From the NCBI GenBank assembly GCA_013152435.1, contig JAADGJ010000039.1, positions 1 through 51,757 of the forward strand: a stretch of 51,757 bases of DNA, read 5' to 3'. A program made the position numbers and the translations under genes. Below the pieces are notes generated by a model. The model searched no databases. It saw only the letters and a list, made by a program, of their open reading frames with translations, and was not told where the DNA came from. Shown piece after piece: positions 1 to 51,757 of the stretch (position 1 is the first letter of the stretch; the number at the start of each line of letters is the position of its first letter). The stretch comes from Chloroflexota bacterium. Lineage in GTDB: Bacteria; Chloroflexota; Anaerolineae; DUEN01.

Positions 1-277
<277 letters not shown>

Positions 278-338
278 AGAATTTATTTGCTCATTGATCA
301 AGGGCCCGAACGCTAGTTCCTTCCTGCCACTCTTCAAC

Positions 339-349
339 TGTTAAGGTGC
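339..349 (-). promoter_or_regulatory. boxA-like antitermination site
   Basis: The complement of 339-349 reads GCACCTTAACA, matching 9 of 11 bases of the E. coli rrn boxA GCTCTTTAACA. It lies about 60 bases before the 16S start and downstream of the terminator-like hairpin. A NusB/NusE binding role is inferred from similarity and place. Confidence 0.5.
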
Positions 350-362
350 CACTCTCCGGAGG

Positions 363-389
363 AACAAAACCGCCGACTCACGTCGGCGG
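363..389 (-). terminator. Terminator-like hairpin inside rRNA leader
   Basis: On the minus strand CCGCCGAC, loop GTGA, GTCGGCGG, then TTTTGTT. The 8-bp GC-rich stem followed by a T-rich run is the form of an intrinsic terminator. It sits between the promoters and the 16S gene. Full termination here would silence the operon, so either it is conditional or it is a processing structure. Confidence 0.6.
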
Positions 390-436
390 AAGAACACACC
401 TATACGCACTGTCTAGGCCGTTCAGTGTTCTTCCGC
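386..436 (-). promoter_or_regulatory. Antiterminator-like hairpin in rRNA leader
   Basis: On the minus strand GCGGAAGAACAC (complement of 425-436) pairs perfectly over 12 bp with GTGTTCTTCCGC (complement of 386-397). Its 3' arm shares four bases (386-389) with the 5' arm of the terminator-like hairpin at 370-389, so the two structures cannot both form in full. It could equally be an RNase III processing stem. Confidence 0.55.
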
Positions 437-492
437 TTGTCCCTCCTATCACTTCACGTCTTGGTAAAGCTCGCCGCTCCAGCGGCACCCCT

Positions 493-522
493 ATTCTAAC
501 ACAAGAGGTGCCTTTCTGTCAA
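493..522 (-). promoter_or_regulatory. rRNA promoter 4 (closest to 16S)
   Basis: On the minus strand a consensus TTGACA (complement of 517-522), an 18-base spacer and TAGAAT (complement of 493-498) with an extended -10 (TGT). It has the best -35 of the four. A start near 486 would give a leader of about 210 nucleotides. Confidence 0.8.
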
Positions 523-585
523 GCCCCAGTTACAACTTTCTGCGACATTCGGCGATGTAAGGAGCCGGCGAACTCGACGCCGCCT

Positions 586-614
586 ATCCTACCACACGCC
601 CTCGATATCGTCAA
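586..614 (-). promoter_or_regulatory. rRNA promoter 3
   Basis: On the minus strand TTGACG (complement of 609-614), a 17-base spacer and TAGGAT (complement of 586-591), again preceded by TGTGG. It shares the GATTTGACG and TGTGGTA blocks with promoters 1 and 2. Confidence 0.75.
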
Positions 615-686
615 ATCGAGCGTGCGGGGATCGCGTTTGCCTTCTTAAGGTCTCTCCCGCCGCCCACGGTCGGGGCAGCGGCGGCG

Positions 687-715
687 ATATTACCACAGTC
701 CGGCCCGATGGTCAA
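687..715 (-). promoter_or_regulatory. rRNA promoter 2
   Basis: On the minus strand TTGACC (complement of 710-715), a 17-base spacer and TAATAT (complement of 687-692), with the extended -10 TGG. The block GATTTGAC...TGTGGTAATATCGCCGCC is repeated almost exactly in promoter 1. Confidence 0.8.
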
Positions 716-782
716 ATCGGGCGAGGAGGACTTTTCCCGGCCTTTCTCAGGTACCCGTTAGCCCTCCGAGACAACGGCGGCG

Positions 783-812
783 ATATTACCACAACCTGGC
801 CCCTCGCGTCAA
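783..812 (-). promoter_or_regulatory. rRNA promoter 1 (most upstream)
   Basis: On the minus strand TTGACG (complement of 807-812), an 18-base spacer and TAATAT (complement of 783-788), preceded by TGG as an extended -10. It lies just downstream of the recR stop codon and points at the 16S gene. Confidence 0.75.
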
Positions 813-835
813 ATCCGGGAGGGGCCGCGCGCGCC

Positions 836-1435
836 CTACATCTCGCGACGCCCCTCCAACGCCCGGGTCAGGGTGACCTCGTCCGCGTACTCCAGATCTC
901 CCCCCACCGGCAAGCCGCGCGCAAGGCGGGTCACGCGAACATCGAACGGTGCCAGGAGCCGAGCGATATACATGGCCGTGGCCTCCCCCTCCAGATTGGG
1001 GTTGGTGGCCAGGATCACCTCCCGTATCGGCTCCACCTTCACCCGATCCAGCAGCTCGGCGATCTTGAGATCGTCCGGGCCCACGCCATCCACCGGGGAG
1101 ATCACGCCATGCAACACGTGATAAAGCCCCCGATACTCGCGCGTGCGCTCGATCGCCAGGACGTCCAGCGGCTCCTCGACCACGCAGATCAGGCCCTGAT
1201 CGCGACTCTCATCCGCGCAGATGGGACATGGGCTGCCCTCGGCGATGTTATGACAACGCTCGCAAAACGTGATGCGCGTCTTCAGATCCCGCAGCGCGTC
1301 CGCCAGCTCCAGGGCATGCTCCTCGGGCGCCCGCAGCAGGAAGAAGGTCAGGCGCGCGGCGGTCTTCGGGCCAATCCCCGGCAGACGGGTGAAGGCGTCG
1401 ATCAACCGGGAGACAGGGCCAGCCAACGGATCCAT
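836..1435 (-). CDS. recR: Recombination protein RecR
   Basis: RecR acts with RecO and RecF in loading RecA onto gapped DNA. The 199-aa product has the family's usual length and architecture: an N-terminal helix-hairpin-helix around residues 12-30 (LPGIGPKTA), a zinc site of four cysteines (58, 61, 70 and 73; CERC and CPIC), and a Toprim domain from about 82 containing the acidic VVEEP motif. The ATG at 1435 follows AGGAG at good spacing. It is the last gene of a dnaX-ybaB-recR operon, eight bases after ybaB, and its stop codon lies only about 20 bases upstream of the first rRNA promoter. The dnaX-ybaB-recR order is common in bacteria, and in Bacillus subtilis this cluster also precedes an rRNA operon. 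Confidence 0.97.
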
Positions 1436-1443
1436 CGCGTCTC

Positions 1444-1791
1444 CTACATCAACCCCGGCAGCCCCAACCCGCCCGTAAGGGCTCCCAAGCGATCGGCCGC
1501 CAGGCTTTGGGACTTCTCAATGGCCTCGTTCACCGCGGCCATGATCAGATCCTGCAACATCTCCACATCCTCGGGATCGACGACCGCCGGATCGATCTGG
1601 ACCGACTGAACGCGCTGATGGCCCGTCATCACGATGACCACAGCTCCCCCACCCACGGAGACCTCCACCGTCTCCTCGCCTAGCGCCTCCTGGACGCGCA
1701 GCATCTCCTCCTGCAACTTCTGGATCTGTCCCATCATATTGCCGCCGCGCGCCCGCCCGGGCATGCCACCTCGTCGTTTCCCCTTTGCCAT
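1444..1791 (-). CDS. ybaB: YbaB/EbfC nucleoid-associated protein
   Basis: A 115-aa member of the YbaB/EbfC family, small dimeric DNA-binding proteins usually encoded between dnaX and recR. Visible features are a basic, glycine-rich N-terminus (residues 1-20), a helix with the typical [16 protein letters not shown] pattern, a beta-rich centre ([16 protein letters not shown]) and a C-terminal acidic helix ([19 protein letters not shown]) ending in a Gly/Leu/Met tail. The ATG at 1791 follows GGAGG seven bases upstream. It lies 64 bases after dnaX and eight bases before recR, so it is almost surely cotranscribed. The arginine/glycine-rich start is slightly longer than in E. coli YbaB. Confidence 0.93.
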
Positions 1792-1855
1792 GACTCAACC
1801 TCCGACAGATAACTCGAGGCCGATACAGCCCCTGGATTCCGCCTCTATCCCCGTT

Positions 1856-3499
1856 TCAGATCTGCTCCGCCTGCGCCCCATACTCCTGGATCGCCGTCTT
1901 CACCAGCGGGTCGATCTCGGCATCGGACGCCTCCCCTGACGAGCCACCGGATCCGCCGCCGGCCTGGTAGCTCTCCTCGGGCACATACCTCACGGTATGA
2001 GGGCTCCCGAAGACCTGGCTCAAGGCCTGTTCGAGCGCCTCCTTCACCTCCGGGCGCTGCAACACCTGCTCGACGGAGTACCGGGCGCGGTCCTGATATC
2101 CGATGATCACCTCCTGCCCCTCCACGGCCAGGAATCGCACGCCGCGCCGGGACGAAAGCACCCCCAGGGCGGCCGGGCTCTTCGCCTGCAACTCGCGACG
2201 GATGGCCCCCCAGGAACGGCGCAGCAGGGCCAGTTTGTCCTCTCCCGGAGCGGCCTCGTCGGCGCCCGCAGGAACCTGATCCGCCTCCTGCGGCTGGGCG
2301 GGCGAGGACTCGGGAGTGATCGCCGGCGCCGGGGGCGCCTCCGCGGGTACCGATGGCTCCGCGGCCTCGGCGGCTGCCCCCTCCCGAGCGTCGGCCGTCG
2401 CGTCCTTCCCGTCCGAGGCGGGCATCGCGGCCTCGACGAACGCCAGCTCCAGGGAGAGTTGCGGCTGGAGGCTGGAACGGAGCTCCACGGCCGCCTGGCT
2501 GAACTGCCGCAGCGCCCGCACGAGATCCGGCGTGGAGAACCGGCCGGCGATCTCCCGCATCTGCTTTAGCGTATCCGCGTCTATGTCCAGCAGCGATGTA
2601 TCCCCTCCCACCTTGAGCAACAACAAGCCCCGCAGGTAGGACAGCACCTGTCGCGTGAGCTCGCGCGGCTCTGCCCCCTCCACGATGAAGCGATTCAACA
2701 GCGCCAGGCCGGCGGGGACATCCCGTCGGGCCAGGGTGTCTATCCACTCACCGATGGTCTGCTCGTGCACCGTCCCGAGCACATCGCGCACCTGGGCAAC
2801 GGTGATGAGCTTCTCCCCATAGGCGATGATCTGATCGAGCAGGCTGACGGCATCACGCATGCTGCCGGTGGCCGTGCGGGCGATCAGATCGAGAGCCTCC
2901 GGTTCCGCCTCATACCCCTCCGCGGCGACGATGCGCGCCAGGTGTGCGGCAATGTCCGCCGTGCTGATGCGATGGAAGTCGAAGCGCTGACAGCGGGACA
3001 GGACCGTCGCCGGGATGCGGTGGGGCTCCGTCGTGCACAGGACGAAGACGACGTGAGGCGGGGGCTCCTCCAGGGTCTTCAGGAGCGCGTTGAAGGCGCT
3101 GTTGGAGAGCATGTGCACCTCGTCGATGATGTAAAACTTCATGCGGGCTTCGTTGGGGCGAAAGCCCACCTTATCGCGCAGATCGCGCACATCATCGACG
3201 GAGGTGTTGGAGGCGGCATCGATCTCAACCAGGTCGAGGAGCCGACCCTCCGTGATGGCCTGACAGATGCGACATTGGTTACACGGCCGCTCGTCCGGCT
3301 CCGCCAAGCAGTTGACAGTCTTCGCCAGGATGCGCGCCGTGCTCGTCTTGCCGGTGCCGCGCGGGCCGGCGAAGAGATACGCATGGGCGAGACGCCCCTC
3401 CCGCAACGCGTTGCGCAGCGTGCGGGTCACATGCTCCTGTCCGATGACCTCCTCGAAGGTTTGCGAGCGCCACTTTCGGTAAAGGGCCTGCGCGGCCAT
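1856..3499 (-). CDS. dnaX: DNA polymerase III subunits gamma/tau
   Basis: DnaX is the ATPase of the clamp loader of the replicative polymerase. The 547-aa protein shows the AAA+ core: Walker A GPRGTGKT at 45-52, four zinc cysteines (64, 73, 76, 79), a DEVHML Walker B and a sensor/arginine-finger region with TVLSRCQR near 170. Domain III follows, then a long Ala/Pro/Glu-rich linker (about 355-420) and a C-terminal tau-like domain. The ATG follows GGGAGG. The upstream promoter TTGCCA-N17-TACACT lies 50-75 bases before the start. I saw no obvious A-rich slippery site, so a shorter gamma form is not evident. First gene of the dnaX-ybaB-recR operon. Confidence 0.96.
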   Translation of the reverse strand: MAAQALYRKWRSQTFEEVIGQEHVTRTLRNALREGRLAHAYLFAGPRGTGKTSTARILAKTVNCLAEPDERPCNQCRICQAITEGRLLDLVEIDAASNTSVDDVRDLRDKVGFRPNEARMKFYIIDEVHMLSNSAFNALLKTLEEPPPHVVFVLCTTEPHRIPATVLSRCQRFDFHRISTADIAAHLARIVAAEGYEAEPEALDLIARTATGSMRDAVSLLDQIIAYGEKLITVAQVRDVLGTVHEQTIGEWIDTLARRDVPAGLALLNRFIVEGAEPRELTRQVLSYLRGLLLLKVGGDTSLLDIDADTLKQMREIAGRFSTPDLVRALRQFSQAAVELRSSLQPQLSLELAFVEAAMPASDGKDATADAREGAAAEAAEPSVPAEAPPAPAITPESSPAQPQEADQVPAGADEAAPGEDKLALLRRSWGAIRRELQAKSPAALGVLSSRRGVRFLAVEGQEVIIGYQDRARYSVEQVLQRPEVKEALEQALSQVFGSPHTVRYVPEESYQAGGGSGGSSGEASDAEIDPLVKTAIQEYGAQAEQI

Positions 3500-3547
3500 G
3501 GGTGCCTCCCACAGGTGATACGGCCTTTTCAGGATGCGGATGAGCCA

Positions 3548-3576
3548 AGTGTATCACCGCTGCGGGCTTCTGGCAA
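3548..3576 (-). promoter_or_regulatory. Promoter of dnaX-ybaB-recR
   Basis: Minus strand TTGCCA (complement of 3571-3576), a 17-base spacer, then TACACT (complement of 3548-3553) with TGA in front as an extended -10. It lies about 50 bases before the dnaX start. Confidence 0.6.
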
Positions 3577-3650
3577 GTGATTTTCCGTGCGCGGCCTGGC
3601 GGAGGGATCAAGCGCATGCCAGAAGATGGGCCTCGCGCTCCATCACGCTA

Positions 3651-3726
3651 ATCAGCAGCGGCAGCTCCCACGCTGCCGCAAGCGGGACATGGGAGCTGCC
3701 CCGTCCAGAGAGGGCACAACGAGCCG
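3651..3726. repeat. 76-bp direct repeat, copy 1
   Basis: Starts ATCAGCAGCGG and ends CACAACGAGCCG. It matches 4016-4091 in the same orientation with two mismatches. Inside, GGCAGCTCCCA and TGGGAGCTGCC form an 11-bp inverted repeat around a 19-base loop, so the RNA or single strand can fold. The MITE-like element at 3729-3988 lies between the two copies. Confidence 0.85.
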
Positions 3727-3728
3727 TG

Positions 3729-3988
3729 AGAGTGTGTCTGAAAAATGCCATTGCTTCTGCTATGGGGAGGCTCGGAGGGGCGGAGCCCCTCCGGAAAAAG
3801 CCTTTCTTTTGCCCTCGACCTGCCTGGCCTCGGCCTGAGTCCTTCGGGAAGGGCCGAGAAAGGCAGGTGCAGGCCGGAAAAGTGAGATCTCCGTGGAGGG
3901 GAGGTCCCCTCCACACCTTCCCCTGTGGAGCTGGTCGTTGAAGGAGACCTCCTCAGACATCTTGCCGGTAAATTTTCAGACACGCTCT
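3729..3988 (+). mobile_element. MITE-like element, copy 1
   Basis: A 260-bp non-coding element with near-perfect 16-bp terminal inverted repeats: AGAGTGTGTCTGAAAA at the left and, complemented, AGAGCGTGTCTGAAAA at the right. The interior carries palindromes, such as GGAGGGGC around 3775-3797 and a GGAGGGGAGGTCCCCTCC block near 3895. A diverged copy lies in opposite orientation at 12285-12529. No transposase is present, so a non-autonomous element is the simplest reading. No clear target duplication was seen. Short reading frames through it look non-coding. Confidence 0.65.
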
Positions 3989-4015
3989 GAGCTCAGAGCA
4001 CGCGAACAAACGGGA

Positions 4016-4091
4016 ATCAGCAGCGGCAGCTCCCACGCTGCCGCAAGCGGGACATGGGAGCTGACCCGTCCAGAGAAGGCACAACGAGCCG
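4016..4091. repeat. 76-bp direct repeat, copy 2
   Basis: Second copy of the repeat at 3651-3726, differing by GCTGACCCG for GCTGCCCCG and AGAGAAGG for AGAGAGGG. The first change weakens the end of the internal hairpin stem. The remaining 168 bases to the next gene (4092-4259) show nothing recognisable. Confidence 0.85.
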
Positions 4092-4259
4092 CCCCTCAAC
4101 GCGTCCCTTGACCATTCGCGCCGGGAAATGCACGAAATACGAGGGGGAATCCGACCGAGGATAGGGGGAGAACGATGAGGACGATTCAATCCAAGGCGGA
4201 CGAAGCGCGCCCACCAGGCAGCAAAGGGCCCATCGCCGAACGCGACGGGCCGCAGGCGG

Positions 4260-4796
4260 TCACTCCAGCCGGACCCACACATCCCCCCAGAAACGCCCTT
4301 TGGAGGGGGGATAGCCAAAGAGGCGCCAGGTCTCATCGGGGAGGTCGATGCCATCGCCCGCCCCCGTATCCTCCACGGCCACCTCCACGTACCGCCCTGT
4401 GGCCGGATCGAGGATGCGCAGGCGGTATCCCCAGGTGTGACAGGGGCCATAGCGTTCCACACAAACCCGCCGAACCCCGAAGGCCTCGCCCTGCAGGAGC
4501 CGCAGGCGCGCCAGGATGATCCACCCCACGCTGGCGATGCGCGCGTTCGGCCGGTACGCGATCGTGCTGGCCGTCGCCATCCCAGGACGAAAACGGGGGC
4601 CATAAAACCGAATGGGATACACGCCCACGTGTACCCAGCGCCCCCCCTGGCCACTCGAGGGGGAAGGTTCCTCAATGCGAGGAATCGGACGAGGCGGGGA
4701 AATATCCTGTGCTCCCCCCTGTCCGGGCAATGGGCCCACCAGGTGGCCAAAGAGCACGAAAAACCCGGTCAACAAGGTAATCGGTAGCTTCGTCAA
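4260..4796 (-). CDS. Small secreted protein, possible RlpA-like barrel
   Basis: The product has a hydrophobic N-terminus (TKLPITLLTGFFVLFGHLVG) that looks like a signal peptide, a short Pro/Ser/Gly-rich linker and a C-terminal domain of about 120 residues. That domain holds ASTIAYRPNARIASVGW, two cysteines (VCVERYGPC) and VEDTGAGDGIDLPDETWRLFGYP, a layout that resembles double-psi beta-barrel RlpA/3D-type domains, where an Asp in a D(T/R)G loop is important. The family call is by eye. The start is probably TTG at 4796, because GGAGG lies eight bases before it; an in-frame ATG at 4811 overlaps that GGAGG. The reading frame ends at 4260. The upstream Gfo/Idh gene is on the same strand but separated by a hairpin. 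Confidence 0.6.
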   Translation of the reverse strand: MTKLPITLLTGFFVLFGHLVGPLPGQGGAQDISPPRPIPRIEEPSPSSGQGGRWVHVGVYPIRFYGPRFRPGMATASTIAYRPNARIASVGWIILARLRLLQGEAFGVRRVCVERYGPCHTWGYRLRILDPATGRYVEVAVEDTGAGDGIDLPDETWRLFGYPPSKGRFWGDVWVRLE

Positions 4797-4898
4797 TACA
4801 CGTTCCTCCATGAGGCCAGAACTGCGGCCGTGTGACTCTCAGCATCGAATGAGCGATGCAATTCTTATAGACGATCGACCCGCCCGCGGGACGCGCTC

Positions 4899-4927
4899 AG
4901 CCCCGCGCGCCGTTGACGCGCGGGGCT
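4899..4927 (-). terminator. GC-rich hairpin after Gfo/Idh gene
   Basis: AGCCCCGCGCG (4899-4909), a 7-base loop, and CGCGCGGGGCT (4917-4927) form a perfect 11-bp stem, 38 bases downstream of the oxidoreductase stop. The T-tract is poor on both strands, so intrinsic termination is uncertain. Confidence 0.45.
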
Positions 4928-4964
4928 GTTCCTCCCCATGAATCGACCGCCGCCCATATGTCAA

Positions 4965-6101
4965 CTATCGATAGTCCTCCGGGTTCGCCTGCGCGATCTC
5001 CTCCGCGGTCACCTCACGCCCCAGATGGTTGGACAGGTAGATGCCTTCCGTGATCTCAGCCGTCTTGAGGGCCAGGCCCGCCGTGTCCAGCAGCGGGATG
5101 CGCCCCAATTGGGCCCACATCCAGTGCTTCTGGGAATCGTAACGGCTCCTGTTGTACAGGTTGGTGTGGCCCTGACGCCATCCGGCCAGGTTGGGATCGC
5201 ACTGATGCCACCGCCAATCCGCCGCATCCACGTCAAAGGTGGCATCCATCTCCATGTCGGCCAGCGTGGTGAAGTAGGCCAGGGGCTCCACCCGGATGCC
5301 CGCTTTAGAGCCAAAAATATGATCCCCATCAGGAGGATCGGAGTGGATAGCCCACGCCTCCTCCATGAAGTAGGTGATCCCTCCCTCCAACCGGATCAAC
5401 CCCAAACCCAGTTCCTCCACGTCGTAGCCGCTGCTCTCGCGTCGGTCCGGGTACATGTTCTCCAGCTTCTGATAGGTGACGCCGGATACGGTCTTCACCG
5501 CCGGATTGCCCAGCAGCCACATCACGCGGGCGATGTGATAGACGGCCATGTCCAACATGGCGCCTCCCCCGGCCACGGCGCGCTGCACGAACTGAGCGGT
5601 GCCGTAGCCGTCGACGAAGGGGCGGCCGCGCCGCCGATAGTAGCTGGACTTGGCGTAATATATGTCGCCCAAATATCCCTCGTCGATCAGCCGCTTGGCA
5701 GCCCGAGCGCTCGGGGTGTACAGGGTGGATAGCTGGATATGGAGCATGCGCCCCAACTCCTGGGCCGTCTCATACATCTCCCGCGCCTCCCGATAGGTCC
5801 ACGCCATCGGCTTCTCGCAGTAAACGTTCTTCCCCGCCTTCAGCGCGGCGATGGTCACCGGCGCGTGCAAGCGATTGTGCAAGCACACATCCACTGACTG
5901 AATATCGTCTCGCTGCAACAGCTCCTGGTAGTCGGTGTACACATGTGGGATGCCGAACTCCTGGGCCACCCGCCGGGCCTCATCCTCACGAATGTCGGCG
6001 ATGGCCACGATCTCCGCCTCGGGGATCTCCATGTACGTCTGCAGATGGGCCTTGCCGATCTGCCCAACCCCGATGACTCCCACGCGCACCTTGTCACCCA
6101 T
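4965..6101 (-). CDS. Gfo/Idh/MocA family NAD(P)-dependent oxidoreductase
   Basis: Enzymes of this family oxidise or reduce sugars, inositols and related compounds with NAD(P). The protein (378 aa from the chosen start) begins with a Rossmann fold, VGVIGVGQIGKAHL. It has the family's EKP motif in VYCEKPMAW near residue 95-100 and a C-terminal alpha/beta domain with GGGAMLDMAVYHIARV, where the Asp and His fit the usual catalytic region. The ATG at 6101 is preferred because GGAGG lies six bases before it; a longer frame begins at 6182 but would overlap the promoter TTGACC-N17-TAAGAT. Substrate cannot be read from the sequence. No sugar transporter is adjacent. Confidence 0.92.
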   Translation of the reverse strand: MGDKVRVGVIGVGQIGKAHLQTYMEIPEAEIVAIADIREDEARRVAQEFGIPHVYTDYQELLQRDDIQSVDVCLHNRLHAPVTIAALKAGKNVYCEKPMAWTYREAREMYETAQELGRMLHIQLSTLYTPSARAAKRLIDEGYLGDIYYAKSSYYRRRGRPFVDGYGTAQFVQRAVAGGGAMLDMAVYHIARVMWLLGNPAVKTVSGVTYQKLENMYPDRRESSGYDVEELGLGLIRLEGGITYFMEEAWAIHSDPPDGDHIFGSKAGIRVEPLAYFTTLADMEMDATFDVDAADWRWHQCDPNLAGWRQGHTNLYNRSRYDSQKHWMWAQLGRIPLLDTAGLALKTAEITEGIYLSNHLGREVTAEEIAQANPEDYR

Positions 6102-6153
6102 GAAATACCTCCTTTGGGGATACCATCGTGCCCTTCCCCATGAAGATGGCGCT

Positions 6154-6182
6154 ATCTTAGCACAGTCATCCGGGCCGGTCAA
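6154..6182 (-). promoter_or_regulatory. Promoter of Gfo/Idh oxidoreductase gene
   Basis: Minus strand TTGACC (complement of 6177-6182), 17-base spacer, TAAGAT (complement of 6154-6159), with TGC as an extended -10. It lies about 53 bases before the start codon. Confidence 0.7.
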
Positions 6183-6384
6183 TGAAATGTGTCATCGCCG
6201 CAGAGCCTTCCTCGCCGGGGTTGCCGCGCGGGCATATCCTCTCGCGCTCCCCTTTCCGGCGTGATCACCCCTCGGGGGAGAAGGCGACGAGGGGAGATCT
6301 CGTCCACGCCGTTCGCTCACGATAGAAGAGCTGCATACGCCATCCTCCGGAACGGCCGCTACAGGAAGCGAGAGGTCGGCATGG

Positions 6385-6390
6385 TATAAT
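6385..6390 (+). promoter_or_regulatory. Extended -10 upstream of ABC exporter
   Basis: TGGTATAAT at 6382-6390 is a consensus extended -10, about 84 bases before the exporter start. No good -35 is visible 17 bases upstream, which is tolerable with a TGn motif. Confidence 0.5.
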
Positions 6391-6473
6391 GGCGGTGACG
6401 CGTGATCGTGACACCCGACGTGGATTGTGATCGTTGTGTGAGAGATCGTGACGGAGAGATGGAGGAGCTTCCG

Positions 6474-8213
6474 ATGCACGTGCTTGGCCGCCTCTTCGGC
6501 TTTCTACGTCCGTACTGGAAGGCTCTCGTCCTCACTTGCGTGCTGCTGATCCTCAGCACCGGGCTGAGCCTCCTTCCCCCGCTCGTCCAGCGCCAGATCG
6601 TGGACGACGTGATCGGCGCCCGGGATCTGTCCGGGCTGGGGCGGATGATCGCCACCCTGGCGGGCATTTACGCGCTGCTGGCGTTCGTCGATTTCGGCGA
6701 GCAGTATATGCGCCACGCGCTGGGCGAGCGCTTTCTCTTCGACCTGCGGGTGCGCATCTACGACCACCTGCAGCGCCTGTCCCTTTCCTTCTTCGAGCGC
6801 ACCTCCACCGGGGAGCTGATGTCGCGGGCGACCAACGACGTGAACGCCCTGGAGCAATTCGTCACGCATGGGGTTATCCTCACCGTCGTGGACCTGCTCA
6901 GGCTGCTGGGCGCGTCGGCCATCCTGCTGACGCTGGACTGGCGGCTGGCGCTGATCGCGCTGATCCCGGCCCCCATCATCGCCGCCGGGCTGCGGTGGTT
7001 CAACCAGCACGCGCGGCCCATCTACCGCCGCGCCCGCGACCGCCTGGGCGACATCAACGCGAAGCTGCAGGACAATCTGGCCGGCATTCGGGTGATCCAG
7101 TCCTTCGGCCGCGAGGACGTGGAGCTGGAGCGGTTTCGCAGCACCAGCCAGCGCTACTACCACGAGCGCGTGCGCGGCATTCGCGCCTGGTCGACCTTCT
7201 TCCCCGCCATGCACTTCGTATCCGCCATGGGCGGCATCCTGGTGCTCGGCGTGGGCGCCCGCATGGTCGTCCAGGGGCAGATCTCCCTGGGTACGCTGAT
7301 CGCCTTCCTGGCTTACATCCTGTCCTTCTACGAGCCGCTCCGTCGGCTGACGGAGGTGGACAACACCTTCCAGCAGGCCATCGCCGCCGCCGAGCGCATC
7401 TTCGAGCTACTGGATGAGGACCCGGAGATCCGGGATGCGCCGAACGCCATCGCACTGGACGAGGTCCGAGGGGATGTGGTGTTCGACGACGTCCACTTCC
7501 GCTACGGCGATGGTGACGAGGTGCTTCACGACATCTCGTTCCACATCGCCCCCGGCGAGGTCGTGGCGCTGGTCGGCCCCAGCGGAGCGGGCAAGACCAG
7601 CATCGCCAACCTGCTGTGCCGTTTCTACGATCCCGACCATGGCCGCATCCTGCTGGACGGCCACGACCTGCGGGAGATCCAGATCCGATCGCTGCGCCGA
7701 CACATCGCCGTGGTGCTGCAGGACACGTTCCTCTTCAACACGTCCGTGCGGGAGAACCTGCTCTACGGCAACCCGGAGGCCACGGAGGAGGAGATGATCG
7801 CGGCCGCCAAGGCGGCCTATGCACACGATTTCATCCTCCAGCTGCCCCAGGGATACGACACGGAGATCGGTGAGCGCGGGGTGAAGCTGAGCGGCGGTCA
7901 GCGACAGCGATTGGCGCTGGCGCGGGCCATCCTGGCCAACCCCCGCATTCTGATCCTAGACGAGGCCACCTCATCGGTGGACGCTGAGGCGGAATACCTC
8001 ATTCAGAAGGCACTGGAGGAGGTGTTGAAGGGGCGCACGGCGCTGGTGATCGCCCACCGACTGAGCACCATCCGCAACGCGGATAAGATCATCGCTTTGG
8101 AGAACGGGCGCATCCGGGAGGTCGGCCGCCACGAGGATTTGCTGGCCCGCGGCGGGCTGTACAGCCAGCTCTACCAACGCCAGCTCACACTGGCAGCGGC
8201 CGAGCACGAATAG
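6474..8213 (+). CDS. ABC transporter, fused permease and ATPase (exporter type)
   Basis: A 579-aa half-transporter of the MsbA/LmrA type. The N-terminal ~310 residues form a six-helix exporter membrane domain (start HVLGRLFGFLRPYWK; SFFERTSTGELMSR is typical of the intracellular coupling region). The C-terminal ATPase has Walker A GPSGAGKT near 368, the signature LSGGQRQR near 471, Walker B ILILDEATSSVD near 492 and the H-loop AHRLSTI. It would work as a homodimer or with another half-transporter. The ATG at 6474 is chosen because GGAGGAG lies six bases before it; the frame is open back to 6402. Substrate is unknown. The following gene starts 67 bases downstream and encodes a secreted protein. 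Confidence 0.93.
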   Translation: MHVLGRLFGFLRPYWKALVLTCVLLILSTGLSLLPPLVQRQIVDDVIGARDLSGLGRMIATLAGIYALLAFVDFGEQYMRHALGERFLFDLRVRIYDHLQRLSLSFFERTSTGELMSRATNDVNALEQFVTHGVILTVVDLLRLLGASAILLTLDWRLALIALIPAPIIAAGLRWFNQHARPIYRRARDRLGDINAKLQDNLAGIRVIQSFGREDVELERFRSTSQRYYHERVRGIRAWSTFFPAMHFVSAMGGILVLGVGARMVVQGQISLGTLIAFLAYILSFYEPLRRLTEVDNTFQQAIAAAERIFELLDEDPEIRDAPNAIALDEVRGDVVFDDVHFRYGDGDEVLHDISFHIAPGEVVALVGPSGAGKTSIANLLCRFYDPDHGRILLDGHDLREIQIRSLRRHIAVVLQDTFLFNTSVRENLLYGNPEATEEEMIAAAKAAYAHDFILQLPQGYDTEIGERGVKLSGGQRQRLALARAILANPRILILDEATSSVDAEAEYLIQKALEEVLKGRTALVIAHRLSTIRNADKIIALENGRIREVGRHEDLLARGGLYSQLYQRQLTLAAAEHE

Positions 8214-8280
8214 GTGTCCCAGAAGGCATCAACACACCTGTCGCCGTTCCTGGAGCCCTCCAGCCGGGAAAGGGGGAGAT

Positions 8281-9045
8281 ATGCTCCACAAGATGATCTT
8301 GCTTGTAGTTCTGCTTCTCGCCCCTTTCTACCAAACAGCCGGAGATGACGATCCCCTGGTCTCGTACCCACAGCAGCCACAGGCGCAATGGACATGGTTC
8401 GGAGGCAAGCTAGAGTATTCTTTCAATCATCCTTGCCTTGACTCAAGTTTCTATATTTACACGGGAGATGGCCCAAACGGAGAGTTGTTGGGCAGCGGGA
8501 AAGCATTTTTCAGTTACGACAGAGTCAACTGGTATTTCGCCATCTATCTAGATCGTCCTCTGCGTGAAGGCGAGACGATCACGGTCTATGCGGAGTGTGC
8601 GGAGAATCAGGTCGTACAGGACACATTTGTCGTATTGCCGTTCCAATCCTGGCCCAGGCCTCTCGATTGGCACATGGTCCCCGGCATGTACGACCAGCCT
8701 ATAGAAGGCGACACGATGATACGGGGCCGACTAACTCCCTCGATATGCGCAGATGCGCTGGTTTCGGTATCCCTCGGCGCAAAACCATCGGGTACCCGCT
8801 TGGGAACCAGTACGGTCGAAGTTGATGGGAGCTTCCGAGTGTACCTGAGCCGGTCCCTGCGAGAGGGAGAGCTCATCACCATCTATGCCGAGTGTGCCAA
8901 GGGGCCACGAGGGGTGTTTGTCTGGGACACCCTGGCCGTGTCACCGGCTCCACCGCAGATCCCCGAGCCCGGCACGATTCTGCTCGTGGGCGGCGGACTG
9001 GGAGCACTGGCCTCATGGATCCGGCTTCATCAAAGGAAGCCCTGA
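8281..9045 (+). CDS. Secreted two-repeat protein with PEP-CTERM-like tail
   Basis: A 254-aa exported protein. It starts with a signal peptide (KMILLVVLLLAPFYQTAG) and has two tandem ~100-residue units; the first ends LREGETITVYAECAE (about 95-110), the second LREGELITIYAECAK (about 195-210), so it arose by internal duplication of a beta-rich module. The C-terminus reads IPEPGTILLVGGGLGALASW followed by a basic end (RLHQRK). This is the tripartite form of a PEP-CTERM sorting signal: PEP motif, transmembrane stretch, positive tail. The exosortase that would process it is not in the window. GGGGGAG precedes the ATG. Base composition is visibly more AT-rich than in the neighbours, hinting at transfer. 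Its TGA overlaps the ATG of the next gene by one base. Confidence 0.75.
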   Translation: MLHKMILLVVLLLAPFYQTAGDDDPLVSYPQQPQAQWTWFGGKLEYSFNHPCLDSSFYIYTGDGPNGELLGSGKAFFSYDRVNWYFAIYLDRPLREGETITVYAECAENQVVQDTFVVLPFQSWPRPLDWHMVPGMYDQPIEGDTMIRGRLTPSICADALVSVSLGAKPSGTRLGTSTVEVDGSFRVYLSRSLREGELITIYAECAKGPRGVFVWDTLAVSPAPPQIPEPGTILLVGGGLGALASWIRLHQRKP

Positions 9046-11744
9046 TGTTCTCTGAACTCCAGGACGGATTCCGCAGCCCACCCGCCGACGCCCGGCCGTG
9101 GGTGCGCTGGTGGTGGTTCGGCAACGCGGTGACTCGCGAGGAAATCGATCGCGAGCTGCGCTTCATCGCCCAATCTGGCTGGGGCGGCGTGGAATTGCAG
9201 TGTGTGTACGCCTGGCCGGATGTGCCGCCCGGTCCGGACACGCTCAGCGACGCCTGGTTCGAACGGGTCGACTACGCCGTCTCCCGAGCCGCCGCGCACG
9301 GCCTGGGCTTCGACCTCACCTTCGGCAGCGGGTGGCCGTTCGGCGGGCCGCATATCCCCCCGGAGGCCCGGGTGACCACCCTGCGCGCCACGACCCGGAT
9401 CGTGCGAGGACCGGAGCGGATCGCCCTCGACATGCCGCCGACGCCGGGCGAGCCGGTGATCTCCTGGCTGGCCGCGCCCGCTCGCTCGGATCGCTTCCCG
9501 CCGTCGGTGCGATGGCAGGAGGCCGTCGAGCTGGACCCGCCTGAATGGGAGGCGCCCGATGGCACCTGGGCGGTGACGGCCGTCCTCCAGACGTTCACCG
9601 GGCAGCAGGTCAAGCGGGCCGCGCCGGGCGGCGAGGGGTTCGTGCACGACCACCTCAGCCCGCGCGGGCTGAACGCCCACATCGCCGGGTGGGGGGAGCC
9701 GCTGCGGGAGCATCTCGGCCATCGCTTTGGACGGGGGATACGAGCGCTGTTCTGCGATAGCTGGGAGGTGCAGGGGCCGTATTGGACGGCGGAGTTCCTG
9801 GCCGAGTTCCAGCGTCGCCGTGGCTATGACCTGCGCGCCTACCTGCCGCTCCTGCTGGGAGAGTGGCAAGACCCCGACCTGGACCCTGCCCTGCTGGCGG
9901 ACGTACGCTACGACTATCGTCGCACGGTCGCCGAGCTGGCGATGGATGGATTCTATCGGCCCTTCGCCAACTGGTGTCGGGAGCAAGGGCTGCTATCCCG
10001 GGTGCAGGCGCACGGGGCCCCGGCGGATTGGATTCAAGCCTACGGCGCGGCGGACATCCCGGAGACCGAGGCAATCCTCATCCCGATCGAGGCGACGCGC
10101 CTGGCCGCGGCCGCGGCGCGCCTGTACGGTCACCAGCGGGTGACCAGCGAGAGCTTCACCTGTCTCTACGGCTGGCCGGCGGTCAAGATGTTCGCCGAGC
10201 GCCCGGATGACCTCAAGGCCATCGCCGACGGCCAGTTCGCCTGCGGTCTCCAGCAGATCTTCTACCACGGCTACGCCTACTCGCCCCCCGAGGCGGGCGA
10301 GACGCCCGGCTGGTACTTCTACGCCAGCAGCCACATCAACCACACCATCCCCTGGCGGGATCACCTCTCTCACCTCAACGACTACCTGGCCCGGATCAGC
10401 TTCCTGATGCAGCGGGGCGTCGCCGTGACCGATCTCGCGTTGTATGAGTCGGTACATGACCGCTGGCGCGGCTCAACGGCCGCCCTGGGGCCCACGGGCG
10501 ACGAGGCGGATATGTTTCAATGGCCCGAGGCGCGAGAGGCCCCTCAACCGCCGTCGGAGATCACCGGCTATACCTTCGACTGGGTCAACGATGAGGCGCT
10601 AGCCCGGGCGGCGGCCCTCGAGGGGCAACTGCGGCTGGGCGAGCAGACCTACCACGCGATCGTGCTGGATCGCGTGCGCTGCCTGCCGCTGGCGACGGCG
10701 GAGCGGCTGTGCGCGCTGGCCCGAGCCGGGGTGCCACTCGTGATCCTGGGCGATCTCCCCGAACGCGTCCCCGGACTGTCCGATGGCCCGGAGGCCAGCG
10801 CTCGGTTGCGGGCCATGTTCGCCGAGTTGCTGGAGGAGGAAGATGTACCTGTGTATCGCAGCGTGGATGCTTACCGGGCGGCTGGCGGCCTGCCTCCCGA
10901 CGTGATCCTCAATGGGACTGGCGACGTCGAGATCTGGTGGGCCCATCGCCTTGTGGAAGGCACGCACCTCTACTTCCTCCCACACCCGGATGTGACCCGG
11001 CTGCGCTATCCGCTGCCCTATCGGGACGGCAGCCGACGTCCGGGCGATCCGATCACGTTGGATGTGCGCTTTCGCGTATCCGGGCGGGCGCCGCAATTGT
11101 GGGACGCGGAGATGGGAGCGATGTATGCGCTCCCCGCGCATGACGACGGCACCTACACACGCGTGCGACTGACGTTCGCGCCTAACCAGGCGCACGTGAT
11201 CGTGTTCCCGCCCGCGGGTTCGCCCGCGCCCGAGGAGACGTATCCGACGCCCGGCACGCATACGCTTCCCATCGTCGGCCCGTGGCAGGTCACGCCGCCC
11301 GACGGCACGACCGAGACGTGGCCCGACCTGCGTGACTGGCGGAATGATCCTCGGCTGCGAGACTTCTCCGGCACGATCTCGTACCGCGCGACGATCGATC
11401 TCCCGGACGGGGTGCCTCCCGGCCCCATCTTCCTTGACCTGGGGAGGGTGGAGGTGGTCGCCGAGGTGCATGTGAACGGCGAGATGGCGGGCGTGCGGCT
11501 GTGGGCGCCCTACCGGGTGCAGGTGGGTCGCCATCTGCGCCGCGGCCGCAACGAGATCGAGGTGCGTGTGAGCAATCTGCTCTACAACGCCGTGCAGGGG
11601 CGGCGCGAGCGGGAAGGGGGCGTGCGGCCGATCCCCGGACTCAAGCCCAACGAGTGGGAGGCCGTCATGGAGCAGAGGCTGATCGATCCGGTGACGGAAC
11701 GGCTGCCGTCCGGGCTGTTCGGCCCCGTGCAGTTACGATGGTGA
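9045..11744 (+). CDS. Glycoside hydrolase, GH106 (alpha-L-rhamnosidase)-like
   Basis: A protein of 899 aa from the ATG at 9045. Family-like features are RPWVRWWWFGNAVTREEI near the N-terminus followed by SGWGGVELQCVYAW, then DSWEV (about 235-240), SESFTCLYGWP, a QQIFYHGYAYSPPE segment and a C-terminal beta-sandwich (VHVNGEMAGVRLWAPYRVQV) typical of the accessory galactose-binding-like domain. GH106 enzymes release terminal rhamnose from plant or microbial polysaccharides; the actual substrate is not proven. No signal peptide is seen, so it may be cytoplasmic. The start shares a base with the stop of the PEP-CTERM-like gene and has GGAAG upstream, so translation is probably coupled. Confidence 0.82.
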   Translation: MFSELQDGFRSPPADARPWVRWWWFGNAVTREEIDRELRFIAQSGWGGVELQCVYAWPDVPPGPDTLSDAWFERVDYAVSRAAAHGLGFDLTFGSGWPFGGPHIPPEARVTTLRATTRIVRGPERIALDMPPTPGEPVISWLAAPARSDRFPPSVRWQEAVELDPPEWEAPDGTWAVTAVLQTFTGQQVKRAAPGGEGFVHDHLSPRGLNAHIAGWGEPLREHLGHRFGRGIRALFCDSWEVQGPYWTAEFLAEFQRRRGYDLRAYLPLLLGEWQDPDLDPALLADVRYDYRRTVAELAMDGFYRPFANWCREQGLLSRVQAHGAPADWIQAYGAADIPETEAILIPIEATRLAAAAARLYGHQRVTSESFTCLYGWPAVKMFAERPDDLKAIADGQFACGLQQIFYHGYAYSPPEAGETPGWYFYASSHINHTIPWRDHLSHLNDYLARISFLMQRGVAVTDLALYESVHDRWRGSTAALGPTGDEADMFQWPEAREAPQPPSEITGYTFDWVNDEALARAAALEGQLRLGEQTYHAIVLDRVRCLPLATAERLCALARAGVPLVILGDLPERVPGLSDGPEASARLRAMFAELLEEEDVPVYRSVDAYRAAGGLPPDVILNGTGDVEIWWAHRLVEGTHLYFLPHPDVTRLRYPLPYRDGSRRPGDPITLDVRFRVSGRAPQLWDAEMGAMYALPAHDDGTYTRVRLTFAPNQAHVIVFPPAGSPAPEETYPTPGTHTLPIVGPWQVTPPDGTTETWPDLRDWRNDPRLRDFSGTISYRATIDLPDGVPPGPIFLDLGRVEVVAEVHVNGEMAGVRLWAPYRVQVGRHLRRGRNEIEVRVSNLLYNAVQGRREREGGVRPIPGLKPNEWEAVMEQRLIDPVTERLPSGLFGPVQLRW

Positions 11745-11768
11745 GCAACACGCCCGTATGGGCGATGA

Positions 11769-12248
11769 TTATATCTCCTGGCGCTCGATGCGCTCGGGAT
11801 CGGGAAGGGGATCACCAGACAGGTACGCCTCGATCATCCGCCGGGTGACGATGAACAGCGGCTCGGGGAGGTCGTCCAGATCGTACCATGCCCATCCCTC
11901 GCACCTGTGAGGCTCCATGAGCACCGGGTCACCGCATGGGGCCTGGCAGACCATGTCCACGTCGATGTAGTGCTTGTCCTCTCCCCACATGTAACTGCCC
12001 ACCGCCAGGAAGCGGACGTCCTGGACGTCTAGCCCCGTCTCCTCCTTCACCTCGCGGCGCGCGGCCTCGGCCAGGCTCTCCCCAAGCTCAATGTGTCCGC
12101 CGGGGGAGGCGTAGTATCCCGCGCCGTGACCGCCCTTACGCTTTCCCAGCAACACCTTCCCATCACGCAGGACCAATACCCCCATGCCCACCTGAGGACG
12201 TGGCTCCCGTCCCTCGGCGTTCCGCTCCTCCACGCGCTGCTCCGCCAT
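11769..12248 (-). CDS. Nudix hydrolase
   Basis: A 159-aa protein with a complete Nudix box: GHIELGESLAEAARREVKEE followed by TGL, fitting Gx5Ex7REUxEExGU around residues 51-73. The family hydrolyses nucleoside diphosphates linked to another group. The fold begins with GMGVLVLRDGKVLLGKRKG and the later HYIDVDMVC and GWAWYDLDDLPEPLF segments resemble the MutT/NUDT15-like group that acts on (d)NTPs, but the substrate is not certain. The ATG at 12248 follows GGAGG at a nine-base spacing. It converges with the GH106-like gene (24 bases apart) with no clear terminator between them. Confidence 0.88.
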   Translation of the reverse strand: MAEQRVEERNAEGREPRPQVGMGVLVLRDGKVLLGKRKGGHGAGYYASPGGHIELGESLAEAARREVKEETGLDVQDVRFLAVGSYMWGEDKHYIDVDMVCQAPCGDPVLMEPHRCEGWAWYDLDDLPEPLFIVTRRMIEAYLSGDPLPDPERIERQEI

Positions 12249-12284
12249 GTAGCAACCTCCAGAGGCCGTTGATGATCTCTAAGG

Positions 12285-12529
12285 AATTTGCTGGTAAGGT
12301 GTCTGATGGACACCTTCAGCCACCATCTCCACAAGGGGAGGTGTGGAGGGGAGGTCCCCTCCACGGAAAACCTACCTTTCCGACCTGCACCTGCCTTTCT
12401 CGGCCCTTTCCGCAGGGATCTGGGCCGGGGCAGGGCAGGTCAAAGGCGGAAGAAGGGCTTCTCCCGGGGAAGTTTCGCCCCTCCGGGCCTCCCCATAGCA
12501 GAAGCAACGACATTTCTCAGACACGCTCT
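12285..12529 (-). mobile_element. MITE-like element, copy 2 (one end lost)
   Basis: About 245 bp related to the element at 3729-3988 but in reverse orientation. The right end keeps the terminal repeat (CAGACACGCTCT ending at 12529); the left end has lost the matching repeat and begins near GATCTCTAAGGAATTTGCTGG. Shared interior blocks are the GGAGGGGAGGTCCCCTCC palindrome near 12350 and CAC-CTGCCTTTCTCGGCCCTT near 12390-12410. It lies in the gap between the Nudix gene and htpG; the rest of that gap (12530-12658) only shows a weak TATACA -10-like site at 12575. Confidence 0.6.
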
Positions 12530-12658
12530 AACGCAAGACTAACGTTTCGCTCGCGCCGATCCAACGCGCCGGAGTATACAATAAATGAGTTGTGGGACCA
12601 AAGCGACCGGATTGCTGAGCTCGGAGACACCCAATGGGACATAGAGGAGGAGATGCCT

Positions 12659-14563
12659 ATGGCTCAAGCTGCTGCGCAGACGCATGCAGAGGCGGAATCC
12701 TTCGAATTCAAGGCCGAAGTACAACAGCTGTTAAACATCCTGGTGCACTCCCTCTATACCGAACGAGAGATCTTTCTGCGAGAGTTGATCTCCAACGCCT
12801 CCGACGCTCTACACCGCCTGCAGTTCGAGATGCTGACCCGACAAGACATCGTGGACCCGGAGGCGGAGCTGGCCATCCACATCGACTTCGACGAGGAGGC
12901 GGGCACGCTCACCGTGAGCGATACCGGCGTGGGCATGACGCGCGAGGAGCTGATCGAGAACCTGGGCACCATCGCGCATTCGGGGGCCATGGAATTCCTG
13001 AGGAAATTGCAGGAGAGCGGCAAATCCGCCGCGGACATCATCGGCCAGTTCGGTGTGGGCTTCTACTCGGCCTTCATGGTGGCGGACGAGGTGACGGTCA
13101 CCACCCGCTCCTTCCGGCCGGATGCTCAGCCGATCGCCTGGACATCCCGCGGGGAGAATCAGTACACCATCCGACCAGCCGAGAAGGACACACGTGGGAC
13201 CACAGTGGAGCTCAAATTGAAAGAGGACGCCCGCGAGTTCCTCGACGCCTACCGGCTGAAGCAGATCGTCCGCCGTTACTCCGACTTCGTGCCGTTCCCC
13301 ATCTACGTGAAGGGTGAGAAGGCGAATCGACAGACGGCCCCATGGCGCCAGCGGCCGCAGGAGCTCACCGCGGAGCAATACCACGAGTTCTATCGGCAGT
13401 TGACGCTGGACACGGAAGACCCACTGTTGTATGTGCACTTCTCCGCCGATGCTCCCGTGCATATCCAGAGCATTCTCTACGTGCCCTCCAAGGCGGAGCG
13501 CGGCCTGCTCACCGCGCGCATGGAACACGGCCCCCGGCTCTATTCGCGCAAGATCCTCATCCAGGAGCGCGCCAGCGACCTGTTGCCGCCCTACCTGCGC
13601 TTCGTGGAAGGGGTGGTGGACTCCGACGACATCCCGCTCAACATCTCCCGGGAGACGGTGCAGGCCAACCAGGTGATGGCCCGCATCCGCTCCAACCTGG
13701 TGCGCAAGCTCCTGAGCGAGCTACAGCGCCTGGCCGAGGAGGATGCCGAGCGCTATCTGCGGTTCTGGCGAGAGTTCGGCCCCTTCATCAAAGAGGGGGT
13801 GGCCACCGACGCGGCCAATCGTGTGGCGCTGATCCCCCTGCTGCGCTTCCACTCCTCGAAGACGGGCGAGGACGAATGGATCTCCCTGGCGCAGTACAAG
13901 GAGCGGATGAAGGAGGACCAGCCGGCCATCTACTACGTCCTGGGCGAGGACCTGCGTTCCGTGGCCCGCAGCCCGCACATGGATTACTTCCGGGCCAACG
14001 ACATCGAGGTACTCTATCTGACCGAGCCCATCGATAGCTTCCTGATGGTGACCCTCCGTGAGTTCGACGGCAAGCCGTTGCGCAACATCGCCGACGCCGG
14101 GCTGGATCTGCCCAAGACGGAATCGGAGGAAGAGGAGGCGGAGGCGCTGTCGGCCGAGGCGTTCGAGCGACTGCGTCAGCGGTTCGCGGAGGTGCTGGGC
14201 GATCGGGTAGCTGAGGTGCGGGAGTCCAAATTGCTGCGGGATAGCCCCTGCCGGCTGGTGACACCCGAGGACACGCCCGGCACCGATCTGCAACGGGTCT
14301 ATCGCATGCTGGAGCGGGACTATGAGGTGCCGCGCCTGATCCTGGAGCTCAACCGGACGCATCCCCTGATCCGGGACCTGGGTCGGCTGGTGATGGAAGC
14401 ACCGGACGATCCACTCATCGCCCAATGTGCGGAGCAGTTATACGAGGGGCAGCTGCTGGCCGAGGGGATCCATCCCAATCCGGCCGACATGCTGCCCCGC
14501 ATCGAGGCGCTGATGGCGGCCGCGGCCCACGCCCGCGTCGGTGACGGCGACACATCAGCATGA
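12659..14563 (+). CDS. htpG: Molecular chaperone HtpG (Hsp90 family)
   Basis: HtpG is the cytosolic bacterial Hsp90, an ATP-driven folding chaperone. The 634-aa protein has the usual length. The GHKL ATPase domain is clear: REIFLRELISNASDALHRL, the DTGVGM loop, and GQFGVGFYSAF for the lid/glycine motif. The middle domain has QRPQELTAEQYHEFY in place of the common WTRxxxEIxxEEYxxFY, and DDIPLNISRETVQ is typical. The C-terminal dimer domain ends near HARVGDGDTSA. The ATG at 12659 is preferred to ATG 12653 because GGAGG lies eight bases before it. The frame is open far upstream through the MITE-like copy, which is not coding. Convergent with the sugar kinase gene. Confidence 0.96.
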   Translation: MAQAAAQTHAEAESFEFKAEVQQLLNILVHSLYTEREIFLRELISNASDALHRLQFEMLTRQDIVDPEAELAIHIDFDEEAGTLTVSDTGVGMTREELIENLGTIAHSGAMEFLRKLQESGKSAADIIGQFGVGFYSAFMVADEVTVTTRSFRPDAQPIAWTSRGENQYTIRPAEKDTRGTTVELKLKEDAREFLDAYRLKQIVRRYSDFVPFPIYVKGEKANRQTAPWRQRPQELTAEQYHEFYRQLTLDTEDPLLYVHFSADAPVHIQSILYVPSKAERGLLTARMEHGPRLYSRKILIQERASDLLPPYLRFVEGVVDSDDIPLNISRETVQANQVMARIRSNLVRKLLSELQRLAEEDAERYLRFWREFGPFIKEGVATDAANRVALIPLLRFHSSKTGEDEWISLAQYKERMKEDQPAIYYVLGEDLRSVARSPHMDYFRANDIEVLYLTEPIDSFLMVTLREFDGKPLRNIADAGLDLPKTESEEEEAEALSAEAFERLRQRFAEVLGDRVAEVRESKLLRDSPCRLVTPEDTPGTDLQRVYRMLERDYEVPRLILELNRTHPLIRDLGRLVMEAPDDPLIAQCAEQLYEGQLLAEGIHPNPADMLPRIEALMAAAAHARVGDGDTSA

Positions 14564-14635
14564 GCACCGCCCCTCGCTCCCACAGATGGGACATGGGCGC
14601 CCGCCCGCGAGGGACGAGGGCAATGACCTCTCGCT

Positions 14636-15565
14636 TTAGCCGGGGCGCTGGCGAGCCAGGAAGGCCTCCACGTCCGCTCGCGTGGGCATGGCGGGCATCG
14701 TCCCCGCCCGGGTGACGGCCAGTGCCCCGGCCGCGTTGGCGAAGCGCACCGCCTCCGGGAGAGGCCTTCCCTCCGCCATCGCCACCACCAGGGCCCCGCT
14801 GAAGGCATCCCCCGCGCCGGTGGTGTCCACCACATCCACCGGGAAGCTGGGGATCCGTTCGATTCCCTCTCGCGTGGCCAGTAGCGCTCCGGCCGCCCCT
14901 CGCTTGAGCACCACCGCCTGAGGGCCGGCGGCCAACAGCTCGCGAGCGGCAGCCTCCGCCCCCGCGTCATCCTCCACCGGATGGCCCACCAGAGTGGCAG
15001 CCTCCAACGCGTTGGGCGAGATCACCGTCGCCTGCCCCCACACGTCCGGCCCATAAGGGCGCGGCGGTCCTGCATCCACGACGACGGGCACCCCATGTGC
15101 GTGGGCAGCGCGGATGGCGGCGGCCACGGTCGCCTCCGGCACCTCGAAGTTGACCAGCATGGCATCCAGGCGATCCCAGTGAGGCGCCAGCCCGGCCTCC
15201 ACATGTTCGGGCAACAGCCGATTATTGGCCCCGATGACGACCAGGATCGTGTTCTCGCCCTCGTCGTCCACCATGATGAAGGCCACGCCGGTCTGCGCCT
15301 CTGGATCGATCCCCACGGCGTCGGTGTCCACCCCCTCGGCGCGCAGCGCGGCCAGCTCGTTGTGGCCGAAGTCGTCATCTCCCACGCGGCCGACGAGGAT
15401 GGTTTGCGCCCCCAGCCGGGCGGCGGCCACGGCCGCGTTGGCCCCCTTGCCGCCGGGGCCGATCTGCAGGCGATGGGCCAGGATGTTCTCGCCACGCCGA
15501 GGCAGGCGCGGCGTAAAGACGGCCAGATCCGTGATGATGCTGCCCACAACGGCGATCGTTGGCAT
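14636..15565 (-). CDS. rbsK: PfkB-family sugar kinase, probably ribokinase
   Basis: Ribokinase phosphorylates D-ribose at O-5. The 309-aa protein shows PfkB features in order: TIAVVGSIITDLAVFTPRLPRRGE at the start (split here only for reading), the GGKGANAAVAAARLG signature near residues 40-55, and DTTGAGDAFSGALV near 250 with the catalytic Asp. The ATG at 15565 follows GGAGGGG; a longer frame to 15598 has no such site. The N-terminal GGKGAN pattern favours ribokinase over adenosine or fructose kinase, but specificity is inferred. No ribose transporter is adjacent. It diverges from the uracil-DNA glycosylase gene across a 149-base gap with -10-like hexamers on both strands. Confidence 0.85.
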   Translation of the reverse strand: MPTIAVVGSIITDLAVFTPRLPRRGENILAHRLQIGPGGKGANAAVAAARLGAQTILVGRVGDDDFGHNELAALRAEGVDTDAVGIDPEAQTGVAFIMVDDEGENTILVVIGANNRLLPEHVEAGLAPHWDRLDAMLVNFEVPEATVAAAIRAAHAHGVPVVVDAGPPRPYGPDVWGQATVISPNALEAATLVGHPVEDDAGAEAAARELLAAGPQAVVLKRGAAGALLATREGIERIPSFPVDVVDTTGAGDAFSGALVVAMAEGRPLPEAVRFANAAGALAVTRAGTMPAMPTRADVEAFLARQRPG

Positions 15566-15606
15566 GGGTCCCCTCCTGATCGTGTTCGAGCGCGCCATCC
15601 TGCCGA

Positions 15607-15684
15607 ATTATACAACACGGCGGTTGACCCGTCTACGGGACGCCGCTCCGCTCGCTTTCCCGGCACGAACGGCCGATGTATAAT
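15607..15684. promoter_or_regulatory. Divergent -10 hexamers between kinase and UDG genes
   Basis: TATAAT occurs on the minus strand (complement of 15607-15612, preceded by TTG) about 42 bases before the kinase start, and on the plus strand at 15679-15684, about 30 bases before the glycosylase start. Neither has a convincing -35. Confidence 0.5.
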
Positions 15685-15714
15685 CACGGCACATTCGCGA
15701 GGGGGAAGCCCACT

Positions 15715-16344
15715 GTGGAAGATCTCGCTACCGATCTGCCCGCCCTGCACGCCCAGATCGCCGCCTGCGATCGCTGCCGGACGGCCGGCTACTTTGTCGA
15801 GCGCGCGCCGGTGGTCGCCGGCCCCGCCTCGGCCCGGATCGTCGTCATAGGCCAGGCGCCCGCGAAGGCCGCCAACACGGTGGACGGGCTCCCCTTCTCC
15901 GGCGCGGCCGGACGGCGCCTCTTCACCTGGCTACAGCGCGCCGGATGGGATGAGGCGACCTTCCGGTCCCTTGCCTACTTCACGGCGGTCACCAAGTGCT
16001 ATCCGGGGCCGGGAGCGAACGGCAAAGGGGACCGGGCCCCCTCCCGGCGAGAGCAGGAACTGTGCCGGCCGTTCCTGGAGGCCGAATTTCGCATTTTGCG
16101 TCCTCATCTGGTACTGCCCGTAGGGCGGCTGGCCATCGAGCAGTTCGTGCCCGGCCGTTTCGTCCTGGCAGACGTCGTCGGGCGGAGTTTCCAGGCGGGC
16201 GCGGAGTCGCTGGCCCCGGACGCGTGGATCGTGCCGTTGCCCCACCCATCGGGGGCCAGCCTGTGGTTGAACCGGCCTGAGCACCGGCGGCTGGTGGATC
16301 AAGCGATCACGAAGATCGCCGAATTACGCCAAGCTTTGATCTGA
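15715..16344 (+). CDS. Uracil-DNA glycosylase family protein (Fe-S type)
   Basis: Removes uracil from DNA to begin base excision repair. The ~209-aa protein has the UDG-superfamily motif GQAPAKAANTVDGLPFSG with the following AAGRRLF, and the second motif HPSGASLWLN near the C-terminus. Four cysteines (CDRC near the start, TKCYPG, ELCRPF) match the 4Fe-4S ligands of families 4 and 5. The GQAPA and HPSGA motifs do not match textbook family 4 (GEAPG, HPA) exactly, so the subfamily is open. The GTG at 15715 is preferred because GAGGGGG precedes it by nine bases and because a -10 hexamer overlaps the alternative ATG at 15676. The aminopeptidase gene follows after 26 bases, suggesting one transcript. 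Confidence 0.82.
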   Translation: MEDLATDLPALHAQIAACDRCRTAGYFVERAPVVAGPASARIVVIGQAPAKAANTVDGLPFSGAAGRRLFTWLQRAGWDEATFRSLAYFTAVTKCYPGPGANGKGDRAPSRREQELCRPFLEAEFRILRPHLVLPVGRLAIEQFVPGRFVLADVVGRSFQAGAESLAPDAWIVPLPHPSGASLWLNRPEHRRLVDQAITKIAELRQALI

Positions 16345-16370
16345 AGCAACTGCAGGATCGGGAGGCGAAC

Positions 16371-17873
16371 ATGGAGATTCGGGTGCAACAGGGGAACATC
16401 GCTCAGCAGGCGGCCGACCTGCTGGTCGTCAATTTGTTCGAGGGGGTCACACAGCCCGGCGGAGCCACCGGGGCGGTGGACAAGGCCCTCGAGGGCGCCA
16501 TCAGCGAGGTGATCGCCGCCGGGGATTTCAAGGGCGAGCGAGATAGCAGCGTCGTGCTGTATACCCGCGGCGCGATCCCGGCACCGCGAGTGCTGGTGGT
16601 AGGCCTGGGCCCCGCCGAGAAATTCGACCTGAACGAGGCGCGCCGGGCGGCCGCGGTGGCGGCCAAACGAGCTCGCGACCTGGGGGTGAAGGAGATCGCC
16701 ACCATCGTGCACGGCGGCGGGATCGGCGGGCTGGCGCTGGATGAGGCCGCTCAGGCGGTGGCGGAGGGCAGCGTCCTGGCTCTGTATCGCTTCCGCAGGC
16801 ACGCGCCCGATCCGGGCGAGGACGAGGGTCCCCAGCGGATCACGCTGGTGGAGTTCGACGCAAGCAAGGTGCCCGATGTGGAGGCTGGGGCCGAGCGCGG
16901 CCGGATCATCGCCGAGGCGACGTGTCTCGCCCGCGACCTGGTGAACGAGCCCGCCAACTATCTGACGCCCACCATCATGGCCGAGCGGGCGGACGAGATG
17001 GCCCGCTCCGTCGGGCTGCGCTGCACGATCCTGGACGAGGACCAGATGCGCGACCTGGGGATGGGATTGCTGCTAGGGGTGGCCGCCGGTTCCGATGAGC
17101 CGCCTCGGTTCATCATCCTGGAGCACAACGCCGAGCGCACGGACCTCCCCACCATCGTGTTGGCAGGCAAAGGGATCACCTTCGACTCGGGCGGGATCAG
17201 CCTGAAGCGAAGCGAGGACATGTGGCGCATGAAGGGGGACATGGGAGGCGCCGCGGCCGTAATCGGCGCCATGCAGGCCGTCGCCCAGCTCGATCTTCCG
17301 CTGCGCGTGATCGGGCTGGCACCGTGCACGGAGAACCTGCCCAGCGGGCACGCCATCAGGCCGGGCGACGTGCTCACCGGGATGACGGGCAGGACGGTGG
17401 AGATCATCAGCACGGATGCGGAGGGACGGCTGATCCTGGCCGACGCGCTGGCCTACGCGGACCGATATAGGCCCCAGGCCGTGGTGGATCTCGCCACGCT
17501 GACGGGGGCCATCGGTGTGGCCTTGGGAAAACAGGCGGCCGGGTTATTCGCCAACGACGATGGCCTAGCCGAGCGTCTGTTGCGGGCGGCGGATCTCAGC
17601 GGCGAGCGCCTGTGGCGCATGCCGTTGTACGAGGAGTACAAAGAGGTCATCAAGAGCGAGGTGGCCGAGGTCAAGAACTCCGGCGGCCGGTTCGGGGGCG
17701 TGGGAGCCAGTGCGAAGTTCCTCGAGCACTTCACCACCGGCTATCCCTGGGCGCACCTGGACATCGCCTCGATGACGATGACCGATGAGGCATCCCCGCT
17801 GGGGCCCAAGGGGGCCACCGGCTATGGGGTCCGTCTCCTCGCGCAATTCCTGAGGGGTTGGGCGGGCTCCTGA
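16371..17873 (+). CDS. pepA: Leucyl aminopeptidase (M17)
   Basis: A cytosolic two-metal aminopeptidase of 500 aa, the usual length. The N-terminal domain carries LVVNLFEGV. The catalytic domain has the metal- and substrate-binding motifs GKGITFDSGGISLK (Lys and Asp ligands), MKGDMGGAAAV (Asp ligand), and STDAEGRLILADAL, where the M17 signature NTDAEGRL has Ser for Asn. The C-terminal GATGYGVRLL is typical. The ATG follows GGGAGG. It lies 26 bases after the glycosylase gene. A strong palindrome at 17896-17925 follows it, shared with the convergent gene. Confidence 0.95.
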   Translation: MEIRVQQGNIAQQAADLLVVNLFEGVTQPGGATGAVDKALEGAISEVIAAGDFKGERDSSVVLYTRGAIPAPRVLVVGLGPAEKFDLNEARRAAAVAAKRARDLGVKEIATIVHGGGIGGLALDEAAQAVAEGSVLALYRFRRHAPDPGEDEGPQRITLVEFDASKVPDVEAGAERGRIIAEATCLARDLVNEPANYLTPTIMAERADEMARSVGLRCTILDEDQMRDLGMGLLLGVAAGSDEPPRFIILEHNAERTDLPTIVLAGKGITFDSGGISLKRSEDMWRMKGDMGGAAAVIGAMQAVAQLDLPLRVIGLAPCTENLPSGHAIRPGDVLTGMTGRTVEIISTDAEGRLILADALAYADRYRPQAVVDLATLTGAIGVALGKQAAGLFANDDGLAERLLRAADLSGERLWRMPLYEEYKEVIKSEVAEVKNSGGRFGGVGASAKFLEHFTTGYPWAHLDIASMTMTDEASPLGPKGATGYGVRLLAQFLRGWAGS

Positions 17874-17890
17874 GTCAATCCATCTCCTCA

Positions 17891-17925
17891 TAAAAAGGCG
17901 GGAGGCTTTGCAAAGCCTCCCGCCT
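17891..17925 (-). terminator. Intrinsic terminator between convergent genes
   Basis: AGGCGGGAGGCTTTG (17896-17910) is directly followed by its exact complement (17911-17925), a 30-base perfect palindrome. On the minus strand it is followed by TTTTT, so it terminates the sigma-factor operon. On the plus strand the T-tract is missing but the hairpin may still act on pepA transcripts. Confidence 0.85.
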
Positions 17926-17964
17926 GCGCGAGCGCGGTCCCAATAAAGCCGCTTCTCGTCGTTC

Positions 17965-18363
17965 TCAGCCGGGGATCGCCTGGCCGGCCTGATCGTTATG
18001 GCGGTTCCGAAGGAGGTAGGCGACGACTCCTAGCACGGAGACGGCCGAGCCCACCGCCGCCGCGCCAAGCATCCATTGTCGCCGTGACACCCGGACGTGA
18101 CGTCGGGCAAGGGCCCGCTGTGTCTGCTTCCGCTGAGCGGCCTGAATCAGGCCCTGATGCAAATGTTCCCGATAACTCGGCCGCGGACGGACCGGTTTGA
18201 GGGTGGCCGCGAGGACATCGGTCAACTCCATCAGAGACCGTGCTTCGTCTGCCAGTTCGGGGGGCAGGGCCGACGGTGAGATCGCCTGAGATTCGCCGCG
18301 AACCAGGCCGTCGGCGTACTTATTCAACCAATCGACCAACACTTGTGCGCTCCTTCCACGCAT
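17965..18363 (-). CDS. Small single-helix membrane protein, possible anti-sigma factor
   Basis: A 132-aa protein with no family I can name. Residues 1-55 are soluble and helical (LVDWLNKYADGLVRGE); residues about 55-95 are highly basic (KPVRPRPSYREHLHQ, KQTQRALARRHVRVSRR); one transmembrane helix follows (GAAAVGSAVSVLGVVAYLL, about 100-118) and a short tail. This layout, directly downstream of an ECF sigma factor and on the same strand, suggests a membrane anti-sigma factor, although no zinc HxxxCxxC motif is present. The ATG follows AGGAG. It ends just before the terminator at 17891-17925. Confidence 0.6.
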   Translation of the reverse strand: MRGRSAQVLVDWLNKYADGLVRGESQAISPSALPPELADEARSLMELTDVLAATLKPVRPRPSYREHLHQGLIQAAQRKQTQRALARRHVRVSRRQWMLGAAAVGSAVSVLGVVAYLLRNRHNDQAGQAIPG

Positions 18364-18456
18364 AACCTACTCCTGCCAGTCTCGCTCGCCCTCCCAACGA
18401 GCCGAACCTGCCGCATCCTCGGGGGGTGTCCCCCGACTGGCATCGAGCCCCGCCCC

Positions 18457-19008
18457 TCAAAAGCCGCGTGACCGTAAATCATCACGCAGCGCAATCAGCG
18501 TTCGATGATACAGGGATTTGATCGCGCCCTCCGTCCTCCCCATGATGCGTCCGATCTCGGCATTGGACAGCCGTTCCCCGAACTTCAAGATCAGGAGCTG
18601 CTGTCGATCGGGAGGGAGGCGCCGAATCGCCTCCAGCAGAGCCTCCTGCGCCTCGTTCCGCTCTACCTCATGTTCCGGGCTGCTACCGGGCGCCGAGAGC
18701 CGTAACAATCCATCCAGCGAGATCATCCGATGTCGACTTCGATCACGGTGCCAGTTGGCTACCAGGTTATGAGCGATGCGATACAGCCAGGCCGAAAAGG
18801 GCAAACCACGATCCACGTACCGATCGATGTGATCCAGCGCCCGGAAGAACGTGCGCGCCGTCAGATCCTCGGCGTCGTGGTGATTGCCGATTCGGTAGTA
18901 TATGTAATTATAGATTCGATCCACATACCGCTCGTAGAGCTGTCCAAAGGCCTCTGGATCGACCTTGGCGCGCTCCACCAGCCGGGATTCGCTCTCGTCT
19001 CGTGACAC
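18457..19008 (-). CDS. ECF-type RNA polymerase sigma factor
   Basis: A sigma-70 family factor of the extracytoplasmic-function class. Region 2 is clear (FGQLYERYVDRIYNYIYYRI, DAEDLTARTFFRAL, GLPFSAWLYRIAHN), and region 4 has the helix-turn-helix FGERLSNAEIGRIMGRTEGA followed by IKSLYHRTL. I place the start at GTG 19008 (SRDESESRLVERAK follows), with AGGA nine bases before it; in-frame ATGs at 19053 and 19056 lack a ribosome site. The frame is open to 19155, which lies inside the promoter. It precedes a small membrane protein by 93 bases, forming a likely sigma/anti-sigma pair. Confidence 0.9.
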   Translation of the reverse strand: MSRDESESRLVERAKVDPEAFGQLYERYVDRIYNYIYYRIGNHHDAEDLTARTFFRALDHIDRYVDRGLPFSAWLYRIAHNLVANWHRDRSRHRMISLDGLLRLSAPGSSPEHEVERNEAQEALLEAIRRLPPDRQQLLILKFGERLSNAEIGRIMGRTEGAIKSLYHRTLIALRDDLRSRGF

Positions 19009-19126
19009 GATTGGGTCCTGATCCGGCCCCCTGGCGTGTCGACGATCACACATCATACAACACCGAAGGGCCAAGGAAGTTGCGTGGGGTACCGTGCAGT
19101 GGGAAGCGATCACCCATTGCGGGGGG

Positions 19127-19155
19127 AGTATAACGCAGAAGGCTGGCCCGGTCAA
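19127..19155 (-). promoter_or_regulatory. Promoter of ECF sigma factor operon
   Basis: Minus strand TTGACC (complement of 19150-19155), 17-base spacer, TATACT (complement of 19127-19132). It resembles the housekeeping promoters elsewhere in the window, not an ECF-type promoter, so autoregulation is not evident. The leader to GTG 19008 would be about 110 bases. Confidence 0.7.
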
Positions 19156-19245
19156 TCGCGCCAGCCCTCTAGAGATGCACGCTTTTCATGTGGAAGTCGG
19201 ATTCATTCCCCGAACGCCCCGGATCCCGATGTCCGGAGGCCAGGG

Positions 19246-20106
19246 TCAACCCTCCTCCTCCGGAAGAGCGGGCGTCATCGCGACCCCCACCACCTTGGGG
19301 CCCACGTGTGTGCCCAACACCGGCCCCAACTGGCCCACGTAGATGCGGGCGCAGTTGATCCGCTCCTGAACCTGCTTCGCCACACGCTCCGCGTCCTGGG
19401 GGGCGCTGCTATGGAGCACCCCCACATGATAGGCGTACTCCGTCTGCTTCGATCGCTCCACGGCGATCTCGACCAGGCGATCCAACGCCTTCCGGCGGGT
19501 ACGCACACGCTCCACCGGTTCCACACGTCCGCCCTCCACGGTCAGCAGCGGCTTGATATTCAGCAGGGTTCCCACGAGGGCCTGTGCGCCCCCGATCCGC
19601 CCGCCCATCTGCAGGTACTTCAGCGTGTCCACGATGAACAGGATGGAAGTCAGCGGAAGCAACCGCTCCACCCGGCGCGTGATCTGCTCGCGCGTCGCCC
19701 CGGCCAACGCCATGCGGGCCGCCTCCTCAGCGACCAGGCCCAGGGCCAGGGAGGTGGTGCGCGAGTCGATCACCGTGATAGGGGCATCAGGCATGGCTTC
19801 CTTGGCCATGATGGCGGAAGTGTAGGTACCGCTCAGATCAGATGAGATCACGATGCAAACGACCTCATCGCCAGCCTGGACGGCCGCCTCGAAGACCTTC
19901 TGGAAATCGCTGGGAGGGGGCTGTGAGGTCGTCGGCAGCGTCGGGCTGGACACCAGCCGCTCGAAGAACTCATCCGAGGTGATGTCGATGCCGTCCAGCA
20001 AGACATCCTGGTCGAAGATCACCCGCAGGGGCACGATTTGGATGCCGAGTTCTTCAGCGACATCCCGGGGTATGTCACTGGTAGAATCCGTAACGATCCG
20101 AACCAT
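19246..20106 (-). CDS. degV: DegV family fatty-acid-binding protein
   Basis: DegV/FakB proteins bind a fatty acid; in Firmicutes they present it to the kinase FakA. The 286-aa protein shows the N-terminal VRIVTDSTSDIP signature, the central SSDLSGTYTSA motif (fatty-acid carboxylate contacts), and FIVDTLKYLQMGGRIG followed by LLNIKPLLTVEGG, all typical. The ATG at 20106 follows GGAGGAG. No FakA-like kinase is near. It begins about 107 bases downstream of the winged-helix gene on the same strand; no terminator is seen between them, so cotranscription is possible. Confidence 0.92.
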   Translation of the reverse strand: MVRIVTDSTSDIPRDVAEELGIQIVPLRVIFDQDVLLDGIDITSDEFFERLVSSPTLPTTSQPPPSDFQKVFEAAVQAGDEVVCIVISSDLSGTYTSAIMAKEAMPDAPITVIDSRTTSLALGLVAEEAARMALAGATREQITRRVERLLPLTSILFIVDTLKYLQMGGRIGGAQALVGTLLNIKPLLTVEGGRVEPVERVRTRRKALDRLVEIAVERSKQTEYAYHVGVLHSSAPQDAERVAKQVQERINCARIYVGQLGPVLGTHVGPKVVGVAMTPALPEEEG

Positions 20107-20213
20107 GATCTCTCCTCCGTATCTGTAAGTCGCGGGGACATTCCGGGCACGCGCGCGGAGAGCCCCCAGGATGGACGCGCACTACATAACACCGTTGGAA
20201 TGATCGTGCGGGT

Positions 20214-20945
20214 TTAGGCCGGTCGTTGGCGGCCGGCCAGGATGTGGATCGCTTCCTGCAGGAATTCGGAGAGGCGCCGTTGACTCTCTTCGTTCAGCCC
20301 GTGGATGGCTTTCTGATAGCGCTGAACGTTCGCGTACAGCGTCTCCAGCAGATGACGATCAGAGGTCATGTTCAACGTGGAGCCCAGGCTGAGTCCCGCC
20401 AGCGTGCCAAGCCCGATCTCGTCCGCCACCAGAAGCCCGGACAGCACGTCGACCAAGCTAGTGTCGGCGATCCGGGAGCGCACGCGAGCCAGATTGATCA
20501 GCAGAGCCGCGGTCATCTCCGCGCAGAACAGGAGCGGACGACGACGTTCAGGCAGGTGCCGCAGGAGATCCCGCAGCAAATCCCCGTATCCGGACTGACT
20601 CGTCTCCCGGAGCCGCTCCAGAATCCGCTCGGTGAAGGAGGACCATTCCTCCGGAGCGGCGTTGTACCCCTCAGAATCCTCTTGGAACGCGACGTCCCGG
20701 CGGGCGGGGAGGAACAGCACGCGAGGACGGCCGGGGCCGCCGCCGCGCGCCTCCAGCACATATAGGGAGCGGGCCATGCCCTTCTCCTCCAATACCTTGA
20801 GCATATCGTACGCGGAGAAGGGGCTGACCCCCAGGCTGGCGGCCACCTCGGTATAGTGTACCGGGCCGCCTCGCTCGCGGGCCAGATGCTCCAGCTCGGC
20901 CAGAAACGCACGCTGGCGAGGCGTCAGCTGGGACATCGCCGTCAC
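20214..20945 (-). CDS. Winged-helix regulator-like protein, unknown family
   Basis: A protein of up to 243 aa. The first 75 residues look like a winged-helix DNA-binding domain (LTPRQRAFLAELEHLARERG, then HYTEVAASLGVSPFSAYDML and KVLEEKGMARSLYVLEA). The remaining 165 residues are helical and end QRYQKAIHGLNEESQRRLSE; I recognise no domain there, though a ligand-binding or dimer role is likely. The start is GTG at 20945 or ATG at 20936 (GGGTG lies before the latter). It begins three bases after the sugar transferase stop, so the two are translationally linked. A role in controlling exopolysaccharide synthesis is inference from position. Confidence 0.72.
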   Translation of the reverse strand: MTAMSQLTPRQRAFLAELEHLARERGGPVHYTEVAASLGVSPFSAYDMLKVLEEKGMARSLYVLEARGGGPGRPRVLFLPARRDVAFQEDSEGYNAAPEEWSSFTERILERLRETSQSGYGDLLRDLLRHLPERRRPLLFCAEMTAALLINLARVRSRIADTSLVDVLSGLLVADEIGLGTLAGLSLGSTLNMTSDRHLLETLYANVQRYQKAIHGLNEESQRRLSEFLQEAIHILAGRQRPA

Positions 20946-20948
20946 CCA

Positions 20949-22361
20949 TCAATACGCGCCGCGGCCGCGCAGGACGACGCCGATGGTCTTCCAGAGGATA
21001 CGCAGATCGAGCAAGGGGGAGTAGTGTTGGATATAGTAGAGATCGTCTTCGGTGTGCAGATGCATAGCGCGATCGCTGCGACCATTCACCTGCCACCATC
21101 CGGTGATGCCAGGAGGCACCGCAAACCGCTTATGCTGCCAGGACTCATACTGGTGAACCAGCCAGGGCAATTCCGGGCGTGGCCCCACCAGGCTCATCTC
21201 TCCCTTCACCACGTTGAAAAGCTGGGGCAGTTCGTCCAGGCTGGTGCGACGCAGGAACCGGCCCACCCGGGTCACCCGCGGATCATCGCGGCGCTTGTAC
21301 AGGATCCTCCCCTCCTCATCGCGCTGGATCACCTCATGCAGACGCCGCTCGGCGTCGACGTACATGGAACGGAACTTGTAGATCCAGAACAGCCGGCCGT
21401 TCTCTCCCACACGCTGCTGCTTGAAGATGGCCGGCCCGGGGGAGTCGATCCGGATCGCGATGGCGATGGCCAGCATCAGCGGGCTACACAACACGAGCAC
21501 GACGCTGGCGATGGCCAGATCCAATGCCCGCTTGACCAGGCGATTAAACCCGCTGATAGCCGGGTCTCGCAGGCCGATGAGGGGAATGCCGTTCAGGTCC
21601 TCGATGGTCGCCCGATAGAAGGCCAGGTCCATCAGATCAGGCACGACCCGCACCTGCACCGGCAGCGATTGCAGTTCCAGCACCAGTTGCTCGATGAAAC
21701 GGTGGGCGCGCAGCGGGAGGGCAAAGATCACCTCATCGACCTGTTGCTCCTGGACCAGGCGGGGCACATCTCGCACCGTGCCCAAGACGGTGGCGCCGGC
21801 GAGCTCCCGCCCCTGCTTGGCCGGGTCGTCGTCCACATAGCCGATCAGATGACACCCGTGCCAGCTGGTCTCCCTCAGGCGCGCGGCCACCTCCCGCCCC
21901 ACCTTCCCCGCCCCCACGATCAGGACGCGAGGCACCCGTCGGTGCCCATTGGTCCGCCGGAGGATCACCCGGAGGATCAGATGGAACGCGACCAGGAGGA
22001 GCAGATCGAACGTGGCGAAGTAGAGGAAAAGCCGCCGGGGGACATCCCGATAGGAGAGGTAGAGGACACCGGCCAGCACCAGAGAGGCCAACCCCACCCC
22101 TGTGACGATGGCCTGGAGCTCCCCTACCACGCGCCAGGTGCGCCGGGCGTCGTACAGGCCCACCAGACTCAACAGGATGGGCCACAGGATGGCGACGACC
22201 AGGTAGATAGGCACGGGAATGCGGACGTGAATGGGGGACAATCGCACCCCCCAGGGGATGTGGTAGCGTGCCTGGGAGGCGAGGAGGAGAGCCACCAGGG
22301 AGAGCAGAACATCCGAGCACAGAAGGAAGAGAAGGTAATTGGTGCTGTATTGTCTGCGCAT
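20949..22361 (-). CDS. Polyprenyl-phosphate sugar-1-phosphate transferase
   Basis: Such WbaP/WcaJ-type enzymes move a sugar-1-phosphate onto undecaprenyl phosphate to start capsule, exopolysaccharide or O-antigen repeat synthesis. The 470-aa protein has four N-terminal transmembrane helices (residues ~10-115), a Rossmann-like region (RVLIVGAGKVGREVAARL, ~145-250), a fifth helix (LDLAIASVVLVLCSPLMLAIA), then the catalytic core with KFRSMYVDAE, RRTSLDELPQLFNV and GEMSLVGPRPELP. The ATG at 22361 is 66 bases after the end of the upstream promoter's likely leader region. No other polysaccharide genes are in view. Confidence 0.93.
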   Translation of the reverse strand: MRRQYSTNYLLFLLCSDVLLSLVALLLASQARYHIPWGVRLSPIHVRIPVPIYLVVAILWPILLSLVGLYDARRTWRVVGELQAIVTGVGLASLVLAGVLYLSYRDVPRRLFLYFATFDLLLLVAFHLILRVILRRTNGHRRVPRVLIVGAGKVGREVAARLRETSWHGCHLIGYVDDDPAKQGRELAGATVLGTVRDVPRLVQEQQVDEVIFALPLRAHRFIEQLVLELQSLPVQVRVVPDLMDLAFYRATIEDLNGIPLIGLRDPAISGFNRLVKRALDLAIASVVLVLCSPLMLAIAIAIRIDSPGPAIFKQQRVGENGRLFWIYKFRSMYVDAERRLHEVIQRDEEGRILYKRRDDPRVTRVGRFLRRTSLDELPQLFNVVKGEMSLVGPRPELPWLVHQYESWQHKRFAVPPGITGWWQVNGRSDRAMHLHTEDDLYYIQHYSPLLDLRILWKTIGVVLRGRGAY

Positions 22362-22492
22362 GGGCCCTCACTCTTCTTTCAGGATAGCTGCTGTGCCGCG
22401 GCCCTTACACACCGCGGGATTGTAAACATCTACAAGCGCCAGCCGCTCGCGGCGCCCGAAGCAGCATAACATGAAAGAACACATCGCTTTCC

Positions 22493-22522
22493 ATTATACC
22501 ATATGTCACTGCCCAGGTTAAA
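22493..22522 (-). promoter_or_regulatory. Promoter of sugar transferase gene
   Basis: Minus strand TTTAAC (complement of 22517-22522), 18-base spacer, TATAAT (complement of 22493-22498), with TGG in front as an extended -10. The stretch around the -10, TGGTATAATGG then AAGCGAT, is nearly shared with the secA promoter. Confidence 0.7.
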
Positions 22523-22607
22523 CGGGTAACGGCATGGGGATATCCAAAATGAAAGGCGAGCCAGGCGGGTGGAGGGCGAACACCAAGAGGGTTCCATTGG
22601 GAGGATA

Positions 22608-22630
22608 CGCCCCTCAAAGCTCCCCGCCGC
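22608..22630. repeat. 23-bp exact repeat, copy 1
   Basis: Starts CGCCCCTCAAAGCTCC and ends CCGCCGC. The identical 23 bases occur at 46373-46395. Both copies lie upstream of a minus-strand promoter with the TGGTATAATGG extended -10. Function unknown. Confidence 0.8.
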
Positions 22631-22651
22631 ATCTCCACCGAAATTGAGTGC

Positions 22652-23116
22652 CTACTCATGAGGGGAAAACTCCCCAAGCTCTCGCCTTTCGGCCATGGCG
22701 AGCGCCCGGCGCACCACGGCCAGGGTGTCCGATCGCAGGGCATACTCGCCCAACCGCCCCGGGGCGACCCACTCCGCCGCCTCGATATCCGAGGCCGGGC
22801 GGACGATGCCACCTATAACGTACGCCAGGTAATCGAGCACCACGTAGTGAAAGCGCACCCGTCCGGCCTCATCGCGCACGACCGGCTCGAAAACCCCCAG
22901 CAGGGGGCCCACCCGGACCTGAATGCCGCACTCCTCGAGCACCTCCCGGCGCACGGCGTCCACCAGCGGCTCGCCGAGTTCCACCAGGCCACCGGGCAGC
23001 GACCATTCGCCCCGACGGGGCGGATGGCTGCGACGCACCAGGAGCACATGCCGGTCGTCCCGCACGACCACGGCCCCCACCCCCACCAGCGGATGCTCCG
23101 GGTACTCACGCCTCAA
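22652..23116 (-). CDS. Nudix hydrolase (MutT/ADP-ribose pyrophosphatase-like)
   Basis: The protein has a Nudix box, GGLVELGEPLVDAVRREVLEECGI, with all catalytic Glu residues of REVLEE, preceded by VGAVVVRDDRHVLLVRRSHPP and EWSLPG. The start is probably TTG at 23116: GGAGG lies nine bases before it, and the upstream in-frame ATG at 23134 overlaps that site. With this start the gene overlaps the end of the HAD hydrolase gene by 11 bases, so translation is likely coupled. The product would be 154 aa. The substrate is not readable; the LEECGI ending is common in ADP-sugar and NADH hydrolases. Confidence 0.87.
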   Translation of the reverse strand: MRREYPEHPLVGVGAVVVRDDRHVLLVRRSHPPRRGEWSLPGGLVELGEPLVDAVRREVLEECGIQVRVGPLLGVFEPVVRDEAGRVRFHYVVLDYLAYVIGGIVRPASDIEAAEWVAPGRLGEYALRSDTLAVVRRALAMAERRELGEFSPHE

Positions 23117-23912
23117 GGGTCTGGTCCTCCTCATCGCCGCTGGCATACGGCCAGCTCCACTCATTCGCCCACCGCTCGATGATGGGGATCACCTCCGGCA
23201 GCTCTCGAATGACAGCGTCCGGGACAACCGAACCGGTTTTGGGCCCCGTCCCCGTCCTGGCAACCAGATCGGCCCACACAGCCCACATCTGGGCGCCCTG
23301 CGCCCCGGCGATGTCCGCCTCCAGATCGTCCCCCACCATCACCGCCTCATAGCCCAAGACGTCCAGGCGGTCCAACGCCATCTGAAAGATCTCCGCCCGG
23401 GGCTTACGCCATTTCGCCGCGGCGGACGTGAGCGCCAGGGTGAGATAGGGCCGCAGGCCAAACCGGTCGATCTCCCCCTGGATCAGCCGATCGCTCGTGG
23501 CGTTGGAAATGACCCCCAATCGATATCCGCTGCGATGCAGGGCGGCCAACGTCTCCCGGGCCCCAGGGATCAGCCTCCGGCTCTCCCTCTCGGGCTCGAA
23601 GAACACGTCGATCGCCCGTTGGATCAGCTCTCGGGGCACATCGCGATACCCGTGGATCTGCAGAAGAAAGGCCAACGTATCCTCGGCCGTGTATTCCTCC
23701 TGCTCCTGGATCGCTTTCTGCCAGGCAAAACGCCGAGCTGCCAGCCAATGCTCGGAGAAATCCGTGGGCAAGGAGAAACCCTGGGCGCGCAGCCATGCGG
23801 CCATGCGGTCCGCCCCCTCTGCGGCAAGCTCCTCCCATGGGCGTTCTACCGTCGTGAGCGTGTCTCCAAAGTCGAAGAACACGACCTGCACGGCGCGGCG
23901 TTCCTTTGGCAC
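23106..23912 (-). CDS. HAD-superfamily hydrolase
   Basis: A 268-aa haloacid-dehalogenase-type phosphatase. Motif I is FFDFGDTLT (nucleophile Asp near residue 14; note Gly in place of the second residue's usual Asp-x-Asp order: DFGDT keeps both Asps), motif II is GVISNATSD (Ser/Thr-Asn), motif III the Lys in AAAKWRKPRAEIF and motif IV MVGDDLEADIAGAQ. A helical cap lies between motifs I and II. It starts at GTG 23912, with GGGGAGG seven bases before. The Nudix gene overlaps its end by 11 bases. The natural substrate of this family member cannot be read from the sequence. Confidence 0.88.
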   Translation of the reverse strand: MPKERRAVQVVFFDFGDTLTTVERPWEELAAEGADRMAAWLRAQGFSLPTDFSEHWLAARRFAWQKAIQEQEEYTAEDTLAFLLQIHGYRDVPRELIQRAIDVFFEPERESRRLIPGARETLAALHRSGYRLGVISNATSDRLIQGEIDRFGLRPYLTLALTSAAAKWRKPRAEIFQMALDRLDVLGYEAVMVGDDLEADIAGAQGAQMWAVWADLVARTGTGPKTGSVVPDAVIRELPEVIPIIERWANEWSWPYASGDEEDQTLEA

Positions 23913-24035
23913 GAAAAGCCTCCCCGCTCCAACCCGCTCACACGCGACAATCGGGCCGTTCTCTTCGCGGCCCGAAGCCCATCGGTGAGGAGATAACGAG
24001 CGACAAACGGATGGGATGAAAGGTTCGCGGCTATT

Positions 24036-26219
24036 CTAAAGGGGGTTCAACGTTCCGTCAAAGCTGGAGAGCGTCCACAGGGGAGCTTCCAGATCTCCCT
24101 CGGCCCCTTGAAGCCCCTGATAGAGGGCGAAGGCGATCCGGAACTGTTCGACGGATTCCGTCAGGGCGCCATCTGCGGCGTATACATCGCCCAGGTAGGA
24201 GCGAACGACGGCCTCGGACTGAAGATCACCGATGCGGTGGAACACCTCAGCGCTCTGAGTGAAGCAATGGCGAGCCGCCGCAAGGTCCTGGCGGTCCCGC
24301 TCGATCAGCCCGAGGATTTTCCACATCAGGGCGCAGCCCGCGATGTCCGCCAGCTGTTCCCGTATCCGCAGGCTGCACTGGCACAGGGCACGCGCCTGAT
24401 CCAGATCCCGCTCCCGCCAGTGTAGCAGGGCAAGCAGGAAGGCGATGTCCGCCTCCAACAAAGGCTCCTGTGCCTCTCGAGCCGCCGTCAAAGCCCGCCC
24501 GGCGATCTCCAGGGCCTCCTCGCGGTTCCCCAGGTGCTCCTCCACCCACGCCATGTGAAGCCCGATCACCCCCTCCACGCGGGTGTCCGAGGTTTCCGCG
24601 ATCGATCTCAGAGCCTGCCGCAGCGCGGCCATAGCTTGCTCGTACTCGCCGAGGGCGCTCAGGCTGCGCGCGATGTGCACCCGGATCAAGGCCCGCCGGG
24701 AGGGAGAGCGGGCGCTCCCCAGGGCGGCGTGAAGATGTTCCAGGGCCGCCCGATGATCACCCAACCGGGCGTTCACCTCCCCCAACGACTCGTGAACCGT
24801 CGTCTGGGCCCGCGGGTCCCCGACAACCACCGCCAGTGAGAGGGCGCTCCAGTAGAGATCACGAGCCTCCCGCAGGGCGAAGAGGCGCCGGGCCCACGCC
24901 CCCGCCATCATCTTGTAGCTCAGGGCCTGCTCGGGCTGCTCGCTCATCTCATAATGCCGGGCCAGCATAGCAGCCATCGCCTCCAGAAAGCCCTGATGCC
25001 GATCCTCCAGGCACTTCCCCGCTCTCGCGTGCAGGGCTTTTCGGCGCTCCTCCTCCAACATCTCGTAGGCGACGCGAACCAGGGACTTATCCACGACCAC
25101 GTACCGATTCGCGTTGTTGAGGAGGATCTCCTGCTCCACCAGCCACCGGGCCATCTCCGCAACCCGCCCCCGATCCATCTGGGAGACGGTGGCCAGCAGA
25201 TCCTCATCCGCCTCGATCCCCAGGACCGCGATCGCCTCCAACACGCGCCGCGCATCCCCCTCCATGCGGGAAAGGAGCAGCTCATTGCTCTCCCGCAGGC
25301 TTCGAGGGACGGCCTCCGGGATGCCGCCGCTCGTGTGCAGCCGCGCCAGGGCGGCCAGAAACGCGGGAACTCCCACCGTCTGGGCTCCCCACGTCTCGGG
25401 GGAGATCTCCAGATCAGGCCACATCGTCTTCATCAGCTGCTGAGCGGTCTGGATCTCCAGCGGCTGCAGTTTGAGCCGACGCAACCCTCCCAGCCGCAGC
25501 AGGTGGACGCGAAGGCGGCGCAAGGGATGGGCCTGGTCCACCTCCTCCGGGCGATAACTCCCCACCAACAGCACAGGCCATGATCGCAACCGCCTGTACG
25601 CCGCCAGGCGCAGCTCCAGTGTGGCCGTGTCGGCCCAATGCAGATCATCGAAGATCAGAACCACAGGAGTATTCCGGGCGATGATCTGCAGGCTCTGCAC
25701 AACACCTTCATGGATCTGCCCAGGCGTGAAGACCCCGCTGGACGGCATGCGCAAGGACGGCTTCTCGACGTAATCCGCCAACTCCGGAACGAGCCGGAGC
25801 AGCACGGGGAACCAGGGCTGTGCCCGCAGGAACTCGCAGATGGCCGTGATCTCCGCGGTCCCCAGCGTGTTCAGGAGCATGCGAAGCACGCGCAGGACCA
25901 CCCCATAGGGGACGCCGGCCTCGGCCTCTTGACAGGCCGCATACAGGACCATTGCCCCCTGGCTTTCCACCCAGGACTGGAACGACCGCAGCAGGTGCGT
26001 TTTGCCAAGCCCCGCCTCCCCCTCCACCAGGATCACGGAGGCATGGCCTCTCAACGCCGCGGCGTAATGCTCCTGCAGGAAGGCAAGCTCTCTCTCCCGC
26101 CCTATGAGCGGCCGACCGGTCTGATATGGAAACTGCGGAGTCCCCATCATGATCCTGTCCGGGGAACGATTACACACGTGATCCGGATGAGGCAGGCTGG
26201 CAGGCATGGTCATTGACAT
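24036..26219 (-). CDS. STAND-type ATPase with TPR-like repeats
   Basis: A 727-aa predicted signal-transduction ATPase. After a ~35-residue lead it has RPLIGRERELAFLQEHY (P-loop entry), Walker A VEGEAGLGKTHLL near 68-78, and Walker B VVLIFDDLHWADTATLELRL near 190-205, the AAA_16/MalT-like pattern. A helical region follows, then from about 420 a series of TPR-like helical hairpins (SYKMMAGAWARRLFALREARDLY, ALEHLHAALGSA, EYEQAMAALRQALR, AAARHCFTQSAEVF). LuxR- or SARP-type regulators of this build usually carry a DNA-binding domain at one end, but none is visible here. It is on the same strand as the HAD gene; a 123-base gap separates them. Upstream 26220-26528 shows no credible gene or clear promoter. 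Confidence 0.8.
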   Translation of the reverse strand: MSMTMPASLPHPDHVCNRSPDRIMMGTPQFPYQTGRPLIGRERELAFLQEHYAAALRGHASVILVEGEAGLGKTHLLRSFQSWVESQGAMVLYAACQEAEAGVPYGVVLRVLRMLLNTLGTAEITAICEFLRAQPWFPVLLRLVPELADYVEKPSLRMPSSGVFTPGQIHEGVVQSLQIIARNTPVVLIFDDLHWADTATLELRLAAYRRLRSWPVLLVGSYRPEEVDQAHPLRRLRVHLLRLGGLRRLKLQPLEIQTAQQLMKTMWPDLEISPETWGAQTVGVPAFLAALARLHTSGGIPEAVPRSLRESNELLLSRMEGDARRVLEAIAVLGIEADEDLLATVSQMDRGRVAEMARWLVEQEILLNNANRYVVVDKSLVRVAYEMLEEERRKALHARAGKCLEDRHQGFLEAMAAMLARHYEMSEQPEQALSYKMMAGAWARRLFALREARDLYWSALSLAVVVGDPRAQTTVHESLGEVNARLGDHRAALEHLHAALGSARSPSRRALIRVHIARSLSALGEYEQAMAALRQALRSIAETSDTRVEGVIGLHMAWVEEHLGNREEALEIAGRALTAAREAQEPLLEADIAFLLALLHWRERDLDQARALCQCSLRIREQLADIAGCALMWKILGLIERDRQDLAAARHCFTQSAEVFHRIGDLQSEAVVRSYLGDVYAADGALTESVEQFRIAFALYQGLQGAEGDLEAPLWTLSSFDGTLNPL

Positions 26220-26528
26220 CCTACGGTGCTAGGGATGGTATCCGCCAGAAACACGTGCAACCGGGACCGCAACGCACCTTTGGCCTTTATCTCCCAATCA
26301 CCCCACCGGGGAGATGTGGGGCCCTCCAGAACACGTCCCGACGTGTGGGCAAAGGATCTCGTCGTACGGATCGTGAGGTTCAAGCCCTCTTGTAACTGCC
26401 TGCATCTATGGATGACGTTCTTGATCGTTCTTGGACGCGCGATTTTTTGGAAAAGTAAGCTGATTTCCTTGACGCGATCGCTCCGGAGAGGGTGAGAGGG
26501 ACGAAAAATAAGGGATTTCCCTGACCGA

Positions 26529-27509
26529 TCAAGAGGGCTCAGGCGGGTGATCGCCCTCGTGACCTGTGGGCCCTCCCATCCTCATGATGGCGGCACACAG
26601 CGCCGCGATGTCCCCGATGCGCTCGCCAAGGGCGGCAGGGACCACGCGGCAGGCGCTCACCGCGCCCGGCAACGCCTCCCGTTGCATCTCCTCCCGGGCG
26701 GGGCCCAACACCCATTCCCCCAGACGCACGGCGAGGGACCCGATCACGATGATCTCCGGGTTCAGGATATCCAGCAGGATCGCCAGCCCACGCCCCAGAT
26801 ATCGCCCGGCCTCCGCCAGCACGGCCAGCGCGTCCGGGTCGCCAGACCTGGCCAAATCGGCCAGATCACGCACGGTCACCCGGCCGTCCCCCCACCGATT
26901 CGGAAACCGCAGGGCGGCCAGCCGCGCGATCCCGGTCCCAGAGCAGAACGCCTCCCAGGAGCCCTCCTTCCCGTACGCGATGGGCCCCGTCTCCGCAATG
27001 CGGATATGCCCCACCTCTCCGGCCAGATCGGAGGTGCCCCGATATAGCTGGCCGTTCAGGATCAGGCCGCCGCCCAGTCCCGTCCCCATGGTCAGAAAGA
27101 TCACGTTGCGAGCCCCCCGCGCCGCCCCAAAGTACCACTCGGCTAAGGCGCCGGCGTTGCCATCGTGCTCCACGAATACGGGCAGATCGGTGCGATCCTG
27201 GAGCAACGGCTTCAGAGGTACGGCGTCCCACCCGGGCAGGTTCGGCGGGGAATAGATGATGCCGCGCTCGATATCCAACGGCCCCCCGACGGACACGGAA
27301 ACCGCGCGCGGTGAACGCCCCTGAGACTCCGCACGGGCCCTCACCTGCGCGATGTGCCGGCACAACTCCTCGAACGTGGCCTGGAATCCCCGCTCCGGCC
27401 GGGTGGGGAATGAAACGCGATCGTAAACCCGGCCGCCGCGATCCCCCAGGATGACGGCCGTCTTCGTTCCGCCGATGTCGAGTCCCAGGATATAGATGGG
27501 AGTATCCAC
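26529..27509 (-). CDS. ROK-family sugar kinase (glucokinase-like)
   Basis: ROK kinases phosphorylate glucose, mannose, fructose or N-acetylated sugars with ATP. The protein (326 aa from GTG 27509) begins YILGLDIGGTKTAVILGD, the phosphate-binding DxGGTK motif, and has VFVEHDGNAGALAEW with the catalytic Asp, MGTGLGGGLILNG and GEVGHIRI. The usual zinc triad CxCGxxGCxE is replaced by IAYGKEGSWEAF, so all three cysteines are missing while His of GHI and the Glu remain. GTG 27509 has GGGGAGG six bases upstream. The promoter TTGACA-N17-TATGCT lies just before it. Without zinc ligands it may belong to a zinc-free branch; activity is unproven. Confidence 0.85.
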   Translation of the reverse strand: MDTPIYILGLDIGGTKTAVILGDRGGRVYDRVSFPTRPERGFQATFEELCRHIAQVRARAESQGRSPRAVSVSVGGPLDIERGIIYSPPNLPGWDAVPLKPLLQDRTDLPVFVEHDGNAGALAEWYFGAARGARNVIFLTMGTGLGGGLILNGQLYRGTSDLAGEVGHIRIAETGPIAYGKEGSWEAFCSGTGIARLAALRFPNRWGDGRVTVRDLADLARSGDPDALAVLAEAGRYLGRGLAILLDILNPEIIVIGSLAVRLGEWVLGPAREEMQREALPGAVSACRVVPAALGERIGDIAALCAAIMRMGGPTGHEGDHPPEPS

Positions 27510-27537
27510 CGGGCGCCTCCCCTCTCCGTACAGATCC

Positions 27538-27566
27538 AGCATAGTGGAAAAACACGGGGCTGTCAA
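27538..27566 (-). promoter_or_regulatory. Promoter of ROK kinase gene
   Basis: Minus strand consensus TTGACA (complement of 27561-27566), a 17-base spacer and TATGCT (complement of 27538-27543), about 28 bases before GTG 27509. Confidence 0.75.
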
Positions 27567-27661
27567 CCACTAAACACCGCTTGCTTTTGGGCGCGAATAC
27601 GCTGGCTCAAGGCAGGGGATGCCCACCGCCCCGGGCCAGCGCGCGTCATGATACGGTTGGA

Positions 27662-28246
27662 TTAGCCGATCTTGAGCGTGACCTCCAGGCCGCTGCCGAT
27701 GGGGACCAGCACGCTCTCCAGAGCGGGATCTTGTCGCACGCGCTCCAGGTAAGCCGTCACGGCATCCGCATGGGAGAGGATGTTGTCGGCAACGACGATG
27801 CTGCCGGGCAACAGCTTGGGCAGCACCAGGTCCAGGTACAGGGAGTAGTCCCGCTTATCCGCGTCCAGGAAGACGAAATCGAAGGGACCCGGCAGCTCTT
27901 TCAGGGTTTCCCGGGCGTCCCCCACGATGATCTCCACGACATCTTCCAGCCCGGCGCGGGCCAACGTCTCTCGCGCCGCCGCGGCCCGCTCGGGCGTGAT
28001 CTCGCAGGTGATGACGCGGCCGCCGTTCGGCCGCGTGGCATCCGCCAGCCACAACGTGGAATATGCGAACGAGGTGCCCACCTCCAACAGACGCGTCGCC
28101 CGCGTGGCCTGGATCAGCACGTGCAGGAAACGAGCCGAGTCCGGATGCAGAGCCCACATGCGTGATGTAACCTCTTGCGGCCGCTCCCGCTCCCGACGAG
28201 CCCGCTCCTCCAGCTCGGCGATGATCTTCGCGATCCTTGGCTCCAT
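27662..28246 (-). CDS. SAM-dependent O-methyltransferase
   Basis: A class I methyltransferase of the catechol/caffeoyl-CoA O-methyltransferase type (Methyltransf_3), 194 aa from ATG 28246. SAM-binding motifs are LLEVGTSFAYSTLWLA (motif I), VITCEITPERAAAAR (motif II, acidic residue), and FDFVFLDADKRDYSLYLDLV, whose DADK holds the metal-binding Asp typical of the group, followed by VVADN. The usual EhaRxL-like N-terminus is replaced by EERARRERERPQEVTSRMWAL. GGGAG precedes the start by eight bases. It begins 13 bases after the small membrane protein and is the last gene of the run. Substrate unknown. Confidence 0.88.
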   Translation of the reverse strand: MEPRIAKIIAELEERARRERERPQEVTSRMWALHPDSARFLHVLIQATRATRLLEVGTSFAYSTLWLADATRPNGGRVITCEITPERAAAARETLARAGLEDVVEIIVGDARETLKELPGPFDFVFLDADKRDYSLYLDLVLPKLLPGSIVVADNILSHADAVTAYLERVRQDPALESVLVPIGSGLEVTLKIG

Positions 28247-28259
28247 ACTCACGTCTCCC

Positions 28260-28649
28260 TTACCCGGTTTGCTGTGTCTGGAAGGCGGCAACGATCTGGG
28301 GCTGCAGCAGATACCAGATGATCAGCCCGCCGATGATCGTGCCAATGGGGAAGTTCAAAAGTCGCAGAACGGACAGTCCTATCGCCGCAATGCGGGCCCA
28401 TTCCCTCATGTGCCAAAGCCCCCATCCCACGAGGAGATTCGCCAAGGCCAGCAGAAACAGGAACCCGGCCGCCAACACCATGATCCCCCCGACGATGGGG
28501 ACGGCGATACGCGCATCCGGATCCCCGCTCGCCGCCACCCCCACGATGAACGGGATCGTCAGCAGAGCGCATATGCCCAGCCCGGTCACCACCCCAACCA
28601 CCAGATGATACAACGCGATCACCAAAACGCCACCAGGGCGAGGCTCCAT
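28260..28649 (-). CDS. Small multi-pass membrane protein
   Basis: A 129-aa hydrophobic protein with three or four transmembrane segments: VLVIALYHLVVGVVTGLGICALL and the following PFIVGVAA, IVGGIMVLAAGFLFLLALANLLVGWGLW, and IAAIGLSVLRLLNFPIGTIIGGLIIWYLLQ (segments interrupted here). Similar short proteins with this kind of sequence occur in many Chloroflexota and are unassigned. It lies 16 bases after the binding-lipoprotein gene and 13 before the methyltransferase, so it is part of that transcript. No family call is possible. Confidence 0.7.
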   Translation of the reverse strand: MEPRPGGVLVIALYHLVVGVVTGLGICALLTIPFIVGVAASGDPDARIAVPIVGGIMVLAAGFLFLLALANLLVGWGLWHMREWARIAAIGLSVLRLLNFPIGTIIGGLIIWYLLQPQIVAAFQTQQTG

Positions 28650-28665
28650 GATCTCCCCTCCTCAC

Positions 28666-29787
28666 TCACTGAATCTGGACGAAGGCATCCTCCCTCACCT
28701 GGAAGATGAACACCTTGGGATCCTGCAGGTCCCCATTCTCCTCATAACGGATCGGGCCGATCAGGGTGTCGATGCGCGCCTCCCGGAGGGCAGCAGCGAT
28801 CTGCGGCCCATCCACCTTCCCCGCCTTGCGAGCGCCCTCCGCCAGAACGGTCATCGCCACATATCCGTTGATGGAATACGTATCCGGATTGCGATATTCC
28901 ACCGCCTGGTAAGCCTTGATCCAATCCTCATCCACGGCCAGCGCCGGACTTGGAGCGAAGGCGCTCACGTACATTCCCTCCGCCGTCCCATCCGATTCGT
29001 CGATCGTGGCCGACAGGAAGGCACCATCGCTGGCCAGCATGGGCACGGAGATCCCCGCCCGCACCAGGGCCGACCGCAGATAGGGCGCCTCGATCTCGTA
29101 ACCCGCGTAGAAGATCGCGTCCGGGGCGGCCTCCTGGACGCGGGCCACCTCCTTCGCGTATTGCGATTGCCCCTCGGCCACCTGAAGGGTGAGCACCACA
29201 TCCGCCCCCAGGCGCTTCAGCTCCTGCGTGATGAGATCGCGCAGGCCGATCCCGTACTCCGTGTCGTTGTGGATGACGGCAACCCGCCGCGCGTTCAATT
29301 TCTCCACGAGGAAGGCAGCGTCCACCCGGGCCTGCACCGCGTCGTTCGCGTTCACCCGGAAGAAGTTGCGATATCCACGCTGGGTTAGCGAAAGCTCCGA
29401 GGCGGTAGGGGTGATGACGACGATGGGGAGATCCTTATAGATCTCCATGGCCGCCAGCGTCTGACCGCTATTATAATGCCCGACCACCCCCAGCACACGC
29501 TCGCCGCTTTGGACCGCCTGGCGTATCTGCTCGGCCACCTGCACGGCGACATCGGAATCCGATTCGTCGTCCAGGGCGACCACCCGGATCTGATACCCGA
29601 GCAGCCCACCGGAGCGATTGATCTCCTCGGCGGCCAGGCGCACTCCGCCGACCACCGTCTGTCCTCCATTGGCCTGGAATCCGGACAACGGCGCGGCGAC
29701 GTAAACGGTGACCTCCCCCTTGGGAGCAGAGGAGCACCCCGTGACCAGCCATCCCAACAGCAACAGCCACACAACGATTCGGCGCAT
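28666..29787 (-). CDS. Branched-chain amino acid-type ABC substrate-binding lipoprotein
   Basis: A 373-aa periplasmic-type binding protein of the LivJ/Leu-Ile-Val-binding class. It starts MRRIVVWLLLLGWLVTGC, a lipoprotein signal with the lipobox LVTGC (Cys near residue 18). The mature part begins VTVYVAAPLSGFQANGG, then GGVRLAAEEINRSGGLLGYQ, GVVGHYNSGQTLAAMEIY, a VIHNDTEYG hinge and the FYAGYEIEA and DPKVFIFQV strands typical of the fold. The ATG at 29787 follows GGGGAAGG; a longer frame to 30006 has no good start. No liv-type permease or ATPase genes are near, so it is an orphan that may be a sensor. It follows the coiled-coil membrane protein by 82 bases. Confidence 0.9.
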   Translation of the reverse strand: MRRIVVWLLLLGWLVTGCSSAPKGEVTVYVAAPLSGFQANGGQTVVGGVRLAAEEINRSGGLLGYQIRVVALDDESDSDVAVQVAEQIRQAVQSGERVLGVVGHYNSGQTLAAMEIYKDLPIVVITPTASELSLTQRGYRNFFRVNANDAVQARVDAAFLVEKLNARRVAVIHNDTEYGIGLRDLITQELKRLGADVVLTLQVAEGQSQYAKEVARVQEAAPDAIFYAGYEIEAPYLRSALVRAGISVPMLASDGAFLSATIDESDGTAEGMYVSAFAPSPALAVDEDWIKAYQAVEYRNPDTYSINGYVAMTVLAEGARKAGKVDGPQIAAALREARIDTLIGPIRYEENGDLQDPKVFIFQVREDAFVQIQ

Positions 29788-29869
29788 GCCCTTCCCCACG
29801 ATCAAAGAGATATCCATCGGTGAAGATCCCCGTGAGAGGGGATCCCACCACGATTTGGAAAGCACGGTC

Positions 29870-30712
29870 TTACGATTCGACGGAGGCCCCCTCCTCGAAG
29901 GAGGTTTCGTACACCTCGTCGATGGCCTGCACGATGTCCTGGAGGGCGGCCACCTGATCCGAGATGTCCTTTCGCAGCCGTCGAGCCCGATCGCTATCCA
30001 CATCACGGGCGCCGATCAACTGGATCTGGGAGTACACCGTCCCCAACGCCGAGATGGTGGCCTCCAGCTGATAGCGCGCTCGGTCCATGGTGTTATCCAG
30101 CGCCTCCAGGCTGCGCCATTGCGCCTCCCGGCTTTTCAGGGCAGCCTCCAGCTGCGCCCGCACGCTGGGGTCGTCCTCCCGCTGGAGCTGAGCGCGCAGC
30201 CGTCGGATATCCTCCGGCACCTTGGCCCGATCGCGATGGATGATCGGGTCCGACAGGTACGCGTCCACCTTCTCCGCCAGCCGATAGACGCTCTCCAGCC
30301 AATCCTCCAGCTGTCGGACGGTCTCCATCAGATGATCGCGCAACACCCCGGAGCGCTGCCGATGAACCAGCCGCTCCATACGTTCGTGATAGCGCAACGC
30401 CTGCTCCACCTGGGACCGCAGCGTCTCATCCCGGATACGACGCGGGTTGAACCGCTGGCGAAAGAGCTCCGCCACCACGCGGGCGTTGGTCTCCGGATCG
30501 GTCAGGCTGGTGTACACGATGAGCAGCACGGCCGCGCAGGCCAACGCCCCCCATCCCCAGATCGGCCAGGCCGGAAACGGCCGCGGAAGGAAATAGGTGA
30601 GCAGGATCGCCCCCGCGATCACCACCGCGCTCTCCCAGCGGAACAGCGCGTACTGGATCATCGCCCCACGGGCGCGTCGTTCGAGTTGGTCTCGGGTTCG
30701 TTCGCGAGTCAT
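29870..30712 (-). CDS. Two-helix membrane protein with coiled coil
   Basis: A 280-aa protein. Residues 1-25 are charged, two transmembrane helices follow (VVIAGAILLTYFLP and WPIWGWGALACAAVLLIVYTS), then about 190 residues of mostly helical, charged sequence (RLRAQLQREDDPSVRAQLEA, KSREAQWRSLEALDNTM) that predicts a long coiled coil, probably cytoplasmic. It has no family I recognise. Its ATG overlaps the VWA gene's stop by one base, so translation is coupled and the proteins likely interact. A PspA-like helical partner is two genes upstream. Function unknown. Confidence 0.72.
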   Translation of the reverse strand: MTRERTRDQLERRARGAMIQYALFRWESAVVIAGAILLTYFLPRPFPAWPIWGWGALACAAVLLIVYTSLTDPETNARVVAELFRQRFNPRRIRDETLRSQVEQALRYHERMERLVHRQRSGVLRDHLMETVRQLEDWLESVYRLAEKVDAYLSDPIIHRDRAKVPEDIRRLRAQLQREDDPSVRAQLEAALKSREAQWRSLEALDNTMDRARYQLEATISALGTVYSQIQLIGARDVDSDRARRLRKDISDQVAALQDIVQAIDEVYETSFEEGASVES

Positions 30713-32457
30713 CAGAAGTAACTGGACAGGATCTTATAGAGTTCTCGAATGGTTTGCAGATCCCCCTGGCGGACCTGCCCCCCTGACGCCTCGGCCAGCG
30801 CCTTCAGCACATCATAATCCGCATCGTTCCCATAGGCGATGGCGAAGATCACCACCGGCGGCCCCTTCTGGTTACTCTCCTGGATCTCCCGGACCAGCGC
30901 CTTCAGCTCGACGTTCGATGAGTTCTCGCGCCCATCGGTCATCACGACGATGGCGTTGATCCGTTCGGCGTCGTTCAGACGCCACAGACGCATGTAGGCG
31001 GTGCGCACGGCGTCTAACAGGGCCGTTCCCCCACCCGCCTCCAGCTGGTCGATCCTCTGCATGAGCCGCCCCCGGCTCTCACCTAGCTCCGCGAGGGGCT
31101 CGATATGGTTGACCTGGTCGGAGAACTCCACCATCCCCACACGTTCCAGGTCCCCTTTGATCTGGTCCAGGAAGATGCGCAGCGCCTGCTGCGCGGCCTC
31201 CAGCTTCTCCCCCTCCATGCTCCCCGATGTATCCACCACCAGGAAGACGTTGGTGTGGCGCTTCGTGTACCACCAGACGTTGCGCACAACCTCCACGACT
31301 TTGGGCCCAGGGATCTGGAGGGTGGTCTGCGGCTGCGTCGGATCGACGCCGTTCTCCTGGGTGAGAGGAGACCCGGCCCCATCCAGGGGGATGCTCAGAT
31401 CAGCCGGGCGATATCCGGCCGCCAGGATCCGCTCCTGCACAGCGGGCGACAACAGGAACTCCCGGAACGCCTGAAACGTGCGCCGCTGGTTGGCAGTGGG
31501 CTCCGGTCGCTCCAGGAGGGCCAGCGGGTGATCGGCCCACAGCGTCCCCTCGACGGGGTAAATGGCCACCAGGCGCTCGGACGGCCCTTCCAGGTTGAAT
31601 TGGATCACCAACTGCTCCTGGACCACGAAAGCATCCAGGTAACGTCGGCCCTCTTTTCGCGCCCGCTCCAGGACGGCCAGCTCGCCCTCGCCGTAGTACC
31701 GCACCGTCCGCTCGATGGCCGTCACATAGTCGAGGGTGCTCTGGGCCTGCGCGTCCTCGATCGTCAGGTCGCGCACCTTGCCCACGGCCGCGTAGAACTC
31801 GGCCAGGGTGGCCAGCAGGCCGCTAGCATGACTGGTGGAGGCGTGATTCCATTTGAAGTCCGGATCTTGCTGGGCCTTCTGCTGGATATCGCGCCACCCG
31901 ATCGGCCGGTCCGGCCATCCCAGATCCCGGGCCACCGACTCCCACGCGGCGATGACGATGGGGCTGACCGCGTACCGGGTGGTATCGGCGATGATACGCG
32001 GGGCGATCCCCTCCGTCGCGCCGACTCGTTCCGCATAGGCACGATCCAGTTGATCCAGCCAGAGGGACGAGTCCGGATTGAGCGCTTGCACCGAGACGGG
32101 AACCTGGTACTCCGGGAGCGCCTGCTGCAAGGCGGCCTCGATCATCGTCTCCGAGTCCATGGCATGGATCTGCACGACCATCTTCTTCCCGTCCGGGGTG
32201 CGCTGCTTCTGCCCGTTAAAGTCATCGGCCAGCTCCTGCAGCAGCGCTTCCTTCTCCGGAGAGACGGCGACGGCCAGGGTAGCGCTGTAGGGATCGCGAG
32301 AGGGCTTCTCGGCCGTCGTGAGGGAATCCCTCCCTCCCCAGGCGAGGGCGAGAAGGAAGACACAGCACGCGAGCAGGAAGCCGACTACGGCCAGTGCGCC
32401 GCCGATCAGCAAGCTGCGGGAGGGACGCTTTCTGCGTGTGCGCTCATGGCGGGTCAT
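30712..32457 (-). CDS. Membrane-anchored solute-binding protein fused to VWA domain
   Basis: A 581-aa protein. It has an Arg/Lys-rich start and one transmembrane helix (IGGALAVVGFLLACCVFLLAL, ~18-40). Residues ~60-350 resemble a bacterial extracellular solute-binding domain (VQALNPDSSLWLDQLDRAY, IGWRDIQQKA, GLLATLAEFYAAVG, FREFLLSPAVQERILAAGYRP). Residues ~405-580 form a von Willebrand factor A domain with a complete metal-ion site: DTSGSM near 411, the Thr of GGGTALLDAV and VVMTDGREN. The anchor suggests both domains face outward. The ATG at 32457 is four bases after the stop of the upstream binding-protein gene, and AGGTAGAG precedes it. The next gene overlaps by one base. Ligands are unknown. 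Confidence 0.88.
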   Translation of the reverse strand: MTRHERTRRKRPSRSLLIGGALAVVGFLLACCVFLLALAWGGRDSLTTAEKPSRDPYSATLAVAVSPEKEALLQELADDFNGQKQRTPDGKKMVVQIHAMDSETMIEAALQQALPEYQVPVSVQALNPDSSLWLDQLDRAYAERVGATEGIAPRIIADTTRYAVSPIVIAAWESVARDLGWPDRPIGWRDIQQKAQQDPDFKWNHASTSHASGLLATLAEFYAAVGKVRDLTIEDAQAQSTLDYVTAIERTVRYYGEGELAVLERARKEGRRYLDAFVVQEQLVIQFNLEGPSERLVAIYPVEGTLWADHPLALLERPEPTANQRRTFQAFREFLLSPAVQERILAAGYRPADLSIPLDGAGSPLTQENGVDPTQPQTTLQIPGPKVVEVVRNVWWYTKRHTNVFLVVDTSGSMEGEKLEAAQQALRIFLDQIKGDLERVGMVEFSDQVNHIEPLAELGESRGRLMQRIDQLEAGGGTALLDAVRTAYMRLWRLNDAERINAIVVMTDGRENSSNVELKALVREIQESNQKGPPVVIFAIAYGNDADYDVLKALAEASGGQVRQGDLQTIRELYKILSSYF

Positions 32458-32461
32458 CGCT

Positions 32462-33706
32462 CTACCTCTGCGCGACATTCAGGTCGAACCATCGCAAGAG
32501 CGCCAGCAGCACGTCCCGATCCGGGGAGCGCATGGCCTCGGTGCGCGGCACCACGGGGCGTACCCCCCGATCCTGATAGCGCACGAACAGGCTCTCGCCG
32601 TCGGTTACGGGCACCTCCGGGTTGGCCGGCCGCAGGCCATACTCAATGGCCTGACGCTGCACCTCCGGGGAGAGCAGGAAGCGCTCGAATTCCAGCGCCG
32701 CGTTCTTCTCCAGAGCTGTGGTCTCCGGCCCCATCCAGACGGTGAAGGGGAAGTCGAACCAGGTGACGTACTTGGGATAGTAGATGCGCAGCGGGTCCGC
32801 CCAGCGCGTCTCGATCCCGGCCATGTTCGTCAGCAGGTCGCTCTCCAGGAGCTGGCCGCCATCGCCCACGGAGTACCCAAAGAGGGCGAAGTCCTCGGCC
32901 GTATACGCGCTGCCGCCGCTGACATCCGTTACCGCCCCCATGAGCTCTCCCAGCCAGCGCTGGAAGTCGGGGTCCGTGACATCGGCGGTGGAGATATCGG
33001 GGCGATCGTAGTACTCCCCAGCCGCAGCGATCATGGCCGCCAGCCCCCCCACGTTCTTGCGGGGATTCGGCACCACCAGCTTAAAGAACCCCCACTCCGG
33101 GTCGCCCCCCAACTCCGGCCATCCCCCTTTAGCGATCGCCGCGTCGTGGATCGTCCGCCAGTTGATCTCGCCGAAATGCGCCTGCAACACCCGGGCGCGG
33201 CTCTCATAGATGCCCCAGGCGAACAGGGACACGACGATGGGGCGGGCCCGGTATTCGCCATCGGTCAGGAACACATCCCGTCCCAGCCGCTCTTTGTACG
33301 TGGCGTTGGCCAGCTCCACCAGATAGCGGGAGTCCGGGATCCACACGGTGGGGAAGCGCTCCAGCCGCTCCCGCTCTTCCGAGGAGAGCTCGTCAGGCGA
33401 GCGATCCCCCAGGATGCCGAATTCGTCCCGATCCCATTTCCCCAGCGCGGCGAGCCCATCCATGGCGATCACTTCCACGGAGATGGGTTCGCCCTCCAGT
33501 TTATGTTTCTCCTCGTTGAACTGTCGAGCGGCTGCCCGCACCCACGGCTCCACGGGAAGCGCGGTGAGGATGCGCACCTGGATGGGGCCGCGCGGGGTGA
33601 TGGTCAGCGGCTCCGGCCGGCTGAGAGCCCGCCAGATCAGCGACGCGGCCACGATGGCCAGCGCCGCCAGAATGACAGCGAAGAAGATGATGCGAGTCCG
33701 GCTCAT
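32462..33706 (-). CDS. Membrane-anchored solute-binding-like protein, paralogue of the VWA fusion
   Basis: A 414-aa protein with an N-terminal helix (IIFFAVILAALAIVAASLIW) and no lipobox, so it is probably a membrane-anchored extracytoplasmic protein. The rest resembles a solute-binding fold and is related to the N-terminal part of the VWA protein: compare FERFLLSPEVQRQAIEYGLRP with FREFLLSPAVQERILAAGYRP, and INWRTIHDAA with IGWRDIQQKA. The pair looks like a duplication with fusion of a VWA domain to one copy. The ATG at 33706 has AAAGG upstream. Its stop is four bases before the VWA start; PspA ends 198 bases upstream. Ligand unknown. Confidence 0.82.
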   Translation of the reverse strand: MSRTRIIFFAVILAALAIVAASLIWRALSRPEPLTITPRGPIQVRILTALPVEPWVRAAARQFNEEKHKLEGEPISVEVIAMDGLAALGKWDRDEFGILGDRSPDELSSEERERLERFPTVWIPDSRYLVELANATYKERLGRDVFLTDGEYRARPIVVSLFAWGIYESRARVLQAHFGEINWRTIHDAAIAKGGWPELGGDPEWGFFKLVVPNPRKNVGGLAAMIAAAGEYYDRPDISTADVTDPDFQRWLGELMGAVTDVSGGSAYTAEDFALFGYSVGDGGQLLESDLLTNMAGIETRWADPLRIYYPKYVTWFDFPFTVWMGPETTALEKNAALEFERFLLSPEVQRQAIEYGLRPANPEVPVTDGESLFVRYQDRGVRPVVPRTEAMRSPDRDVLLALLRWFDLNVAQR

Positions 33707-33903
33707 GGACAAGCCTTTCGTTCTGCGAACTCGATGACGAGCGAAGCTTTTCGGCTGCGCGGTCTATCACCGGGAGGGGCCATCGGGATCCGAGACGATC
33801 CGATCACGAGCCGGGCTCCCACACTTGGCCTGTGGGAGCCGTCTCGACAAGGGCCGCCTCGGGCCTGATCTGCGCCCCTCTCCGGGCTTTCCGTCCGTGC
33901 GGG

Positions 33904-34581
33904 CTACGCCAACCCAAGCCGCTTCTTGCGCTCCTTCAGCTGCGCCTCCAGGGTGTGTCGCTCCAGAACCTCGTCCATCTGGGCGTCCAACCGCTGTGCG
34001 TACATCTCGGACTGGGCCTGCGCCTTATCCAATCGGGCGCGAATGCTCTCCGCCACCCGTGCGATATCCGAATCGCCGGCCCCTACCAGATCATCCAGCG
34101 ACTGAATGGCCCGTACCGTGATCTCCTTGGACTTGGCCAGGTCCAGCAGTGCCCTGAGCTCCTCTCGCTCCTGCTTCACGGTGGTCAGCCGGGCCTCCAG
34201 CTTCAGCTTCGCATCCAGCAGCTTCTGGTACTCCGCCTCCTGGCGGGCCAGCTGATCGCGATAGCTCTCCAGCAGCCGCTGTGTGGAGTTGAGCTTGCTC
34301 TGAGCCGCCATAGCCAGCTCGTCGCGCCCCTCCTGGAGGAACAGATCGATGTTGCGATCCAGCTCCGCGACCTTCTTCTCGTACTCCTCGGTCTTGCGCT
34401 TCAGCGTCTTGACCTGCCCCCCGACGGTGGCCGCCGCATCCCCCAGATCCTCCAGGTTGTCCTCGATCTGGCGGATGTACTGATCGACGACCGCCAGCGA
34501 GTTCGCTTTCAAAGCCCGATCGACCAGCGCGTGTAGGTTCGCCCGGATCAACGTGTCCACCTTTTCCAGCAGAGAAGCCAT
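33904..34581 (-). CDS. pspA: PspA/IM30 family membrane-stress protein
   Basis: PspA/IM30 (Vipp1) proteins are ESCRT-III-related helical proteins that bind the inner face of a stressed membrane. The 225-aa protein is almost entirely coiled coil: SLLEKVDTLIRANLHALVDRA (helix 1, membrane-binding region of the family), QYIRQIEDNLEDLGDAAATVGGQ, KRKTEEYEKKVAELDRNIDL, then SKLNSTQRLLESYRDQLARQ. The C-terminal ending ERHTLEAQLKERKKRLGLA is shorter than in plastid Vipp1. The ATG at 34581 is preferred, as GAGGAGG lies about eight bases before it; an ATG at 34587 sits too close. It heads the cassette with two solute-binding-type genes, an unusual PspA context. No PspBC or PspF homologues are seen. Confidence 0.87.
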   Translation of the reverse strand: MASLLEKVDTLIRANLHALVDRALKANSLAVVDQYIRQIEDNLEDLGDAAATVGGQVKTLKRKTEEYEKKVAELDRNIDLFLQEGRDELAMAAQSKLNSTQRLLESYRDQLARQEAEYQKLLDAKLKLEARLTTVKQEREELRALLDLAKSKEITVRAIQSLDDLVGAGDSDIARVAESIRARLDKAQAQSEMYAQRLDAQMDEVLERHTLEAQLKERKKRLGLA

Positions 34582-34859
34582 CGTCATTTCCTCCTCAAGA
34601 GTTTATCGGCATCCCCTTCGGAGCGCACCGGCAGGCTGGCGTCCGTGAAGGAGATACGGGAGATTCTGAAGGGCCTCCCACCCCCTCCAGGGAGGCAGGA
34701 GCCCTGAGAAGACAACTCGCCGGGGAAGACGCTCGATTCCCCTCAGGAGATGAGGCTTCCGTCGGCCAGCCCCATCCTCGCGCCCGCCCCTATGTCACAC
34801 ATGACTGGCGACAGACTTCCAGCTGACACCCACGGGGGGAGAGACAAGGCGGGCGGAGG

Positions 34860-36239
34860 TCACCCGCCGACTAGCTTGTACCCGCGGCCGCGCACGGTAA
34901 TCAAATAGCGAGGGTTAGACGGGTCGGGCTCGATCTTCTGACGCAGCCGGCTCACCAGCTTCTCGATCCGCGCGTCGTCCACCTCGTCGATGTACGCCTC
35001 ACCCCATACCGACTCCACGACGGTGTACTTGTCGCAGATCTTCCCCATGCGTCCATACAGGAGCAACAGCAATCGGTATTCCAGATTGGTCAGGGCGGGC
35101 GTCGGCTTCCCGTCCACGTACACCTCGCCCGAGTCCACATCAACCACGATCCCCCGCGCCTCCGGCCGCTGCACCAGATGCTGGCGCTGCACGTACTCGG
35201 TGAACGCCCGGCAGAAGAGGCGCGGGTCATCGCCGTTGCTGACGAGCACCCGCTTCTGCTGGAGGGAGGTCAGCCCGATGGGATCGGGGCGCCTGCCAGG
35301 ATCGAACAGCGCGAGCAAGGCCTGCTGCTCCACCTCCGTCAGGTGACGCCACACCTTGGCACACTCCGAGCGCACGTTCAGGCTGGAGGCCAGGCGCTCC
35401 GCCACCTGTCGATGGATAATGCGATCCTGGATGGCATCCCGCACGGGCTGGCCGGTAACCAGACCCAGCTCCCGGCTCACCGCCTCTAGAAGGCCCGGAT
35501 GTCCCCCGGCCCACTCCAGGATGAACTGCACATCGGCATCGCCAAAGGTGACCGGCTCTCGCTCCGTGAAGGCGGCGATGAAGCGCCGCGCGTCCTCCTC
35601 GTTCAGTGGCCCCAGGTAATAGCGATAGTGAGCGAACAGCTCGTTGAACTCGCCCACGTCCTCGCCGCCGCGAATCTCGCTGAGCCGGCGATCGGTGGCC
35701 GTGACGTACGTGAGCTGGCGCAGATATTGATCTCGCAGGGCCCGCAGGTTGAGGAACACCCGGCCATCGATACGGGCCAGGGGGGCGTCGAACTCGTCGA
35801 ATAACAACACCAGCTCGCGACCCAGTTGCTTGACCAGGATCGTGATGGCCTGGTTGAAGCTGAGCGGCACGTGGAAGGGGCTGGGAGGGCTGACCACGGC
35901 CTCATAGGCGGTGCGCAGATCCCCGTCAATGCCGCGCTCCTGAACCAGATCGCGCAATTGATCCAGGATGCAACGCAGCACCAGCTCGTAGAATCCCTGG
36001 TCGCTCATCTCCAGCATGCGGTTGCAATCGATATACACCAGCGCCAGTTGATCGGCGTCCGCCCCCAGATGATCCCGCTGCACCTCCGGATCGCGAAGCT
36101 GGCGCATCAACGCGGACTTGCCGATGTTGCTGATGCCGATGATGGAACAGGGGTCCAATCGACGGATATAGCCGAAAATGTGCTCTGTCTCCTGCCATCG
36201 CGGGCGCGTGGCAGTCCTTTCGTGAACGAGTCCTACCAT
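34860..36239 (-). CDS. STAND-type ATPase fused to OmpR-type DNA-binding domain
   Basis: A ~459-aa protein. The N-terminal part is a P-loop ATPase: Walker A GISNIGKSALMRQL near 36-46 and Walker B LVLLFDEFDAPLAR near 155-165, followed by a sensor region (YVTATDRRLSEIRGG) and helical domain. The C-terminal ~90 residues are a winged-helix DNA-binding domain of the OmpR/PhoB class (LTNLEYRLLLLLYGRMG, DARIEKLVSRLRQKIEPDP and ITVRGRGYKLVGG). There is no receiver domain. The start is put at ATG 36239 (AGGGAAGG upstream). The 3' neighbour is PspA (279-base gap) and the 5' neighbour is the giant histidine kinase (109-base gap), so it may link ATP-driven sensing to control of the cassette. Confidence 0.85.
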   Translation of the reverse strand: MVGLVHERTATRPRWQETEHIFGYIRRLDPCSIIGISNIGKSALMRQLRDPEVQRDHLGADADQLALVYIDCNRMLEMSDQGFYELVLRCILDQLRDLVQERGIDGDLRTAYEAVVSPPSPFHVPLSFNQAITILVKQLGRELVLLFDEFDAPLARIDGRVFLNLRALRDQYLRQLTYVTATDRRLSEIRGGEDVGEFNELFAHYRYYLGPLNEEDARRFIAAFTEREPVTFGDADVQFILEWAGGHPGLLEAVSRELGLVTGQPVRDAIQDRIIHRQVAERLASSLNVRSECAKVWRHLTEVEQQALLALFDPGRRPDPIGLTSLQQKRVLVSNGDDPRLFCRAFTEYVQRQHLVQRPEARGIVVDVDSGEVYVDGKPTPALTNLEYRLLLLLYGRMGKICDKYTVVESVWGEAYIDEVDDARIEKLVSRLRQKIEPDPSNPRYLITVRGRGYKLVGG

Positions 36240-36347
36240 GACGTCATTGCCTTCCCTGTAAGCCGTTTGTCCGCCATCCATCGAGGCGAGAAGGGGGATG
36301 ATCGCCTCACAAACCTCCGCCCTCGTCGGGGATATTCCTGATTGTAT

Positions 36348-39300
36348 CTACGCACCATTCTCCCGGGCGTTTCGCCCTTCGGCCCGCTCCTGCCCGATAT
36401 TCGGGAGATAGATGGGCACGGTGAAGATAAAGGTGCTCCCTTTGCCCTCCTCGCTTTCCACCCAGATCTTGCCGCCGTGCGCCTCTACGATCCGTCGAGC
36501 GATCGCCAGGCCCAATCCCGTGCCGCTGAATCGTCGCGTGGAGGAGCTGTCCACCTGGTAGAAGCGATCCCAGATCTTGTCGATCTGATCCGCCGGGATC
36601 CCGATCCCCTGATCCTCCACCTCGACGCGTATGAACGTACCCTCCCGTCGCATTCGAATCGTGATCGTCCCCCCTTGCGGGCTGAACTTGATGGCGTTGC
36701 CGATCAGATTGTCGAACACCTCGCCCAATCGGCCGGGATCCCCCCACACATCTGGCAGGTCCTCCTCCGCGTCTAACACCAGCTGCAGCCCGTTCTGCTG
36801 TGCCACAACCTCGGCGCCCCGGACGCAGGCCTCCGCCACCTCCACCAGGGACGTCCGCTGCCGCTCTATGACCTCCGTCTCCGCCTTCTTCAAGGAGATG
36901 ATATCGTTCACCAGGTGAATGATGGCATCCCCCCGGTTGGCCATGACGCGGAGAGCCTCCTCCTGCTCCTCGGTCAACGGGCCCAACACCCCATCCAGCA
37001 GCAATTCCACGTATCCCTTGATGTAGGTCAACGGCGTGCGCAGCTCGTGGGAGACGTTCTGCACGAACTCGTCCTTCATGCGATCCAGCTGTTTCAGCTC
37101 CCGATATGCTCGATCCAGCTCCTCCGCGCGGGCGCGCTCGGCGGCATATAGGCGGGCGTTCTCTAAAGCGATGGATACCTGGTCCGCCAGCGCCTGCAAC
37201 ACGAAGAGGTCATCGCTATCAAAGGCATTGACCTGATCCGATTGCACGTCCAGCACGCCGACCACCCTGCCGGACAGGCGCATAGGCACCGCCAACTCCG
37301 CCCGGGTGTCCGCCAGAGGCTGGAAGAAATAGTAGCGTGGCTCCTGAGACACATCGTTGGCGAGCAATGGCTTCCCGGTGGAGGCTACCCAGCTCACGAT
37401 GCTCTGTTTGGTCAACGGGAGGCGGAGGACGGGCTCGGTCACCTCGTAAACGCCCGCCCCGGCCTGCAACACGACGTATTGCCCCGTATCATCCAGCGTC
37501 CACAAGCTGACCTGGGAGTAGCGGAAGCGCGCCTGAAGCAAGCGCGCCACCTCTATGAGGAGGGTCCGCAAATCGAGAATGGCCGTCACGCGCTCCGTGA
37601 CCTCCCGAATCGCCTGCAACTGCACCGCGCGTCGGTGCTCCCCCTCGAAGAGGCGCGCCTTCTCAATGGCGGTCGCCGCCAGGTCCGCCATGGCGTGCAG
37701 CAGCCTCTGGGTAGCCTCGTCCGGTATGGTGTCGAGGGAGATGATGCCGATCGCCCCCGCATCGGTGATGAGGGGGACCTGGATCACCTGAGGCGTGATC
37801 GGCCACCCGAAGTCCACCACCCGGGGATCTCGGCTGGTGTCCTCCGAGATGATGATCTTGCCCGTACGTATGGCCTCCCCGACCAGGCCGACCTCAGGCG
37901 GGATGTTCCGAGCGTTGAACGAGGCCACGAAGTCATCCGGCAACCCCCGCCAGGCCACCACGCGTAGCGCGTTCGTGCGCCGATCGACCAGAATGATGGC
38001 GGCCTCCTGACGGCCAGCCAGCTCAAAGGCGCTATCCAGCACGATCTCCAGGACCTGCTTGAGCTCGATGGCCTCGTTGAGCGCCTCGCTGATGCGCATC
38101 AGGGCGGAGAGCTCGCGGACACGCTGCGCCGTCTCGGCATGCAGCCGGGCGCGCTCGATCGCCACGGCGGCTTGGTTGGCGAACGCCTGCACCACCTCCG
38201 CATCCCTCTGCGAGAAGGCGTGCGGCTGTTCGCTGTCCACCGCCAGGATGCCGATTAACTTTGGCGCCTCCCGCCCCCCCACCAGCAGAGGAGCCCCCAT
38301 CCAGGACCGCACATGCTCCGTGCCGGGGAGCTTTACCCACATGGGCTCGTCTCGCGTATCCGAGATCACGTGTGGAAGCGGAGAGGTGGGATCGAAACGC
38401 GTCAGATAATCCCCTGCCTCGATGCGGAACCCGAGCACGTTCGTCTCCTCGGGGAACCCGTGCGCCGCCCTGACCTTCAACACCTCGTGACCCGCGGGGC
38501 CTCGCTCCTGTAGCATCACACAGGCCGAGTCATAGGCCACCACCCGCTGCAGATGGGTCAGGACGAGCGCGAGCACGGTGTCCAGGTCCTGCACCGCGTT
38601 CAGCGCGCCGGCCATATCGCGCAGCGCCTCCGCCAGCTCCCGAGCTCGCCGCTCGGCCTCCAGCCGCTGCGCCTTCTCCAGGGCGACGGCGATCTGGTTC
38701 GCGAATAGAGTGATCGCCGGCATGTCAGAGGGTTGCAACTCCCCAAAGACGATCAGACTCCCTTCCGTTCGATTCTCGATCCTGAGCGGCACCAGGATCA
38801 TGCGCCAGGAAGCGAAATCGCTGGGAAGATGCGCCCGCAGCGTCGCCGGATCCAGCTCCAGAACCCGCCAGAGAAAGTCCACCAGGTCGTCTATAAAGAG
38901 AGGGGTCTCCCCATCCAAATGCACGGGATATTTCTCGTCCCGCTTCGGCACGAAGGAGAACTTCAGGAAGGGTTGCCCCAACACCCGATCCAGGGCCTGT
39001 ATGACGTACTCCGGCAGGGAGGTGTGGCGAACCTGCCAAGACGACCGGTCAGGGGTCACGGTGCCGATGAGGGCGTAGAAGCCCAACCTCTTCATCTCCC
39101 GGGCGACGGTCTCAAAGATCTCCTCCAGCGTCAGAGCGGCCTGCACCGCCACAGCCGCGCTGCTGAGCGTGTGCAACAAATCTTCCGATCGCTTCCGCTG
39201 GCTGATGTCCGTGAACGCCGTCAGGAACCCCTGTAACTGGTCCTCCTCCAGAAGGGGCGTCGTGCTGGCCAGCACGGGCAGTTGGGTGCCATCGGCCCGG

Positions 39301-42300
39301 AGCAGCGAGATCTCATACTGCTGCGTCTCGTGAGGGCAGTTCTCGTCCAATTGCGGGTTTTGATCCCGCCAGTCCGGTGGCAACAGCTTTTCATACGACC
39401 ATCCGACGAAGCTGCCGGGGGCGTACCCCAGCATCTCCTCCAGTCTCCGGTTCGCGAAGACGATACGCCCATCAGGAGAGGTGAGCAGGAGCCCCTCGGC
39501 CATCGTCTGAATGATGTTCTCGTTGAAATCCCGTAGCTCTTCCACCTCCGCGATATGCTGCAACGTCGCCTGGAAGAGTCGGGCATTCTGGATCGCGATG
39601 GCCGCCTGGCGTCCCACGCTGGAGAGGATGGCGATGTCCTCCTCGCTGTAGGTGCGATTTTTCTCCAGGTCGACGACGGACAGGGCCCCCATGACGCGGT
39701 CGCCCACCATCAGCGGCACCGCCAGCACGGCTTTGATGCCGGCGGCGACGAACTCGGGCACGGAGCGAGGGTAGGCCGCGTAATCGGGGATAGCGAGGGG
39801 TTTCCGGGTTTGAATGACCTCGCCTATGAGACCCTCGTGGATCGGAATGGTGATCTGGGATAGCTCCTCCGGCAGGTTGTGCAGATACGGATACGTGATC
39901 ATCTGCCGCGCCTCGTCCAGGAGGGCGATCCCTCCCGCCTGGCCGCCCACCAGCTCCTCAGCGATCTCGATGGCCAGACGCAGAACCCGGGGCAGATCCA
40001 GCTCGGCCACCAGGCTCTCGCTGAGCTCGCTCAGACGCTGCTCCCGCCGCAGCCGGCGGGCCACATCCTCGTACAACCGGGCGTTATCCACAGCCACGGC
40101 GGCCTGGTCCGCCAGCATCGCCAGCAGCGTCAGCTCCTCCTCGCTGAACGTGTGAGGGTGAAGATAGGCCAGGGTCAACGCCCCGATGGGCTCCCCGGCG
40201 CGCAACAGGGGAAAGGCCGCGATCGCCTGTATCCCCCACCGCTTGGCTTCCGGCGTGTTGAACAGGGGATGGGAAGGGGCGTCACTGATGACGATGGGGC
40301 GACGTTGTCGTATGGCGCGTGCGGTGATGCCATCCTTTCGCGGCTTGTATGTAACCGGCCGGGGGATGCCATCCGCCCAGCTCGCGGTGCCGAAGAAGAA
40401 CTGATCGGAGGCCGCGTCGTAAAGATACAGGTGGGAATCGGTCGCATCGGTGAGCATCAGCACGCTATCCACGATGCGCTGCAACACGGCCTTCAGATCC
40501 AAGGAAGCGGCCACATGCATGCCCAGCTCGCGGAGGGTCTCCATCTGAGTCGCCCACCGCCGGGTCTGATCGTACAGCCGGGCGTTTTCCAGCGCGAGGG
40601 AGATCTGCTGGGCGAAGGCCAGAGCGACCTTTTCGTCCTCCTCCGTGTAGAACGCCCGCTTCGCGCTGTCCAGCGTGAGGACGCCCAGGACGCGATCCTC
40701 CACCATCAACGGCACGCCCATCCAGCTTCGGATGTACTCGAAGCCGACGTCAGGAGCCCACAACTCGCTCGTCCTCACGTCCGCGATGCGCAAGGGGCGC
40801 TTGGCTTGCGTGACATGGTAGCCCGCGCGCCGCTTATCGAAGGGGGACCAGATCTCTTTCAGAGCCTGGGTCGTCACGCGGCCGGTGGCGAACAGGATGC
40901 GGAACCCATCCCTCTCAATCAACGAGATGGCCGCGCTGTCATAGGGGACCGTCTCCTTCAACCCCAGAAGGGCCTTCCGAGCGACCTCGCGCAGGTCCAG
41001 CGAACTGGTGATCGCGGTGCTCAGCTCCCGTAGAGCCTCCGCCTGGCGCCGGCGCTTCTGCTCGGCCTCGAACAGCCGGGCGTTCTCGATGGCCACGGCG
41101 ACCTGCGCCGCCAACGTGCCGAGCAGTTCCAGATCGCTCCGGGTAAGCGAGCCCACGCCGAAGTTCTCCACATCCAGCACACCCAGGATCCGATCCCCCA
41201 GACGTATCGGGACACAGAGCTCGGCGTCAGTGGGCAGAGAGGTGGGGACATACTCCGGGGCCTGGTGGACGTTCGGCAACAGGATGGGCTTTCCGGTGCG
41301 GGCTACCGTTCCCACGATCCCCTGCCCCAGGGGCACCCTCACGAGCGTCTTCAGGTCCTCCTCGCTATGCCCATACTGCGCCTGCAGATGCAGGGTCTCT
41401 CCCTCCAACGTATACAAGGCCACCAGGGGATAACGGAACTCGCCGGCAAGCTCCGAGACGACCAGATCGTAGAGCTCCGGCAACGAGAGGGAGGAGCGGA
41501 TCGCCGTCCCCAGGCGGTGCAACGTGGAGAGGCGGCTGGCGCGACGGTGGGCGCGTTCCGCCTCTCGAGCGCGTCCGATGATGAGGCCGACCTGACGCGC
41601 CAGCGTCTGGCAGACCCGGACTTTCTCCTCCGACAGCGCGGAGCGGTCCCAGGAACGCCCCTCGCCCAGGGCGATGATCCCGACGACGCGATCCTCCACG
41701 ATCAGCGGAACCAGGGCACCGGATTGGGCGTCGGGGAAGAAGGTGATCGACATCTCAGGTTCCGATGCATGAGTGATCGGGAACTCCCCTTCCGCCTTGG
41801 GCAGCCGAGATGCCCGCACCACGATGATGGGATGCGCCTCCTGGATCACAGACCGGCAGATCGGGGCATCGTCCAGAGCGATCGGCTGCCACAGCCCTGG
41901 CTTCCACGCGACGGCACGCAGCGTATAGGAGGCCCGGGTAACCAGGGTTTTTCCGTGGGTGTCCAGCAGGAGCACGCGACAGGCGGTCACGGGAAGCCGT
42001 TCGGTCAGCTCCCTGGCCAGGCTCGCCAGCGCCTCCTCCACGGTGGCGGAGGCCATCAGCGCCTGGCTGGCCTGCAGGACGAGATCCAACTCCTGGTTGC
42101 GCTGATGGATCCACTGTAGGAGACGCTGATGGTTCAGGGCGATCGCCGCCTGTCCGCGTATGGCCGCCAGCACGTCCTGAACCACGTCCGAGGTAAGCTC
42201 CCCCGGCTCACGGCTGGCGATCAGCAAAGCCCCCACCAGCTCCTGATTCACCGCCAATGGGCAGACCAGGATCACCTGATCTTGATCCATTGTGGGGGAG

Positions 42301-42641
42301 AAAGCGACCTCCTTCAAGCCGTCCGGCCCCGCCACGACACATCCTATCCGGCCCTGGGATACGATCCCTCCCAACACCGAGCGATTGAGAGGGATGGTCG
42401 CGTGGCAGCGCGTGAAACGATCCGGCATATTGCGCTGAGCGATCAGCCGGAGCAGGTCATGGCGCTCCTCCAATGTGTAGACCGCGCCCGATGAGGCGTT
42501 CAAGGCCTCCAGGACCCGCTCCAGGATCGCCATGCCCACGTCCTCCCACGGGGGCGGAGGAGGCAAACCAACCGACGAGAGCGCGGATGGGGACTTGGAA
42601 TCGCTTTCCCGGGGGAGATAATGAGTCGAGGCCGCTGTCAC
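36348..42641 (-). CDS. Giant soluble sensor histidine kinase with ten GAF domains
   Basis: A 2097-aa kinase without transmembrane segments. By eye there are ten GAF-type modules, about 35-175, 195-355, 375-525, 545-690, 710-860, 880-1030, 1175-1340 (degenerate), 1360-1510, 1530-1670 and 1690-1840, most ending in a helix like ALENARLY or AIENARLF. One PAS domain lies near 1045-1155 ([14 protein letters not shown]). The C-terminus has the phosphoacceptor box VSHELRTP (His near 1864), the N-box [11 protein letters not shown] near 1980, DQGIGIP, and [22 protein letters not shown] start at 42641 has AGGAGG nine bases upstream. No receiver-domain partner is adjacent. The ligands of the GAF array are unknown. 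Domain limits are estimates. Confidence 0.93.
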
Positions 42642-42647
42642 AGCGCA

Positions 42648-42923
42648 TTACCTCCTAGCATAGATCTCCATGATCTCCGCGACCGGGCCACAGTACGCAC
42701 CACCCTGTGCGCTGGGGCAGATGACGCATGCCATATCCGGATCGGATCTCCTATCCAATCTCATCCCCAGGGCCCGGATTTGATGTATCCATAGATGCAC
42801 AGCCCGCCTTAACAGATCGCGAAGCCACTCCCTGAAATCGTTCACACACACTCTCACCACAGCGTCACGTCCACCGACCGGACGGGAATAGTAGATGAGC
42901 GGACACCCTGCCTGTCCGCCCAT
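42648..42923 (-). CDS. Possible small protein before the giant kinase
   Basis: An open frame of up to 91 aa ends in TAA seven bases before the kinase GTG, with the kinase's AGGAGG inside its last codons, an arrangement seen in coupled genes. The C-terminal part has MACVICPSAQGGAYCGPVAE with three cysteines. Against it: the start is unclear, no ribosome site is obvious, and third-position GC is lower than in neighbouring genes. It could be chance. The rest of the 350-base gap to secA shows nothing else. Confidence 0.25.
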   Translation of the reverse strand: MGGQAGCPLIYYSRPVGGRDAVVRVCVNDFREWLRDLLRRAVHLWIHQIRALGMRLDRRSDPDMACVICPSAQGGAYCGPVAEIMEIYARR

Positions 42924-42991
42924 CTCGTCTTGACTTCCCCGGCCGTCTCCCCCCGCGTCTCGATGTTGGTGTGATCAGGAGGTATTCCCAT

Positions 42992-45900
42992 TCAGCGCCT
43001 GCGCTTACGTTTACGTGATCCGCGCGACTTGCGCCCTGAGGCGGCCTTCTGTACCCTCTTCGGCTCCCCTTGGGAGGGAGGCCTGCCATCCCCGCTGGCT
43101 TGGTCCTGCCGCATATGACAATGCTTGTATTTCTTCCCGCTACCGCACCAGCAGGGATCATTTCGGCCCAGGGTGTGCGTGCGTCGTATGGGCTGGGGAG
43201 CCGACGCGGCTCCGTTCCCCCGATGCGCCACCATGCGACCCCGGAAGACGGGGGCAGGAGCCATCTCCCGCACCGGCTCCACGTGAAAGATCTGATGGAC
43301 GATGTCCTCCTGGATCGCCGCCAGGAGGCCCTGGTACATCTCATGTGCCTCTTTCTTAAATGCCACCAAAGGGTCGACTTGTCCATAGGCTCGTAGGCCG
43401 ATACCCTCCCGGAGCGTGTCCAGATCAGTCAGATGCCGGACCCACCGGTTATCGACGGCCCGTAACATCACCAGGCGCTCGATCTGGCGCATGGTCTCCG
43501 GGCCCAGGGAGCGCTCCTTCTCCTCATAACGCTCCCTCGCCAGCTCGAGCAGCCGCTCCTCGAGCTGCTGTGGCGTCAGCTCCCGCCATCGCGCGGCCGT
43601 CTCCGTCGCGGGCAGGGGGAAGATGCGGTTCACGGCCCTGTGCAGCCCGTTCAAATCCCACTCCTCCGGCAGAACCTGATCGGAGGTATACGTGCTGACC
43701 AGGGCCCGGATCTCGTCCTCGATCATGCCCATGATGGTGGGCTTCATCGTCGGCTCGGAGAGGATGCGCCGCCGCTGCGCGTAGATGATCTCACGCTGCG
43801 TATTGACGACGTCGTCATACTCCAGCACGTGCTTACGCAGGTCGAAGTTGTACCCCTCGACCTTGATCTGGGCGTTCTCGATGGCCTTGGAGATCATGTT
43901 GTGCTCGATGGGCACATCGTCCTCGACGCCCAGACGCTCCATGAGGCCGGCGATGCTCTGCCCGCCGAACCGACGCATCAGGTCGTCTTCCAGGGACACG
44001 TAGAAGCGAGACGAGCCGGGATCGCCCTGTCGGCCGGAACGCCCACGCAGCTGGTTGTCGATCCGGCGCGCCTCGTGGCGCTCCGTGCCGATCACGTGCA
44101 GCCCGCCCAGGGCGACCACCTTCTCCCGGTCGGCGGCGCACTCGCGCGTCGCCTCGGCCAACACCTCGGCCCAACGCTCGGGGAAGACCTTCGTGGGATC
44201 CTCCCCGCGACGAAGCATCTCCACGGCCTCATTCCATTGCGCCTGCGGGATGGTGGTCAGGTCCACACCCTCACGGCGGAGCCGCTCCCGGGCCAGATTC
44301 TCCGGGTTGCCGCCCAGCAGGATATCCACACCACGGCCGGCCATGTTGGTCGCGATGGTCACCGCCCCGGAGCGACCGGCCTGGGCGATGATGGCCGCCT
44401 CACGCTCGTGATGCTTGGCGTTGAGGACCTCGTGGGGGATCCCTCGCCGCTTCAGCATCCTGGACAGCATCTCCGAGGTCTCGATGGCCACCGTGCCCAC
44501 CAGGACGGGCTGCCCCCGCTTGTAGCACTCCTCGATCTCCTGGATCACGGCCTTGTACTTGGCCTCCTGGGTCTTGTAGACCACATCCGGGTGATCGATG
44601 CGGATCATGGGCCTGTGGGTCGGGATCACCACCACGTCGAGATCGTAGATCTTGGCGAACTCCTCCGCCTCCGTGGCCGCCGTACCGGTCATACCCGCCA
44701 GTTTGTTGTACATGCGGAAGAAGTTCTGGAACGTGATGGTGGCCAGGGTGAGGGACTCCTGCCGCACCCGCACGCCCTCCTTGGCCTCGATGGCCTGATG
44801 CAGCCCCTCCGAATACCGCCGGCCGTGCATCAGCCGGCCGGTGAACTCGTCCACGATGATGACTTCACCATCGCGGACGATGTAATCCCGGTCCCGCTTG
44901 TACAGCACATGGGCCCGGAGCGCGTTATCCAGGTAGGGCGTCAGCTCCAGATGCTCCGGGGCGTAGAGATTGTCGATGCCCAGCCACTGCTCGATCTTGG
45001 AGATGCCGGACTCCGTCAGGGTGACTACCCGCAATTTCTCGTCGACGGTGTAGTCCTCCTCCGGGCGTAGTCGTCGCACCAATTCGGCGAACTTCCGATA
45101 GTAGTCGGAGGACTCCTGAGCCGTGCCGGAGATGATCAGAGGCGTGCGAGCCTCGTCGATGAGGATGTTGTCCACCTCGTCCACGATGGCGTAGTGGAGC
45201 TCGCGCTGGACGCACTGGCTCAGGTCGATGACCATGTTGTCGCGCAGGTAGTCAAAGCCGAACTCGTTGTTGGTGCCGTACGTGATGTCCGCCTCGTAGG
45301 CCTCCCGCCGACTGCACGGGCGCAGGAACTGATAGCGATCATCCTGGGCCGGATACGCGGGATCGAACAGGAAGGATCCCTTTTCCGGATCGGCGGCGGC
45401 GGACTGGATCACGCCCACGCTCAGGCCAAGCAAGTGGTAGATCGGCCCCATCCACTGCACGCCGACCTTGGACAGATAGTCGTTCGGCGTGACCAGATGG
45501 GCCCCGCGCCCCACCAGGGCGTTGAGGTACAGAGGGAGCGTCGCCACCAGGGTCTTGCCCTCGCCGGTCTTCATCTCGGCGATCTTGCCCTGGTGGAGGA
45601 CGATACCGCCCAGCAACTGGACGTCAAAGTGGCGCAGGCCGATGGTGCGACGGCTCGCCTCGCGCACCGCTGCGAAGGCGCGAGGCAGGATCTCGTTCAG
45701 CACCTTCTCCTCGGCCTCCCGCAGCCTGGCATCCTCCCTCTTAAAATCCTCCCGAGCGCGCTGCCAGGCCTCACCACCGCGCGCGGTCTCCATCGCCAGC
45801 CGCGCCTCGTCCACCCGGGCGCGCAACTCGGCCGTCCGCTCGCGGATCTGCGCCCGGAATTGCTCCGTCAATTCGGGGAACGCCTCGTCCGGCAGGCGCT

Positions 45901-46006
45901 CCATCTCCGATTCCAGAGCATTGATCTGCTCTACGATCGGCTGATATTTCTTCAGTTCGCGTTCGTTTGGGTCTCCAACGACCTTACGCAGCAAAGTGCG
46001 AAACAT
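42992..46006 (-). CDS. secA: Preprotein translocase ATPase SecA
   Basis: SecA drives protein export through SecYEG. The 1004-aa protein is slightly longer than E. coli SecA (901). It has the N-terminal [20 protein letters not shown], Walker [15 protein letters not shown], the [16 protein letters not shown] block (DEAD-like Walker B and ATPase site), [15 protein letters not shown] and [20 protein letters not shown] for the second nucleotide-binding fold, and the SEC-C motif [16 protein letters not shown] followed by a basic tail ([12 protein letters not shown]). ATG 46006 has GAGGAAG seven bases before; a frame open to 46036 adds ten residues without a site. The leader back to the promoter at 46320 is about 310 bases, and no known riboswitch was recognised in it. 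Confidence 0.97.
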
Positions 46007-46319
46007 GTTCTTCTTCCTCGCATTGTGCAAATGCACGACAAGATCAGGGATCGTGAGGTCCAGGACGGAGACACCGCACCCATAAGATCACGGCTCGGCT
46101 CGTAAGGAAGGCCGAGCCCAGGGTGCGGTGCTTGCCTCTTGGCGTCACTATAGGTTTCAAGTTCGGATCGGCTGAGAAAGCGGCAAGTGCGAATCGCACC
46201 GCTCCTGGCCCGCTGTACGTCCAGCCGGCCTTGTTCGCTTGACGCGAGATTTCCCCACTACCCCAAACACTCGAATTGGAACGGACGGTTATGTCCCCTC
46301 CAAAACTTTATCGCTTGCC

Positions 46320-46348
46320 ATTATACCACATCTGATACCGCTGGCGAA
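46320..46348 (-). promoter_or_regulatory. Promoter of secA
   Basis: Minus strand TATAAT (complement of 46320-46325) with TGG before it. A -35 of TTCGCC (complement of 46343-46348) at 17-base spacing is weak, as expected for an extended -10 promoter. The -10 region closely matches the sugar transferase promoter. Confidence 0.6.
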
Positions 46349-46372
46349 ACTCGACGTAAGATGCAGGTACTG

Positions 46373-46395
46373 CGCCCCTCAAAGCTCCCCGCCGC
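46373..46395. repeat. 23-bp exact repeat, copy 2
   Basis: Identical to 22608-22630. It lies 47 bases upstream of the secA -10 and in the same orientation to it as copy 1 to its own promoter (110 bases there). Confidence 0.8.
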
Positions 46396-46445
46396 GCTCC
46401 TCCCGAAAAAGCCCCACGGCTTGGACACATGCTCTGCGCCTGCGT

Positions 46446-46474
46446 TTGCTTTCCCGCCGACCCGGTGCTAGAAT
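46446..46474 (+). promoter_or_regulatory. Promoter of ClC transporter gene
   Basis: TTGCTT (46446-46451), a 17-base spacer, then TAGAAT (46469-46474). A start near 46481 gives a leader of about 250 bases before the ClC start. The leader carries the hairpin at 46517-46543. Confidence 0.65.
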
Positions 46475-46516
46475 GTCCACATCGCAATGTAAGGCAAATC
46501 ACCATATTCGCTTGCA

Positions 46517-46543
46517 GAAGGCCCTTCCTCTCCAAGGGCCTTC
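46517..46543 (+). promoter_or_regulatory. Hairpin in ClC leader
   Basis: GAAGGCCCTT (46517-46526), a 7-base loop, AAGGGCCTTC (46534-46543), extended by GCA/TGC pairs beyond a bulge. There is no T-tract, so it is not a simple terminator. It does not match a fluoride riboswitch that I can recognise. Confidence 0.45.
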
Positions 46544-46730
46544 CTGCTGGTTGGCGTCAGACGCTCCGCCCTCTGGCGCCTACGCCTTCTTGCATCCGCA
46601 AAGATGCGCGGGATGAACCACAAAAGCGAGCGCAAGTCTGGAAGATCTCGCCGCGGCGGATCCCGCTCGTCACTTGCGCTTCTTCTGTAGAGCAGGCCGA
46701 AATCAAATCTCGTGTTCGCAGGAGAGCAAG

Positions 46731-48893
46731 ATGTCTCAGACAAGCGAACTTCAGGCCTCAAAGGTCGCATCACCCTCCCTGGCCGGGCGCCTGGCCCGCC
46801 TGGCCCAGTTCGCCTCCTCCTGGCTGGATCGGCACCAACCGCCGGAGGATCTGGTGCTGATCACGACGGCCATGCTGGTGGGGCTGGGGACGGCCATGGG
46901 CGCGGTGATCTTCATTCGCATGATCGCTTTCTTCCAGAGCCTCTTCTTCGAGAGCCTCCCCCATGCGATCTCCGCATTGGGGCCCTACTGGCTGATCTTA
47001 ATCCCGATGATCGGCGGGCTCCTGGCCGGCCCCATCATCGCCTTCTTCGCCCCCGAGGCCAAAGGACACGGGGTGCCGGAGGTCATGATGGCCATCGCCC
47101 TCTACGGGGGGCGCATTCGCCCTCGCGTGGTGGCGGCCAAGGCGCTGGCCTCCTCCGTATGTATCGGCTCCGGCGGCTCGGCCGGGCGTGAGGGGCCCAT
47201 CGTTCAGATCGGGGCCGCGCTGGGATCTACGCTGGGCCAGCTCTTCCGCCTGTCGGACGAGCGCATCCGCAACCTGGTGGCTTGCGGCGCGGCCGCCGGG
47301 ATCGCCGCCACCTTCAACGCCCCCATCGCCGGCGTGCTCTTCTCCGTGGAGGTCATCCTGGGCGAGGTGAGCCTGGGGCCCTTCGCCAACGTCGTGGTCT
47401 CCGCCGTCGCCGCCAGCGTGCTGAGCCGGGCCTTCCTGGGCGAGGTCGCCGCGTTCCAGGTGCCCCGATACGGACTGAACTCCCCCTGGGAGCTGATCCT
47501 CTACACCCTTCTGGGCATCCTGGCGGCGGCGATCGGGATCCTGTTCATCAAGATGCTGTACGGGTTCGAGGAGGCGTTCGATGAATGGCGCTTCCCCGAA
47601 TGGGCGAAGCCGGCCGTGGGCGGGCTTTTGCTCGGCATCCTGGGATTCATCTATCCCCGGCTGCTGGCGTTGGGGCTGGTGCCGCGGCAAGAGGCCTTCG
47701 TCGGGCTCGAGAACATCCCCTTCTTCCCGCACGTCTTCGGCGCCGGATTCCCGATCATCGAGGGAGCGCTAGACGGCAGGTGGTCCCTCACCCTGCTGAT
47801 CGTGCTGATCTTCCTGAAGGTGCTGGCCACCTCGCTCACCCTGGGATCGGGGAACTCGGGCGGCGTCTTCGCGCCAGCCCTCTTCATGGGCGCGATGCTG
47901 GGAGGCGGTTTCGGGCTCGTCGCCGAGCAACTGGTGCCCCAATGGGTGGCGGGAAGCGGAGCCTACGCGGTCGTGGGCATGGCCGCCGTCTTCGCCGGGG
48001 CGGCCCGGGCACCCCTGACGGCGATCCTGATCGTCTTCGAGATGACCAATGACTACCGGCTGATCCTGCCGCTCATGTTCAGCACCGGGATCTCCACCCT
48101 GCTGGCGGAGCACTGGCATCGGGAGTCCATCTACACGCTGAAGCTGGTGCGGCGCGGCATCCACTGGGTGCGCGGCCGGGATATCGACATCATGCAGGGG
48201 ATCACCGTCGCCGAGGTCATGACCACCAATCCGGACACGGTCTCGGCGGATATGACCATCAGCGAGCTGGCCGAGGCCTTCGCCCGCACCCACCATCACG
48301 GCTTCCCGGTGTTGGACGAGGAGGGGAAGCTGTACGGCGTGGTCACGTTACAGGATCTGGAACGCGCCACCGCGCGCGCGGTGCAGGACGACCTGCGGGT
48401 TCGGGACATCTGCACGACGGACGTGGTGGTCGCCTACCCGGACGAGCCGGTATGGGTCGTCCTGAAGCGGATGGGGGTGCGAGACATCGGGCGGCTTCCC
48501 GTGGTGGATCGGGACGACCCGCGGCGCCTGCTCGGCATGGTCCGGCGCAGCGACATCGTGCGAGCGTATAACATCGCCATCACCCGCCGGCTGGAACTGC
48601 AACACCGCATGGATCGCCTGCGCCTGGGGAAGGTCACGGGGACGGAATTCGTGGAGGCCGAGGTGACGCCCGAGAGCCTGGCGGCCGGCCGGCAGATCCG
48701 AGAGCTCCCGTTGCCCCACGATTGCGTGATCGTCAGTGTGCGTCGCGGCCGCGGGCTGATCATACCGCACGGGGATACGGTCCTCCAGCCAGGTGACCAG
48801 GTGACGGCATTGGTGGATCTGAAGTGCATCGACGAGTTTAAATCCGTGATCTCCAGCGACGGCACGGGCCACAAGCCATGTGAAGACCACTGA
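46731..48893 (+). CDS. ClC-family anion transporter with CBS and TrkA-C domains
   Basis: A 720-aa voltage-gated-chloride-channel family protein. The membrane domain (residues ~40-455) has KGHGVPEVMMA (selectivity region), GSGGSAGREGPIVQIG with the gating Glu near 153, FNAPIAGVLFSVEVIL, GSGNSGGVFAPALFMG and, at the end, SIYTLKL, with the Tyr of the anion site. In SVEV the position equivalent to the internal proton-transfer Glu of CLC-ec1 (E203) is Val by my alignment. Two CBS domains follow (~491-545 and ~555-615), and a TrkA-C domain (~645-710). ATG 46731 follows AGGAG; the frame opens earlier at TTG 46674. The M50 protease gene is convergent. Confidence 0.93.
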   Translation: MSQTSELQASKVASPSLAGRLARLAQFASSWLDRHQPPEDLVLITTAMLVGLGTAMGAVIFIRMIAFFQSLFFESLPHAISALGPYWLILIPMIGGLLAGPIIAFFAPEAKGHGVPEVMMAIALYGGRIRPRVVAAKALASSVCIGSGGSAGREGPIVQIGAALGSTLGQLFRLSDERIRNLVACGAAAGIAATFNAPIAGVLFSVEVILGEVSLGPFANVVVSAVAASVLSRAFLGEVAAFQVPRYGLNSPWELILYTLLGILAAAIGILFIKMLYGFEEAFDEWRFPEWAKPAVGGLLLGILGFIYPRLLALGLVPRQEAFVGLENIPFFPHVFGAGFPIIEGALDGRWSLTLLIVLIFLKVLATSLTLGSGNSGGVFAPALFMGAMLGGGFGLVAEQLVPQWVAGSGAYAVVGMAAVFAGAARAPLTAILIVFEMTNDYRLILPLMFSTGISTLLAEHWHRESIYTLKLVRRGIHWVRGRDIDIMQGITVAEVMTTNPDTVSADMTISELAEAFARTHHHGFPVLDEEGKLYGVVTLQDLERATARAVQDDLRVRDICTTDVVVAYPDEPVWVVLKRMGVRDIGRLPVVDRDDPRRLLGMVRRSDIVRAYNIAITRRLELQHRMDRLRLGKVTGTEFVEAEVTPESLAAGRQIRELPLPHDCVIVSVRRGRGLIIPHGDTVLQPGDQVTALVDLKCIDEFKSVISSDGTGHKPCEDH

Positions 48894-48914
48894 GCATCCG
48901 GCTTCGCCACGCGA

Positions 48915-48957
48915 ACGGGGCCATACGCACGCCTGGCAGGCACGCGTATGGCCCCGT
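48915..48957. terminator. Hairpin between convergent ClC and M50 genes
   Basis: ACGGGGCCATACGC (48915-48928), a 15-base loop, then its exact complement (48944-48957). The perfect 14-bp stem lies between two convergent genes, 22 and 34 bases from their stops. The T-tracts are weak (GTCTT on the plus strand), but placement fits a bidirectional terminator. Confidence 0.65.
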
Positions 48958-48990
48958 CTTCGCGCTCTCGGATCGCCAATCGCTCCGATA

Positions 48991-50112
48991 TCACCCCGTG
49001 GCCAGCTCCGCGCGCGTGCGCAGGAAGGAGATCACGCTATCGCGAGCCACCAGGCCGATCAGATGTCCCTCCTCGTCGATGACCGGCAGCTGGTTCACGC
49101 CATCGCTGGTCATGCGCTCAAAGAGCGCGCCCAAGGGCTCGTCCGGGCGGGCCGCGAGCATCTCATCCCGCGGGATCATCACGTCACGCACATGGGTCTC
49201 CTCCCACTTTCCCCGCCCGACCTCCTTGATGCGATGCAGGGTGACCAACCCAACCAGGTTATCCCCCTCGACGACGGGGAAACAGCGTCGCCCCGTCGGC
49301 ATCATGAGCTGATCCACCAGCACATCCAGGGTGAGCTGCGGAGGGACCGTCTGGCAATCCGTCGTCATGACGTCTCGCGCGGTGAACCCCTCCAATAGCT
49401 CTCGCAGCGCCACCTGCTGGACGCTTTGGGTCGCCGCGCTCATCAGGAACCAGCCGATGAAGGCGATCCACAAACCGCCCATCCAGTTGCCGCGGAAGAC
49501 CCACAGAACGCCCAGGAAGATGAAGATGTAGGCGATGCCCTGGCCCAGCCGGGCGGTGATGCGGGTGGCCCGGTCCAGGCTGCCGGTGGCCCCCCAGAGC
49601 ACCGCGCGCAGCATACGCCCGCCATCCAAGGGGAATCCGGGGATGATGTTGAACAGCGCCAGGGAGAGGTTGATGCCGCCCAGCCACCCGCCCAGCACCG
49701 TGAGCGAGCGTATGTCCAGCAGCAGCCCGAAGAGCCAGATCATGCCGAAGCCCATGGCCAGGATCAGGGAGACCAGAGGGCCCGCGGCGGCGATCAGGAA
49801 CTCGTCAAGAGCCCGCCGGGGCTCCCGAGCGATCTGGGCCAGCCCTCCGAAGATGAAGAGCGTGATACGCCGCACCGGCACGCCGGTCAGCAGGGCCACG
49901 ACGCTGTGGCCGAACTCGTGGGCCAGGACCGAGGCGAAAAAGAGCAGGCTGGTCAGGACGGCCAGCATCCACACGAAGACGGAGGGCCAGTTCGTCTTCG
50001 GAAACACCTCAGAGGCCAGGGTCCATGTGAGCAAGGCGAAGATCAGGAACCAGGAATAGTCCAGGCCGACCTCGATGCCGAACACCCGAAACAACTTGAT
50101 CGAATTTCGCAT
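48991..50112 (-). CDS. M50 site-2 protease with two CBS domains
   Basis: A 373-aa intramembrane metalloprotease. The zinc motif HEFGH lies near residues 64-68 and the second motif [12 protein letters not shown] near 153-164 supplies the third ligand Asp. Between them [25 protein letters not shown] is typical of the S2P group III. Four to six transmembrane segments make up residues ~10-225. The C-terminus has a CBS pair (~245-300 and ~310-365; [12 protein letters not shown] and [11 protein letters not shown]). The start is ATG 50112, with GAGGGAGGAA upstream; a frame to 50151 exists. CBS-bearing proteins of this class may sense adenine nucleotides. Substrate unknown; a membrane-bound anti-sigma protein is one possibility. 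Confidence 0.9.
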
Positions 50113-50451
50113 TTCCTCCCTCAATAACGGACACGACAGCTCAGACCTCAACCGTGGTCATCAGGGGGAGGTCTTCGCCCCGGTTCCCAGGGCGATGCGG
50201 AGGGAGGGCCCTCCGCTCAAGATTCTCTTCCCGCTTTCGGTCTGCCATTCCCGACTTCGGCGGGGAATCAGGCCGAAGTGCCCTTTCCCACATCCCACGT
50301 TTCCGCGCCGAATCGACTCGCCACCCCATCTTCGCGAAGGCACGAGGGGATGTCAAGTACCCTGGCTCTCCAAACGGGGCTTTTCAAAAATCTGACGGAG
50401 ACTCTCCCCGGGCACCTCAAACCAGCCTCGCTTCACCTGGGAAAGGGCGTT

Positions 50452-50480
50452 GTAGGAGCGCAACGGCGTTGCGCTCCTAC
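50452..50480. repeat. 13-bp perfect palindromic stem-loop
   Basis: GTAGGAGCGCAAC, loop GGC, GTTGCGCTCCTAC. A perfect 13-bp stem with a three-base loop, of a REP-like type. No other copy is seen in the window. Confidence 0.75.
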
Positions 50481-50505
50481 CCAATACGCCTCTAAGGCGA
50501 TGGGA

Positions 50506-50632
50506 ACCACTAAGGCACTAAGACCCCAAGATAGAGAAAGCGGAAGTGCACTATGGGGAGCTTACCAGCGTAAGAAGCAGCCTCGATATCCTTCTTTTCA
50601 TATCCTTCTTGGTGTCTTCGTGGCTTCGTGGT
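50506..50632. repeat. Possible small element with 26-bp inverted ends
   Basis: The left end (50506-50531) starts ACCACTAAGGCACTAAGA; the complement of 50607-50632 starts ACCACGAAGCCACGAAGA. They match at 22 of 26 positions, 75 bases apart. Right after the right end, the complement of 50637-50652 reads GGAGTGTGTCTGAAAA, like the terminal repeat of the MITE-like elements at 3729 and 12529. This may be a relative, or a remnant, of the same family. Confidence 0.5.
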
Positions 50633-50679
50633 GTGTTTTTCAGACACACTCCAAAGGCTCGGGCGCTACTTTAGATCTT

Positions 50680-50730
50680 GTAGAGGCAGCCCTTGTGGCT
50701 GCCTCAGGCGCCCACAAGGGGCGCCCCTAC
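50680..50730. repeat. Compound palindrome with two self-complementary arms
   Basis: The left arm (50680-50703) and right arm (50707-50730) are imperfect inverted copies (19 of 24 matching). Each arm also folds alone: GGCAGCC...GGCTGCC, and GGCGCC(C)...GGGCGCC. This can form a four-armed structure. REP-like sequences with this GGCGCC style are common in GC-rich genomes. Confidence 0.6.
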
Positions 50731-50835
50731 GGTAGGATTTCAGGGGCAGGTGTTCGAGCTTTGAAAAGCTCTGGCCCTCCAAACCGGAGCATCCGCCAAG
50801 CTCACCGGTCGGCAAACCCAGATGAGAAAGCAAGA

Positions 50836-50855
50836 GGGCGACCTGTCGGTCGCCC
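50836..50855 (-). terminator. Hairpin downstream of E2 gene
   Basis: GGGCGACC, loop TGTC, GGTCGCCC, an 8-bp stem 84 bases past the E2 stop. On the minus strand it is followed by TCTTGCTTTCTC, a modest T-rich run, so it may terminate the E2 transcript. It may instead be one more repeat of the region. Confidence 0.4.
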
Positions 50856-50938
50856 CCAGAACATCGCGATGGAGCATGCAAGCGTTACGGTGCCCGCCCG
50901 GGGCAACCAGAGCCCCCTCGCCCCCGAGCAACCTCCAA

Positions 50939-51757
50939 TCAGGCCAGCAGGAGATGCGGGCGCTCGATCAGGCGCTTGACATGTTGCAGGAATCGGGCAG
51001 CCGGCGCGCCATCCACGATCCGATGATCGAACGACAGGCTCAGGATCATCATCTTTCGCACGACGATCTGGCCCTCCCGCACCACCGGCTTCTCAACGAT
51101 CCGGCCGATGCCGAGAACGGCACATTGAGGCGGATTGATGATGGGGGTGAACCCATCGATCTCGAACATCCCCAAATTGGTGATGGTGAACGTGCCCCCG
51201 GTCAGGTCCTCGGGCGAGCTCCGCCCCTCCTGGGCCGCCTTGATCTTCTCGGCGGACTCCTGAGCGATCTGAGACAGGCTCTTCTTGTCGACATCCCGGA
51301 TCACCGGCACCAGCAGCCCGTTCTCCGTATCGACGGCCACCGCGATGTGGATGGGCTCCAAGTAGTGGATCTCATCGCCGACCAGGGTGGCGTTGAGAGC
51401 GGGATGCTCGCGCAACGCCCGGGCGACGATGTACATCATCAGATCGTTGTAGGAGACCGGGATGCCGTCCTCCTTCAATCGGGTCCGTATCTCCACAAAT
51501 TCCGTCGCGTCCACCTCCGTGAACTCGGTGACGTGGACGGCCGTCTGATAGGATTGCTGCATGCGTTCGGCGATGCGAGCGCGAATGCCACGCAAGGGCA
51601 CCACCTGACGCACCTCTTCTGGCGTGACGGCCGCGGGCGCCGCGGGAGCCGGGGCCGCCGCTGCGGCCTCCCGAGCGGCACGCTCCACATCCTCCCGGGT
51701 GATCCGCCCGCCCGGCCCCGTGCCGGTGACCCGGCTGAGATCCACCCCCAGATCGGC
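50939..51757 (-). CDS. 2-oxoacid dehydrogenase E2 acyltransferase, C-terminal part
   Basis: Dihydrolipoyllysine acyltransferase, the core enzyme of pyruvate or branched-chain 2-oxoacid dehydrogenase complexes. The gene runs off the window at 51757, so the lipoyl domain is unseen. Present are the end of the peripheral subunit-binding domain (GVDLSRVTGTGPGGRITREDV), an Ala/Pro-rich linker (AAAAAPAPAAPAAV), and the catalytic domain, starting VVPLRGIRARIAERM and ending with the active-site FDHRIVDGAPAARFL (HxxxDG). TFTITNLGMFEIDGFTPIIN is typical. Which 2-oxoacid it serves cannot be told. E1 and E3 genes would be expected outside the window. Confidence 0.93.
   Translation of the reverse strand, partial: ADLGVDLSRVTGTGPGGRITREDVERAAREAAAAAPAPAAPAAVTPEEVRQVVPLRGIRARIAERMQQSYQTAVHVTEFTEVDATEFVEIRTRLKEDGIPVSYNDLMMYIVARALREHPALNATLVGDEIHYLEPIHIAVAVDTENGLLVPVIRDVDKKSLSQIAQESAEKIKAAQEGRSSPEDLTGGTFTITNLGMFEIDGFTPIINPPQCAVLGIGRIVEKPVVREGQIVVRKMMILSLSFDHRIVDGAPAARFLQHVKRLIERPHLLLA

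Follow-up and report, generated by a model that had tools for sequence, protein, structure and literature searches.

In the Psp and Lia systems, such as PspABCF of E. coli and LiaIHGFSR of B. subtilis, the gene of a PspA-family effector adjoins those of a small membrane protein and of a transcriptional regulator, and these three kinds of component are shared by the locus described here. According to the main text of a survey of PspA partners (PMC11237479), PspA/Snf7 operons additionally include an AAA+ ATPase, an ABC ATPase, a permease and a PBPB-OmpA protein and thus, like our locus, link PspA to an extracytoplasmic solute-binding domain, while other PspA genes are found with Band-7/flotillin and YuaF/YqiJ-type proteins. 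The survey's main text makes no mention of VWA domains. How PspA homologues outside the best-studied bacteria sense envelope damage is largely an open question.

The window (the whole stretch of 51,757 nucleotides from an Anaerolineae member of Chloroflexota) carries on its minus strand (36281-28666) a run which reads, in the 5'-3' direction, AAA-ATPase/winged-helix regulator, PspA, a solute-binding-type protein (SBP), a related protein fused to a VWA domain (SBP-VWA), a coiled-coil protein (CC) and a LIV-type lipoprotein (LIV; Table 1). A sequence-only reading had placed PspA, SBP, SBP-VWA and CC in this order, which is confirmed, although the interval it gave (32462-34581) spans just two of the four genes. 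Two recurring neighbours were added to them, the LIV gene downstream and the regulator upstream.

Table 1. Features of the PspA-SBP-SBP-VWA-CC-LIV locus (positions are those of the window).
Feature	Position	Strand	Basis
Regulator with AAA-type ATPase region and OmpR-type winged helix at the C-terminus; lacks a receiver domain	34860..36281	-	Trans_reg_C 65.6 bits; AAA_16 weak, below cut-off
PspA/IM30 family protein, lineage-specific subfamily	33904..34587	-	Pfam PspA_IM30 58.3 bits
Perfect 10-bp inverted repeat GGCTCCCACA-N7-TGTGGGAGCC between PspA and SBP	33814..33840	.	sequence
SBP: membrane-anchored solute-binding-type protein, start ATG 33706	32462..33706	-	one N-terminal TM helix; class-II SBP fold in model
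SBP-VWA: membrane-anchored SBP domain and VWA with complete MIDAS, start ATG 32457	30712..32457	-	SBP_bac_11, VWA (Pfam)
CC: two-TM hairpin, then predicted cytosolic coiled coil	29870..30712	-	TM prediction; no Pfam family
LIV-type periplasmic binding protein, lipoprotein-like signal	28666..29817	-	Peripla_BP_6 177 bits; lipobox LVTGC in sequence

In gene order, the gaps are 197 bases between PspA and SBP, 4 between SBP and SBP-VWA and -1 between SBP-VWA and CC. An alternative SBP-VWA start, the upstream ATG 32478, would overlap SBP. The tight junction proposed earlier for CC is real: its start overlaps the SBP-VWA stop by one base, and the product has two TM helices followed by a coiled coil. 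We infer that the genes of the run are co-transcribed; since the PspA-SBP gap is often large across loci (median about 250 bases), PspA may have its own transcript. The inverted repeat in this gap is present in a single copy in the window, was matched in none of 100 shuffles and is not followed by a T-tract; it is a possible candidate for an RNA processing or attenuation element. An Rfam search of positions 28000-43000 returned no known RNA element, and sigma-70-type promoters did not rise above the shuffled-sequence level.

Directly upstream of the receiver-less regulator, the window codes for a histidine kinase of 2097 aa that carries about ten GAF domains together with a PAS domain (36348-42641). 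This kinase is seldom kept beside the regulator (2 of 12 loci with wide flanks), and some loci have recurring kinase-like genes in the space from the regulator to PspA.

PspA itself belongs to the PspA/IM30/Vipp1 family by sequence. Its PspA_IM30 score exceeds the curated Pfam cut-off of 33.9 bits, and its profile gives a full-length alignment (positions 5-222) with the solved PspA/Vipp1 structures 8qbw and 6zvr (E about 1e-13). The amphipathic moment of residues 6-23 is 0.44, against a protein mean of 0.34, with the protein maximum located elsewhere. The source genome has a second, canonical PspA elsewhere, which scores higher in Pfam (99 bits); its neighbours are a coiled-coil protein that matches no Pfam family and a small membrane protein resembling a zinc ribbon. 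In eight related loci (L043, L074, L075, L077, L080, L082, L094, L107) a second, divergent PspA-like gene stands between PspA and SBP; its identity with the PspA of the window is about 40-45%. A role in anti-phage defence was considered and rejected: PADLOC returned weak matches for PspA only, as its coiled coil would lead one to expect, and none of the other genes was matched.

The described systems differ from this locus in several respects. Earlier inspection had noted that PspB and PspC are missing from the window; for PspB this extends to the entire genome, in which a genome-wide search found none, while PspC, missing at the locus, does have matches in the genome, on another contig (C75) and not with PspA. 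Neither pairing of the classical PspABCF system, PspB with PspA or PspC with PspA, is therefore found here. Instead, there is a CC protein without a Pfam family, and the extracytoplasmic SBP and SBP-VWA are added. The ABC ATPase, permease and OmpA domain of the PspA/Snf7 operons described in the main text of PMC11237479 were not seen in the run, and its SBPs are membrane-anchored, one of them being fused to VWA. No report of PspA with SBP-VWA, or of SBP-VWA with TelA, was found in the openly licensed literature. The operon is best read as a Psp-type system with features beyond those of the described Psp systems: CC, SBP and SBP-VWA.

We read the locus as a Psp-type envelope-stress device in which an outward-facing SBP/VWA sensor is coupled through CC to PspA, and assign this reading a probability of about one half. 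SBP, SBP-VWA and the LIV lipoprotein would monitor a ligand or the envelope state outside the membrane. Through its MIDAS, the VWA domain probably docks in a metal-dependent manner, either linking the SBP proteins to each other or binding a different envelope partner. CC would span the membrane as a two-helix hairpin, its cytosolic coiled coil presumably docking PspA. An outside change could then alter the complex so that PspA is recruited to, or released from, the inner membrane face. Transcription may be adjusted by the AAA/winged-helix regulator, in some cases together with a histidine kinase; the roles given here to the regulator and LIV are guesses.

The run PspA-SBP-SBP-VWA-CC-LIV recurs across Anaerolineae with sharp edges. 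Neighbourhoods of SBP-VWA orthologues in 31 relatives of the same class repeat it, with or without the regulator in front, wherever the contig is long enough, with few exceptions. Scanning one genome per GTDB species yielded 116 encoded SBP relatives, of which 80 were kept (Chloroflexota by their record titles, mostly Anaerolineae). VWA was found around 79 of these 80 SBPs, CC around 68, PspA around 65 and LIV around 62, most misses being due to contig ends; PspA is truly absent upstream in nine loci. The regulator accompanies the run in 34 of the 80, and a further 26 loci are cut by contig ends. All 12 loci with wide flanks contain PspA, SBP, SBP-VWA and CC, 11 contain LIV and seven the regulator, while sense-strand genes outside the run recur in 0-3 of them. 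Open reading frames on the strand opposite to the run score as well, owing to their overlap with conserved genes. These locus sets overlap, several loci sharing contigs, so the counts are not additive.

Co-occurrence was assessed in an even sample of 298 class genomes. The VWA orthologue is encoded in 96 and this PspA subfamily in 157 of them: 86 have both, 10 only VWA, 71 only PspA and 131 neither (Fisher p about 4e-20; the test ignores relatedness, and the counts weigh more than the p-value). In all 76 class genomes with both genes on the same contig, PspA lies upstream of the VWA orthologue on the same strand within 6 kb. In 21 genomes PspA is encoded and no VWA relative was detected, and in 10 the VWA orthologue is encoded without PspA, so neither strictly needs the other. 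The order is thus class-wide rather than a peculiarity of one genome, and the SBP/VWA genes are not always found without PspA, as the 86 genomes with both attest.

The constant genomic partner of PspA is CC and not the SBP/SBP-VWA pair. CC is present in 153 of the 157 class genomes with this PspA subfamily; in the whole sample only four have PspA alone, 12 CC alone and 129 neither. We also considered the 44 genomes with PspA and CC both placed on one contig and no orthologous SBP-VWA: CC follows PspA within 1 kb in 36 and within 3 kb in 43. Gene-by-gene reading of PspA loci lacking orthologous SBP-VWA placed CC beside PspA in nine out of ten. Since co-occurrence and adjacency persist without the VWA orthologue, CC is a natural membrane link to PspA. 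Its TM helices are predicted at residues 28-46 and 48-66, with positive charge at the N-terminus and after TM2 and little in the loop; this pattern predicts an N-in/C-in topology that would leave the coiled coil in the cytosol with PspA. In locus L204, NfeD and Band-7 genes come directly after PspA and CC. Band-7 is a PspA context known from the main text of PMC11237479, which does not recognise CC as a further partner; no Band-7 gene belongs to the run of the window.

No Pfam family was matched by CC. Assignment to XpaC/Halogen_Hydrol (PF10112) was rejected, as a single member out of 28 CC proteins matched (E 2.4e-5), the window CC not being among them, and PF10112 had no match in 121 genomes of the phylum.

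Under another explanation, the locus holds two units, PspA with CC for membrane maintenance and SBP, SBP-VWA and LIV as a separate, co-regulated surface complex, with no signal passing between them. PspA-CC does occur alone, SBP-VWA units without PspA or CC are known (family f38, see below), and the gap between PspA and SBP is wide. However, the SBP pair of the run does not flank PspA and CC but separates them, in an order fixed across dozens of families, and CC homologues accompany SBP/SBP-VWA where PspA is absent. We consider this arrangement rather unlikely.

The predicted SBP structure (pLDDT 84) matches class-II solute-binding proteins, while the Pfam matches of SBP stay below the cut-off (SBP_bac_8, 21.7 bits vs 27). 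It is the most conserved gene of the run, with a mean column identity of 65% among 31 orthologues. SBP-VWA scores above the cut-offs for both SBP_bac_11 (51 bits) and VWA (66 bits), and its structure is predicted with a pLDDT of 88.6. The two SBP domains are indeed paralogous, as had been supposed, yet distant (about 22-25% identity). In the structure comparison, the ligands of the nearest solved SBPs are sulfate, ferric iron, sugars or sugar phosphates, none of which stands out. Each protein has one N-terminal TM helix and is therefore predicted to face outwards. The MIDAS recognised earlier in the VWA domain is complete: D409/S411/S413/T478/D508 (D-x-S-x-S, T, D) are invariant in all 31 orthologues, making metal-dependent docking likely. 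One structural match of SBP-VWA, 6lkg, is titled a two-component-system signalling protein. According to the VWA profile match, an extracellular ligand-binding region combined with a MIDAS VWA is also shared with the alpha-2/delta subunit of voltage-gated calcium channels, which is eukaryotic and has a different ligand-binding fold; the likeness is meant as a functional analogy and not as membership.

MIDAS VWA domains commonly mediate adhesion, and the solved relatives found with the VWA profile include integrin and anthrax toxin receptor domains. SBP-VWA could accordingly be an adhesion or surface-assembly protein that, for instance, maintains the cell wall or S-layer, while PspA and CC support the surrounding membrane. 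In other lineages, however, its genomic partners act for the most part in cytosolic signalling or stress (kinase, PP2C, TelA), and genes for a surface layer or pilus do not recur alongside the run, which makes this role improbable.

SBP and LIV both fold as solute-binding proteins and might be orphan substrate-binding proteins of ABC importers, with PspA guarding the membrane during transport; a PspA/Snf7 context with ABC components and the PBPB-OmpA protein is reported in the main text of PMC11237479. But the conserved neighbourhood of the run showed no ABC ATPase or permease gene, one family has SBP joined to a kinase, and SBP-VWA bears a VWA domain. We regard importer function as very improbable.

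Nearly all sequences are metagenome-assembled genomes, mostly of one class, and relatedness inflates the raw counts, yet chance or shared ancestry without function is barely credible, since the run holds across dozens of families where flanking genes do not, phyletic co-occurrence is tight, and the sharp conservation boundaries, the placement of PspA relative to VWA and the PspA-CC adjacency contradict a chance order.

The SBP/SBP-VWA pair is portable between partner genes. The whole PspA-SBP-SBP-VWA-CC-LIV run is found in two genomes outside the class (L179, L180). In other Chloroflexota, SBP and SBP-VWA are accompanied by a two-TM coiled-coil protein and PspA is missing; in a profile comparison CC matched the coiled-coil protein of these triads with a probability of 97.9 (E 4.7e-13), and a generic coiled-coil similarity was rejected, as CC against PspA, the control, gave a probability of 0.1. 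In family f61 (L184), SBP forms the C-terminal part of a protein that starts with a Ser/Thr kinase domain and has a single TM helix, the layout of a receptor kinase. Several Anaerolineae loci without upstream PspA have other genes in its place, some of them kinase genes. On Variovorax plasmids, a TM-anchored protein with no Pfam match, TelA, SBP-VWA and a two-TM helical protein are encoded close together.

Some of these loci deserve description on their own. The L184 protein (7329-9818) unites a zinc ribbon, a Ser/Thr kinase, a TM helix and an SBP domain, and adjoins an SBP-VWA lipoprotein; similar long SBP proteins occur in L182, L183 and L193, the Pfam domains having been determined for L184 only. 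In L109 (249-6138), VWA, PP2C, LRR, WD40 and kinase genes lead into SBP/SBP-VWA/CC/LIV where PspA usually stands, and a YfbK-like VWA gene lies further downstream. The divergent family f38 (L214, L215, L216) has SBP and SBP-VWA, with LIV in two of its three loci, and neither PspA nor CC nearby.

Tel/Ter-type stress genes include TelA and combine VWA, PP2C and kinase genes. The resemblance lies in SBP-VWA relatives that adjoin TelA in Variovorax and follow VWA, PP2C and kinase genes in L109; here, by contrast, the partner is PspA. TelA as a hidden partner in the class was rejected, as none of 60 class genomes has it, with control matches obtained in B. subtilis, L. lactis and M. acetivorans.

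Coupling of an outward-facing sensor through CC to PspA is supported by the class-wide order with its sharp edges, the uniform placement of PspA upstream of VWA, the PspA-CC adjacency, the PspA-less triads with a CC homologue, the kinase-SBP fusion, the topology predictions, the NfeD/Band-7 context of L204 and the 6lkg match. Against it we count the wide PspA-SBP gap, the occurrence of PspA and VWA each alone and the f38 loci. The proposed tie between extracytoplasmic binding proteins and PspA thus stands as a linkage, in class-wide order and co-occurrence, while the constant partner proved to be CC, and the pair also occurs with a Ser/Thr kinase, with TelA or without PspA. Of the sensing or repair function originally proposed, envelope sensing is the better supported part.

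More tentatively, and at less than even odds, CC may be an unnamed general partner of PspA in Anaerolineae, and SBP/SBP-VWA a plug-in ligand-gated sensor with a metal-dependent VWA switch, serving PspA here and kinases or TelA elsewhere. If true, this would represent a new class of transmembrane Psp signalling. CC is a specific candidate for a membrane partner of PspA, and SBP-VWA, whose metal site is invariant, is a candidate for the extracytoplasmic sensor, which offers a possible role for the SBP-VWA proteins of several phyla whose annotation is limited to their domains. In about half of the class genomes with PspA and CC, two binding proteins predicted to face outwards lie between them, suggesting an undescribed way of informing PspA about the cell exterior.
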